DNA of 49,533 nt from Litoreibacter meonggei (GTDB lineage Bacteria; Pseudomonadota; Alphaproteobacteria; Rhodobacterales; Rhodobacteraceae). This document shows positions 1-49,533 of the stretch, piece by piece. The position numbers and the translations under genes are program-made. The first letter of the stretch is position 1. Each line of letters starts with the position of its first letter. The DNA lies in NCBI RefSeq assembly GCF_003663885.1, contig NZ_RCCE01000011.1, positions 1-49,533 of the forward strand, given 5' to 3'. The notes beneath the pieces were generated by a model. It was not told the origin of the DNA. It saw only the letters and a program-made list of their open reading frames with translations, and made no database searches.

Positions 1-56
1 CACCCTTAGAGGTGTTTGAAAGCGAACTGATGGAGTTACGGAACCGATTGGAGTAA
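1..56 (+). CDS. 3' end of an unidentified gene (partial)
   Basis: An open frame enters from the left edge (first full codon at base 3) and stops at TAA 54-56. The last residues are PLEVFESELMELRNRLE, an amphipathic, helix-like tail with codon use like the neighbours. It converges on the LOV kinase gene, whose stop lies 24 bases further on. The fragment is too short to assign a family; that it is a real gene end is inferred only from its composition. Confidence 0.4.
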   Translation, partial: PLEVFESELMELRNRLE

Positions 57-79
57 AAGGTTAAATCAGGAACTGCGCT

Positions 80-1099
80 TCAGCGTGAGTTCACAGGAAG
101 ATCGAGTTCTGCGATAAGCCCTGTTGCCTTCCAATCAAACGTGAGCGATCCTCCGGATGCTGCGATTAACGTGCTCACAATGCCAGAACCGCTTTCGCGC
201 GTGGATCGACTCACTGCTGGTCCATGGCGCTCTTCCCATTTTAAGTAAAGTTCACCAGTGTCCTTCACTTGCCACGTCAGATCAACCATGCCCCCCTCGA
301 CCCCGAGGCTACCATGTTTGACCGCGTTTGTTGCCAACTCATGAAGAAGCAGTGTGAGCGACGTCACGGATTGTTCAGGGATCACTACATCGTCGCCGCT
401 AAGCAGCACCTGCGATTCTCCCAATGGCGCATAGGCGATCAAAAGCATCTGCGCTAATTCCTTTAAGTGCATAGTATTGAGCGCATTAGTTGAAATCGCC
501 GCAAAGTGGGCCTGACCGAGCGCTGTGAGGCGATCTACTATTTTCTTGCTGTATTCTTGTGGATCGGTCTCCGAACGCCCAGTCATCTTAATAACAATGG
601 TCATCACGTTGACGATGTTCTTCAGTCGATGAAGCAGCTCCTCATTCTTGAGCGCTGCTAACTGACGTTCTTGTTCCCTAACTATTGAAATATCCAGTTG
701 TGAACCAAAGTGAAAAATCAGGTTTCCGTCGTCATCAAAAACGGGCCCGATTTGAAGGGCGTTGATAAACTTCTCACCAGATTTCCGGTAGTTTACAATC
801 TCTACCATTGCGACGGCATTTGACGTCAGCGCCTGTCGTATCTGGTCGACACTTTCCTGTGTGGTTTCGGGACCCTGCAAGAACCGGCAGTTTTTGCCAA
901 TAAAGTCTTCTTCTGCATAGCCGGTCAGTTCGCAAAAAGCGGGATTGGCGAACACAATAGGCTCGTCCGGCTTTGTCGGATCGGTTAAGCAAAGCGGCAG
1001 TCGACTATATTGAATAGCATGCGCAAATACAGTGTTGTTAGGCGTATCTTCTGCGGTAAATTCGGCTGTTTCCAGCATCTTTATTGTGTCAGACGACAT
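80..1099 (-). CDS. LOV-domain blue-light-sensing histidine kinase, HWE family
   Basis: A 339-residue soluble sensor kinase. Residues about 30-140 form a PAS/LOV domain with the flavin-adduct motif GKNCRFLQGP; Cys71 is the expected photo-active cysteine, and Asn113 and Gln134 fit the flavin-contacting positions. The kinase part begins with the phospho-acceptor motif LLHRLKN (His157), followed by an N-box HELATNAVKHG (253-263) and the W-x-E signature KWEE (Trp288, Glu290) that defines HWE kinases. There is no membrane segment and no receiver domain, so it should phosphorylate a separate response regulator that is not in this window. In alphaproteobacteria LOV-HWE kinases often feed the general stress response, and stress-type genes lie nearby; that link is inference. 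The start at 1099 has a GGAA Shine-Dalgarno sequence 8 bases upstream. Confidence 0.9.
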   Translation of the reverse strand: MSSDTIKMLETAEFTAEDTPNNTVFAHAIQYSRLPLCLTDPTKPDEPIVFANPAFCELTGYAEEDFIGKNCRFLQGPETTQESVDQIRQALTSNAVAMVEIVNYRKSGEKFINALQIGPVFDDDGNLIFHFGSQLDISIVREQERQLAALKNEELLHRLKNIVNVMTIVIKMTGRSETDPQEYSKKIVDRLTALGQAHFAAISTNALNTMHLKELAQMLLIAYAPLGESQVLLSGDDVVIPEQSVTSLTLLLHELATNAVKHGSLGVEGGMVDLTWQVKDTGELYLKWEERHGPAVSRSTRESGSGIVSTLIAASGGSLTFDWKATGLIAELDLPVNSR

Positions 1100-1328
1100 T
1101 TGCTATTTCCAGTATTCTATTAAATTATGACCACAACGATTGAAAACGACAGCCGTAGTGTCAGCTTGCCCAGTAATTATTCTTGCGGCGTACTTTTGCG
1201 TAAGTCAGCAAGGACAAAACTCAAAATTCTGTCAACGCCCGGCTTAGAGACTGAATCGAGGTTTGCCGTTCATTTTTTTCGCCGTTCTCTTCACGGATTC
1301 CGATCATTATTGTTAGTTGCTATCTTTA

Positions 1329-2081
1329 CTACATAATCGGCCGGATCTTGGGGTCGGCCAGCGTTGTCAATCCAATGCTGGCCAATTTGTCGAGATCATA
1401 GATTTGTATGTCGTCTCCGGTCCAGCCCAGCAATTGACGCGACTTCAAGATGCCAATGGTCTTGTTTGTGTGCACCAAGGACAGGCCCAACGCGTCAGCG
1501 ATATCTCGTTGTTTGAAAGGAAAGCGCATCGTCCCGTCGATACTGGTTCTGCTGGCCTTCAAGCGCAGGTAAATTCGTACGAACATCCATGCAATTGATT
1601 GTAGGGCGGTTCGTTGACCAACAGTTGTCAGGCTTTCCCCTAGGAAATGCTCTTCGACGGCGGCCAGCCATGCGAGTTCAAACCCGCGTTCCGGGTCGGC
1701 CTTTATGAATGACCACAACTCTTTTCGGTCAAACACACACAGGGTCATCTTTGTCGTTGCCTCAACAGAATGTCCCATCACGCCCATCAGGCCTGCCTGC
1801 AGCCCCAGAAAGTCCCCGGGGAAAACGAAATTGATCACCTGCCGCTCTCCGTTTTCAAGATGGCGATAGCGAAGCCCCATCCCATGCAGGAGCGTAAAAA
1901 GCTGAGGACTGTTAGACCCTTCGAGCAAGATCGGGGTGCCCGGATCGACGACCAGCTCACCAACCTTAAACCGCTGCATTCCCGAAACATCTTCCTCGGT
2001 CATCGGGGCGAAGAGAGAATTGCGGCGCAGTGGACAGTGTTTACATTCTGTGGCCAATGGATCGTTCTTTCTTTGAATCAT
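1329..2081 (-). CDS. Crp/Fnr-family transcriptional regulator
   Basis: A 250-residue regulator with an N-terminal cyclic-nucleotide-binding-like beta-barrel (about residues 35-145) and a C-terminal winged helix-turn-helix (about 165-245; the stretch RDIADALGLSLVHTNKTI looks like the recognition region). The N-terminus has a CxxC pair (ECKHC, Cys13 and Cys16), and a further cysteine lies in TLCVFDR, but the four-cysteine Fe-S set of classical FNR is not complete in the usual spacing. Whether it senses oxygen, NO or something else therefore cannot be told. It sits 229 bases upstream of the LOV kinase on the same strand and is divergent from the PRC-barrel gene, which it might control. Confidence 0.85.
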   Translation of the reverse strand: MIQRKNDPLATECKHCPLRRNSLFAPMTEEDVSGMQRFKVGELVVDPGTPILLEGSNSPQLFTLLHGMGLRYRHLENGERQVINFVFPGDFLGLQAGLMGVMGHSVEATTKMTLCVFDRKELWSFIKADPERGFELAWLAAVEEHFLGESLTTVGQRTALQSIAWMFVRIYLRLKASRTSIDGTMRFPFKQRDIADALGLSLVHTNKTIGILKSRQLLGWTGDDIQIYDLDKLASIGLTTLADPKIRPIM

Positions 2082-2380
2082 GCTTCTGCGAACAGAAGTC
2101 TGGCACGTTCGTTACCTTAGAGTGGAACGCGCACCTTCCCTACCTGAAATGACGTAGGGGCGCTCAGACGCCTAAATGAAGGTTGCTATGTCATATCATA
2201 ATACGCGGTTTTGTAGGTCGACTAGACCGGACTCGGCTCTGTGCCTTGATCGACCTGTCCCGGTCAGTTCCGTTTATCCAACCGCATTCCCATTCCAATC
2301 GGATGCGAGGTGCAGAGCCAGATATCCGGCGAACAAATACGGCATGACGCCGTAGCGCCACATAAAAGAGAGCTGAACTT
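2082..2380. other. Divergent intergenic region between the Crp/Fnr gene and the PRC-barrel gene
   Basis: 299 bases without a convincing gene. It must hold the promoters of the Crp/Fnr regulator (leftward) and the PRC-barrel gene (rightward). I looked for an FNR-type TTGAT-N4-ATCAA palindrome and found none. The bases before 2381 (AAAAGAGAGCTGAACTT) contain an AGAG Shine-Dalgarno-like stretch for the PRC-barrel gene. Confidence 0.4.
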
Positions 2381-3163
2381 ATGAAAACCCTTATGATGAC
2401 AACTGCCGTTTGCTTGACCATGGCAACATCTGCGTTTGCGGATGGCCATGCGACTGGTTTTCTGGATTACTCCGTCACCGAAAATGATCTGTTTGCATCC
2501 GAGTTCATCGGGATGCGTGTATACAGCGCTGAAGGTGATGTTGATTTCACGGCCAACATGGTTGCTGATGCGCAAACCGAATGGGATGACATTGGCGAGA
2601 TCAATGAAGTCGTACTGTCCTCTGATGGCAATGTTCTTGCTGTAATCGTTGGCGTTGGCGGGTTCCTTGGTCTTGGCGAAAAAGATGTCGCCATGGACAT
2701 GTCCCAGATCAAGGTCATGCGCGAAGCAGATGACGCTGACGATTTCTTCCTTGTGATCAAATCATCCTCTGAGGCGCTTCAGGCTGCACCCAGCTTCGCC
2801 CGCGTTGATGAAGACGCCACTAAGAACACCGATCGCATGATGCTGACTGCCCCAACAGTCGAGCGCGACGGCTTCGTCAGAACTGAGCGCACTGAACTTA
2901 CAGCAGAAATGCTGACCGGCGCGCGCGTATATGGTGTAGCTGATGAAGATGTGGGTGAAATCCATTCGCTTCTTCTGGACAGCGACGGCACAATCGGACG
3001 CGCAGTCATCGATGTCGGCGGCTTTCTTGGCCTGGGAGAAAAACAAGTGGCCGTCACGTTCGACGAACTGACGATCCTGCGCCAAGACGGCGGCGACGAT
3101 GTGCAAGTTTACATAGATGCTTCGCAGGAGGCACTAGAAGCGCAACCGGCATACATTAACTAA
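2381..3163 (+). CDS. Secreted protein with two PRC-barrel domains
   Basis: 260 residues. The first ~21 residues are a Sec signal peptide (Lys near the start, hydrophobic core, cleavage after SAFA). The mature part holds two PRC-barrel repeats, about residues 38-130 and 165-255. Both carry the same core, GxxGEI followed by (V/D)VGGFLGLGEKxVA, so they arose by internal duplication. PRC-barrels are small beta-barrels found in photosynthetic reaction centre subunit H and in RimM; exported double-PRC proteins are common in alphaproteobacteria but their role is poorly known, with an envelope or stress role often assumed. It is followed by a terminator-like hairpin and by the GlsB and CsbD stress genes. 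Confidence 0.85.
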   Translation: MKTLMMTTAVCLTMATSAFADGHATGFLDYSVTENDLFASEFIGMRVYSAEGDVDFTANMVADAQTEWDDIGEINEVVLSSDGNVLAVIVGVGGFLGLGEKDVAMDMSQIKVMREADDADDFFLVIKSSSEALQAAPSFARVDEDATKNTDRMMLTAPTVERDGFVRTERTELTAEMLTGARVYGVADEDVGEIHSLLLDSDGTIGRAVIDVGGFLGLGEKQVAVTFDELTILRQDGGDDVQVYIDASQEALEAQPAYIN

Positions 3164-3170
3164 TCGGTAA

Positions 3171-3199
3171 CGGAGAGGGACTGCATTTGTTCCTCTCCG
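3171..3199 (+). terminator. Terminator-like hairpin after the PRC-barrel gene
   Basis: The inverted repeat CGGAGAGG (3171-3178) and CCTCTCCG (3192-3199) forms an 8-bp stem starting 8 bases after the PRC-barrel stop codon. No T-run follows, so it is either a weak intrinsic terminator or an mRNA 3'-end-stabilising structure. Confidence 0.5.
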
Positions 3200-3262
3200 C
3201 ATTAAACTCAAGACATCATAGAGACATCGGGGCTCCGCCAATTTTGGCCGGCCATTTGTCGC

Positions 3263-3290
3263 GCTCGCCCAATTATGCTCGCCCAATTAT
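3263..3290. repeat. Perfect tandem duplication of 14 bp
   Basis: GCTCGCCCAATTAT occurs twice back to back (3263-3276 and 3277-3290), 43 bases upstream of the GlsB-like start codon. It may be a recent slippage duplication in the leader or promoter of that gene. Confidence 0.9.
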
Positions 3291-3332
3291 ATAGCCCTGC
3301 GTGATTGTAGGGACACCCTCGGAGAACGGAAT

Positions 3333-3587
3333 ATGACTGGAATAGGTTGGATTGGCACGCTGATTATCGGCGCGCTGGCAGGTTGGATCGCCGAGACGAT
3401 CATGAAATCGAACACGGGTCTGCTGTTCAGCATCGTGCTGGGGATACTTGGAGCTGTTGTTCTGAACGCTGCGCTGTTTGCTGTATTTGGCACGACGTTG
3501 GGAGGCTGGATTAGACAATTGATCGTCGCAGCTGCAGGAGCGTGCCTTCTGATTGTGGCAGTCCGCTCGATCGGTCGGAAAGCCTAA
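3333..3587 (+). CDS. GlsB/YeaQ/YmgE-family stress-response membrane protein
   Basis: 84 residues with three hydrophobic, glycine-rich segments (about 5-20, 28-50 and 58-78), the pattern of the transglycosylase-associated / GlsB / YeaQ / YmgE family of small inner-membrane proteins. The opening IGWIGTLIIGALAGWIAE is characteristic. Members are induced by general stress; their biochemical role is not established. A good Shine-Dalgarno sequence (GGAGAACGGA) precedes the ATG. It is followed 111 bases later by a CsbD gene, another general-stress gene, which suggests co-regulation. Confidence 0.85.
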   Translation: MTGIGWIGTLIIGALAGWIAETIMKSNTGLLFSIVLGILGAVVLNAALFAVFGTTLGGWIRQLIVAAAGACLLIVAVRSIGRKA

Positions 3588-3698
3588 CCCGCGCCGCATT
3601 GGCTGGCCCTCGCGCCATGCCAATGCGGCTTCTTAGAAACAACCAACGACAACATCGGTCTTTGGCCAAGCGTTGTCATAACATTGAAAGGAAATCCG

Positions 3699-3896
3699 AT
3701 GAACTGGGACCAAGTTGCAGGAAAATGGAAAGAGATGTCCGGAAGCGTCAAAGCCAAATGGGGCGATCTGACGGACGATGAAGTGGCGGAACTCGACGGA
3801 AACCGTGAAGCGCTGGAAGGCAAAATCCAAGCGAAATACGGCAAAACCAAGGAGCAGGCCAAGAAGGAGGTCGATGACTTCTTGAACGAACAATAA
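3699..3896 (+). CDS. CsbD-family stress-response protein
   Basis: 65 residues, highly charged. It opens MNWDQVAGKWKEMSGSVK, the classic CsbD/YjbJ start, and ends in a helix rich in Lys, Glu and Ala. The family is induced by general stress in many bacteria (CsbD is a sigma-B target in Bacillus) but has no defined activity. The frame is open further up, to a TTG at 3684; I choose ATG 3699 because GAAAGGAAA lies at the right distance before it and because the family starts there. A strong intrinsic terminator follows the stop. Confidence 0.9.
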   Translation: MNWDQVAGKWKEMSGSVKAKWGDLTDDEVAELDGNREALEGKIQAKYGKTKEQAKKEVDDFLNEQ

Positions 3897-3901
3897 TCGC
3901 T

Positions 3902-3935
3902 TTGGGGTCGTCAAAACGGCGACCCCAACGTTTTT
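3902..3935 (+). terminator. Rho-independent terminator after csbD
   Basis: TTGGGGTCG (3902-3910) pairs with CGACCCCAA (3920-3928), a 9-bp GC-rich stem with a short A-rich loop, followed two bases later by TTTTT (3931-3935). It lies 5 bases past the CsbD stop and ends the stress-gene transcript. Confidence 0.85.
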
Positions 3936-3978
3936 GGTCAGCTCATGCTGATTGCCACCACTAACTGAGAGGATTCAC

Positions 3979-4053
3979 ATGAATCGGCTTATCTACATTA
4001 TCGGTCTTGTCGTTGTCGTTTTGTTCATTCTGGGGTTCTTAGGCCTGCGATGA
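3979..4053 (+). CDS. 24-residue single-pass membrane peptide
   Basis: A very short gene: ATG 3979, stop TGA 4051-4053. It encodes MNRLIYIIGLVVVV, then more hydrophobic residues, and ends GFLGLR. This is one transmembrane helix with a positive N-terminus. A clean Shine-Dalgarno sequence (GAGAGGA, spacing about 6) precedes it. The next coding sequence (the CreA-like start) begins inside its stop codon (ATGA), so the two look translationally coupled. Small membrane peptides of this kind escape most gene callers. The function is unknown; I rest the call on the ribosome site, the coupling and the clear helix. Confidence 0.6.
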   Translation: MNRLIYIIGLVVVVLFILGFLGLR

Positions 4054-4184
4054 ACACGACCGCCAAATATGCCAAAACCCGTCGACGTCTTATTCCCACT
4101 GCTCTAGTAAGTTTGTTAGTGAGTTACTCCTTTGCGAATGCAGAGCAGGTCGGGAATGTAGACGTCGACTGGCTAGGCAATGAC
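4050..4184 (+). pseudogene. CreA-like periplasmic protein gene, truncated by the IS element
   Basis: 45 codons remain. An N-terminal signal peptide (RRRLIPTALVSLLVSYSFANA) is followed by EQVGNVDVDWLGND, which I recognise as the start of the mature part of CreA-family proteins; E. coli CreA is about 157 residues. The frame runs directly into the insertion sequence, whose first three bases (TGA at 4185) supply the stop codon. I could not find the remaining two thirds of the gene on the far side of the element, so the 3' part has been lost. The start overlaps the stop of the 24-residue membrane peptide by four bases. The family call rests on about 14 mature residues and is moderately sure. Confidence 0.55.
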
Positions 4185-4210
4185 TGAGGTGCCCCTAGAT
4201 TTGTAGACGC
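4185..4210 (+). repeat. Left terminal inverted repeat of the IS3-family element
   Basis: It begins TGAGGTGCCCCTAGATTTG and is matched by the reverse complement of 5396-5421. The first 14 bases are identical between the two ends, then 8 of the next 12. Confidence 0.9.
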
Positions 4211-4246
4211 TTTGCTTGGTAATTTTGGAACCAAGGAGAGACAGAT

Positions 4247-4528
4247 ATGAACAAGGGCATTCGGTTTACGGACGAGTTTAAGCAGGACGCTGTGGCGCAG
4301 GTTGTCGAGCGTGGATATGCGGTCAGCGAAGTGGCTGAGCGGCTGGGGATCAGCACTAAGTCACTTTACACGTGGAAGGCCCAATTTGCGAAGTCGCCGC
4401 GTGTTAGATCTGAAGTGGCGGAACAGGCAGCTGAGATCAAACGGTTGAAGCGGGAGCTAGCCCGCGTCACTGAGGAGCGCACAATTCTAAAAAAGGCGAC
4501 CGCGTACTTCGCGCGCGAGTCTCAGTGA
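4247..4528 (+). CDS. IS3-family transposase OrfA
   Basis: 93 residues. The N-terminal half is a helix-turn-helix (residues about 8-45: EFKQDAVAQVVERGY, then SEVAERLGISTKSLYTWK). The second half is a leucine-zipper-like coiled coil (VAEQAAEIKRLKREL) ending ERTILKKATAYFA, a standard IS3 OrfA. OrfA binds the terminal repeats and, by -1 frameshifting, makes the OrfAB transposase. A good Shine-Dalgarno sequence (AAGGAGAG) precedes ATG 4247. The frame is intact. Confidence 0.92.
   Translation: MNKGIRFTDEFKQDAVAQVVERGYAVSEVAERLGISTKSLYTWKAQFAKSPRVRSEVAEQAAEIKRLKRELARVTEERTILKKATAYFARESQ
4489..4495 (+). promoter_or_regulatory. Programmed -1 ribosomal frameshift site (A_AAA_AAG)
   Basis: The heptamer A-AAA-AAG lies in phase with orfA (codons AAA AAG at 4490-4495), and slipping back one base enters the orfB frame exactly. 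This is the classical arrangement that makes the fused OrfAB transposase in IS3-family elements. Confidence 0.85.
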
Positions 4529-5403
4529 AGTACGCGTTCATTGAGGCTCACCGTGCGGAGTTTTCTGTTCGGTCGATGTGTCGTGTGTTGATGGTCCATT
4601 TCAGTGGGTTCTACGCATGGCTTAAGGAACCGTTAAGTGCGCGTGCGCTCGAAGATGCGCGGCAGACAGAGCTGATCCATCAGGCTTGGAGGGACAGTGG
4701 GAAGGTGTACGGATATCGCAAGCTGACGGATGACCTGCGGGACGCGGGCGAGACCTGCTCAGAGAACCGTGTCGCACGTTTGGCCAGCCTTGCGGGCATT
4801 GCGGCGCAGATCGGTTACAGACGCCGCCCTGGTCGCTACGGCGGCAAGCCTGCTGTCGTCGCAAACAATACGCTGGACAGGCAATTTGAGGTCACGGCAC
4901 CTGACACGGTTTGGGTGACCGACATTACCTACATCCGAACGCATGAAGGCTGGTCGTATCTCGCTGTGGTCATCGATCTGTTCTCACGGCGCGTGGTGGG
5001 CTGGTCAATGCAATCGCGCATGACCACGGACCTTGCTCTACAAGCGTTGTTGAGCGCCGTTTGGCGGCGCAAACCGAAGCACAGGGTCATGATCCATTCG
5101 GATCAAGGCTCACAGTTCACCGGCAAAGAGTGGTAATCGTTCCTCAGCAAACACAATCTGGATGCCAGCATGAGCAGACGTGGGAACTGTCACGACAACG
5201 CGGTGGCGGAAAGCTTCTTCCATCTGTTGAAACGTGAGCGGATCAGGCGGCGGACATACACCACACGCGACGCTGCAAGGCAGGACGTGTTCGATTACAT
5301 CGAGATGTTTTACAACCCGGCCCGCAAGCACACAAACAACGGCATGCTGTCGCCGGTTGACTATGAAACAGAACAGACGAAAATGAATGAGGCATGTGTC
5401 TAG
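4525..5403 (+). pseudogene. IS3-family transposase OrfB, interrupted by an in-frame stop
   Basis: The whole frame is 293 codons from GTG 4525 (overlapping the orfA stop as GTGA) to TAG 5401-5403. It holds the rve integrase core: first Asp in VWVTDITYIRT, second Asp in IHSDQGSQF, and Glu in NAVAESFFHLLK. A TAA at 5134-5136 follows GKEW. Related transposases usually carry glutamine here, so a single CAA-to-TAA change would explain it. The stop separates the second Asp from the Glu, so neither half can be an active transposase unless the stop is read through. The downstream half continues in the same frame with no other lesion, so the mutation looks recent. Confidence 0.9.
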
Positions 5404-5421
5404 GAAACTAGGGGCACCTCA
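5396..5421 (-). repeat. Right terminal inverted repeat of the IS3-family element
   Basis: CTAGGGGCACCTCA at 5408-5421 is the exact complement of the left end; the imperfect match extends inwards over the orfB stop codon. Confidence 0.9.
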
Positions 5422-5512
5422 CAAAGCCCATCTGAAACTATTGAACAGACCATATCGTTGACCTTCTTTCAGGTCCGAGGTCGCGGATACCGGACAGAGA
5501 AAAGAGGCCATC

Positions 5513-5751
5513 ATGCCCAATCTCCCAACATGTCCATCCCTTGAAAACCTCAAGAACAATGCAAAGCGGCTGCTGAAGTCTGCCCGCTCAGAAGATCCCA
5601 ATGCTTTGGCACAAGTGGGGCCTTACTTTGGGGACCCATCGAAGATTTCGCACAACAAGCGCAGTTAGTTATTGCACGAGAGTACGAATTTTCCAGTTGG
5701 ACCAAACTCAAACGACATATCGAGGCCGGATCTTCGCCCTGTGTTCGGTAG
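5513..5751 (+). pseudogene. Small ankyrin-associated-type protein gene broken by a frameshift
   Basis: From ATG 5513 (Shine-Dalgarno AAAGAGG) the frame reads MPNLPTCPSLENLKNNAKR and so on, then runs out of phase near 5620-5640 and stops at TAG. The continuation EDFAQQAQLVIAREYEFSS and WTKLKRHIEA is in another frame and ends at 5749-5751. The two parts join into one recognisable pattern: LP..L..LK..AK.LL in the first half and QLVIAREYGF.SW..LK.H.E in the second. In my memory this opens many ankyrin-repeat or DUF proteins of proteobacteria. One indel separates the parts. The rest of such a protein is absent. It lies just past the IS element, in the decayed zone. Confidence 0.55.
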
Positions 5752-5907
5752 TTGTTTGGCCGTAGCTTGGAGTGCCTTTTTAGATCACCTGAAGTAGAGC
5801 ACAGATGTCTTGCAACCATGTCAGGATTTGCATGGGGTATTATATGTGGTATTTTTTTATCTGGTATTTTTATTAAATATATATATCAGTAATTTAGCTT
5901 AGATATT

Positions 5908-5931
5908 TGGCGGACTTCGTCTCCGCCACCA
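5908..5931 (+). other. Hairpin ending in CCACCA, tRNA-Ser 3'-end-like (possible attachment-site relic)
   Basis: TGGCGGA (5908-5914) pairs with TCCGCCA (5922-5928) around a CTTCGTC loop. GTCTCCGCCA resembles the acceptor 3' strand, discriminator G and CCA of bacterial tRNA-Ser. No T-arm or other tRNA body precedes it, so it is not a tRNA gene. It could be an att-type remnant left by an integrase that uses a tRNA 3' end, or merely a hairpin. Confidence 0.3.
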
Positions 5932-6092
5932 GCCCTGTATATATTGTTTATTTATTGACAATGTTCTCTAACCGAGGGCGCCGTGCCTACTTTTGCAGCT
6001 AGTAGCGTCGACGAAGCACTCTTGATCTGGCAAGGCTGGTTAGGCCAATCTCAAAGGTAACTGTTCGCGCTTTTTCTTTAGCTCAGGTGCAG

Positions 6093-6245
6093 ATGGCCGA
6101 GTGTGTAAGCTCGCCGACTTTTTGGCGACGAGTTGCAGACGCAACAATCCCTAGGCCTGTGAAACTAGGTAGACTGTCTCGCTGGCCGCAATCAGGAATT
6201 ATGAGGGTCATCGAAGCGGCCAACACGCCTCGTGCGGACGCCTGA
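6093..6245 (+). pseudogene. AlpA-like helix-turn-helix (excisionase-type) remnant
   Basis: Fifty codons from ATG 6093 to TGA 6243-6245. The sequence SSPTFWRRVADATIPRPVKL followed by GRLSRWPQSGI and a short tail is typical of AlpA-family (MerR-like) DNA-binding proteins, which act as excisionases or activators of integrated elements. The same frame stays open upstream and encodes FSLAQVQ, which fits the usual FLS..QVAER opening of the family. I see no start codon with a ribosome site there, so the N-terminus seems damaged. No integrase is beside it. It is the best evidence that this region was once an integrated element. Confidence 0.5.
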
Positions 6246-6340
6246 TTCAGTTAGTTTTGCTTTATACCTTGGTGGGGTCTGGCACGGCTCCTATGGCGCA
6301 GTGCCATGCCCGGTCCGCCAGCGCCACATAGACGCAATGA

Positions 6341-6651
6341 TTAGAACGCCCTCACCTTAAGCATTTAGAAGGCTATGAGCCTGCCGGTCCTTTTGTATCG
6401 TTGCAAGACTTACGTGGTGATGCCAAATTCTGGGCTGAATGCGCTAGCCCACGCGAACTTGAAGTCTACATTGCTGCGATATTGTGGGGGTAGGGATGCG
6501 TGCCTTTGCGCTCAAAGCGCGTAAGCGCCTGTTCACCTTCCTTCGGGCAAGTCTCACAGACGCGGACCGCCAGTCATTTTATCTGTCTGTTGTCAGGGAT
6601 TATGGTCGCGCTTTTGGTAGCGATAGGGCGCGCGGGTGCGTCCAGCGATGA
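6341..6651 (+). pseudogene. Frameshifted coding relic of unknown function
   Basis: Two adjacent frames look protein-coding. One (6341-6493, no start codon) reads HLEGYEPAGPFVSLQDLRGD then AKFWAECASPRELEVYIAAI before a stop. The other (ATG 6496 to TGA 6649) encodes 51 residues including RKRLFTFLRASLTDADRQSF. Their composition and the way the second takes up where the first ends suggest one small protein broken by a one-base shift. I do not recognise the family with confidence. It could also be chance. Confidence 0.3.
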
Positions 6652-6755
6652 AATCCGGCTCAATGCGGCGACCAAAGACAGGGTGGTCGAATAGGGAGCT
6701 ATCGCAATTGAGTTGATTTACGTGCCGTCGCTGCAAAAAGAAGATACTTAGACTA

Positions 6756-7391
6756 ATGGACCAGTCTTCGCCGATTCCCCTCGACAAGTTGATTGTTTGT
6801 ACGCATTGCGACGCGGTTTTCACGCTTGAACGTCCTCAGGTGGGGCAACGGGCGATTTGCGCGCGGTGTGGGACCGTGTTGATCACGCCGCGCCGTAAGG
6901 CGGGGTTGCAGATCATTGCCGTGTCCTTCGCGATCACAATCTTGATTATCGCGGCCACAGTTTTCCCGTTTCTGTCAATTTCAGCGGCGGGCACAACAAA
7001 TTCGGTCTCGATCCTTGACGCAGCGCTTGCATTTAGTGACGGACCTTTGGTGGCGCTTGCGCTGACCACGGCGGCGTTGATTATCTTCGTTCCGCTGGCG
7101 CGCGTATTGCTTACAATTTACGTCCTCGTGCCGATTGTGCTGGATCGCCCGCCCGCGCGTGGGTCCACTCAGGCTTTTCGCTTGGCAGAGGCGCTGCGGC
7201 CTTGGTCGATGGCAGAAATCTTTGTGCTCGGGTGCGCCGTAGCATTGATCAAGATCAGCGATCTGGCGGATGTCGCGTTCGGGCCGGCGTTCTGGATGTT
7301 TTCAGGACTGGTCGTTCTAGTTGTGGTTCAGGACAATTTCCTGTGTAGGTGGTCGGTATGGAAGTCGCTGGACAAAACACAAACATCATAA
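6756..7391 (+). CDS. pqiA: PqiA-like membrane protein, first half
   Basis: 211 residues. The N-terminus carries a zinc-ribbon-type double CxxC (VCTHC and ICARC, about residues 10-35), followed by four hydrophobic segments (about 50-72, 90-115, 138-160 and 172-190). This is one PqiA domain, half of the ~420-residue E. coli PqiA, which has two in tandem. PqiA is the inner-membrane partner of the PqiB MCE protein in phospholipid transport across the periplasm. The second half is encoded by the next gene, which overlaps this one by 34 bases. It is the first gene of pqiA-pqiA-pqiB-pqiC and lies just right of the decayed region. Confidence 0.85.
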   Translation: MDQSSPIPLDKLIVCTHCDAVFTLERPQVGQRAICARCGTVLITPRRKAGLQIIAVSFAITILIIAATVFPFLSISAAGTTNSVSILDAALAFSDGPLVALALTTAALIIFVPLARVLLTIYVLVPIVLDRPPARGSTQAFRLAEALRPWSMAEIFVLGCAVALIKISDLADVAFGPAFWMFSGLVVLVVVQDNFLCRWSVWKSLDKTQTS

Positions 7392-8008
7392 GCGCGCGCG
7401 ATCTCGGTGTCGTCGCCTGTATGCGTTGCACTCAGGTCTGGCCCGCGGGCACGCAGGCATGTGGGCGCTGTGGCAGTGCAATCGTCTCGCGTGACCACAA
7501 GAGTTTGCAGCGGGTGTGGGCGCTTTGGCTGGTTGGGCTGATGTGCTACGTGCCCGCCAATATGTATCCGATGCTTCAGACCCGTACGTTACTCAGCGTG
7601 CAGGAAGATACCATCGTCGGCGGCGCGGTCGAGTTGATCCATCACGGGGCTGTGGGCATTGCGCTGATTATCCTGATTGCAAGTGTGGTCATCCCGTTGG
7701 GCAAGTTTATGGCCATCGCGTTTCTTGCCATATCGGTCAAACGCCCTTCCAGCGTGTCCAACCACCACCGGCAAATGCTATACGAGGTGGTCGAATATAT
7801 CGGACGCTGGTCGATGATCGATATATTTGTAGTTGCGATCATGTCGTCGCTCGTTCAATTAAACACTCTCGCAGCGGTCAATCCGGGCCGTGCAAGCCTG
7901 TTTTTCGCGCTTTCTGTGATCTTTACGATGCTATCGGCGCAGGCTTTCGACAGCCGCATGATCTGGGATGTGCGCACCCGACAAGAAGGAGCGCCCTTGG
8001 ATGAATGA
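7358..8008 (+). CDS. pqiA: PqiA-like membrane protein, second half
   Basis: 216 residues. It again has a paired CxxC (ACMRC, ACGRC) and then four membrane segments, including the motif LMCYVPANMYPML that is characteristic of PqiA/YebS domains, and EYIGRWSMIDIFVVAI near the third segment. ATG 7358 is chosen over the in-frame GTG at 7349 because AGGTGG (7347-7352) is well placed before it. It overlaps the upstream half by 34 bases and the next gene by 8, so all are probably translated in one coupled block. The two halves presumably assemble into one PqiA-like unit. Confidence 0.85.
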   Translation: MEVAGQNTNIISARDLGVVACMRCTQVWPAGTQACGRCGSAIVSRDHKSLQRVWALWLVGLMCYVPANMYPMLQTRTLLSVQEDTIVGGAVELIHHGAVGIALIILIASVVIPLGKFMAIAFLAISVKRPSSVSNHHRQMLYEVVEYIGRWSMIDIFVVAIMSSLVQLNTLAAVNPGRASLFFALSVIFTMLSAQAFDSRMIWDVRTRQEGAPLDE

Positions 8009-10085
8009 GACGCCAACGCCAGTGACCATCGAGCCCGCGCGCGCGTCTTTCTTTGCGAACGCATCGTTTGTCTGGATTATCCCATTATTGGCGCTTGCTA
8101 TTGCGCTTGGCGTTGCTTGGCAGTCCTACAATGATCGTGGCCCGCTCATCGAGATCGTGTTTGAAAACGGTGCGGGTATTGCTGAACGCGAAACCGAGTT
8201 GCGCTTCCGCGATGTGGCGGTCGGCGTCGTGGAGAAGGTCAAGTTTGCGTCAAACCTGTCCGGCGTCATTGCCTTTGTGCGTCTGGACAAGGAAGTCTCG
8301 CCCTATGTCGATGTCGGCTCGAGCTTCTGGGTCGTCCGTCCAGAGCTGAGCGCCCAAGGCGTCAGTGGCCTCGAGACCGTTCTGTCAGGCGTCTACATCG
8401 AGGGATCCTGGGATGGGGAAATTGGCCCGCCCCAGTCCGAGTTCAAGGGACTCAAAGACACCCCGCTTTATCGCTATGGCAGAGAAGGGCTTGAGATCAC
8501 CTTGCGCACAACGTCTGGTGGCAATCTGACCGATGACAGCCCCATCACATTTCGCGGGATCGAAGTCGGGCGCGTCGGCAAGGCGCATATCTCTCAACAG
8601 GGCAGCTTCGCGGTTGCTGAAGCGATCATTTATCATCCTCACAGCCGTTTAGTCTCGGCGACAACGCGGTTCTGGGACACCTCCGGGTTCACGTTTTCAG
8701 TTGGGCCCGGCGGCGCGGAAATCGACTTTTCGTCGCTTGCTACGCTTGTGAGCGGCGGGCTGACTTTCGAGACTTTCGTGTCAAGCGGAGGCCGCGTGTC
8801 CGATGGCATGTCTTTCGAGGTTTTTGCCGACGAGGAATCCGCGCGGGACAGCGTGTTCAACGCGTCCGAGGCAGAGCCGCTCCAAATGCGCGTGGTGTTT
8901 GAGGATAGTATTTCCGGTCTGGCTGTTGATGCCCCCGTCGAGTTGAGCGGCTTTCCGATTGGCCGCGTGACCGGTGTATCCGGCGTCATTGATGCAGATG
9001 CGTTCGGGGACGAACGTGTGCGACTGAACGCGTTGATAGACATCCAGCCTGCGCGACTTGGGTTGACCGACGAAGTGACACCGGAGGCCGCGTTGCAGTT
9101 TCTATCGCGCCGCATTGAAGAAGGGCTGCGCGCGCGTTTGGCGTCTGCCAGCCTTCTGGCGGGAGGGTTGAAAATCGAGTTGGTTGATACTGAAAATGCG
9201 CCGCTCTATGTCGTGCAGTCTGGCGAAGGCATCATCCCCGTTATTCCCAGCACCGCCAATGACATTTCGGATGTTACCGCAACGGTTGCCGGTGTTGTGT
9301 CACGGATCAATAATCTGCCCATCGAAGAGTTGCTCAATAGCGCCATTCAGTTTCTCAACAGCGCAGATGCGCTTATATCCAACGAGGATCTGCGCGAGAC
9401 GCCCAAAGTTGTGCGTGCCCTGTTGGGGGATGTGCGCGATATCGTCGGCTCCGACGACGTGCAAGCCATCCCTGTTAAATTGAACGCGACCCTCGGGCGG
9501 TTTGAAACTCTGTTGGCACAGTTGGAGAAGGATAAGTTTACCACGCAACTCGTGGCGGCGGTCGATGCTGCTGCCGCTGCTGCCAACGGCGTGAATGCGT
9601 CCGTCGAAGGCGTGCCGGCACTGGTCAAACAACTCCAAGCCGTAGCGGCCAAGGCCGAAACGCTGCCCTTGGAAGACCTGACCACGCAACTCACCACGCT
9701 CACAGCATCGGCGGATGCTATTCTTGGCACCGACGCAGCAAAACAACTGCCTGCTGACCTTGGCGCCGCGCTGAACGAAATCAACGCAACCTTGCGCGAA
9801 TTGCGCGAGGGTGGTGCTGTTACAAACATCAACGCGACACTCGATTCAGCGCGCAAGGCCGCCGATGCCGTGGCCACATCCACGCAAGATTTGCCTGCAC
9901 TGGTCGAACGTGTTCGCTTGGTTTTAAATCAGGCCAACCAGACCATTGCAGGATATAACAAGGGCGACGTGCTCAGCAGGGATGCGCAAAGTGCGCTGCG
10001 CGATATTTCTAAGGCGGCCGAGGCGATGACCTCGCTTGCCCGTATGCTGGAACGCAATCCGGGCTCACTCATTCGAGGAAGATGA
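8001..10085 (+). CDS. pqiB: PqiB-like MCE-domain lipid transport protein
   Basis: 694 residues from ATG 8001 (AAGAAGGA upstream). One N-terminal membrane anchor (about residues 22-42) precedes three MCE domains (about 47-140, 160-265 and 285-400) with the GxxVGxV/GxxIGxV signature: RDVAVGVVEKV, RGIEVGRVGKA and SGFPIGRVTGV. A long C-terminal helical region (about 430-690), rich in Ala and Leu heptads, should extend the tube towards the outer membrane. E. coli PqiB (546 residues) stacks three MCE rings with a coiled-coil needle; this one has a longer needle region. It sits between PqiA and PqiC, and the next gene starts within its stop codon (ATGA). Confidence 0.9.
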   Translation: MNETPTPVTIEPARASFFANASFVWIIPLLALAIALGVAWQSYNDRGPLIEIVFENGAGIAERETELRFRDVAVGVVEKVKFASNLSGVIAFVRLDKEVSPYVDVGSSFWVVRPELSAQGVSGLETVLSGVYIEGSWDGEIGPPQSEFKGLKDTPLYRYGREGLEITLRTTSGGNLTDDSPITFRGIEVGRVGKAHISQQGSFAVAEAIIYHPHSRLVSATTRFWDTSGFTFSVGPGGAEIDFSSLATLVSGGLTFETFVSSGGRVSDGMSFEVFADEESARDSVFNASEAEPLQMRVVFEDSISGLAVDAPVELSGFPIGRVTGVSGVIDADAFGDERVRLNALIDIQPARLGLTDEVTPEAALQFLSRRIEEGLRARLASASLLAGGLKIELVDTENAPLYVVQSGEGIIPVIPSTANDISDVTATVAGVVSRINNLPIEELLNSAIQFLNSADALISNEDLRETPKVVRALLGDVRDIVGSDDVQAIPVKLNATLGRFETLLAQLEKDKFTTQLVAAVDAAAAAANGVNASVEGVPALVKQLQAVAAKAETLPLEDLTTQLTTLTASADAILGTDAAKQLPADLGAALNEINATLRELREGGAVTNINATLDSARKAADAVATSTQDLPALVERVRLVLNQANQTIAGYNKGDVLSRDAQSALRDISKAAEAMTSLARMLERNPGSLIRGR

Positions 10086-10651
10086 CTATGGATTTTCTAA
10101 AGCCGATCCTTATCGGGACCGCCTTCGTGCTTTCTGCGTGCGGGGCCACGCCTGACCTGTATCCGGTCACTCCCCCGAAGGTGGAGCAAAAGCAGCGCAT
10201 TGCCTTTAGAGCCGTTGAGGTGCGCGACGTCTCGCTACCGGCCTATGCGGGGGCCAACGAGATCGCTATCGAGGATGTGGACGGCAAACTGGTGACCGAC
10301 GCGGCCGTTCTTTGGGCGGACAGCCCCGAGCGAGCGGTCGCGTTGGAACTGACACGCAATCTGTCGCGCCTGACTGGCGCGCGTGTGGCGTCCGAGCCTT
10401 GGCCTTTCGAGGCCTTCCCGGATGCCCGACTAGAGGTACGCTTCGAAAGTCTTATCGCCAGTGCAACCGGACAGTTCCGCGCGTCCGGGCAATTCTTTGT
10501 GGGCGTTCCGGAGGGTGGTCGCGAACGCTCAGGCTTGTTTGAGCTTTCCGTACCATTCGATCCGCTAGGCGGGCCACAAGCCATCGCAGCGGCACGAGGT
10601 CAGGTGATACTTGATCTTGCCTTGTATATTGCTCGCAACGGATTGCGTTGA
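10082..10651 (+). CDS. pqiC: PqiC-like outer-membrane lipoprotein (ABC-type transport auxiliary)
   Basis: 189 residues with a lipoprotein signal peptide ending LSAC (Cys20) and a mature domain of the PqiC/YmbA (DUF330) type. The mature part includes ELTRNLSRLTGARVASEPW and a C-terminal helical stretch. In E. coli PqiC anchors the PqiB needle to the inner face of the outer membrane. The four-base overlap with pqiB and the end of the plus-strand run here complete a pqiABC operon of about 3.9 kb. It converges on the minus-strand catabolic operon. Confidence 0.85.
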   Translation: MTMDFLKPILIGTAFVLSACGATPDLYPVTPPKVEQKQRIAFRAVEVRDVSLPAYAGANEIAIEDVDGKLVTDAAVLWADSPERAVALELTRNLSRLTGARVASEPWPFEAFPDARLEVRFESLIASATGQFRASGQFFVGVPEGGRERSGLFELSVPFDPLGGPQAIAAARGQVILDLALYIARNGLR

Positions 10652-10688
10652 ACGCGAGTTTGTTCTCGACGCCTAATTCGCAATTTAT

Positions 10689-10701
10689 ACGGTCCTACCG
10701 T
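10689..10701. terminator. Small symmetrical hairpin between convergent operons
   Basis: ACGGT-CCT-ACCGT sits in the 64-base gap between pqiC and the end of the minus-strand operon. It is a short 5-bp stem with no T-run, so a terminator role is possible but weakly supported. Confidence 0.25.
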
Positions 10702-10715
10702 GACGGCGAGACAGA

Positions 10716-11411
10716 TTAGGTGCGCGCGTTTTCGAACGCGGACCAAGCGGCTTCGAACTTGGCAAAGTCAAACCCCGGCTCGCGTGCCGGACCAAGCACT
10801 AGGTGCTCCGTGTCCTGTAACTTTTTTATCGCCGCGGCGAGGTGCTCAACCACCTCGGGCGGGATCACAACGGCGCCATGTCGATCAGCGTGAACCAGAT
10901 CACCGGACTGCACGGTCATTCCGAAGATGGTGACGGGTGTTTCTAACTCTTGCACATGGACGAAACCGTGGCTTGGCCCGATGGAGCCAGCGATCACAGG
11001 AAAGCCGTCGGTCAAGTCACCGAGATCGCGCATCACGCCATTGGTCAGGGTGCCCGACATGCCAAAACCTTTGTGGACTACGCAGTTTACCTCGCCCCAA
11101 AAGGCACCGACGCAATGCGGAAAGTCGGTGTCCTCGATCACCGCGATTGACGGTTTCGGGGCTTCTGCCATGGCCTTGTAATACGCCATGCGTCGCGTGC
11201 GAATTACATCAGGGGACTCGGTTGGCGGATTTACGGCGGCGATTTTTGCGGTCACAGCGTAGCCCACGACGGCGGGGTCATCAGGTGCGCTGCATAGCAC
11301 GGTGCCCCGAGTGAAAGCCCTAAATCCGCGCTTGCCTTGAGCGACTTCGATGGCGTTACAGACAGTCGGCGTATCCACCGTTCGCAATAGGTCTAAAAGT
11401 GCGTCGTTCAT
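10716..11411 (-). CDS. RraA-family aldolase/decarboxylase-like protein
   Basis: 231 residues of the RraA / HMG-aldolase fold. Catabolic members cleave 4-hydroxy-4-methyl-2-oxoglutarate or related oxo acids, or decarboxylate oxaloacetate. The metal and substrate motif is visible as SGTLTNGVMRDLGDL (Arg128, Asp129), followed later by GDLVHADRHGAVVIP. The start is ATG 11411, because GGAGGCAAA stands directly before it; the frame is open a little further up. It overlaps the upstream hydrolase gene by four bases (ATGA) and is the last gene of the operon, where it could perform a final retro-aldol or decarboxylation step that yields pyruvate-like products. The exact substrate is unknown. Confidence 0.8.
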   Translation of the reverse strand: MNDALLDLLRTVDTPTVCNAIEVAQGKRGFRAFTRGTVLCSAPDDPAVVGYAVTAKIAAVNPPTESPDVIRTRRMAYYKAMAEAPKPSIAVIEDTDFPHCVGAFWGEVNCVVHKGFGMSGTLTNGVMRDLGDLTDGFPVIAGSIGPSHGFVHVQELETPVTIFGMTVQSGDLVHADRHGAVVIPPEVVEHLAAAIKKLQDTEHLVLGPAREPGFDFAKFEAAWSAFENART

Positions 11412-12100
11412 TTTGCCTCCAACCAACGGGACAAGGCCGCTGTCGTTTCGTCAGGTTGTTCAAGTGTCGGGAGATGGCCCGCGTTTTCAACGATATGCAT
11501 AGTTGATTGGGGCATAAGGCTGTGCATCAATTCGTGGCGATGAATAGGGCAAAGCGCATCTTCTCGGCCGCATAGGATCAGCGCAGGAACGTCGCAGTTT
11601 TGCAGGGTAGCGGATTGATCAGGGCGCGTTTGCAGGGCGCGCGACTGAGCAACAAATCCCTCTGGTCCGACGGCATCGGCCATATCCATACAAAGGTTCA
11701 ATATCTCTGCGCGGCGGGGCCCATCCGTTAGATAATTGGGCTTCATTTCATCGCGCATCACCGTGGCAAGCCCACCGGCCTGTACCTTGGCAATTTGCGG
11801 TTCGCGCATGGCTTTGACTTTATCGCTTTCCGCCAGCGGGTTGGTGTCGAGCAGAGCGATACGCTCCACCCGTTCTGGCGCTTGCCGGAGTACTTCCATC
11901 GCCACGATGCCCCCCATCGACAAGCCCGCCAAAGCAAACTTGGGCGGCGCTTGAGAGAGAATTTGGGCTGCGATTGCCTTTATCTGATCACCGACAAACG
12001 GGGCAAAATGTACCACTCGTTCTGCAGAAAAGGCGGCGATCTGTGGCGCGAAGAGCCGCGCGTCGCACATCATACCTGGAAGCAAGACAAGCGGTGTCAT
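11408..12100 (-). CDS. Alpha/beta-hydrolase
   Basis: 230 residues of the alpha/beta-hydrolase fold with a complete triad: nucleophile Ser61 in GLSMGG, Asp181 in GREDALCP and His209 in ENAGHLPTLEQP. The opening PLVLLPGMMCDARLF supplies the oxyanion-hole region. Such enzymes hydrolyse esters, lactones or C-C bonds of beta-diketones. In this operon, with two oxidoreductases upstream and an RraA-like enzyme downstream, hydrolysis of a lactone or ester intermediate is a plausible job (inference). Overlaps of four bases (ATGA) with both neighbours point to coupled translation. Confidence 0.85.
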   Translation of the reverse strand: MTPLVLLPGMMCDARLFAPQIAAFSAERVVHFAPFVGDQIKAIAAQILSQAPPKFALAGLSMGGIVAMEVLRQAPERVERIALLDTNPLAESDKVKAMREPQIAKVQAGGLATVMRDEMKPNYLTDGPRRAEILNLCMDMADAVGPEGFVAQSRALQTRPDQSATLQNCDVPALILCGREDALCPIHRHELMHSLMPQSTMHIVENAGHLPTLEQPDETTAALSRWLEAK

Positions 12101-13221
12101 GACGCCAAGGCTGCCCCTTCGGCCATCGCCTGCAACTTGGCGTATGCGATATCAGGATCAACGGAGCCAAATCCGGCGAAGGTCCCGAACCCGCAATCCG
12201 AGCCGGCGATGACACGGTCGGCGCCGACGATATTGACGAACCGTTCCAGTCGCTGGGCCACAAGTTCGGGATGCTCTACAAAGTTGGTGGTCGTATCGAC
12301 GACGCCGGGGATCAGAATTTTGCTGTCAGGAATGTCCGCCTTGCGATCGCGGAAAGTTGTCCATTCGTGGCCATGGCGGGGGTTTGAGGTTTCGAACAAA
12401 ACATAGTCAGCCCGTGCAGACATCAGCGTGTCGAACATCTTGGACATAGGGATGTCGCAGGTATGTGGTCCTTCGTAGTTACCCCAACAGATATGGATAC
12501 GGACTTTGTCGGCGGGGATGTTTTTAAGCGCGTGGTTCAACGCTTCCACATGGGATGCTGCTATTTTTATGAACTCAGCATCTGACAGGTCGTTGAACAA
12601 CATATGACGCGACAGCGCGAGGTCTGGGCAATCGAGTTGTAGATCAAGCCCGCTGGCCACGATCGTTTCATATTCGGTCTGCATCGCATCGGCCAGAGCT
12701 GCCAGATAAGCATCCCGAGTGGGGTAATAATCATTCTGCAAAAACAATGAGATAACGCCGGGCGATGCTGCGTTCATAAAGCCCTGTTCGACACCATGTT
12801 CGGCCATGCCGGCCTTAAGATTGGCGATGTCTTTTTCAAGCTCGCCTTGACCCTTGGACTTCACCTCACCGACGCACATGGGGCGCGCATATTGGGGCGA
12901 CCCACCGTCATCGGCCAGCCGTTTGAGAAAGGTCGGGAACTGCTTGAGGTCTGCAGGGGCATTACGTGGGCTATCGCCGTCAAAACCGGTGTAGCGGTCT
13001 TTGACATAAGTTGCGTAGCTGATTTTCGAGGTCTCGCCGTCACTGACGATATCCACGCCAGCGGCGACCTGTTTGCGCACGGTTTCGGACACGGCGGCCG
13101 TCATGCAAGCGTCGAACTCTGCTTGCGCGTAATCGGTGCCATTTTCGCGCGCGAAGATGAAATCAACCACGTCTTGCGTGCGCGGAAGGGACCCGACGTG
13201 AGAGGTTAAAATCTTGGACAT
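12097..13221 (-). CDS. Cobalamin-independent methionine synthase-like (MetE C-terminal core) protein
   Basis: 374 residues, matching only the catalytic C-terminal barrel of MetE (MetE itself is about 750). It starts SKILTSHVGSLPRTQDVVDF. Candidate zinc ligands are seen in HICWGNYEG (about residue 243) and in AGSDCGFGTF (Cys about 341). Stand-alone MetE-core proteins include archaeal methionine synthases, coenzyme-M transferases and poorly known catabolic members; they move methyl or alkyl groups to or from a thiol. Its place in a catabolic operon suggests demethylation or thiol-adduct chemistry rather than methionine synthesis (inference). Start 13221 follows GAAAGG. The 78 bases before it carry a set of CGTATGG repeats. 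Confidence 0.8.
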   Translation of the reverse strand: MSKILTSHVGSLPRTQDVVDFIFARENGTDYAQAEFDACMTAAVSETVRKQVAAGVDIVSDGETSKISYATYVKDRYTGFDGDSPRNAPADLKQFPTFLKRLADDGGSPQYARPMCVGEVKSKGQGELEKDIANLKAGMAEHGVEQGFMNAASPGVISLFLQNDYYPTRDAYLAALADAMQTEYETIVASGLDLQLDCPDLALSRHMLFNDLSDAEFIKIAASHVEALNHALKNIPADKVRIHICWGNYEGPHTCDIPMSKMFDTLMSARADYVLFETSNPRHGHEWTTFRDRKADIPDSKILIPGVVDTTTNFVEHPELVAQRLERFVNIVGADRVIAGSDCGFGTFAGFGSVDPDIAYAKLQAMAEGAALAS

Positions 13222-13238
13222 ATCAGGCCTTTCAGAGC

Positions 13239-13287
13239 GTATGGAAACGGTATGCAAAGCGTATGGCAGCCGTATGGCCGCCATACG
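13239..13287. promoter_or_regulatory. Helically phased CGTATGG repeats with a palindrome (possible operator)
   Basis: CGTATGG occurs at 13239, 13260 and 13271, with a variant GGTATGC at 13249. The steps of about 10, 11 and 11 bases are close to a DNA turn. The last copy forms a palindrome CGTATGG-CCG-CCATACG (13271-13287). They fill the gap between the bicupin gene and the MetE-like gene and could be an internal operator or an mRNA structure. No known regulator is assigned. Confidence 0.45.
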
Positions 13288-13299
13288 CATGAGGGGGCT

Positions 13300-14265
13300 T
13301 TAACCTTTCCAGGTCAGACCCGCCGGATCGCCTGTGGCGACGACATGGTAAAGTGATGCCTCGCCGGACATTGACGGCACAGCGGAGTGAGCAAGGTTTT
13401 CGGGAACCGACATGGTGTCACCGGGCGCAAGGGTGGCCGCTCCGCCGTCCCACGTGACGCGCCAGTGGCCGCGCATCGGCATCAGCACTGACGGGTAGGG
13501 GTGGCTGTGTTTGGTCTCGGTGGCGGATCCACGCGTGATAAAATCAACCTCGAAGCCCGGCTTGTCGCGCAGGAGGCCGTTTTCGCCCAGCACATTGACA
13601 GGTTTCTTGTCCGCCAGCGCGACCATATCCCAGTAGCGAGCGATGTGGTTTGGCAAAACATCGGTTGTGGTCGGCTCAGGGCGCTTGGCCAGCTCCGCAT
13701 CGCTCATTAGTGGCATTGGGTTGATGCCTTCAGGCAGGCGCTGTTGCTTCTTGCTGTCATACAGTTTGCCGTTCTCACCAAGGATCAACCCGTGCTCCGC
13801 CGCATCCTCAATGACCTGTGGCGCCCACATGACGCCGCCGCCGGCATCGTCGCCACCAAGGATTGCCATAATCATTCCGTAGTCGGTGCCGATGTTTTCA
13901 AAGCCGCGGAAAATGCCCGTGGGGATGTTGAAAATATCGCCCTCTTGCAGCGTTACTTCGCCCGCGTCGCCCCAACGGCCCCAGAAGAAGCGCCAGGTGC
14001 CCTTAAGGACAAAAAACACCTCGGCGGTGTGGTGATCATGCAGCGAGTTCCGGCATTTGGGGGGCTGGCCCGCCGCGCCGATGTTGAAGCCGTGGGGTAT
14101 AGCGATGTGGACATGCTGATCGGGGCTTTCCGATACGCCGCCACCGATTATGGTGAAGTTTTCCTTCTGATCGCTGCCCGGTGTGTGGGCGTCGATAAAG
14201 GCTGTTTTACAGGGTTGCAGATCGCCATAGCGAACGATGCGGGATTCCATGTCTTGCGGTGTCAT
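13300..14265 (-). CDS. Bicupin protein
   Basis: 321 residues with two cupin domains. The first (about 70-140) contains NSLHDHHTAEVFFVLKGTW followed by GDIFNIPTGIFRGFEN, with a full set of His/Glu metal ligands. The second (about 235-310) has KHSHPYPSVLMPMRGHWRV followed by GDTMSVPENLAHSA. Bicupins include dioxygenases, isomerases and decarboxylases that act on small organic acids. The strong metal site in the first domain suggests an enzyme. ATG 14265 has AGGA 8 bases upstream. It is preceded by a 139-base gap, the largest inside the operon apart from regulatory regions. The reaction cannot be told from sequence. Confidence 0.75.
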   Translation of the reverse strand: MTPQDMESRIVRYGDLQPCKTAFIDAHTPGSDQKENFTIIGGGVSESPDQHVHIAIPHGFNIGAAGQPPKCRNSLHDHHTAEVFFVLKGTWRFFWGRWGDAGEVTLQEGDIFNIPTGIFRGFENIGTDYGMIMAILGGDDAGGGVMWAPQVIEDAAEHGLILGENGKLYDSKKQQRLPEGINPMPLMSDAELAKRPEPTTTDVLPNHIARYWDMVALADKKPVNVLGENGLLRDKPGFEVDFITRGSATETKHSHPYPSVLMPMRGHWRVTWDGGAATLAPGDTMSVPENLAHSAVPSMSGEASLYHVVATGDPAGLTWKG

Positions 14266-14404
14266 TTTGATATTCCTAATTTTTTAATTGGCATTTAACG
14301 TGGTGAATTGCCAAAACTCGAAGGTGGCCGCAGGTTCAAACGCCGCGCGCGTCGGCTGGCTAGAAAGCCGTGAAGCCGGAATAGGGTGCGCGCAGTGCGT
14401 TGCA
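14266..14404. other. Intra-operon gap with a TTGGCA/TGCCAA inverted repeat
   Basis: 139 bases between the bicupin start and the stop of the upstream NTF2-like gene. TTGGCA (14288-14293) and TGCCAA (14309-14314) flank 15 bases just before the bicupin gene. It may be a regulatory site or an internal promoter region, but I see no clear -35/-10 pair. Confidence 0.3.
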
Positions 14405-15379
14405 TTAGGCGGCCCCGGTGTGCAGGTGGATTTGTTTCCAGATCGCGACTTCGTCGATCAATGTGTATTCACGGCGCAGACCCCTCTCACCCCATTCGGC
14501 ATGAGTGATGCCCATGACGTGGACCTCGGCACCGGTCGGAGCGCCAAAAAATCCTTGGCCAGCGTGTTTGCCGGTGAGTGACCAGCGCACGGCGGCACGA
14601 TTGGGCAGGCCGGGATCATCGCGCCCGATCACGTGGTCAATTTTAAAGGTCGCCGTGGGGAAGGACGAGCGCAGGCGCATCCAGTCGGTTTCGACAAAAT
14701 CCCAGCCCCAGCCACCACGTGCGCCCCAGTGTTCGCTTCGCACGGCGCGGTCGTATTGGCTACGGATGACGGTGAAATCTTTGTCCATGATCCGTTGCAG
14801 GATATTGGCGAGTTTGCCGCCCCACTCATTGTCGTTACCGCGCCCCGTGTAGGGGCCTTGCACGTCATGAGACGGGTGGAACGGACGCTGGCAATTGTCG
14901 GGGCCACCTTCGACTTCGATCTGATGACGCGCGTAGTCGGATGGGCCCCAGCCCAGCTGCCGTGCGATGCCGCCGACGTCACGGATCAACCATTCGTCGT
15001 CGATCACGTCACCTTTGGCCGCGCAATCGGCGATGGTATAGACCGAGAACCGCTTGCCTGTCGGCGCGCCAAATGCGCCATGCCCGGTGTGTGTCCCCGA
15101 TGTATTGATGCGGTGAGAAGAAAGGAAGCCGTCCTCTTCATTGCCCGACCAGATCACGTCATCCGCCAGCAGTTCGCGGTCTGGGAATTCGGCGAGGGTA
15201 GCCAAGGTTCCGTCAATGACGCCCGCGTTCCCGGTGACAAGGCCGGACGGGAAGCGCATGGGGATGTCTTTTTCGTAGTAGTGGTGCAAGGTGGCCAGTC
15301 CGCGATCTTCCCATATCTCTTTGGTGATCTTCACGATGTAGTCTGGCAGGTCTTTGAATTGGTTTGAAAAACCCTTCAT
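14405..15379 (-). CDS. Double NTF2-like (SnoaL/polyketide-cyclase-type) protein A
   Basis: 324 residues made of two NTF2-like/SnoaL-like cone domains (about 10-155 and 185-320). A marker recurs in each half: SSHRINTSGTHTGHGAFGAP with TGKRFSVYTIADC in the first, and RAAVRWSLTGKHAGQGFFGA with TGAEVHVMGITHAEW in the second. SnoaL-like proteins catalyse aldol-type cyclisation, dehydration or isomerisation, or only bind small molecules. It is a close paralogue of the next gene upstream and overlaps it by four bases (ATGA), so the pair could form a heteromer. No catalytic residue can be named with certainty. Confidence 0.75.
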   Translation of the reverse strand: MKGFSNQFKDLPDYIVKITKEIWEDRGLATLHHYYEKDIPMRFPSGLVTGNAGVIDGTLATLAEFPDRELLADDVIWSGNEEDGFLSSHRINTSGTHTGHGAFGAPTGKRFSVYTIADCAAKGDVIDDEWLIRDVGGIARQLGWGPSDYARHQIEVEGGPDNCQRPFHPSHDVQGPYTGRGNDNEWGGKLANILQRIMDKDFTVIRSQYDRAVRSEHWGARGGWGWDFVETDWMRLRSSFPTATFKIDHVIGRDDPGLPNRAAVRWSLTGKHAGQGFFGAPTGAEVHVMGITHAEWGERGLRREYTLIDEVAIWKQIHLHTGAA

Positions 15380-16386
15380 GGGTGGGATCCTGTCTGTAAG
15401 AGAATTTGTTTCCAGATCGCGGTCTCGTCGATCAACGTATACTCGCGCCGGATAGTTGGATCACCGGATCCAAAGGGGCCAAACTCGGCGTGGCTGATCC
15501 CCATGATATAGACCTCGGTGCCGGTGGGTGTGCCGAAACGGCCCCAACCCGCGTGTTTGCCATGCAGCGACCAGCGGACAGCGGCGCGGGGGGGCATCAT
15601 CCGGTCCTCGCGACCAATCACATGCTCGATCTTGAACTCTGCCGACGGAAACGCCGCCCGCAGCCCCATCCAGAATTCATCAGCGTGCCGCCAGCCTCGT
15701 CCATCCGCGCCACATGGGTAATGCAGTGCGCATGCACGATCGTATTGGCGCGGGATGACATCCAGTTCGGCCGCCATTATCGCGCGTAATGTTTGTGCGT
15801 AGCGCTGGCCCCACGGGTCGTCATTGCCTGTTCTGTCATACGGGCCGGCAATGTCGTTGGCGGGTGTCATGGGTTGAACGCAGGCGTCAGCGCCACCTTC
15901 ACGGGCGATTAGATCCCGAGTCCAATCAACAACATCAAAGCCAAGCTGCTGCACGATTGCCGATTGGTCGCGCACCAGCCATTCGTCGTACACCGCCCCG
16001 TCGCGGATCGCACAATCGGCAAGTATCCGGTAGGCCACGCGGCGGCCTGATGGCAAGCCGTAGACACCAGGTTTGGTGTGGGTGGCGGTACAGATCAGGC
16101 GATGCGATGAGAGATAAGCGTCGGAGGTATCGGTCGCCCCGGCGGGGTCGTCACACCAGATCACGTCTTCGCCCAACAGCTCACGATCAGGAAATTCGGC
16201 CAGTGTTGCCATGGTAGCGGCAATCACGTTGGAATTATCAACGACCACCGATGCAGGTGACCGGACAATCAGTCCGTCGGCATACAGCCCGCGGAGCGAG
16301 CCGATCTTGCGATCTTCCCATATCTCTTTTGTAATGCCGATAATGTAGTCCGGCACATCACGCCATTTGGGGTCAAAACCGCGCAT
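15376..16386 (-). CDS. Double NTF2-like (SnoaL/polyketide-cyclase-type) protein B
   Basis: 336 residues, paralogous to protein A over the whole length. Both open with (D/R)DVPDYI-type residues and ITKEIWEDR, share LATLAEFPDRELL and SSHR in the first domain, and share RAAVRWSLxGKHAGxGxFG and REYTLIDExAIWKQI in the second. It carries the same two SnoaL-like domains (about 10-165 and 200-332). It starts 2 bases after the LacI gene ends. Two tandem copies kept at this divergence suggest separate roles or a heteromeric enzyme (inference). The reaction is unknown. Confidence 0.75.
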   Translation of the reverse strand: MRGFDPKWRDVPDYIIGITKEIWEDRKIGSLRGLYADGLIVRSPASVVVDNSNVIAATMATLAEFPDRELLGEDVIWCDDPAGATDTSDAYLSSHRLICTATHTKPGVYGLPSGRRVAYRILADCAIRDGAVYDEWLVRDQSAIVQQLGFDVVDWTRDLIAREGGADACVQPMTPANDIAGPYDRTGNDDPWGQRYAQTLRAIMAAELDVIPRQYDRACALHYPCGADGRGWRHADEFWMGLRAAFPSAEFKIEHVIGREDRMMPPRAAVRWSLHGKHAGWGRFGTPTGTEVYIMGISHAEFGPFGSGDPTIRREYTLIDETAIWKQILLQTGSHP

Positions 16387-16388
16387 AG

Positions 16389-17402
16389 CTATACCTTTTT
16401 TGCCATGGTTGAACCGCGCAAGATCAGTTCGCCCTTGAGTTTGACCTTTTGAGACCGTGTTTCGGGTTCGGCAATGCGGCTTAAAATAATATCAACGGTT
16501 TGAGCCACCATCCGGTTGATCGGCTGGCGGTAACTGGTCAGATCATAGGCGGGCCACGCGGCAATTGGCACGTCGTCAAAGCCGGCAATGCTGATATCTT
16601 CCGGAATGCGTAGCCCCAGTTTGCTGCGCAACACGTCCATCACGGCGAACGCCATATGGTCGTTGGCAACAAACGCTGCATCGGGGCGGTTACTACTGGC
16701 GAACATCTCGAGCGCCGCGGCGCGGGCCATTTTGTAGTCAAAGCCACCAACTTCGTAGAATGACAAAGAGAGCCCTGCCTCCTCCAGCCCGTCGCGGAAA
16801 CCTTTTTCGCGGTCCCTTTGGGTCGAGGCCCCTTCAAATCCGGCAATATAGCCGATCCGCGTGTGACCAAGAGCTGCAAAATGAGCGGCAATCTCGCGAC
16901 TGCCGTGGTAGTTGTCGGTCGTGACCGAAGATATCAACGGGTCATCCTGATCGCGGTTAAACAGCACCACGGGAATACCATAATCGTTGCACCGCGCAGT
17001 CAGTTCGGACGACATCGACACCGAGGCCAGCACGATACCGTCCACCTGATAGTCCAGAAGTTCTTTCATGACGTCTTGCACATCGCTCACCGCTGACGAG
17101 GACATGAAGACCAGCACATGGTAGCCCTTGGCCTGCAATGCGATTGACAGACGCTCGACCACTTCGGGGTAAAACTGGTTTTCCAAATAGGCGACGACGA
17201 GGCCGATGATCCGGCTTTTGCCGGTGATCATTGCGCGAGCCAGAACATTAGGACGATATCCCATTTCCGTCGCCGCACTATGGACCTTTTCACGCGTGGC
17301 CTTGGATACCGACGCCCCCGGCGTAAAGACACGGCTGACCGCTGATTGGCTGACGCCAGCTCGCTTAGCGACTTGCAGCGATGTGATCTTGTCGTTGGGC
17401 AT
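16389..17402 (-). CDS. LacI-family transcriptional regulator
   Basis: 337 residues. The N-terminal helix-turn-helix (about 7-30: SLQVAKRAGVSQSAVSRVF) and hinge helix (about 48-58: YRPNVLARAMITGKS) are followed by a periplasmic-binding-protein-like effector domain (about 62-330). It lies inside the operon that it probably controls, sharing one base with the SDR stop codon (TGATG). A LacI-type palindrome (24949-24966) upstream of the binding-protein gene is the natural candidate operator. The effector is likely the imported sugar-like compound or its first product (inference). Confidence 0.92.
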   Translation of the reverse strand: MPNDKITSLQVAKRAGVSQSAVSRVFTPGASVSKATREKVHSAATEMGYRPNVLARAMITGKSRIIGLVVAYLENQFYPEVVERLSIALQAKGYHVLVFMSSSAVSDVQDVMKELLDYQVDGIVLASVSMSSELTARCNDYGIPVVLFNRDQDDPLISSVTTDNYHGSREIAAHFAALGHTRIGYIAGFEGASTQRDREKGFRDGLEEAGLSLSFYEVGGFDYKMARAAALEMFASSNRPDAAFVANDHMAFAVMDVLRSKLGLRIPEDISIAGFDDVPIAAWPAYDLTSYRQPINRMVAQTVDIILSRIAEPETRSQKVKLKGELILRGSTMAKKV

Positions 17403-18157
17403 CAGTCAGCAGTCCAACCCCCGTCGATTAACATGGACGTGCCGGTGACCAGCGACGATGCGTCGGACGCAAGATAAAGGACCGCGCCCATGATATCTTC
17501 GACCTCGCCCACACGGCCCAGTTTGATCTTTTCCGCGATCCATGCGGCCCGTTCCGGATTTTCAAATGTCGCGGCCGTCAACGGAGTGCGAATGAATGTC
17601 GGGCAAATTGTGTTGATGCGGATTTGACGCGGCCCCCATTCGATGGCCATCGCTTTGACCATGCCTTCAAGCCCGTGTTTCGAGGCGCAATAAACCGCGC
17701 GATCAACGCCACCGACATGGCCCATCTGACTGCTGATATGGATGATCGAGCCTGCGCCGGTCATCCGTTTTGCAGCATAGCTGGACAGGAAATAGGCGGC
17801 GCGCAGATTCAAGCCCATCACGGCGTCGTAGTCTTCCGGAGTTGTGTCGAACGCAGCAGTATGCCGTGCCAACCCCGCAGAATTTACGATAATGTCATAA
17901 GGATCGTGCTGCTCAAACGCGGCTTTCAGCGCGTCAAGATCCGCCACATCCAGTACCAGCACTTCGGCGGACCAACCATTGCTGGTCATCTCGTTCACGG
18001 TTGCTTGCAGTTTGTCCGCGCCACGCGCGGCACAAACCACATGTGCGCCTGCTTCAGCCAAGGCAACAGCACAGGCCTGCCCGATGCCCGAAGAGGCACC
18101 GGTCACAAGGGCGCGTTTGCCGTCAAGGCGCATGGAAGGTGTTCGGGGAAGGGTCAT
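17402..18157 (-). CDS. Short-chain dehydrogenase/reductase (SDR)
   Basis: 251 residues, a classical SDR. The NAD(P)-binding motif TGASSGIG is at 19-26, NSAG at 92-95, and the catalytic Ser (142/143 in HISSQMG) with Tyr156 and Lys160 in YCASK. The acidic residue expected after the second beta-strand for NAD preference is not obvious (CAARGADK), so NADP use is possible. It would oxidise or reduce a hydroxyl or keto group of the imported substrate. It overlaps the upstream NTF2-like gene by four bases and the LacI gene by one. Confidence 0.9.
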   Translation of the reverse strand: MTLPRTPSMRLDGKRALVTGASSGIGQACAVALAEAGAHVVCAARGADKLQATVNEMTSNGWSAEVLVLDVADLDALKAAFEQHDPYDIIVNSAGLARHTAAFDTTPEDYDAVMGLNLRAAYFLSSYAAKRMTGAGSIIHISSQMGHVGGVDRAVYCASKHGLEGMVKAMAIEWGPRQIRINTICPTFIRTPLTAATFENPERAAWIAEKIKLGRVGEVEDIMGAVLYLASDASSLVTGTSMLIDGGWTAD

Positions 18158-19182
18158 GACGCGGCCTTTAGTGTGAGGGGCATTGTTCCGGATGCGCGGG
18201 CCTTGTTGAACTCTCGCATTCTGGCAAGGACATCAACGCCTGTCTGGGCGTGAAAATCAAGCAAGTCGACCAGCACCCAGTTTTCGCGGATCAAGCCGTC
18301 TTCAAGGCGCCAGAAATCAAGGCTGCGTAGCAAAACCTCGCGTCCCGCAGGTGCCACACCAAGCCAGCCATCGTGATCAAGCGTCAGTCGCATATTTGGC
18401 CAGCCAGTTTCGCAGACATATTCGCCCTCGCCAAACCAATGCGACATCAGATCGCCCATTGAATCAAGTTTACGGTCGGGCATGGCGCGCAAGAATGGCA
18501 TTTGATGCCAGTTGCGGAATCCTGAAACGCCACGGCCTGTTCCGATGCCAACTGGCCCGTACCAGTTGAAGCGCGGATGCCAGTACCGCTCAAGCTGCAT
18601 CACCGCGGGGTCGGGGTTGCTCGGATATTTGCATAGATGCGTCAACATCGCGATGACGTGGTCCATTGCAGCGGTTCCGTCACCGGATGCTGTGAGGCCA
18701 TCCTGCGTCATGGGGGCGGGCGTGCAGAGGTATTTGCCAAGCTGCGGTGCCATCGGCCATGCGTGCGCCTGCATCATCAGCTCGGGGATGTCCCAGATGA
18801 TCTGCGCCTCGGTCACCTTTCCGTCCGTGATGCGGAAAAATTCGTGATAGCGCATGTGGGTCAGATGCCCCGTGGCGGGAATATCCAACCACGGGTGCAC
18901 CATGGTACCCATATAGTTGCCCATGCACCCGACCCACTCCTGTCCTTGCGGAGTTGTTCCGGACAGCACGATCATGTCGCGACGTTCCAGGTCTGGCATC
19001 GCCGCGAGAAGCGGTGCGTAAAGAGTGTCGTAAACCTGAGCGCCAGCGATCGTGCCAAACGGGTGGCACATATGGATGGTGGCATCAGGTGAAATGGTCA
19101 GCTCGCACGCAGCGCGCGCACCATCTGGGGTGGCAGTCGCGAGCGCAGTCTGGAACACCGCTAGGGCGGGGTTTGCACTCAT
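18154..19182 (-). CDS. Double NTF2-like (SnoaL-type) protein C
   Basis: 342 residues from ATG 19182, which overlaps the stop of the upstream dehydrogenase (ATGA). It has two SnoaL-like domains (about 10-150 and 185-330). The first includes [20 protein letters not shown] and the second [11 protein letters not shown] and [20 protein letters not shown]. The 'DGKV/DGLI..E.W' strand is a hallmark of NTF2-like ester-cyclase proteins. It is only distantly like proteins A and B, so the operon carries three such double-domain proteins. The substrate and reaction are unknown. Confidence 0.75.
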
Positions 19183-20510
19183 TCCGTAGGCTCGCGATAA
19201 GGTGCCCCTGCGCCGTAGGGTACATTGATGCCACCGTATCGGCGCACGCGGACGTTGCATTGTTCGGCGTGGCCAACAAACCCCTCAAGCATGCATAACC
19301 GCGAGCCGTATTCACCAATCAAAGTCGCGGCCTCGTCCGTGGTGACGCGTTGATAGCTGTGCGTTTTGAGGTATTTCCCAACCCAAAGACCGCCCGTGTA
19401 CCGGCCAGCCTTTTTGGTGGGCAATGTGTGGTTGGTGCCGATGACCTTGTCGCCATTGGCCACATTGGTGCGCGGCCCGAGGAACAAGGCACCGTAGCAC
19501 GTCATGTTTTCCAAGAACCAATCATCGCGATCCGTCATAACCTGCACATGCTCGGAGGCAATGTCGTCGGCCACGGCCAGCATTTCGTCATAGGTGTCGC
19601 AAACGATGATCTCGCCGTAGTCTTCCCAGCTTTTTGACGCCGTATCGGCGGTGGGCAGGATGGTCAGGATGCGATCGATCTCGGCCATTGTCTCGCGGGC
19701 AAGTTTTTCGGAATTGGTTAGCAAAACGCAGGGGCTGTTATAGCCGTGCTCTGCTTGGCCCAACAGATCGGTGGCGCAAAGCTCGGCGTCGGCGGCCGTT
19801 TCATCGGCAATCACCATCGTTTCGGTTGGCCCTGCGAACAGGTCGATGCCGACGCGCCCAAACAACTGGCGCTTGGCCTCGGCCACGAAGGCATTGCCGG
19901 GGCCGACAAGCATATGGACGGGGTCGATGGTTTCGGTCCCGACGGCCATAGCACCAATTGCCTGAATGCCGCCCATGACATAAATTTCATGCGCGCCGCC
20001 CAGTTTCATGGCCGCGATCACTGCCGGATTGGGTTCGCCTTTGAACGGCGGGGTTGCCGCGATGATGCGCGGCACCTTGGCAACCGAAGCTGTGGCGACC
20101 GACATATGCGCTGACGCAACCATCGGGAATTTGCCGCCCGGCACATAACACCCGACCGATTGCACGGGGATGTTTTTGTGGCCAAGGAACACACCGGGCA
20201 TGGTTTCCACTTCGATATCGAGCATGGAATCCCGCTGTGCTTGCGCGAAGTTGCGCACCTGTTCTTGGGCGAACTTGATGTCAGCCATTTCGCGGTCGCT
20301 GACCCGTGCCATCAGCGCGGAGATTTCATCTTCCGAAAGACGATAGGTTTCGCGATCATAGCCGTCGAACTTGTTGGACAGCTCACGCACAACCTTATCA
20401 CCGCCTTCCTCGATTTGCTTGAGGGTCGATTCAACAACGGCGCGCGTCTTGGCATCATCTTCGGCCCGTGCTTCTTGCGAGCGAGCAGTTTTCAGGTGAC
20501 GAATAGTCAT
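19179..20510 (-). CDS. Histidinol-dehydrogenase-family alcohol dehydrogenase, HpsN-like
   Basis: 443 residues of the HisD fold, but catabolic in context. Recognisable blocks are [48 protein letters not shown] (metal and substrate His, about residue 253) and [20 protein letters not shown]. The last block resembles HpsN, the sulfopropanediol 3-dehydrogenase of roseobacters, more than biosynthetic HisD. The family performs two-step NAD-dependent oxidation of a primary alcohol to an acid. No histidine-biosynthesis gene is nearby; neighbours are an ABC importer and further catabolic genes. I therefore expect oxidation of a hydroxymethyl group on the imported compound. AAAGGA precedes the start. 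Confidence 0.85.
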
Positions 20511-20543
20511 TGAGCAGTCCTTTAGTAGTGTTAGTTGGGAGCT

Positions 20544-21596
20544 CTAAAGAGCGACCCTTTCTCCGGTGGCTGTGTCAAACAGGTGGCAAATCTCGGCAGG
20601 GATACGGGCACGAACCACATCACCAATCTCAGCGCGGTATTCCTTGTTCGTCTTGATCGACACAAGGGCACCACCCAGACGCCACGTGATCATCGATGCT
20701 TCTCCGAGCAGTTCGATCGAGTACATTGGCGCCTCGATTTGGCCGGCACCGTCAACGATTTCGGCGTCTTCTGCACGAAAGCCCAGCGTGATGTTGCCGG
20801 ACGGGCCAGTTGGCAAGCCTTCGACACGGATGTTTTCACCCTCGAATACGCCGTCTTTCAGCAAACCTTCCACAAGGTTCATAGCTGGCGACCCGATAAA
20901 GCTGGCCACGAATGTGTTCGCAGGCGTGTCATAGATATCCGTCGGTGTACCGACCTGCTGGATTTTGCCTGCGTTCATCACGACGACACGGTCGGCTAGA
21001 GTCATGGCCTCGATTTGGTCATGGGTCACATAGACGGTCGTGGTTTTCAGCTTGGATTGCAGGTTCTTGATTTGCGCCCGTGTTGAAACACGCAGCTTGG
21101 CGTCAAGGTTGGACAGCGGTTCGTCCATCAAGAACACAGTCGGCTTGCGCACGATAGCGCGACCGAGGGCCACGCGCTGACGCTGGCCACCGGACAAATC
21201 GGCAGGACGGCGATGCATGAAATCCTCAAGCTCGGTCATACGCACGGCGTTCATCACCATGTCGTCGTGCTTTTCCTTAGGAACTTTACGAACCTTCAAC
21301 GGAAAGCGGATGTTTTCGTAAACCGTCAGATTCGGATAGAGACCGTAGGACTGGAACACCATGGAGATGTCGCGGTCCTTTGGCTCCAGATCATTGACGA
21401 CCTTGCCATCGAACAGGATTTCGCCGTCAGTGACATCTTCAAGCCCTGCGATCATCCGCATGGTCGTGGACTTACCGCACCCCGAAGGGCCCAGCAGCAC
21501 CAGAAATTCCTGATCTGCAATGTCGAGGTCGAAGTTGTCGACGCCCACGAAGGAGCCCCAGCGCTTGTTGACGTTTTTGAGTTGTAGTCGAGCCAT
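20544..21596 (-). CDS. CUT1-type ABC transporter ATPase (MalK/UgpC-like)
   Basis: 350 residues. Walker A GPSGCGKST (about 37-45), the signature LSGGQRQRVALGRAIVRKP (about 134-152), Walker B VFLMDEPLSNLD and the switch His in YVTHDQIEAMTLADRVVVM are all present. A C-terminal TOBE-type regulatory domain follows (about 240-350). This fits the carbohydrate-uptake CUT1 subfamily, which energises import of sugars, glycerol-phosphate or other polyols. Start 21596 has AAGGGGGC upstream. Twelve bases separate it from the upstream permease gene. Confidence 0.93.
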   Translation of the reverse strand: MARLQLKNVNKRWGSFVGVDNFDLDIADQEFLVLLGPSGCGKSTTMRMIAGLEDVTDGEILFDGKVVNDLEPKDRDISMVFQSYGLYPNLTVYENIRFPLKVRKVPKEKHDDMVMNAVRMTELEDFMHRRPADLSGGQRQRVALGRAIVRKPTVFLMDEPLSNLDAKLRVSTRAQIKNLQSKLKTTTVYVTHDQIEAMTLADRVVVMNAGKIQQVGTPTDIYDTPANTFVASFIGSPAMNLVEGLLKDGVFEGENIRVEGLPTGPSGNITLGFRAEDAEIVDGAGQIEAPMYSIELLGEASMITWRLGGALVSIKTNKEYRAEIGDVVRARIPAEICHLFDTATGERVAL

Positions 21597-21608
21597 GATT
21601 GAGCCCCC

Positions 21609-22490
21609 TTATCCTTTGACCGCGCCAGCGGTCAGGCCGCTCACGATTTGACGTTGGAAGAACATGACCATCACGAACAGCGGTGCGGTAGCCGAAACAA
21701 CGGCAGACACGGCGAACATAACGTTGCCCTTGGTTTGAGTGGTGCCGAGGAAGCTGGCAATTTTCGGGATCATCGTCTGATTTTCCTTGCTCAACAGCAT
21801 CGAGGTGACGGCAAAGTCGTTATAGGCCAGCAGAAAACTGAACAGACCCGTGGTGATAACGCCCGGCCACATGACCGGAATGATAACGTGCCGGAAGGCT
21901 TGAAAGCGCGTACAACCGTCAACCATTGCGCTTTCATCCAGATCCTGCGGGATGTTCTTGAAGAACGAATGCAGCATCCAAAGCGTGAAGGGCTGGTTGA
22001 GTGCGACAAGCACGATGATAGTCGTCGAAAGCCGCCCCCACAGATTCCATTCGAAGAATGGCAACAGATACCCCGACACCAGCGTAATGGGTGGCATTGC
22101 GCGGAACATCAGCGCGAACAACAAGAACCAAAAGGCGTAGCGGTACGTAGAGCGCGCAAGTGCGTAGCCGCCCAACGTGCCGAAGGTGAGCGAGATCGTG
22201 ACCACACACACACACACGATGGTGGTGTTCATTACGGCGCGCCAGAACTCTTCCTGGACCCAAGCGCCGTAGTAACCCGCGCCTGTGAATGACCCGCCGG
22301 TTTCGCTTTGGGTCAGGGTGCCGAACAGGGCGTTGGCCCAATTCGCTTTCGAGAAGAAGTCACCCTCGACCTTGAAAGAGCCCCAGAGAGTCCAAAGAAA
22401 CGGGAACGCGGCGACGATCAACCACATGATCAAAAAGCCGTTGGCCAATATTTTGACGGTGGGTGTTTGCTTGGTTGCGATGCTGGACAT
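21609..22490 (-). CDS. ABC transporter permease, MalG type
   Basis: 293 residues with six predicted membrane segments. The EAA coupling loop is visible as DESAMVDGCTRFQAFRHVII (about residues 190-210), followed by PVMWPGVITTG. This is the second permease of a CUT1-type importer and pairs with the MalF-type permease encoded just upstream. Codons around residue 95 include a (GT)7 tract. Twelve-base gaps on both sides fit one transcript with the ATPase and the other permease. Confidence 0.92.
   Translation of the reverse strand: MSSIATKQTPTVKILANGFLIMWLIVAAFPFLWTLWGSFKVEGDFFSKANWANALFGTLTQSETGGSFTGAGYYGAWVQEEFWRAVMNTTIVCVCVVTISLTFGTLGGYALARSTYRYAFWFLLFALMFRAMPPITLVSGYLLPFFEWNLWGRLSTTIIVLVALNQPFTLWMLHSFFKNIPQDLDESAMVDGCTRFQAFRHVIIPVMWPGVITTGLFSFLLAYNDFAVTSMLLSKENQTMIPKIASFLGTTQTKGNVMFAVSAVVSATAPLFVMVMFFQRQIVSGLTAGAVKG
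22203..22217. repeat. (CA)7 microsatellite inside the MalG-type permease gene
   Basis: A 15-base CA/GT tract that encodes alternating Val and Cys (VCVCV) on the minus strand. It is unusually long for coding sequence here and could slip, which would shift the frame. Confidence 0.85.
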
Positions 22491-22502
22491 ATCCGGCCCC
22501 TC

Positions 22503-23522
22503 CTAGCGGTTAAAGTCGCGCCACGTCCGGACAAGGACGGGGGACAAGAGAATGCCGATGCCGATGATCGTCAGAACGGATGTGGCCGCAGCGGATGACA
22601 GCAGCCGCGTTTCGCCGCCCAGATCATTGAAGATCGCATATGACAGTGATGTGGCATGAGCTGACGCCTGAAAACTGATGATCGGCTCAAAGACACGGAA
22701 GTTGTCCATCAACTGGATCAGCGCCACGAATGTCACGAGAGGCATCAGGTGTGGAACGACCACATAGCGGATACGTTCCCAGCGGGTTGCGCCGTCGACC
22801 ATGGCGCTTTCAAGCGTGTCGGTGTTGACGGTCTGAAGGCCCGCGTAAAAGACCACGAAGGCAAAGGGCGCAGCGTGCCAAACGCCATAGACCATAAGCA
22901 TGATCCACATAAGACCCGTCGACGCCTTGACCGACAGGTTCGGATCATCCGCAAGCCATTGCAGACCCGTTCCCAAAATACCGCGTGCATCGACCATCCA
23001 GAACAGAATGAGCGAGCCGACGAGTGGCGTCACGATCATTGGCAGAAGTGAAAAGAAGATCGTTGGACCACGTAAGGACTTTGCAACCGCGTTGACAGCG
23101 ATGGCAACGATGAAGCCCAGCACAATCGTAAGAGGTGTGACAATGGCGGTGTACGTCAGTGTGAACCCCAGAGCCTTGTAGAAGGGCAGGTTCATCAGGC
23201 TACTGCCAAAGTCGGGCAAGCCATCTGATTTCACCCAGGCCGCGGCGACTTCGCCGAAGGCGAGGTGGTTGCGGTCGGTGTAAATATCAAAGCCGGCGAA
23301 CTTGCCCAAAGGCTCGGCTTCGCGCAGGGCGGCTGTTGCTTCTTGGTCGACGCTGGTTTCCTGCGTACAACCGAAGGGGCCGCAGTTTTCAACTTCGAGG
23401 ATCACCTGTTCATGGGCGGTATAGAACGACTGGGTCACGACCGACACGATGGGCATGGCGATGAACAAGAGCATCAGCACCGTTGACGGAAGGACGAACC
23501 AAAAGAATGAACTATGTTTCAT
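22503..23522 (-). CDS. ABC transporter permease, MalF type
   Basis: 339 residues. An N-terminal membrane segment (about 8-30) is followed by a periplasmic stretch of about 75 residues holding two cysteines close together (NCGPFGCTQ), then five more membrane segments. The EAA loop is ESAMVDGATRWERIRYVVVP (about 235-255). The large first periplasmic loop is typical of the MalF side of CUT1 importers. It begins 80 bases after the binding-protein gene and precedes the MalG-type permease by 12 bases. Confidence 0.9.
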   Translation of the reverse strand: MKHSSFFWFVLPSTVLMLLFIAMPIVSVVTQSFYTAHEQVILEVENCGPFGCTQETSVDQEATAALREAEPLGKFAGFDIYTDRNHLAFGEVAAAWVKSDGLPDFGSSLMNLPFYKALGFTLTYTAIVTPLTIVLGFIVAIAVNAVAKSLRGPTIFFSLLPMIVTPLVGSLILFWMVDARGILGTGLQWLADDPNLSVKASTGLMWIMLMVYGVWHAAPFAFVVFYAGLQTVNTDTLESAMVDGATRWERIRYVVVPHLMPLVTFVALIQLMDNFRVFEPIISFQASAHATSLSYAIFNDLGGETRLLSSAAATSVLTIIGIGILLSPVLVRTWRDFNR

Positions 23523-23602
23523 AGCACACGGGCCTCGCGGATCGGGGAAAATAAAGGGGTGTAGGGGCGCACCATTGGAGCGCGCCCCTCAGTCGTGAGG
23601 GT

Positions 23603-24838
23603 TTACTTGATGTAACCTTGCTCACGAGCGGCAGCTGTATACGCCGCTTCGATATCGGCCAGCGTCTGCTCGGCGCTTTCTTTACCGGTCATAAAGTCGG
23701 CAACGTTGTCACCAAGTGCGGTGTGCAACAAACCCATATATGGCAGCATCGGGTATGGTGCCGTGCCAGCTTTAACCGCTGCCAAGACGCCTTCGGAAAC
23801 CGGTGCGGGCTTGTAGCCGTCGATCAGCCATACTGCTTGTTCCATGGTATCGTCGGTCAATGTCTCAGGCGATACAGCGTGAGCCAAGGAGCGGAACGTT
23901 GCAGCAGCGTCATCGTCGCTGATGTTTTTGGACACGGTCCAACCGTCCCACCACAATGTCGAAGCAGGTACGCCGCTGTCGCCAACCATCAGTGGGCCGC
24001 CAACTTTGGTGTTTTCGTAGACCTGCGGCTCGGAGCCTTCGTCATCCATGATGTTCTGCATCCGGCTGCCCCACATATTCATCAGGGCAACGTTGCCTGC
24101 TTCCCATTCGGCCTGTGTGCCGTTGGAATCATGCGTCAGATAGTCAGGGTTCATGTATTCGGTCAGCGCCTTCATCACTTCCAGTGTGGCAACGCCTTGC
24201 GGGTTGTTGATGGAAACGTTAGCCGAGCCGTCTTCGAAGAACTTACCACCATGCCCAAGGTACATGTTGTTGAATTCTTGCGCGATGTTCCAACCGGCTG
24301 CATAGGCGCCGCCGACCGGGTGATCCATGATGCCAGCCGCGCGGATGGCTTCAGCAGCTGCAAGCACTTCTTCGTAAGTTGTAGGCACGTCGAGACCGAC
24401 CTGCTCCAGCACGTCAGAGCGGTAGGCTAGCGTCTGTGCGTTCGCCATGAATGCGATCGCCATGACCTTGCCACCAACAGTGATCTTCTGGCGTTGTGGA
24501 ATGTCGGCGCCAAATTCTGCGACCAGATCATCCAACGGACGAATGACGTCTTCATTGATCAACGCGACGATGGAGGAGTTCGCAACGATCGCGCTGGTAT
24601 ATTCAGCAGGGTTGCCGCTCATGCCAGCGACGTTCAGCGTTTGGTGGTCGGCGGTCAGGTTCGCCTCAATAGTAACGCCGCCAGTTGCACATTCGGCAGC
24701 TTCGGCTGCAATGGTCTGAATGGCAGGAAATTCGTTGCCGATAATATTAACACGGCCAGCTTCTATGCCGCAATCAGCCCATGATGCACCTGCCGAAGCA
24801 ATGAGTGCGCACGAGGCAGCGAGTGTTTTCAAGTTCAT
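23603..24838 (-). CDS. ABC transporter substrate-binding protein, family 1
   Basis: 411 residues. It starts at ATG 24838 (GGGAGA upstream), where the Sec signal peptide begins (NLKTLAASCALIASAGASWA); the frame is open further up. The mature protein is a family 1 (MalE-like) solute-binding protein with YRSDVLEQVGLDVPTTYEEV and WWDGWTVSKN as typical stretches. Aromatic residues around the latter could stack on a sugar ring. Two cysteines near the mature N-terminus (ADCG and AECA) may form a disulfide. As the first gene of the operon, directly behind the LacI-type palindrome, it determines substrate choice for the whole pathway, but the ligand cannot be read from sequence. Confidence 0.92.
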   Translation of the reverse strand: MNLKTLAASCALIASAGASWADCGIEAGRVNIIGNEFPAIQTIAAEAAECATGGVTIEANLTADHQTLNVAGMSGNPAEYTSAIVANSSIVALINEDVIRPLDDLVAEFGADIPQRQKITVGGKVMAIAFMANAQTLAYRSDVLEQVGLDVPTTYEEVLAAAEAIRAAGIMDHPVGGAYAAGWNIAQEFNNMYLGHGGKFFEDGSANVSINNPQGVATLEVMKALTEYMNPDYLTHDSNGTQAEWEAGNVALMNMWGSRMQNIMDDEGSEPQVYENTKVGGPLMVGDSGVPASTLWWDGWTVSKNISDDDAAATFRSLAHAVSPETLTDDTMEQAVWLIDGYKPAPVSEGVLAAVKAGTAPYPMLPYMGLLHTALGDNVADFMTGKESAEQTLADIEAAYTAAAREQGYIK

Positions 24839-25342
24839 TCCGGTTTCTCCCGTTGGTAAGCAGAACCCTTTTGCACTTTCTTGTGCATGGGCCATTATCA
24901 ATAGTTGGGCACCTCGTTGAGGGGGCGCGCATCTTTACGGTAGTCACGATTGAATACGCTTGCAATATTTTTGTTTTTCGGATCAGATTTTTGGATCGAA
25001 ACACCGTGGGAGATGGAAATTCTGGGAGAGCAGAAATTTAAAAGAGTAAACTACATCAGATAGTTGCCTCTTCTTTCAATCTTGCAGTGAGAGAAATTGC
25101 GCGAGTTGTTGCTGGGTTCCTAAGTCATGAATACGCCTGCGATCATCGCATTTGGTGAGGCGGTTGACTGCTGCGCCGATTCGCCTTTACCTAGTTTTGG
25201 ACGCCAATTCCGGACGCGTCCCTGACCTTGGGCATAGTGATAAATTAGGTGTCGTGGACAGTTCGAGAGCCATGAATATATCAGGACAGTAGCCCAGTCA
25301 GCTTCAACGGATTACTGCGGATTTTGCCGGCGTGGTTGCGTC
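24839..25342. other. Intergenic region upstream of the importer operon
   Basis: 504 bases with no credible gene. The half near the binding-protein gene has the LacI-type palindrome (24949-24966) and AT-rich stretches suited to a promoter that reads leftward. The half near hutC (about 25050-25342) shows no repeat or hairpin that I can support; hutC transcription should end there. Confidence 0.6.
24949..24966. promoter_or_regulatory. LacI-family operator candidate
   Basis: ATTGAATACGCTTGCAAT is an imperfect 18-bp palindrome with the central CG typical of LacI/GalR operators (outer arms ATTG/CAAT; 12 of 18 positions symmetric). It lies 111 bases upstream of the binding-protein start codon. The cognate regulator is probably the LacI-family protein at 16389-17402, encoded in the same operon. 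Confidence 0.55.
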
Positions 25343-26044
25343 CTACAAAGCGGTGCGCAGCTGGTGTCCAGGGCCGAACAGGATACGAGCCTTCGTGACG
25401 GCCGCGCCCTGATCCCACGTTAAGCGATCAATCGTGAACAATGCGCTGTGCTCGGGGCAGTCCATTATGGCGCTGTCTTCTTCGCTTGCTGCTGTTGCCG
25501 AGAAGACAATCTCGCCATGTGTGTAGGGGGCGTGTTTCAACAACCATTCGTTAGCACTGACGTCTTGAAAGGTTTCGTCTTTGGCGGCTGGCACGACAGA
25601 GGTGTTGATCCAACGATCCTCCAACGCGTAGGGCGCGTCATCCGACATGTGTAGGGCGCGAATACTCAATAAAGGATCGTCGGCGTTGGTGTGCATGGCG
25701 GCGCTGACGGTGACCGGCGGTACGGTGGTTTGCCGGGCCATGAGCCGGTAGCTGTAGTTCTGCCCGCGCTCTTCGATTTCGGAGCGGATCACAGCGATAT
25801 CCAGGATTGCTTTGGCCACGGGCTGGGCCGCGACGCGGGTGCCTGCCTTTCGGCGGCGATCCAGCAACCCACTGTCGGCGAGCGCGCGCAGCGCACGATT
25901 CACGGTCGTGCGGGCGCAACCGAATTCTAGGGCCAGGTCAGTTTCGTTTGGAATAAAATCGCCCGGCTTCCATTCGCGCGCATGGATACGGCGCAAAACT
26001 TCGCTCTGAACGCTTTGCCAGTTGCGAAAGGTGGGGGTGTTCAT
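25343..26044 (-). CDS. hutC: GntR/HutC-family repressor of histidine utilisation
   Basis: 233 residues from ATG 26044, whose ATGA overlaps the hutF stop. It has an N-terminal GntR winged helix-turn-helix (about 8-75: WKPGDFIPNETDLALEFGCA, then RTTVNRALRALADSGLLDRR) and a C-terminal UTRA effector domain (about 90-230). HutC represses hut genes and is released by urocanate in the systems studied. It is downstream of hutF and faces away from hutI, so one palindrome between hutF and hutI could control both transcripts and its own. Confidence 0.9.
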   Translation of the reverse strand: MNTPTFRNWQSVQSEVLRRIHAREWKPGDFIPNETDLALEFGCARTTVNRALRALADSGLLDRRRKAGTRVAAQPVAKAILDIAVIRSEIEERGQNYSYRLMARQTTVPPVTVSAAMHTNADDPLLSIRALHMSDDAPYALEDRWINTSVVPAAKDETFQDVSANEWLLKHAPYTHGEIVFSATAASEEDSAIMDCPEHSALFTIDRLTWDQGAAVTKARILFGPGHQLRTAL

Positions 26045-27405
26045 ATGGCATCTTTCAGGGCGGTCAGCGTCTGTTTGTACGCGGCAACTATCTGCGGTCG
26101 CGCGGAATGCTTGCCTTCGGTTACCATATGGCGACCGGCAGACCAAACGTCACGGACAAGTCTGTCATCGCTGGCAAATATCCAAGCATCTAAGATCGCA
26201 TCGCCGTGGCGGCCCCAGAGGTGTTCCGACATGGTATCCAGCGCCAGCATGTCAGCGAAGTAGCCTGTTTCAAGGCGACCTGTGTGACGCTGCGCCGCCT
26301 GCGCGCCGCCTTGCAGCATGCCGTCATACATGCGCCGACCGTTGGAGTGGTCGGGCGTCGCCAACGCCGCGCGCGTGCCGTCGCGCAGGCGTTGCGAATA
26401 GTCGAGCGTGCGCAACTCTTCTGCCAGCGAAATGCGAATGTTGCTGTCAGAGCCGATGGCGAACTTTCCGCCCTGACCCAACCAGTGGACGCCATCGAAT
26501 ATTCCGTCGCCAAGGTTGCTTTCGGTGATCGGACAAAGGCCTGCCACGACCCCGGAATGTGCCAGACGTATCGTTTCTGCCGGGGTCATTTGTGTGCAGT
26601 GAATTAGGCACCAGCGCCGGCTCAGCCCTATGTTGTCTAGCGCCCACTCAACGGGGCGGCCCCCCCAATGGCTGGCGACCTCTTCAACTTCGGCGGTCTG
26701 TTCTGCCAAGTGCATATGAATGGGGCCATTCGGAACAACGCTCGCATAGGTTCTCAAGTCCTCCATGCCGACTGCGCGCAGGGAGTGTGGGGCGACGCCG
26801 ATGTTGGCGTCTTGGGGCAGGGGCGCTATCGCAGCGGTCGCGCCGTCGTGCAGGGTCAGGAAGCGATCACGCGAATTGCCGAACCTTACTTGTCCCGCAG
26901 TGAGAGCGCGCCCGTCGCAACCGCCAAATTCGTAGTGAACCGGCAGCAGGCAAAGCCCGATGCCCGACCGATCTGCTGCCGCCGCGACCCTGAACGATGT
27001 CTCTGCGATGTTGTCATAAGGCGCGCCCCCCGGTTGATGGTGCAGGTAGTGGAACTCGACGTTGGTGGCGAAGCCCGCCTCTAACATTTCCATCTGAACG
27101 AAGGCGGTGATGTTCTCGATGTGGTCAGGGGTCAGGCGATCTAGAAATCGGAACATCAATTGTCGCCAGGTCCAGAAGCTGTCGCTGGGATTGGGGCCTC
27201 GTGTTTCAGTAAGACCGGCCATGGCCCGTTGAAATGCATGACTGTGCACATTGACGGGCGCGGGAGCCAATAGCGGCACCTGAGTGCCGCAGGCCGGTGC
27301 GCCCGACTGCACGTTGCTGATCCGTCCTGCCACGTTGATGTCGATGCGGACATGACGTGCCCATCCTTGCGGCAGCAACGCAGTTTCGGCCCAGACTGTT
27401 GGCAT
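26041..27405 (-). CDS. hutF: Formimidoylglutamate deiminase
   Basis: 454 residues of the amidohydrolase superfamily. The metal motif NVHSHAFQRAMAG (about 65-80), a later histidine in MHLAEQTAEVEEV, and the catalytic Asp in GSDSNIRISLAEE fit HutF. The enzyme converts N-formimino-glutamate to N-formyl-glutamate and ammonia, the first step of the two-step branch completed by HutG. I choose ATG 27405 over an earlier in-frame start because the family begins there and the earlier one would lie inside the operator. It is divergent from hutI. Confidence 0.92.
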   Translation of the reverse strand: MPTVWAETALLPQGWARHVRIDINVAGRISNVQSGAPACGTQVPLLAPAPVNVHSHAFQRAMAGLTETRGPNPSDSFWTWRQLMFRFLDRLTPDHIENITAFVQMEMLEAGFATNVEFHYLHHQPGGAPYDNIAETSFRVAAAADRSGIGLCLLPVHYEFGGCDGRALTAGQVRFGNSRDRFLTLHDGATAAIAPLPQDANIGVAPHSLRAVGMEDLRTYASVVPNGPIHMHLAEQTAEVEEVASHWGGRPVEWALDNIGLSRRWCLIHCTQMTPAETIRLAHSGVVAGLCPITESNLGDGIFDGVHWLGQGGKFAIGSDSNIRISLAEELRTLDYSQRLRDGTRAALATPDHSNGRRMYDGMLQGGAQAAQRHTGRLETGYFADMLALDTMSEHLWGRHGDAILDAWIFASDDRLVRDVWSAGRHMVTEGKHSARPQIVAAYKQTLTALKDAI

Positions 27406-27416
27406 TGTAGTCTCGC

Positions 27417-27444
27417 TTGACAGATTATTATGTATGCACATAAA
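27417..27444 (+). promoter_or_regulatory. Probable hutI promoter
   Basis: TTGACA at 27417-27422 and CATAAA at 27439-27444, 16 bases apart, make a good sigma-70-type promoter that reads into hutI. The -10 half overlaps the palindromic operator, so a bound repressor would block it. Confidence 0.5.
27428..27443. promoter_or_regulatory. HutC operator candidate
   Basis: TTATGTATGCACATAA is a 16-bp palindrome (arms TTATGT/ACATAA) in the 77-base gap between the divergent hutF and hutI starts. Its TGTATGNACA core is like HutC/GntR sites of other hut loci. Confidence 0.6.
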
Positions 27445-27482
27445 AACATCAAGGATAAGTAATTGCAAGCGAGTCGATCTTC

Positions 27483-28676
27483 ATGCTTTTGACCAACGCG
27501 CAGATCGTGACCCTTCAGCGAGACGATGATTTTGGCCTGATCGCGGATGGGGCTATCGCCCTTGATGGCGACCGGATTGGGTGGGTAGGGTCGGCGGGCG
27601 ATGTGCCGGACGTTTACCGCACACACAAGATACGTGACCTTGGCGGGCGGCTAGTTACGCCAGCCCTGATCGACTGCCATAGCCACATTGTTTTCGGCGG
27701 CAATCGCGCGAGTGAGTTTGAACTGCGCCTGAACGGGGCCAGCTACGAAGAGGTTGCGCGAGCAGGGGGCGGGATCGTATCTACCGTGACCGCGACACGC
27801 GCCGCATCGACCGAAACCTTGTTGGCGGATGCGTTAACACGTGTCGATGCAATGATCGCCGAAGGCGTTACGATGATCGAGGTGAAATCCGGCTACGGGC
27901 TGGATTGCGACACCGAGTTGAAGATGCTGCGCGTGGCCCGTCAGATTGCGCGTGTGCGACCCGTCGACATCAAGACCAGCTTTCTGGGCGCGCACGCGAT
28001 TCCGGCGGAATATATGGGCAAGGCTGACGCCTATATTGACGACGTGTGCATTCCGACTTTGCGGGCCGCACACGCAGAAGGGCTTGTCGATGCGGTTGAC
28101 GGGTTTTGTGAGGGCATCGCGTTTGACGCCACACAGATTGCGCGGGTGTTTGATGTGGCGGTTGAGCTCGGCTTACCGGTGAAACTTCATGCCGAGCAGT
28201 TGTCCAACATTGGCGGTGCGCGCCTCGCGGCCAAATACGGCGCGTTGAGCGCGGATCATGTGGAATATGTGACGCTAGCGGACGCACAGGCCATGGGTGC
28301 GGCGAGTGTCATTGCAGTCGTGCTGCCCGGCGCGTTTTATACATTGCGCGAAACGCAGGTGCCGCCGATCCAGGCGTTTCGCGACAACGGTGTGGCCATG
28401 GCGCTGGCCACTGACTGCAATCCCGGATCATCACCGCTGGTGTCGCCGTTGCTGGCAATGAACATGGGCTGCACCTTGTTCCACATGACCCCGCTTGAAG
28501 CATTGCTGGGCGTGACCGCCCATGCCGCAGCCGCCCTTGGTGAGACGGATCGGGGCCGCATCGTCACCGGCGCGCGGGCAGATTTATGCGTCTGGCATGC
28601 CGGACATCCGGCGGAGTTGTCATATCGCATCGGGTTCAACCCGCTTCATTCTCGCATCTTCAGGGGGTCGATATGA
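27483..28676 (+). CDS. hutI: Imidazolonepropionase
   Basis: 397 residues of the amidohydrolase superfamily. The metal-binding [16 protein letters not shown] holds His66 and His68; further sites are [17 protein letters not shown] and the catalytic Asp in [10 protein letters not shown]. HutI opens the imidazolone ring to give N-formimino-L-glutamate, the third step of histidine breakdown. Length and motif order are those of the family. It is the first gene of the rightward hut transcript, and hutH starts within its stop codon (ATGA). Confidence 0.95.
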
Positions 28677-30214
28677 CTGTCATTCTAACCCCCGGTGCCG
28701 CGACGTTGGCACAACTGCACGACATATGGGCTGGCGGAAAAGCCGCCGTCCTACACCGGTCATCACACGCCGGAATTAAGGCTGCATCTGACCTCGTTGC
28801 CAAGGCAGCCCGTGGGGATGACGCGATTTACGGGATCAATACGGGATTTGGCAAACTGTCGAGCGTCAAAATCGCGGCCAAAGACGTCGAGAAATTGCAG
28901 CGCAACCTGATCTTGTCGCATTGTTGCGGTGTGGGTGACGCGCTGGACGGCGCGACAACCCGTCTGATGATGGCGCTGAAATTGCTGTCCTTGGGCCGAG
29001 GCGCGTCGGGGGTTGTGATGTCCACGATCGATATTTTGCAGGACATGTTGGCCACAGGCGTCACGCCCGTCATTCCCAGCCAGGGATCGGTGGGTGCGTC
29101 GGGCGATCTGGCTCCGCTGGCACATATGGCAGCAACGATGATCGGTGAGGGCGAGGCGACGTATAACGGTGTGCGCATGGCCTCGCGTGATGCCTTGGCC
29201 AAGGCAGGGCTGACGCCTATCAAGTTGGGTGCCAAGGAGGGCTTGGCGCTTATCAATGGCACGCAATTTTCGACCGCCTGTGCATTGGTCGGGCTTTGGG
29301 GGGCTTGGCGCAACGCCGCGACATCCGTGCTGACTTGTGCGCTGTCTACCGATGCGATCATGGGATCGACTGCGCCATTGCAAGATGCGATCCACACGCT
29401 GCGCGGGCATGCCGGGCAGATCGCGGTTGCCCGGGCACAACGTGCCTTGATGGAAGGGTCCGAAATCCGTGAGAGCCATGTGGACGGCGATACTCGCGTG
29501 CAAGATCCTTATTGTATCCGCTGCCAACCGCAAGTGACCGGCGCCGCGATGGACCTTTTGCGTTTCGCCGCCAATACATTGGAGGTTGAGGCAAATGCAG
29601 TTACCGACAATCCGCTAGTGTTGGTGGATGATGAACTGATCGTGTCTGGCGGCAATTTTCACGCCGAACCTGTGGGCTTTGCTGCTGATCAGATCGCAGT
29701 GGCAGTGTCCGAAATCGGCGCGATCGCGCAGCGTCGCGTAGCGTTGATGGTGGATCCCACGCTGAGTTTTGATCTGCCACCGTTCTTGACGCCGGATCCC
29801 GGACTCAACTCCGGACTGATGATTGCCGAGGTAACTACGGCGGCATTAATGAGCGAGAACAAACACCTAGCTAATCCGTGCACCACCGATAGCACGCCGA
29901 CGTCGGCGAACCAAGAAGACCATGTGTCAATGGCGGCCCATGCTGCAAGGCGGTTGCTGCGGATGAACCAGAACCTGAACGTGATTTTAGGGGTCGAAGC
30001 GATGTGCGGTGTGCAGGGCATTGAATTCCGCGCACCCTTGAAAACCAGCGTGGCATTGAGCAATGCGATGGCCACCCTGCGCGCTGAAGTTCCCACGATT
30101 TTGAACGACCGGTACATGGCACCGTCTATTGAAGCCGCGGCGAAGCTGGTGGCGACGGGGGAGTTGGCTGCCTCGGTTGACTTGTCTGCGTTTGTCAAAG
30201 GTCAGGCGACGTGA
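28673..30214 (+). CDS. hutH: Histidine ammonia-lyase
   Basis: 513 residues from ATG 28673, which overlaps the hutI stop. The Ala-Ser-Gly triad that forms the MIO prosthetic group is at 142-144 in [15 protein letters not shown], and YGINTGFG (53-60) supplies the active-site tyrosine loop. The enzyme removes ammonia from histidine to give trans-urocanate, the first step of the pathway. The frame is open for 29 codons further up inside hutI; those are not used. The next gene starts at a GTG that overlaps the hutH stop. Confidence 0.95.
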
Positions 30215-31011
30215 CCCCTGTCAGCGTCACCCAAGGGACCGGCCCAATCATATTGGGGGTGCCGCATGCTGGCACGTTTGTGCCGGATGATGTCGCAGTC
30301 AAATTGAATGACAGGGGCCGTAAGCTCGCGGATACGGACTGGCACATAGATCGCCTATACAACGGGTTGATAGAGCAGGTCACGACTGTCAAAGCCAACT
30401 TTCACCGCTACGTCATCGACGCCAATCGTGACCCTACGGGGACGAGTCTGTATCCGGGTCAGAATACAACCGGACTTGTGCCACTGACGGATTTCGAGGG
30501 TGTAGATATTTGGGACACGCCGCCAAACGAGGCGGAAGTTGAGCAGCGCCGTCAGGCATTCCATGCGCCCTATCATGCGGCGCTGACGGCCGAGATATCG
30601 CGGGTGCGCGCATCGCATGGCGTCGCGATTTTGTATGATTGTCATTCGATCCGGTCCAGCATTGCGTTCCTGTTTGAGGGCACGCTTCCGGATTTCAATA
30701 TCGGCACAGACAACGGCACCACCTGCGCGCCGCAAACCGAAGCGGCGGTCGCGGATATATGCGCCGCAGCGGAGGGGTATTCTTGCGTGCTAAACGGTCG
30801 GTTTCGCGGTGGGTGGACAACGCGCCATTACGCCGCCCCCGCCTCAGGCGTTCAGTCGATCCAGATGGAACTGGCGCAATCGACATACCTCAAGGACGAG
30901 GCCGCGCCGTGGATTTATGACGCCGTCAAGGCGGCCCGTTTGCGAGGTCACCTCGCGTCAATTCTTTCGGCTTTGGCAGACCTGACCCCTACCTTCGGAG
31001 GTACACAATGA
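30211..31011 (+). CDS. hutG: N-formylglutamate deformylase (amidohydrolase)
   Basis: 266 residues, started by GTG 30211 within the hutH stop (GTGA). The family pattern [22 protein letters not shown] and the metal/substrate motif [10 protein letters not shown] are present. It cleaves N-formylglutamate to glutamate and formate, the last step, and so pairs with hutF. It ends in an ATGA overlap with hutU. Confidence 0.93.
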
Positions 31012-32678
31012 CCCATTCCCGCCACAACACCCGTGACGTTTTCCCGCCAACAGGGAGTGAAATTACTGCCAAAAGCTGGCTGACCGAGGCCCCCATGCGG
31101 ATGTTGATGAACAACCTGCATCCTGACGTCGCTGAGAACCCGCATGAACTGGTTGTCTATGGCGGCATCGGGCGCGCAGCGCGGACTTGGGAGGATTTTG
31201 ACGCGATCGTGGCCGCCCTCAAGGACCTTGAAGACACACAAACCCTGTTGGTTCAGTCGGGCAAACCTGTCGGTGTATTCAATACACACAAGGATGCACC
31301 ACGCGTGCTGATAGCGAATTCCAACATCGTTCCGCATTGGGCGACCTGGGAGCATTTCAACGAGCTCGATAGGAAAGGTCTGGCGATGTATGGTCAGATG
31401 ACCGCCGGATCGTGGATTTACATCGGCACCCAAGGCATCGTGCAGGGCACCTATGAAACCTTCATGGAGGCGGGGCGACAGCATTATGATGGCAACTTGT
31501 CGGGACGCTGGATTTTGACGGGTGGTTTGGGCGGTATGGGCGGCGCGCAACCGCTGGCTGCTGTTATGGCGGGCGCGTGTTGTTTGGCTGTCGAGTGCGA
31601 CGAGACCCGCGCCGATTTTCGTTTGCGCACGCGCTATGTGGACGAAAAGACTCATGATCTCGAGGAGGCGTTGGCCCTGATCGATACTTGGACCAAAGCA
31701 GGCGAGGCTAAGTCGGTGGCCCTGATTGGAAACGCCGCCGACGTCTTTCCCGAACTGGTAAAGCGCGGCGTGAAACCCGACATGGTCACTGACCAAACCT
31801 CTGCGCATGACCCGATCCACGGCTACTTACCGCAAGGTTGGAGCGTTGCAGAATGGCGCCAAAGGCAGGAAAGCGATCCCAAAGCGGTGGAAAAAGCAGC
31901 CCGCGCGTCGATGAAGGTTCAAGTCAAGGCGATGGTGGATTTCTGGGACGCAGGCGTTCCGACGCTTGATTACGGCAACAACATCCGACAGGTCGCGCTT
32001 GACGAAGGGCTGGATAACGCCTTTGCGTTTCCCGGTTTCGTGCCTGCCTACATCCGACCGCTGTTTTGCCGTGGCATAGGCCCATTCCGGTGGTGTGCTT
32101 TGTCGGGCGACCCTGAGGACATTTACAAAACGGATGCCAAAGTCAAAGAGCTGATCGACGATCCGCATCTGCACAATTGGCTGGACATGGCGCGTGAACG
32201 CATTGCGTTTCAAGGTCTGCCAGCGCGGATTTGCTGGGTCGGGCTGGGCCTGCGTGACAAGCTCGGTCTCGCATTCAATGAAATGGTGCGCACGGGCGAG
32301 CTTTCCGCTCCTGTGGTGATTGGCCGTGACCATCTGGATTCAGGCTCTGTCGCATCGCCAAATCGTGAAACAGAAGCGATGAAAGACGGATCGGATGCGG
32401 TGTCTGACTGGCCGTTGCTGAACGCGATGCTGAACGTTGCAGGAGGGGCCACATGGGTGTCTCTGCACCACGGAGGCGGTGTCGGCATGGGCTTTTCGCA
32501 ACATTCGGGCATGGTTATTTGCTGCGATGGCACGGCAGATGCTGACAGGCGCATTGCCAATGTGTTGTGGAACGATCCCGCTACAGGTGTCATGCGCCAC
32601 GCCGACGCGGGTTACGCCGAGGCGCTGGATTGCGCCCGTGAAAAAGGGCTGAACCTACCTGGGATTTTGCGCAAGTAA
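31008..32678 (+). CDS. hutU: Urocanate hydratase
   Basis: 556 residues, the usual length. The NAD-binding stretch [15 protein letters not shown] (about 170-185), [10 protein letters not shown], and the C-terminal [15 protein letters not shown] are hallmarks. The enzyme uses tightly bound NAD as an electrophile to hydrate urocanate to imidazolonepropionate, the second step. It is the last gene of hutI-H-G-U; every junction overlaps by four bases, so the products should be made in balanced amounts. Confidence 0.95.
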
Positions 32679-33136
32679 GCGGGTGTCTATTGTTTGAGAC
32701 GCGATGTCAGACTTGCAAGCGCGCATCCGATTTGCCCGAGGCAACATGCTGTTCAGGCACTTAATGTTGCACCGATGAGATTCAGCTCTTAGCTCAAGTT
32801 CCGGAGCCCCACAGAGGCGCTAGTCGTGCCGCGAGAAACCGCGATGACCATACTGATGACCAAGTCTCGATACCGTCGATTAATGCCCTTTGACGCGCTG
32901 ATGTGGACGCCGACTACACATGAACGCAACTGGCGCGATATAATTCCCGTTCGGTAAAATTGCGAACTGGTAATCGAGCCAATGCCCAAAGCTGCAATCG
33001 ACCCAAACTTGTGGGGTTTCATACCAAGATGCTCGGGTAAGCAATTGGTAGGGCGGAGATTGCAAATAACTGCGGTCAAATGGTTAAAACTCAGCTAGAG
33101 TTTTTCGAGCCGGAAGTAGAAGCAAAGGAAATCCCC
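32679..33136. other. Intergenic region between hutU and the SMP-30-like gene
   Basis: About 460 bases. I see no hut terminator with a T-run and no recognisable gene; short open frames on both strands lack ribosome sites and known motifs. The last part has AAGGAA (33125-33130), the ribosome site for the next gene. Confidence 0.5.
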
Positions 33137-34036
33137 GTGTCATTCTTCGAAGTCCACGACCCTAGTTTCGCGAATTTTGTGATGGGCAACGCTCCCGTCA
33201 AGCAACTGGCCACCGGGTTCGATTGGGTCGAAGGGCCGGTTTGGTTTGGGGATGCCAATTGCTTGCTGTTCTCTGATATTCCTAACAACCGGATCATGCG
33301 ATGGACCCCCGGAGACGGAATTTCGACCTATCGTGCACCGTCAAATTACACCAACGGTCACACTCGCGACCATCAAGGCCGGCTTATCAGTTGCGAACAT
33401 GGCACGCGGCGCGTGACCCGCACGGAGCATAACGGGACCATAACCGTGATCGCAGATCACTTTGATGGAAAACGCTTGAACTCGCCCAATGACGTAGTGG
33501 TCAAATCGGATGGCTCGATTTGGTTCTCCGATCCGCACTATGGCATCATGACCAATTATGAGGGCTTCAAAGCCGAACAGGAATTGTCCTGCAACGTCTA
33601 CCGCGTCGATCCCGGTACGGGCGCCGTGACTGAAGTTGTCTCGGACATGGCCTGCCCAAATGGACTGGCTTTTTCACCTGACGAAAGCGTGCTCTACGTG
33701 GCTGACACCGGTGCAATGTTTGACGAAGCGGCAGAGCGGCATATTCGCAGCTATGATGTGACTGGTGAAGCGGTCACGGGTGGGCGGCATTTCCATACGG
33801 TCAACGCGGGCATTTCTGATGGATTTCGCGTCGACACGGACGGGAATATCTGGTCCTCGGCCGCCGATGGCGTGCACTGCATTAGCCCGGAAGGAACACT
33901 TCTCGGAAAGATTCTTGTGCCAGAGTTGGTGTCGAATGTTTGCTTTGGCGGGCGGGCGAAGCACCAGTTGTTTATCACTGCAACCACCAGTGTTTATTCG
34001 GTGAGCTTGAACCGCACAGGCGCTCAACAACCCTGA
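33137..34036 (+). CDS. SMP-30/gluconolactonase-family protein
   Basis: 299 residues of the six-bladed beta-propeller SMP-30/gluconolactonase/LRE family. Metal ligands are expected at Glu in WVEGPVWF, Asn in NSPNDVVVKSDG and Asp in the YVADTG strand; all are visible. Members hydrolyse sugar lactones. I choose GTG 33137 although the frame is open to ATG 33080, because AAGGAA lies 6 bases before the GTG, and because the family starts with a short (F)FEVxDPxF stretch as here. It stands alone after the hut operon, and its substrate is not known; it could act on a lactone made by the dehydrogenases of the 10.7-24.8-kb operon (speculation). Confidence 0.88.
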   Translation: MSFFEVHDPSFANFVMGNAPVKQLATGFDWVEGPVWFGDANCLLFSDIPNNRIMRWTPGDGISTYRAPSNYTNGHTRDHQGRLISCEHGTRRVTRTEHNGTITVIADHFDGKRLNSPNDVVVKSDGSIWFSDPHYGIMTNYEGFKAEQELSCNVYRVDPGTGAVTEVVSDMACPNGLAFSPDESVLYVADTGAMFDEAAERHIRSYDVTGEAVTGGRHFHTVNAGISDGFRVDTDGNIWSSAADGVHCISPEGTLLGKILVPELVSNVCFGGRAKHQLFITATTSVYSVSLNRTGAQQP

Positions 34037-34096
34037 GTATGGCGGTGAACCGCAGCGTCGTGTCCTAGGGCCTTTCGCAAGGTGTTCTGGAGTAAA

Positions 34097-35455
34097 TTAG
34101 AACTCACTTCGGAACGTAAGGCCAAAGGCTTGAAGTTCATCGTATTGGCGAGCATTTTCGGCCAGAGCCAGATAAGCCTCGAACTTGCCAAGCTGGGTGT
34201 CGAGAGACATGCCGATACCTGCGGAAGTTCGGAAATTGCGATCGCTGTTCAGTGTGCCAGCAGGTGCAGTTGACGTATCAACACCCCATGCGCTGCCGAT
34301 GTCGAAGAACGCGAAAGTTTCGATGCTGTCGCGATCCTTGAAAATTGGCACAAGAACATCGGTCCGCATAGCGGCGTAGTAGTCGCCGCCCAGCTCTGTG
34401 ACCTGATCACCGCCGCCAACCGCACAGCCTGTGCAAACATCTCGTGGTGAAATCGTACCACGAGCAAAGCCTCTTAGTGAGGCGCCACCTAATGTAAAGC
34501 GTTCGCTGGCGCGTGGTTTGTCACCGCTCAAGCCCGTCACCGCACCAAATTCGACGCGCGTCCGGATTGCGAGGCCGCCCGGCGTCAGCGACTTCCGCGC
34601 AAAGAGCGACAGTTTACTGAGGGACAAGTCTGTGTCGCCGCCGAGGCCAGTGAAATCCTGATCAAACCGCACCGACCAGCTGTCTAGTACAGACTCTTCA
34701 CCGCCCAGCAACGAAGAGCTGGTGGCAAGGCTAAAGCCAATGCCCGACGACGTCTTGCGTCCCGCCTCGGCGACTATGATGGGGGAGGCCGCCGCTGCGA
34801 CGTTGGAAATGTCCTTGGAGGCCAATGTGTAGCGCAGTTCCAATGCGGCCTTCTGATTCAGATCAAAGACGACGTAGGGCTCAACTTTTGCCAAGGCGTA
34901 GTCGTAAGTCGTGTTGTCGTACTCGTAATTTTCGTATGCCAAACGCACTCCACCACGCACACCCTCCGACCAAAAATTCGTTGACCTGGCCTGAAAGCGC
35001 AGGGTTTGAGCTTCTTCCGCGACGACGAGGTTGCCGCGGAGCTCTAGGTCTTTGCCAAATGCATTGTCGAGCGCCAGCCCCGCTGCCCCGAAAAGCCCTG
35101 TATCGGAGTCAAAACCCAGCCCGAAGGTCAGGCCGCCGCTGTATTCAGGGGTTTCCTCGACCGTAACGATTAAGTTGTTTCCCGAAGACGTGATAACAAC
35201 ATTTTCGAACTCGCCTGTGTATTCAAGCGCCTCAACGGCAGCGAGCAAGTCTTCCTGCCCAAGCACGGTGCCAGTTTCAAGTCCAGACGTTGCGATGATA
35301 TCGCCGTCCCGAAACCTTTTGTTGCCGTCTACTTGAATAGTGGTGAACACCCGCGGAGCCGGCGTGGTGGCGGATTGTTGCGCATAGCTTGGGGAAAGCG
35401 CCGCAGGCGATACGGCAAAGCCCAGTAGGGCTAATGTGCAAATGCGACGGATCAT
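34097..35455 (-). CDS. Omp85-superfamily outer-membrane protein with one POTRA domain
   Basis: 452 residues. A Sec signal peptide (cleavage near residue 25, SYA-QQ) is followed by a single POTRA-type domain (about 36-112: FTTIQVDGNKRF with DGDIIATSGLETGTVL) and a 16-strand-type beta-barrel (about 113-452). The LRGF motif in GGASLRGFARGT (about residue 325) matches the barrel-closing (V/L)RG(F/Y) element of the family, and the final residue is Phe, as in outer-membrane barrels. Known members with few POTRAs include two-partner secretion transporters (two POTRAs) and small TamA-like or bacterial-surface-antigen proteins. It is divergent from a TolC-family gene and a giant surface protein; whether it helps export that protein is untested. 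Confidence 0.82.
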   Translation of the reverse strand: MIRRICTLALLGFAVSPAALSPSYAQQSATTPAPRVFTTIQVDGNKRFRDGDIIATSGLETGTVLGQEDLLAAVEALEYTGEFENVVITSSGNNLIVTVEETPEYSGGLTFGLGFDSDTGLFGAAGLALDNAFGKDLELRGNLVVAEEAQTLRFQARSTNFWSEGVRGGVRLAYENYEYDNTTYDYALAKVEPYVVFDLNQKAALELRYTLASKDISNVAAAASPIIVAEAGRKTSSGIGFSLATSSSLLGGEESVLDSWSVRFDQDFTGLGGDTDLSLSKLSLFARKSLTPGGLAIRTRVEFGAVTGLSGDKPRASERFTLGGASLRGFARGTISPRDVCTGCAVGGGDQVTELGGDYYAAMRTDVLVPIFKDRDSIETFAFFDIGSAWGVDTSTAPAGTLNSDRNFRTSAGIGMSLDTQLGKFEAYLALAENARQYDELQAFGLTFRSEF

Positions 35456-35711
35456 TGGATTTTCCCCTTAGAGATGACTGTGCAGTGCGATAACTCTAGC
35501 CCTATTGGCTTGGTAGGTGGATACTACGCAACAAAGAAAGTATAAACGGGGAAAATCAGCGTACTGTTGCACTGGCGCGCAAGAAAATTGCGTTTGGCAA
35601 AAATTCAATCTCGACGGTGTTGTTGCGTCCCGGTTTTTGAGTAAAAAGTGACCCAAAGAATGTGGTGGCAGCATTGATCAGAAATAAATTGAACCATGGA
35701 GCAGGGGCATA

Positions 35712-37631
35712 ATGGCTAAGAGAATATTGTTCGGACTTACAGCGATTTTATCCCTTGGGGCATGTGCTGAAACACCACTTTTTCCGGGCAGAGGCGAGAC
35801 GCCGTTGCCACGCGGGTTTTCCCCAAGTGTTGCAGAAGAAAAGGCAGCGAACCGCGATGGTGTGAACCTGACTTCCGAGCAAGCTCGCGCGCGTGTCGAT
35901 GAATTTCGTGTGACCCGTGATTCCGCCAAAGAGCAATGGCCTGTCGACACGATCGGCTACAAGAGTTTTCGCAACCCCGGTCATCGCGCTGTGTATCTGC
36001 GACGCGCCCTTGGCCGCTATGCGCTGATCCAAGCGAAGGAAAAAGGGACGGGCGTTTCGCTCCAGAAGGTTCGTCAAGTCGCGCGGACATCAGCGCCGGG
36101 AACCGCGGGTGAATGGTGGGCCAGCTCTATCCACAAGACAGATCTTTCAAAAGGCGAGAGAAACCGCTCCATCTCGTTGCCGGATATCGTGAACTCAACA
36201 GTCAAGAACTCGCATCAGATTGCAGCCTTTGGCGACTTGCCTGCTATTCGCGGCACCGCCATTCAAGAAGCGCGGGGACGATTTGTCCCCGAGTTCTTCG
36301 CAGAAATTAGCAGGTCACGTGAAAATGACCGCGCGTCTAGCCCGGCAATCGCCGCAGGTGCTGCGCGTTCGATCACAGACGAGGATGAGGTCGAATTTGG
36401 CGTTCGCAGCCGATTGATCACAGGCGGCGAAATCTCGGTATCTCAACGGTTCACCTCCACTAACACAAATCGGACGAGCTATATTCCAGGTGAACAGACG
36501 GACTCGCGGACCACGATTGCGCTTGTGCAGCCGTTGCTGCGTGGTGGTGGAGTGATTCATAACGATGCGCCGCGTCGCATCGCAAACATGGACACGACAA
36601 TCGCTGTGGAGGAGTTCCGTCGGCAAAGTGAATCGCACCTACTCGAAACAGAGCGTGCCTATTGGAACCTCTACGTAGCGCGCGCGGTATTTGTCCAGAA
36701 ATCGCATCTGGCCGGGCATGGTCAGCGCTTGTCCAATCAAGTCCGCAATCGTGTTGATATCGATGCTGATCCGATCCTCGTCAGTCGCGCAGCCTCTCTT
36801 GCGGCGCAGTGGCGGGCAGATTCTGTTCGGGCGAAAGCTGCTGTCGACAATGCGGAGTTCCGGCTGGCGGCATTGGTCAATGACCCGCGTATGGGCCCCG
36901 GCAACGTAGAGTTGCTGCCTTCGTCGGCGCCGAATGGTGCATTGCGGGTTCTTGGAACCGAAGACACGATTGAAGAAATTTTCAAGAACCGCCCAGAGCT
37001 TCAGCAGGCCATCTTGCAATATGAGGCGGCGCTTCTGCGTGAGGGAGTTGCTGCAAACGAAAGCCTGCCGGAGTTGGATTTGGTGCTTGAAGCATCCGCT
37101 TCCGGTGGCACCAACGGGCGCAGCCTGTCAGGCGCTTTCAGCGATAGCGACAACGGGTACGGTCATTTGGTCGGTCTCAAGTTTTCGGTGCCGCTTGGCT
37201 TTGACGAGCGCGACGCACGTTACAAGCGCCGTCGGATTGAAACGGTGCAGCAAGAACGTCAGGTTCTGTCCGTAATCTCGACCATTCTGGCCGAGGTGGA
37301 TGTATCTGCAAATGAGTACATCGTGGCGACGCAGGACTTGGTTGCTCAGAGAAGAGCGCAGCAGGCTGCGCAGCGTGATCTAAACACCTTGCGTAACCGA
37401 TGGAACGAGGGTGTGAGCGGCGAAGGGATCGCGCTTCTTTCGGCGCTTCTTTCGAGCTATCAGCAGGTTCAATCAACCGAGCAAGCCGTGGCAACCGCGC
37501 GCGCTACCCGCGAGATTGCGGCGGCCAATTTGGCGCGTGCGCGCGGTGTGCTTCTGAAGCGTTGGGGATTCAAGACCGACATTCGCAAGGATGTACGGAA
37601 CCAACCGACCTACAAACTCGCGCGCAAGTAA
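35712..37631 (+). CDS. TolC-family outer-membrane efflux/secretion lipoprotein
   Basis: 639 residues. The signal peptide ends in the lipobox LGAC (Cys18). The C-terminal ~450 residues form the outer-membrane efflux protein domain with long helices and two repeats (SHLLETERAYWNLYVARAVF and, later, QQVQSTEQAVATARATREIA). At 639 residues it is longer than most TolC proteins (~450-500) because of ~180 extra N-terminal residues. TolC-type ducts complete type I secretion or efflux systems. The giant repeat protein starts 44 bases downstream, behind its own AAGGAG, so this is probably the outer-membrane exit for that protein. No ABC or HlyD partner is in the window. Confidence 0.85.
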   Translation: MAKRILFGLTAILSLGACAETPLFPGRGETPLPRGFSPSVAEEKAANRDGVNLTSEQARARVDEFRVTRDSAKEQWPVDTIGYKSFRNPGHRAVYLRRALGRYALIQAKEKGTGVSLQKVRQVARTSAPGTAGEWWASSIHKTDLSKGERNRSISLPDIVNSTVKNSHQIAAFGDLPAIRGTAIQEARGRFVPEFFAEISRSRENDRASSPAIAAGAARSITDEDEVEFGVRSRLITGGEISVSQRFTSTNTNRTSYIPGEQTDSRTTIALVQPLLRGGGVIHNDAPRRIANMDTTIAVEEFRRQSESHLLETERAYWNLYVARAVFVQKSHLAGHGQRLSNQVRNRVDIDADPILVSRAASLAAQWRADSVRAKAAVDNAEFRLAALVNDPRMGPGNVELLPSSAPNGALRVLGTEDTIEEIFKNRPELQQAILQYEAALLREGVAANESLPELDLVLEASASGGTNGRSLSGAFSDSDNGYGHLVGLKFSVPLGFDERDARYKRRRIETVQQERQVLSVISTILAEVDVSANEYIVATQDLVAQRRAQQAAQRDLNTLRNRWNEGVSGEGIALLSALLSSYQQVQSTEQAVATARATREIAAANLARARGVLLKRWGFKTDIRKDVRNQPTYKLARK

Positions 37632-37675
37632 TCGACGCAAGGCAAGCGTAGCCTACCCAAAAAGGAGCGGTCGCC

Positions 37676-40600
37676 GTGACTGTACTGCCAAAGTTTGAAG
37701 TGCTCGAGGATCGCATCGTTCTGGACGGTGATCCCGACGTCACGTTCACCACAACCGATCCGGATGAAGTGATTGAGCTGGGTGAACAAAACGTCGCATT
37801 CACGCTTACGTTTGACAATGAAGGTCCCGATTCAGGTTACGTCCCTTACGCAGAGATTATCATTCCGACCTCCGGCGGCGATGGGGAGGGCGACGGCCCC
37901 ACCTTTGATAGCGCCACTTTTCTGGGTGCACCGATCGTCACGCACGAGATCGTCTTCGATGCGGCCGGCGAGGCTTTGCACCCGTTTTTGCTGGATGCGA
38001 TGGGCGACCCGTTTGTCGTAACAGGTGGCGCGGAAAACGATACGTTGGTTGTTTTTGAACTGCCATATGGCTCCTTTTCGCCGGGCAACCCGGCAGTCGA
38101 CATTGATGTGATTATTGATTTCTCAGATCAGGAAGATTTGGGATCAATGCCAACATTTGGTGTTCTTGGTGGGTTTGCGTTAGGGTCCGATCCGCTCGAT
38201 AACCCGCTGGTTGACGCCCCAATTCGCGAAACTATGGCCTCTACGACGGTTCAGCCAGAGCTGTTCGAAGTGACCAAAGTGAACACGGCTCCAGAGACCG
38301 AGGCATCGACTGGTCCGAACTACGTCTATCAATATGTGCTGACAATCGATGTGGCACCGGGCCAAACGCTGACCGACTTTACGCTGACCGACACTTTACC
38401 TCCGGAGCTTGTTTACTTGGGCAATCCGGTGATTTCTGGCGGAACTGTAAACACGATTACGGAACCTCCGGTCGGTGTGCAGGTGGCTGCGCCGAATAAT
38501 ACCTTGGAAGTGTTGTTTTACAGTGTTTCAGATCTTGTGACGGTCACGTTTGACTACTACGTCAGCAATGATCCGTCGAACACGGCAACGCCAACGAATG
38601 ACGAGACCACTGGCGTTGATGCGCCGGTCACCAACAATGTAACGGGCTCCGGCACGTGGGATCCGCTTGATAGTGACGATGCTTCGATCGCGGTGATGGA
38701 TACAGCAGTCGACACATTACAAGCGTCCACGCTGTCGATTCAGAAAAGCAATGCTTTGGTGGCGGACAATCAGGCTTTGGGTTTGGTCACTCCGGATGAT
38801 GTTTACCAGTTCACGCTTGAAATCCAAGTGTCCGACTACTTCACTATGGGTGACCTGGTTGTCGAGGATATATTAGGAGACGCTTGGACTTATGTGGCAA
38901 ACTCCGGTGAATTCACAACGGTTGAAGAAGTTGGTGGGATTGCGACGGATACGTCATTTGGCGTAAATGAGTCTAATAGTTTCAACGGAACCACCGGCGA
39001 GACGACAGTTACATTTGATCTGTCTAACGCGATGATCGCAGCGGGTTCCGACGGACTTTTGACCGGTGACATCGCTGGCGACGGGACACAGAGCGGGTCA
39101 CAGACGACGGTGACGATCACCTATCTTGCGACCATCGCAGATGCTTATACGAACAGCGGTGTTTCTGGCCTCAATCAATTGAGCCAAGGCGATTTTATCG
39201 AGAATACTGTTACCGTTACGGCAGACGTGCGCGACAATGCCGACCCCACCACCCGAACAAATGTCGCGCTAACAGACGTCAGCGAAAGCTCGGTTCAATT
39301 GGCGGTAGGCGCGATCCGTGAAAAGTCTGTCTATGCACTAAATGGTAACGACAACCCGCCAGCGGATGTTGTGATTGCGGCGGGGGACACCGTCACGTTC
39401 TCGATCATCTATGATGCACCGCTCGGGGCGTTTGAAGATTTCCGTTTGGTCGACAACTTGCCCCAACTTGTGTTCGACGCCACAGAAATTGACAACATGT
39501 CTTTTGATGCTGCTTCAGGGCAGCCTCCGCTTGCTGGTGTGGTTACATATGGTCCGGGAACGTCCTCCGACTTGAGTGCAATCGTACCAACAATCTCGAC
39601 CGTGGCTTCGGATAACCAGATAGATTTTGAGTTCGGCAGTTTCACTTTGGCTGAGCGCGGCCCGCTGGTGATTGAACTTTTGTTCACGGTAACTGTTCAG
39701 GACGCTATTTTTGCGCCTGATTTGTTGTTGACGAACCAAGCGACAGGCTACGAATACAACTCCTTTGGCGACGAAACCGAAACCACAGCTATTGCCAACT
39801 TTGAGTATGCGGAACCTGATCTGAATATCACCAAAGGGGTCTTAGCGACTGATGGCGCGGACCCTGATACGTCGATTGTCAACGGACCGACGGGGTTGAG
39901 CGGGGTTACCATTCCCGATGCGACGGTGCCACGTTTTTCTGGAACGGTCACATCGGACGGTCTGGCTCTTGCGTCTGTTGATGCCAATGTTGAGAACGTC
40001 AATGCGGGTGACATCGTTACGTTTGGCGTTGTTTTGGAAAACACGGGCCGCGCGCCGAACGGTGCTTTCAACATTACTGTGCAAGATACCCTTCCCGCCG
40101 GGTTTGTCGAGCCCACAGGCGGTTACAACCTGTCCATTACAGATGGTGCTGGGAATGCGATTAGTTTCACGCGAGCGGATGGTAGCCCCGCGACGGATGC
40201 AGATTTCTTTGATCCTGCCCAAGGACTCTTGTTGGTAGATGATGGACCGCTCGAGGGCGCGATTTCGGCATTTAATGCTACGTCGGGCGAGAACGTCATA
40301 GTCATCACCTATGACTTGTTGGTTGATGCGGTCGTGACCCCTGACGAACGGATCACAAATACTGCCGGCATAGCCAGTTACAATGCTTTTGAAGGCAATG
40401 GGTTGCCATTTGACGTGAACGGACCCGTAAACCGTGTGGTCGACCCGATCCAAGACGATGCCTTTGCCACGACTGAATCCATCGAGATTTCCAAAACACT
40501 CGAGGCGCGGCAATTTGACGGCAATACCATGCGACGTGGCGGCAATGAGGTGGCAATTGGGGAAAACTTCACCTTCATCATTCGCGTAGATGTCCCTGAA

Positions 40601-43600
40601 GGCGTTATGTACGATACGGTCATCTCGGACAGCGTGATCTTTGGTGGCTTGACGATCTATGATGCAGAGATCGTCACCTTAGGTAGCGCCACCGATATGA
40701 ATATGACCAACACCGGCCTTTTGGCGGTGGGTGATACCGCGACTGTTTCGGGTAATGCTTTTTCTTTTGACTTCGATACGCTGACGAATGCCGGGGACAA
40801 CAATCCCAACAACGATTTCATTGAAATTCGCGTTTTTGCCCGCGCAGAAGACGCCAATATCGGGACGCCCGGCACTAATGAGTTACTTCGAAATCGAGCG
40901 TCGATCACATTTGAAAACGCCTCTGGCGATGAAACGAGAGTTCGCGACAATGCCAGTGTTCGCGTCTCCACGCCCAATGTCTCACTCGACAAATCCGCCA
41001 GCCCCGCGATTGTGGATGCAGGTGGAGTCGTCAACTATTCCGTAGATATCACAAATCCTGCGCGCTTCCGCGACGCGCCCGCGTTTGATCTGACACTCAG
41101 CGATACACTTGACCCTGAGTTGACATTGAACACGGCCAGCATTCAGTTGCTTGTTAACGGAACGCCAACTGCTTTTGATGGCACTAACTACGCTTTGACA
41201 ACGAGTGTCGGGGGCAACGCAAACGCGTTCGAGATTTTCATTGATCGTTTGAACCAAAATGACTCGGTGCGGGTCGTCTATAACGGCACCGTCGATAGTG
41301 ATGTTGCCGCAGGATTAACCTTGCCCAACACAGCCGATCTGGTTTTCGATACAACCCCAGAGGACGACAGCGGTGCCGACGGCGATGACCGTGAGTATTC
41401 CCTGAGTGACACCGAACAAGTTATCACGCGTGCGCCCGACATCGCCAAATCGGTGGTTAGCGGCAGCACGAGCTACGCCGAAACATCGGGTACGGATCTT
41501 GGGATCGGTGAGCTGGTCACATATGAATTCGTCCTGACAATCCCAGACGGCTCCATCGCCGATGTGGTTTTGATTGATACGCTGCCAGCGGGTATGGAAT
41601 ACGTCTCATCTACCGTTGTTTCGCTAGGGTCCGATATTTCTGGCTCTCTTTTAAGTGTTGCCGACAGCGGAGCCAACGCTGGGGGCGCTGATACGACCTT
41701 CGACTTCGGTCCATTGGTCAACCTCGTTGATTTGGACAGTAGCGCAACCGATGTGAACGATCAGATTGTCGTGCGATTGACGGCCCGGCTGACCGCTGAT
41801 CCTCTCGTAGATACAGCGGACAGTATGACCAATGTAGGCGTATTGAGCTTTACAAACGGGAACGGTGGAACGTCGTCGGTGCAAGATGATGCAGTTGTCG
41901 AGGTTGTTGAGCCTGATCTCAGCATCGACAAATCTGTAACGCCATCGACAGCCGATGCGGGTGATGTTGTCGCCTATCAAGTGACGGTCACCAACGACGG
42001 TGACGGGCCAGCTTACGACATGATCGTCAACGATGATGGGGCTGGGGGCGAGGTTGTTGCCATCCCTGTTTCACTCGACATTGCGTTGTTCGAAGCGAAC
42101 GGCACCACACCATATACACCGGCGGAAGCGCCTTTCGGCTCCGTCAACGCAGCAGGTGAGTTGCAAGTGGTAATTCCTGATCTGCCGGCAGGCTACATTG
42201 CCGTCATCAGTTATAACGCGACGGTGCAGGACAGCGCTTTGTTCAGCTCGACTTACACCAATACTGCCGAAGTGGCACGCTATGACAGCAATCCGGCGGG
42301 TACCGAGATCATCGATCCGGTGAACCCAGAGGAAGAGCGCACTTACACCGGCCCGACCACAACGGCGGATATCACAACTCCGGATGCTAGCTTGGATAAG
42401 TCGTTCGAAGGCAGCGGCGACGCAAATACAGCGGGTGCCAACCTAAATGTCGGGGAAGAGGTCAGCTACCTTCTGACAATTACTGTCCCGGAAGGCACCG
42501 CCGATATTACCTTGACTGATAACCTGACTGCCGGACTTCTAGCGCAATCTGCGGAGATTGTGACGTTCACGGGTGTGTCGCTCAACGGCGTTACTGCGGG
42601 CGATACCCAAACCAACCCTTTCATCAACATCAGCGGGAGTCGTGATCAAGTCGAATTTGACTTTGGCACAATCGTAATTGCTGGTGACAACGATGCAGCC
42701 GTGACCGACACCACCATTGTTGTTCGTGTAACGTCGATTGTAGATGACGTCGCCGCTGCGAGTGCAGGGATGACGTTGACCAATACGGCAACGCTTCAGG
42801 TCCTAGATCCGCTGAGTTTGACGCCTTTGCAAAGTCCTGTTGTCGCCACCGAAGATGTCACTGTCGTGGAACCCGATCTGGAGATCGTCAAGTCAGGCGA
42901 AGTGGGTGGTGATCCGGGGCAGATCGTCGACTATTCCATTACTGTCACGAATAACGGAACTGGCCCTGCTTACGACATCGACGTAACTGATACGTTCAGT
43001 GACGCGTTCCTGACCTATCAAACGGGGTCGGTTGTTTCGACGCTTGCTGGCACGTTGGTTGAGCCGGCACCAGGTCAGATGGATGGCTTCCAGTATCAAA
43101 TCGCTGGGCCGATCTTACCAGGTGACACCGTTACGATCACCTTCAGCGCCCTGATAGAGCTCAATGCGCCTGATGCGCAATCCTTCATTAATACGGCTCA
43201 GGTGGATTACGACAGTGCGCCGGGTGATCCCGTTGATGCGGATGGCAACCCGACGGGCCGTGACGGGACCGACGATGACGATCATACCATTGCGACAGTC
43301 CCACGCATCACCAAGACGCCGTTTACGTCAAACTTTGCCGAGACAGATAGTGAGCTTGGTTCGAGTCCGTTTGACTTAGCCATAGGCGAGGAAGTGACTT
43401 TCCGCTTCGAGATCACCTTGCCGGAGATTAACCTTGATAGCGTGATAGCGTCTGATTTGCTGCCCGATGGCATGGAGTTCTTGTCAGCGAACGTCGTTGA
43501 CGTAAATGGAACCGGCGCGAGCGGCACTGTCACCGCGACGCCTGACGTCGGCAACCCGCAATTGATTGCGCTGGACTTTGGGGCAATGAACAACGCGTCT

Positions 43601-46600
43601 GACGGTTCTATCGGGCCGGATGATGTATTGGTGTTTGAAGTTGTCGCACGTGTCACTGAAGGCGGGATACCTAGTGCCGGTGACGTCTTGACCAACACGG
43701 TTTCCCTGTTCGTTGATCCTGTCGGTGATGCACCGTTTGCTATCCAGACAACGACAGCCGAAGTGCGCGTTGTTGAACCCGAAATGAGCATTGCAAAGAC
43801 GGGGCCGGTCGCCATGGACCCGGGTGGACCTGCGGAAGGCTTCACAATTGTCGCGACCAATGACGGTGCGACAGGGGCAGAGGGCCCAGCATACGATGTT
43901 GTCATCTCGGATGCGTTGCCAGCTGGCATGACGCTGGAGACGACATCATTTGTTATCACCGATGGTGCAGGCAACGCTCTTACACCCGTTAGCGTGACAA
44001 CTACTGCGACTGGTTTTGACGTCAGCTTCGCCGTTTTGCTGCCCGGAGAGTCAATTCAGATCGACTACCTTGCTTCTTTGGATGCAGGGGCAACACCTCT
44101 GACTACATTCGAGAATACGGCTTCGGCAGAATATGACAGCGCACCTGGTGAGGTGCTGGACGGCATGGGTAACCCGATCGAGCAAACATACGCGCCAGTT
44201 ACTGACACGCATGTGATCGCTACTCTGCCAACTCTGGATAAGACCACGATTGGGTCTGAACACAATGAGACGGTTGAAGATGCCGACGGTGATTTGATCC
44301 AAGATCTGGCCATAGGCGAGACCGTGACGTATGAGCTGGTTTTGACACTGCCCGAGATATCGATGGATAGTGTGGTTCTGACAGACCTGCTACCAGCAGG
44401 CCTGAGCTTTGTGTCCGCTGAAGTGACCGAGATAGGTAGCTTTATCACGGTTGGGGGCGACACAGTTCCTGCTAATATTAATGCTGCTGCCACCTTTGCT
44501 GAAGCAGGTCAGCTTCTGACCGTTACCTTAGGTGACGTGTTGAATAGCGATACCGATGAGACCGGAACGCGTGCCAATGACGCGATTGTTGTTCAAATCG
44601 TAGCGCGGGTGGAGGATGTTGTTGGAAATGTCGGCGCACTGCCAAATACGCAACTGACCAACACCGCAGGTCTTACAATCACCCCAGACGGCGAGGCGGC
44701 GCTTTCGCCAGTGACAGACACGTCGACGGTTGAAATCGTTGAACCAAATCTAGTCTTGGAAAAGACCGGCGATGTCGCGGCGAATCCCGGCGACACAGTC
44801 AACTATCAGATTGAAATCGAGAATACGGGTACTGGACCTGCTTTCGATCTCATCATCGCAGACGCATTCGCCGATCCCAATCTGTCGCTCGTATCTGGCA
44901 GCGTCATGTTTAGCTTTGGCGGCTTTACGCAGGCTGACGTGACGATCACTGAAACCGCAAATGGTTTCACATTTGAGTTGGATGACAACGGCACAGGTAA
45001 TCCAATTCCGGTCAATCCGGGTGATACTTTGACTATCACCTACCAAGCTGTTCTGGACATCAACGCCCCTAGCGCACAGACCTTTATCAACACCGCGACT
45101 GTGGATTACGACAGTCTTCCGGGCGATCCGGTGGACGACATGGGCAACCCGGTTGATGACCGCGATTATATGACGGGCGACGACAACTCTGTCGCAACGG
45201 TGCCGTTCCTGAACAAAACTCCGACCGCTTCAAGCTTTTCCGAGACGGATAGCGTGCTTGGTTCCGATCCGTTTGACCTCGCGATTGGCGAAGAGGTGAC
45301 GTACACCTACCAACTGTATTTGCCTGAAATCGATATGGATACGGTTCTGTTCACCGACAATTTGCCAAATGGCATGGATTTTGTGAGCTTTAACGTCGTG
45401 TCCTACGGTGCGGGGCTGACTGATCTGTCGGGCGGTGCGTTGGGTATCCCTGTGCTGTCGCTGACAGGAAATGACTTCGAGCTTAATTTCGGGGACGTTC
45501 GCAACCCGGCAGACGCGCCGCCAAGTATTGGCGCGGACGACATCATAACGCTTGAGGTTGTCGCCCGAGTGAACTCGAATATGTCTGCCGGTGACACGCT
45601 CACCAACACGGCGACGCTTGAAGTTGACACGACAGGTGGCCCTGCTTTGACGCCATCCATAGCGACAGCAGATGTGCGCGTCGTCGAACCCGAGCTGACG
45701 ATTGACAAGACAGGTCGGGTTGCGCTCGATCCGGGCGATACGGGAACGTTTGTCATTGCTGTCGACAATGTTGGCCCAGGGGCCATTCCCGATGCGACCG
45801 GCCCCGCATATGACGTCGCCATCACCGATACATTGCCTGCGGATATGACCCTTGATGCCGGTGCAATCTCCATCACGTTAAACGGTGTTGCTTATACGCC
45901 CGGCGCGGGTGAACTGGTCACAAGCGCCAATAGCTTTACGCTGAATATTGACGTTCTGATGCCGCAAGATGCTGTTGTGATTACGTATAATGCGCAGCTA
46001 TCGGCGAGCGCTGCGGCGCTGGACACGTTCACCAACACAGTCTCCGCAGCGTATGATAGCGCACCGGGAGATCCGGTCGATAGTGGCGGTAATCCTGTTG
46101 AGGAAACTTACACGCCAGTGGTTGCCGAGCATACTGTCGCGACGCGTCCTACCTTGGACAAGACGACCATTGCGTCCGAACACGCACAGACACCGGAAGA
46201 CAATGACGCTGACCTGGTGCAAGACCTCGCCATCGGCGAGACCGTCACATATGAGCTTGTCCTGACCTTGCCAGAAATCACGATGGACAGCGTAGTGCTG
46301 ACCGATCTTCTGCCAGCTGGTTTGACCTTCGTTTCTGCTGAAATTACCGAACTCGGCAGTGCCATCACGGTGGATGGCAGCGATGTGCTGGCCACGGTGA
46401 ACGGCAGTGCAAGTTTTGTCGACGCGGGCCAACTCCTGACCATAACGTTAGGCGATGTGATCAACAGTGACACTGATGGCACGGGTACGCGCGCCAACGA
46501 TGCGATCGTCGTTCAAGTAGTTGCCCGCGTTGATGACATCGCGGCAAACACGGGTATCTTGCCGAATACGCAGCTGACCAACCGGGCGGGTCTAACCGTC

Positions 46601-49480
46601 ACACCCGGTGGCGAGGGGCCGCTGGACGAGGTCGTCGACACGGCAGACGTGGAGATTGTCGAACCGATGCTGACGCTCGACAAAACCGGTGATGTTGCGG
46701 TCAACCTTGGTGACACCGTCAACTATCAGATTGCGATTGAGAACACTGGCACCGGCCCTGCCTTCGATCTGTTGATTGCGGATACCTTTGGCAATCCCAA
46801 TCTGTCCCTCGTACCGGGCAGCGTGATGTTCTCCTTCGGGGGCTTTAGCCAAGCTGACGTTGTGATCACAGAGACGGCGGGCGGGTTCTCGTTCTCAATG
46901 GTGGAGAGTGGGTCCGGCGATCCGATTCCAGTCAATGCGGGCGACACACTGATTATCACCTATCAGGCCGTTCTGGACGCAAACGCACCTAGTGCGCAAA
47001 CCTTCCCGAACACCGCCACAGTTGACTATGACAGCCTGCCCGGTGATCCACTGGATGATATGGGCAACCCCGTTGACGACCGTGATTATAACACATCGGA
47101 TGATCACTCGGTAGCAACTGAGCCTTTCCTGACAAAAACGCCAATAGCATCCTCTTTCACTGAAACAGACAGTACTGCAGGTTCTACCCCGTTCGATTTG
47201 GCAATTGGCGAAGAGGTCATATACACTTACTCTCTCTACTTGCCTGAGATCGACATGGAGTCCGTGATTTTCACAGACAACCTGCCGACTGGCATGGATT
47301 TCGTTAGTTTCGATAATGTTGCCTTCGGCGCCGGGTTGGTCGATCTGGCTGGTGCCGCCTTGGGAACGCCGAGCTTCACACTAACCGGTGCTAACGACTT
47401 CACCCTTGATTTTGGTGACATCCGCAACCCTCAGGACACATCGCCAGCAACGATAGGCCCCGACGACGTGATCACCTTCACTGTGACAGGACGGGTGAAT
47501 AGTGACATGGGCGCAGGCTCAACTTTGACCAACACGGCAACGCTGACCGTTGATCCCGATGGCGCAACACCCGCGCTCAACACGGCAACGGTTGACGCTG
47601 ATGTCCGCGTGGTCGAACCAGAACTGTCCATCGATAAAACTGGCCCGCTTGCTGTCGATCCAGGAGACGTTGGTAACTTCGCGATCAATGTGACCAACAC
47701 CGGCCCTGGTATTGTGCCGTCGGCGACCGGTCCGGCATATGATGTTGTGGTTTCGGACGTGCTTCCGACAGAGTTCACGTTGAACACCGGTTCAATCAGT
47801 ATCACCTTGAATGGAGCGCCCTACACGCCTGGTGCAGGTGAGCTGGTTGCGACGAGCACTGGGTTCACCCTAAATGTTGCGGTCCTTATGCCTGACGATG
47901 TTTTGGTCATTGATTATGCAGCCACACTTGATGCCAATACGCCGCCTTTAACGTCTGTCTTTAACACGGCAACGGCGGCGTACGATTCTGCACCCGGAAA
48001 TGATCCGAACCAAAAAACCTACACACCCGTGACCGATGATCATCGCGTGTCCAGCAACCCGACGCTGACAAAGAACGATATAGCATCCGGATTTGTGGAA
48101 ACTCCGGAGGACGGCGACGGCGATAATGTTCGCGGTTTGGCGATTGGTGAAACTGTTACCTATCAGCTTGTTCTGACACTGCCGGAAATCTCTATGGATA
48201 CGGTTGTCCTGACGGATTTGCTCCCCGCGGGTCTGGATTTCGTGTCTGCTACGGTGACGCAGGTTGGTAGCGAGATCGCTATTAACGGCGGCACGACCGT
48301 CAGTAACTCGGGTCAATTGCTGACCGTAACATTCGACAATCTCGTCAACACCTATGTCAACGGAACGATTACCGAAGCAGAGGATGCAATTGTCGTAGAA
48401 GTAGTAGCTCGCGCGGCAAATGTCGCGGCGAATGTGCAAGATGTTCAATTGACCAATACTGCGGGCCTAAGCGTCACCCCCGCAGGGGAAGCACCGCTTG
48501 ATCAGTTGATCGACACGTCAACAGTCGAAATTATTGAGCCATCACTGACGATCGATAAGTCAACGACAACGATCAAGCCGTTTCTTGGTGACACAATCGT
48601 TTATACAGTGGTGATCAGCAACGAGGCGTCTGCCACGTCTCCGGCGTTCAACACTGTCGTCACTGATGCACTGCCCGGTGATCTGGAACTGACGGGCGTG
48701 ATTTCATTGTCCGACCCGGCCTTGGGTTCCGTCTCCCCTAACTCAATCGCGGGTGCGACAACCCTGATTATCAATATTCCGGTTCTACAGCCCGGAGAAA
48801 GCCTTACCATCGAGTATGAGGCCTTTGTTGGCTTCACTACAAATGTGTTGAATGACATCACCAACGTCGCCACCGGCGTGGGCGGGTCCACACCAATTGT
48901 GAATGATCCTAATGGTCGACCTGACAGTGTCACCGACAATGCAATAATCGTGCCGCAGCCCACGCCAGTCGATGATGAAGCTGATCGGCCACGTGCAATT
49001 GATGGCATTGACGATGCGCAGTTCTTACCGATCCTGTTGATCGATCCGATTTTCACAGGCACCGCTGAGCCGGGTTCGAACGTGACCATCAACCTCTTTG
49101 GTCAAGATGGTCGATTGGACTACGTCCGGAATATCGTCGCTGACGCGGGCGGACACTGGATAGCGATTTTCCCGCGGGTCGAACTGGATCAACCAGAAGA
49201 TGACTTTTACGAGTTTAACCAACGCTCTGTGCTTTTTGACGCGCCGGTGAAGTTGATTGATGAAGCTCGGTTTTCCAGCATGAACCTGAGAACCGAGGCA
49301 CGCGAGCTTTCGACCGGAGCATCCTTGGATGATGAGGCTTATACGCTTGGTGTAAATGTCGATCGACCTTCAACGCTTCCGCAAGATGCCGGAATTTTCA
49401 ACACCCGCACTTACTTTGCGCCTGCCCATATTGGCGAGTGTCTGACGTCAGCGCCTATGGGTCCAACTAGGGCAATTTGA
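37676..49480 (+). CDS. Giant DUF11-repeat surface protein with LEPR-XLL-like N-terminus
   Basis: 3,934 residues (about 400 kDa), started by GTG 37676 behind AAGGAG. The N-terminus has no Sec signal; PKFEVLEDRIVLDG (5-18) resembles the LEPR-XLL motif at the start of very long repetitive bacterial proteins. The body is a chain of DUF11-like beta-sandwich modules of about 130-170 residues, each with xVEPxLxIxKT, GDxVxYxxxxxN, LP.GM.F and LTNTA(T/G) marks. From about residue 1880 they fall into a higher-order repeat of about 635-640 residues. Acidic DxDxDG-type linkers suggest calcium binding. The end (about 3785-3850: FTGTAEPGSNVTINLFGQDG) is a bacterial Ig-like adhesin domain, followed by ~85 unassigned residues with the only cysteine I noticed (GECLT). 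It lies directly behind a TolC-type gene and is probably exported and surface-bound; adhesion is inference. Confidence 0.85.
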   Translation: MTVLPKFEVLEDRIVLDGDPDVTFTTTDPDEVIELGEQNVAFTLTFDNEGPDSGYVPYAEIIIPTSGGDGEGDGPTFDSATFLGAPIVTHEIVFDAAGEALHPFLLDAMGDPFVVTGGAENDTLVVFELPYGSFSPGNPAVDIDVIIDFSDQEDLGSMPTFGVLGGFALGSDPLDNPLVDAPIRETMASTTVQPELFEVTKVNTAPETEASTGPNYVYQYVLTIDVAPGQTLTDFTLTDTLPPELVYLGNPVISGGTVNTITEPPVGVQVAAPNNTLEVLFYSVSDLVTVTFDYYVSNDPSNTATPTNDETTGVDAPVTNNVTGSGTWDPLDSDDASIAVMDTAVDTLQASTLSIQKSNALVADNQALGLVTPDDVYQFTLEIQVSDYFTMGDLVVEDILGDAWTYVANSGEFTTVEEVGGIATDTSFGVNESNSFNGTTGETTVTFDLSNAMIAAGSDGLLTGDIAGDGTQSGSQTTVTITYLATIADAYTNSGVSGLNQLSQGDFIENTVTVTADVRDNADPTTRTNVALTDVSESSVQLAVGAIREKSVYALNGNDNPPADVVIAAGDTVTFSIIYDAPLGAFEDFRLVDNLPQLVFDATEIDNMSFDAASGQPPLAGVVTYGPGTSSDLSAIVPTISTVASDNQIDFEFGSFTLAERGPLVIELLFTVTVQDAIFAPDLLLTNQATGYEYNSFGDETETTAIANFEYAEPDLNITKGVLATDGADPDTSIVNGPTGLSGVTIPDATVPRFSGTVTSDGLALASVDANVENVNAGDIVTFGVVLENTGRAPNGAFNITVQDTLPAGFVEPTGGYNLSITDGAGNAISFTRADGSPATDADFFDPAQGLLLVDDGPLEGAISAFNATSGENVIVITYDLLVDAVVTPDERITNTAGIASYNAFEGNGLPFDVNGPVNRVVDPIQDDAFATTESIEISKTLEARQFDGNTMRRGGNEVAIGENFTFIIRVDVPEGVMYDTVISDSVIFGGLTIYDAEIVTLGSATDMNMTNTGLLAVGDTATVSGNAFSFDFDTLTNAGDNNPNNDFIEIRVFARAEDANIGTPGTNELLRNRASITFENASGDETRVRDNASVRVSTPNVSLDKSASPAIVDAGGVVNYSVDITNPARFRDAPAFDLTLSDTLDPELTLNTASIQLLVNGTPTAFDGTNYALTTSVGGNANAFEIFIDRLNQNDSVRVVYNGTVDSDVAAGLTLPNTADLVFDTTPEDDSGADGDDREYSLSDTEQVITRAPDIAKSVVSGSTSYAETSGTDLGIGELVTYEFVLTIPDGSIADVVLIDTLPAGMEYVSSTVVSLGSDISGSLLSVADSGANAGGADTTFDFGPLVNLVDLDSSATDVNDQIVVRLTARLTADPLVDTADSMTNVGVLSFTNGNGGTSSVQDDAVVEVVEPDLSIDKSVTPSTADAGDVVAYQVTVTNDGDGPAYDMIVNDDGAGGEVVAIPVSLDIALFEANGTTPYTPAEAPFGSVNAAGELQVVIPDLPAGYIAVISYNATVQDSALFSSTYTNTAEVARYDSNPAGTEIIDPVNPEEERTYTGPTTTADITTPDASLDKSFEGSGDANTAGANLNVGEEVSYLLTITVPEGTADITLTDNLTAGLLAQSAEIVTFTGVSLNGVTAGDTQTNPFINISGSRDQVEFDFGTIVIAGDNDAAVTDTTIVVRVTSIVDDVAAASAGMTLTNTATLQVLDPLSLTPLQSPVVATEDVTVVEPDLEIVKSGEVGGDPGQIVDYSITVTNNGTGPAYDIDVTDTFSDAFLTYQTGSVVSTLAGTLVEPAPGQMDGFQYQIAGPILPGDTVTITFSALIELNAPDAQSFINTAQVDYDSAPGDPVDADGNPTGRDGTDDDDHTIATVPRITKTPFTSNFAETDSELGSSPFDLAIGEEVTFRFEITLPEINLDSVIASDLLPDGMEFLSANVVDVNGTGASGTVTATPDVGNPQLIALDFGAMNNASDGSIGPDDVLVFEVVARVTEGGIPSAGDVLTNTVSLFVDPVGDAPFAIQTTTAEVRVVEPEMSIAKTGPVAMDPGGPAEGFTIVATNDGATGAEGPAYDVVISDALPAGMTLETTSFVITDGAGNALTPVSVTTTATGFDVSFAVLLPGESIQIDYLASLDAGATPLTTFENTASAEYDSAPGEVLDGMGNPIEQTYAPVTDTHVIATLPTLDKTTIGSEHNETVEDADGDLIQDLAIGETVTYELVLTLPEISMDSVVLTDLLPAGLSFVSAEVTEIGSFITVGGDTVPANINAAATFAEAGQLLTVTLGDVLNSDTDETGTRANDAIVVQIVARVEDVVGNVGALPNTQLTNTAGLTITPDGEAALSPVTDTSTVEIVEPNLVLEKTGDVAANPGDTVNYQIEIENTGTGPAFDLIIADAFADPNLSLVSGSVMFSFGGFTQADVTITETANGFTFELDDNGTGNPIPVNPGDTLTITYQAVLDINAPSAQTFINTATVDYDSLPGDPVDDMGNPVDDRDYMTGDDNSVATVPFLNKTPTASSFSETDSVLGSDPFDLAIGEEVTYTYQLYLPEIDMDTVLFTDNLPNGMDFVSFNVVSYGAGLTDLSGGALGIPVLSLTGNDFELNFGDVRNPADAPPSIGADDIITLEVVARVNSNMSAGDTLTNTATLEVDTTGGPALTPSIATADVRVVEPELTIDKTGRVALDPGDTGTFVIAVDNVGPGAIPDATGPAYDVAITDTLPADMTLDAGAISITLNGVAYTPGAGELVTSANSFTLNIDVLMPQDAVVITYNAQLSASAAALDTFTNTVSAAYDSAPGDPVDSGGNPVEETYTPVVAEHTVATRPTLDKTTIASEHAQTPEDNDADLVQDLAIGETVTYELVLTLPEITMDSVVLTDLLPAGLTFVSAEITELGSAITVDGSDVLATVNGSASFVDAGQLLTITLGDVINSDTDGTGTRANDAIVVQVVARVDDIAANTGILPNTQLTNRAGLTVTPGGEGPLDEVVDTADVEIVEPMLTLDKTGDVAVNLGDTVNYQIAIENTGTGPAFDLLIADTFGNPNLSLVPGSVMFSFGGFSQADVVITETAGGFSFSMVESGSGDPIPVNAGDTLIITYQAVLDANAPSAQTFPNTATVDYDSLPGDPLDDMGNPVDDRDYNTSDDHSVATEPFLTKTPIASSFTETDSTAGSTPFDLAIGEEVIYTYSLYLPEIDMESVIFTDNLPTGMDFVSFDNVAFGAGLVDLAGAALGTPSFTLTGANDFTLDFGDIRNPQDTSPATIGPDDVITFTVTGRVNSDMGAGSTLTNTATLTVDPDGATPALNTATVDADVRVVEPELSIDKTGPLAVDPGDVGNFAINVTNTGPGIVPSATGPAYDVVVSDVLPTEFTLNTGSISITLNGAPYTPGAGELVATSTGFTLNVAVLMPDDVLVIDYAATLDANTPPLTSVFNTATAAYDSAPGNDPNQKTYTPVTDDHRVSSNPTLTKNDIASGFVETPEDGDGDNVRGLAIGETVTYQLVLTLPEISMDTVVLTDLLPAGLDFVSATVTQVGSEIAINGGTTVSNSGQLLTVTFDNLVNTYVNGTITEAEDAIVVEVVARAANVAANVQDVQLTNTAGLSVTPAGEAPLDQLIDTSTVEIIEPSLTIDKSTTTIKPFLGDTIVYTVVISNEASATSPAFNTVVTDALPGDLELTGVISLSDPALGSVSPNSIAGATTLIINIPVLQPGESLTIEYEAFVGFTTNVLNDITNVATGVGGSTPIVNDPNGRPDSVTDNAIIVPQPTPVDDEADRPRAIDGIDDAQFLPILLIDPIFTGTAEPGSNVTINLFGQDGRLDYVRNIVADAGGHWIAIFPRVELDQPEDDFYEFNQRSVLFDAPVKLIDEARFSSMNLRTEARELSTGASLDDEAYTLGVNVDRPSTLPQDAGIFNTRTYFAPAHIGECLTSAPMGPTRAI
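43300..48560 (+). repeat. Higher-order tandem repeat of about 1.9 kb in the giant gene
   Basis: Four module types recur in the same order. The marker FDLAIGEEV appears at nucleotides 43370, 45272 and 47192, and the sister marker (D/G)LAIGETVTY at 44303, 46223 and 48134. Steps are 1902, 1920, 1920 and 1911 bases, all multiples of three. Nearly three copies are present. Each encodes about 635-640 residues. Upstream modules (37.7-43.3 kb) are more diverged. Confidence 0.85.
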
Positions 49481-49524
49481 TAAGAGAGGGTTGTTGGCTC
49501 ATCGTAACCACTGAGGAGTGGAAG

Positions 49525-49533
49525 ATGAGACAG
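49525..49533 (+). CDS. Start of the next gene (partial, cut by the window edge)
   Basis: ATG 49525 (MRQ...) stands behind GAGGAG (49513-49518) at good spacing, 44 bases after the stop of the giant gene. Only three codons are visible. Its position makes it a candidate for a partner of the secretion locus. Confidence 0.5.

What the first reader, a model, noticed from the sequence alone, without database searches (positions are those of the whole stretch)
10716..24838. Candidate undescribed catabolic operon: sugar-type ABC importer, HpsN-like dehydrogenase, three double-NTF2 proteins, bicupin, MetE-core, hydrolase, RraA
Seen: thirteen consecutive minus-strand genes, mostly with 1-4 base overlaps, with a LacI regulator inside and a LacI-type palindrome in front. 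Known: CUT1 importers bring in sugars or polyols; the HpsN/HisD family oxidises primary alcohols to acids; RraA-like enzymes do retro-aldol or decarboxylation steps; stand-alone MetE barrels transfer methyl or alkyl groups. Inference: an imported, possibly methylated, polyol-like compound is oxidised, rearranged by the SnoaL-like and cupin enzymes, demethylated, hydrolysed and cleaved. I know of no described pathway with this set.
Basis: partly seen in the sequence, partly recalled or inferred. Interest (0 to 1): 0.8.

Follow-up and report, generated by a model that had tools for sequence, protein, structure and literature searches.

The report
Widespread undescribed marine catabolic operon
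A 14-gene bacterial operon, repeated in many marine bacteria, looks like a regulated import-and-breakdown pathway for a common sugar-like, probably methylated compound that has not been identified.

Summary
In detail: 10716-24838 carries 14 (not 13) consecutive minus-strand genes, with a LacI-type operator at 24950-24965. It is not a quirk of one strain. In 196 genomes of the order the bicupin is in 93, the MetE-core in 84 and both in 83. In 52 MetE-anchored loci with full flanks, HisD, LacI and SnoaL A/B genes are each in 50 and the cupin in 49. Three SUP05/Thioglobus loci carry most of the set as one compact operon. The HisD-family enzyme is neither histidinol dehydrogenase nor the sulfonate enzyme HpsN by motif: HpsN's sulfonate-binding His is Met (GKFPM in 102 of 105 distinct sequences), while zinc and catalytic residues are kept. 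The MetE-core keeps its zinc site. The bicupin lacks the third metal His of cupin dioxygenases. Importers and aldolases are exchanged between clusters around a shared oxidation core. Best reading: LacI-controlled breakdown of a methylated, sugar- or cyclitol-like compound through alcohol oxidation, zinc-thiolate demethylation, hydrolysis and retro-aldol cleavage. The substrate is not shown; O-methyl sugars and mycosporines are the leading candidates. The paper searches that ran listed no matching pathway, but their lists were capped and three more timed out.

The parts
10716..11411 (-). RraA-like aldolase/decarboxylase (231 aa)
   Evidence: PF03737 68.6 bits, cut-off 24.5; weak PDB match to CHA aldolase 3noj, E 0.00056
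11408..12100 (-). alpha/beta hydrolase, PcaD-like (230 aa)
   Evidence: PF12697; NCBIfam protocat_pcaD 94.8 bits, below cut-off 255.85
12097..13221 (-). stand-alone MetE-core protein (374 aa from the conserved start)
   Evidence: PF01717; zinc ligands conserved
13300..14265 (-). bicupin (321 aa)
   Evidence: PF07883, 2 stretches; bicupin fold neighbours
14405..15379 (-). double-SnoaL/NTF2 protein A (324 aa)
   Evidence: PF07366, 2 stretches
15376..16386 (-). double-SnoaL/NTF2 protein B (336 aa)
   Evidence: PF07366, 2 stretches; AlphaFold2 model pLDDT 94.9
16389..17402 (-). LacI-family regulator (337 aa)
   Evidence: PF00356, PF13377
17402..18157 (-). SDR oxidoreductase (251 aa)
   Evidence: PF13561 204.6 bits
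18154..19182 (-). double-SnoaL/NTF2 protein C (342 aa from the likely start)
   Evidence: PF07366, 2 stretches
19179..20510 (-). HisD-family dehydrogenase of a third motif class, GKFPM (443 aa)
   Evidence: PF00815 436.3 bits; motif and catalytic residues; best PDB match HpsN 8v35
20544..21596 (-). CUT1-type importer ATPase, UgpC subfamily (350 aa)
   Evidence: NF008653 449.9 bits over cut-off 432
21609..22490 (-). CUT1 permease, MalG-like (293 aa)
   Evidence: best NCBIfam match MalG 75.6 bits, below cut-off 261
22503..23522 (-). CUT1 permease, UgpA-like (339 aa)
   Evidence: best NCBIfam match UgpA 55.4 bits, below cut-off 335
23603..24838 (-). sugar-type solute-binding protein (411 aa)
   Evidence: weak NCBIfam match NgcE 35.8 bits, cut-off 399.65; PDB sugar-binding proteins
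24950..24965 (.). LacI-type operator TTGAATACGCTTGCAA
   Evidence: pattern search of own genome; similar sites in 27 of 113 relatives' loci scanned, incl. SUP05-type L124, L135, L136

Best explanation
A LacI-controlled (probably repressed) catabolic pathway for a neutral, sugar- or cyclitol-like compound that carries a methyl group, most likely an O-methylated sugar or polyol. A CUT1 importer brings it in. The SnoaL-type proteins, with the SDR, prepare it by enolisation, elimination or hydration steps. The HisD-family enzyme oxidises a terminal CH2OH to COOH with NAD. The MetE-core uses its zinc to pass an activated (enol-ether-like) methyl to a thiol. The bicupin rearranges the product, the PcaD-like hydrolase opens a lactone or ester, and RraA splits the chain by retro-aldol reaction to pyruvate and a second fragment. 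Shown by sequence: gene set, co-occurrence, operator, enzyme families, kept and lost catalytic residues. Inferred: substrate class, order of steps, demethylation, products.
For: Operon and operator. Co-occurrence: cupin and MetE together in 83 of 196 genomes of the order, MetE without cupin in 1, cupin without MetE in 10. Neighbourhood of MetE: HisD 50, LacI 50, SDR 49, cupin 49, RraA 44, hydrolase 40 of 52. SUP05-type loci carry most of the set as one operon with a GMC oxidoreductase. Importers change between CUT1 ABC, TRAP and TonB receptor plus sodium symporter, and one genome has a GH1 glycosidase inside the cluster (L051 = L077): this points to a sugar-like substrate. HpcH/HpaI aldolase stands where RraA is expected in two loci. 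HisD zinc and catalytic residues kept in 108 of 108 rows; MetE zinc ligands in 103 of 104 distinct sequences. A MetE relative (about 51%) with an NTF2 gene sits in a tetrahydrofolate O-demethylation and ligK cluster in Croceicoccus.
Against: No substrate, expression or enzyme data. MetE is absent from some otherwise similar clusters, so methyl transfer is not essential to the core. Zinc-thiolate attack on a plain alkyl methyl ether is chemically hard (my knowledge), so prior activation must be assumed. The MetE-core could simply make methionine. Hydrolase and RraA matches are missing near MetE in 12 and 8 of 52 loci. The operator pattern was found in only 27 of 113 relatives' loci, some of which may lack the promoter.
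Confidence: 0.42

Rival explanations
1. Mycosporine/gadusol pathway: SnoaL enzymes strip amino acids from the methoxy-cyclohexenone ring, HisD oxidises its CH2OH to a tertiary alpha-hydroxy acid, MetE removes the enol methyl ether, the ring is opened by cupin and hydrolase, and RraA cleaves a 4-carboxy-4-hydroxy-2-oxoadipate-like acid to pyruvate and oxaloacetate.
For: An enol methyl ether is a good donor to a zinc thiolate (chemistry, my knowledge). RraA matches the CHA aldolase family weakly. Variable numbers of SnoaL genes (2-8 per locus in 50 of 52, none in 2) would suit a family of variously substituted substrates. A review reports that bacteria turn shinorine and porphyra-334 into mycosporine-glycine and 4-deoxygadusol (PMC3083659, passages).
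Against: The bicupin lacks a third metal His (Arg in 29 of 29), so a ring-cleaving dioxygenase step is doubtful. TonB/symporter uptake and one GH1 gene look more like sugars. Loci include SUP05 and Ross Ice Shelf material (the latter my reading of a record title), where little mycosporine is expected. Core genes also occur in rhizobia.
Confidence: 0.15
2. DHPS or another sulfonate pathway, with the HisD-family gene as HpsN.
For: HpsN is the closest solved structure.
Against: HpsN's sulfonate-recognising His126 is Met130 here; of 105 distinct sequences at 60% identity or more, own included, 102 have GKFPM and 3 GKYPL. The same genome has a separate paralog with the HpsN motif GRYSH (L002). HpsN's other sulfonate contact, Lys353, is kept, which alone would fit a sulfonate.
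Confidence: 0.03
3. Breakdown of a quaternary-amine or betaine-type compound, with MetE taking an N- or S-methyl group.
For: At SUP05-type loci an MTTB-family gene lies downstream (L124, L135) and a BKACE gene (L135, L136) and a 3HCDH-type gene (L136) upstream. Onium methyl groups are good donors (my knowledge).
Against: Among 122 loci scanned for accessory genes, one BKACE-like group was seen in 4. Importer types, LacI and the one GH1 gene do not fit.
Confidence: 0.1
4. Unmethylated sugar acid or glycoside pathway; the MetE-core is a local methionine synthase or a thiol transferase unrelated to substrate methyl groups.
For: MetE-free versions of the cluster exist. Motifs at the homocysteine site resemble MetE (residue roles recalled).
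Against: 83 of 84 MetE-bearing genomes also have the cupin, 15 of them with the two genes on different contigs or over 0.5 Mb apart (my reading). A paper states that P. inhibens, which has a core-MetE homolog, is a methionine auxotroph when mtgCDE is mutated (PMC12478193, passage); that the homolog is this protein was not checked.
Confidence: 0.2

Closest known systems
HpsN, DHPS 3-dehydrogenase (PDB 8v35, 8wwe)
   Same: HisD fold; zinc and catalytic residues Gln, His, Glu, His, Asp, Lys, His all kept; four-electron alcohol oxidation is likely
   Different: GKFPM instead of GRY[A/S]H: the sulfonate-recognising His is Met; no DHPS genes beside it among the 14
Tetrahydrofolate O-demethylation plus protocatechuate 4,5-cleavage cluster of Croceicoccus marinus pCME4A9I
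   Same: MetE-core relative (about 51%) beside an NTF2 gene; ligK (RraA-fold aldolase) in the same cluster
   Different: there with a GcvT-like gene, metF, purU, folD, ligA and an extradiol dioxygenase; none of these in our operon
Core-MetE methionine synthases
   Same: zinc ligands and catalytic domain
   Different: sits in a catabolic operon; function as methionine synthase untested
Non-phosphorylative sugar oxidation pathways (SDR, lactonase, HpcH/HpaI aldolase; recalled)
   Same: dehydrogenase, hydrolase and pyruvate-forming aldolase logic
   Different: HisD-type dehydrogenase, tandem SnoaL proteins, bicupin and MetE-core are not part of those that I recall
Bicupin dioxygenases (quercetin, gentisate/salicylate) and oxalate decarboxylase
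   Same: two-cupin fold (TM 0.42-0.49 in the 50 listed matches)
   Different: third metal His is Arg in the first domain; HxH of the second domain kept in at most 6 of 29

Membership tests
HpsN | motif G-R-Y-[A/S]-H with sulfonate-binding His126 | tested here: not met
   GKFPM in 102 and GKYPL in 3 of 105 distinct sequences at 60% identity or more, own included; motif from PMC11382572 (passages)
HpsN | zinc and catalytic residues (Gln248, His251, Glu318, His319, Asp352, Lys353, His411) | tested here: met
   all kept, 108 of 108 rows, three genomes counted twice
Histidinol dehydrogenase HisD | HisD motif G-S-A-P-L | tested here: not met
   motif is GKFPM; a stronger HisD match (556.9 against 436.1 bits) is elsewhere in the genome. 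NCBIfam's hisD domain model is nevertheless passed, 420.3 over 243.8 bits
MetE-core | zinc ligands His, Cys, Glu, Cys | tested here: met
   103 of 104 distinct sequences at 60% identity or more; one has Asp for Glu
MetE-core | methyl transfer to homocysteine | not testable with these tools
   needs enzyme assay
Cupin dioxygenases (acireductone, 3-hydroxyanthranilate, quercetin) | 3-His-1-Glu metal site (recalled) | tested here: not met
   His76, His78, Glu82 kept but the motif-2 His is Arg120 in 29 of 29
RraA/CHA aldolase LigK | curated LigK model cut-off | tested here: not met
   TIGR02798 32.6 bits against 304.5; the broader PF03737 is passed
CUT1 sugar importer | UgpC-subfamily ATPase, two permeases, sugar-type binding protein in one operon | tested here: met
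   only the ATPase passes a curated cut-off
Mycosporine catabolic pathway | growth on or turnover of mycosporines | not testable with these tools
   no gene-defined pathway seen in the capped listings

The most novel reading that the evidence does not exclude
The operon is the first gene-defined route by which marine bacteria take apart an abundant methylated carbohydrate-like compound of seawater (methyl sugars, or the mycosporine/gadusol sunscreens) with an oxygen- and B12-independent zinc-thiolate demethylation. Its HisD-type enzyme founds a third functional class, hidden in databases under the name histidinol dehydrogenase.
Probability: 0.25. Interest if true: 0.85.

Novelty: new variant of a known kind. 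Interest (0 to 1): 0.6.

Why it matters
In a sample of 196 genomes of the order, 83 carry both marker genes, and SUP05/Thioglobus and other gammaproteobacterial bins carry relatives, so the substrate should be common in the sea. Naming it would add a missing link to the marine carbon cycle. The HisD-family members are annotated as hisD in public plasmid records, which hides the pathway. A recent paper calls the function of core-MetE homologs in aerobic marine bacteria questionable (PMC12478193, passage); this operon offers a testable role.

Tried and rejected
Rejected: DHPS/HpsN (motif lost). Acireductone-dioxygenase role for the cupin, my early favourite from weak matches: the third His is Arg. 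A link to histidine use because the hut genes lie next door: no hut gene was found in the relatives' loci held at that time. Homarine operon: not pursued beyond one paper search. Rfam RNA in the window: none at gathering score. Sigma-70-like sites at 10500-25400: 4 found against 7.8 expected from shuffles. Wider LacI regulon: one other site in the genome, not examined further. PDB comparison by sequence of MetE-core, cupin and one SnoaL protein gave only weak or generic matches. Haloarchaeal MetE relatives: five of six loci examined show no SnoaL gene nearby; Halobellus does.
Full report
What is there. The window holds 14 consecutive minus-strand genes at 10716-24838: binding protein, two permeases and UgpC-type ATPase of a CUT1 importer, a HisD-family dehydrogenase, three double-SnoaL proteins, an SDR, a LacI regulator, a bicupin, a MetE-core protein, a PcaD-like hydrolase and an RraA-like protein (families). 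Six of 13 junctions overlap by 1-4 bases. A LacI-type operator sits about 110 bases before the first gene and is one of two sites of that consensus in the 3.95-Mb genome. A slightly looser pattern was found in 27 of 113 relatives' loci scanned, including the SUP05-type loci L124, L135 and L136 between RraA and the binding-protein gene. The chance rate in those loci was not measured, and many loci may not contain the promoter.

It recurs widely. A SnoaL B query matched 134 of 295 genomes of the family at E <= 1e-20. In one and the same sample of 196 genomes of the order, the bicupin (E <= 1e-60) is in 93 and the MetE-core (E <= 1e-160) in 84; 83 have both, 10 the cupin only, 1 MetE only, 102 neither (Fisher p about 1e-42, not corrected for kinship). 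By my reading of the two place tables, in 15 of the 83 the two genes are on different contigs or more than 0.5 Mb apart (G063, G105, G171, G184, G230, G471, G495, G678, G699, G702, G706, G715, G725, G744, G782). Drafts cannot prove non-linkage, but in the stretches from G105 and G230 (L203, L204) the cupin stands without the other core genes. So the two genes seem to be kept together without linkage. In a sample of 398 genomes of the phylum the MetE profile (E <= 1e-60) matched 26: 14 of the same family and 12 others; the seven of these 12 that I fetched are 38-73% identical.

Neighbourhood counts. Of these, 52 have full flanks: HisD 50, LacI 50, SnoaL A/B type 50, SDR 49, cupin 49, SnoaL C type 46, RraA 44, a further single-domain SnoaL 41, hydrolase 40 of 52; two loci (L134, L141) lack most of the set. 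SnoaL A and B are too alike to be counted apart. These 80 are the closest relatives, so part of this is common descent. But by record title they include SUP05/Thioglobus, Granulosicoccaceae, Porticoccaceae and a Rhizobiaceae bin. In the SUP05-type loci most of the set is one compact operon with a GMC oxidoreductase and another double-SnoaL gene; L136 lacks the SnoaL C gene and L135 has its binding-protein gene in two frames.

What varies and what stays. The core appears with different importers: CUT1 ABC here; TRAP in Roseibium and L200; TonB receptor plus sodium:solute symporter in L187, L188 and L130. RraA is not seen in L187 and L188, which have an HpcH/HpaI aldolase. MetE is absent from the listed clusters of Paracoccus alcaliphilus, Sinorhizobium medicae and Roseibium, which keep cupin, RraA, hydrolase, SDR and a GKFPM-type HisD. 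Amidase genes lie in several clusters with and without MetE. One genome, fetched twice as L051 and L077, has a GH1 glycosidase inside the cluster. I infer that import and SnoaL steps handle the outside of a varied substrate family, and that HisD, SDR, cupin, hydrolase and aldolase handle a shared intermediate.

The dehydrogenase. The closest solved structures are HpsN enzymes. The HpsN paper (PMC11382572, passages) says that HpsN carries G-R-Y-A/S-H, whose His126 recognises the sulfonate, and HisD carries G-S-A-P-L. Here the aligned motif is G-K-F-P-M (residues 126-130). Of 105 distinct sequences at 60% identity or more, own included, 102 have GKFPM and 3 GKYPL. The zinc and catalytic residues are kept in 108 of 108 rows, three genomes being counted twice; this includes Lys353, which also touches the sulfonate in HpsN. 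The same genome has a separate HpsN-type paralog with GRYSH (L002) and a stronger HisD match (L001). So it works like HpsN and HisD but belongs to neither by motif. Its substrate is probably an alcohol with a neighbouring OH or NH2 and no sulfonate. NCBIfam's hisD model still accepts it, and public records name it hisD.

The MetE-core. Zinc ligands are kept in 103 of 104 distinct sequences and motifs resembling the homocysteine site are conserved (roles recalled). A paper notes a core-MetE homolog in P. inhibens, which is still a methionine auxotroph when mtgCDE is mutated (PMC12478193, passage); I did not check that it is this protein. About 51%-identical relatives stand next to an NTF2 gene in Croceicoccus, amid a GcvT-like gene, metF, purU, folD, ligK and ligA, and similarly in Sphingobium without the lig genes. 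A 41% relative stands beside five ester-cyclase genes in Halobellus. In Rhodococcus and Dietzia the relative is followed by a 2-oxoglutarate oxygenase gene instead, and five other haloarchaeal loci show no such context. The link to O-demethylation is therefore suggestive, not proven.

The bicupin and SnoaL proteins. The cupin's fold neighbours are quercetin and gentisate-type dioxygenases and oxalate decarboxylase at TM 0.42-0.49, from a model of mean pLDDT 76.7 with a poor N-terminal segment. The first domain keeps His76, His78 and Glu82, but the motif-2 His is Arg120 in 29 of 29; in the second domain His253 and His255 are each His in 6 of 29. I take it as an isomerase, lyase or hydrolase rather than a classic dioxygenase. 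The SnoaL B model (pLDDT 94.9) is a tandem NTF2-like protein; the best matches are the epoxide hydrolase Lsd19 over both halves (low TM, about 0.3) and single-domain cyclases such as IdmH.

Mechanism and substrate. I commit to a LacI-controlled pathway for a methylated sugar- or cyclitol-like compound, as set out under best explanation. Families, residues, co-occurrence and operator are shown. Order, demethylation and products are inferred. Mycosporines fit the chemistry well (enol methyl ether, hydroxymethyl on a carbinol, CHA-like end product; my reasoning), but the cupin result, the sugar-type importers and the dark-water lineages speak against them. A review passage says bacteria convert mycosporines to 4-deoxygadusol (PMC3083659, passages); the passages I saw give no genes.

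Literature. The listings of searches showed no title or abstract start that describes this gene set or a mycosporine catabolic gene cluster. Several lists were capped (20 of 131, 25 of 737, 20 of 423, 12 of 380), searches 102, 104 and 106 timed out, and the library holds open-licence papers only, so absence is weak evidence.

Noticed in passing
window 25343-32678: A histidine utilisation cluster (GntR/UTRA regulator, hutF-, hutI-, hutH-, hutG-, hutU-type genes by Pfam) lies directly upstream, but no hut gene was found in the relatives' loci held.
   Followed up: yes
window 37676-49480: A 3934-aa open frame with DUF11, Cna-B-like pilin and alpha-2-macroglobulin-type domain matches, after Omp85 and outer-membrane efflux protein genes.
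   Followed up: no
window 6756-10651: PqiA, MlaD-domain and ABC auxiliary lipoprotein genes on the plus strand, converging on the operon.
   Followed up: no
L035, L036, L037, L061, L172, L195, L199: A further HisD-family group, about 43-46% identical; the motif GRYPL or GRFPL was read in the first five of these loci, not in L195 and L199. An amidase gene is near in several. A possible fourth class.
   Followed up: partly
L167 12001-13517: A MetE-core plus NTF2 gene pair inside an O-demethylation and protocatechuate 4,5-cleavage cluster of Croceicoccus marinus; role there unknown.
   Followed up: no
L158, L159: Plasmids of Dietzia and Rhodococcus share the gene order MetE-core, 2-oxoglutarate oxygenase, YaaH-type transporter, phytanoyl-CoA dioxygenase-like, HD domain.
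   Followed up: no
L124, L135, L136: At SUP05-type loci a BKACE gene (L135, L136) and a 3HCDH-thioesterase gene (L136), a carnitine-like set, sit upstream and an MTTB gene downstream (L124, L135) of the operon.
   Followed up: partly
L041, L048, L042, L062, L064, L072: Separate loci with a SnoaL B homolog but without the HisD/MetE block in the same stretch; L041 and L048 also have the importer and LacI genes, L064 an importer ATPase, the others no close importer match.
   Followed up: no
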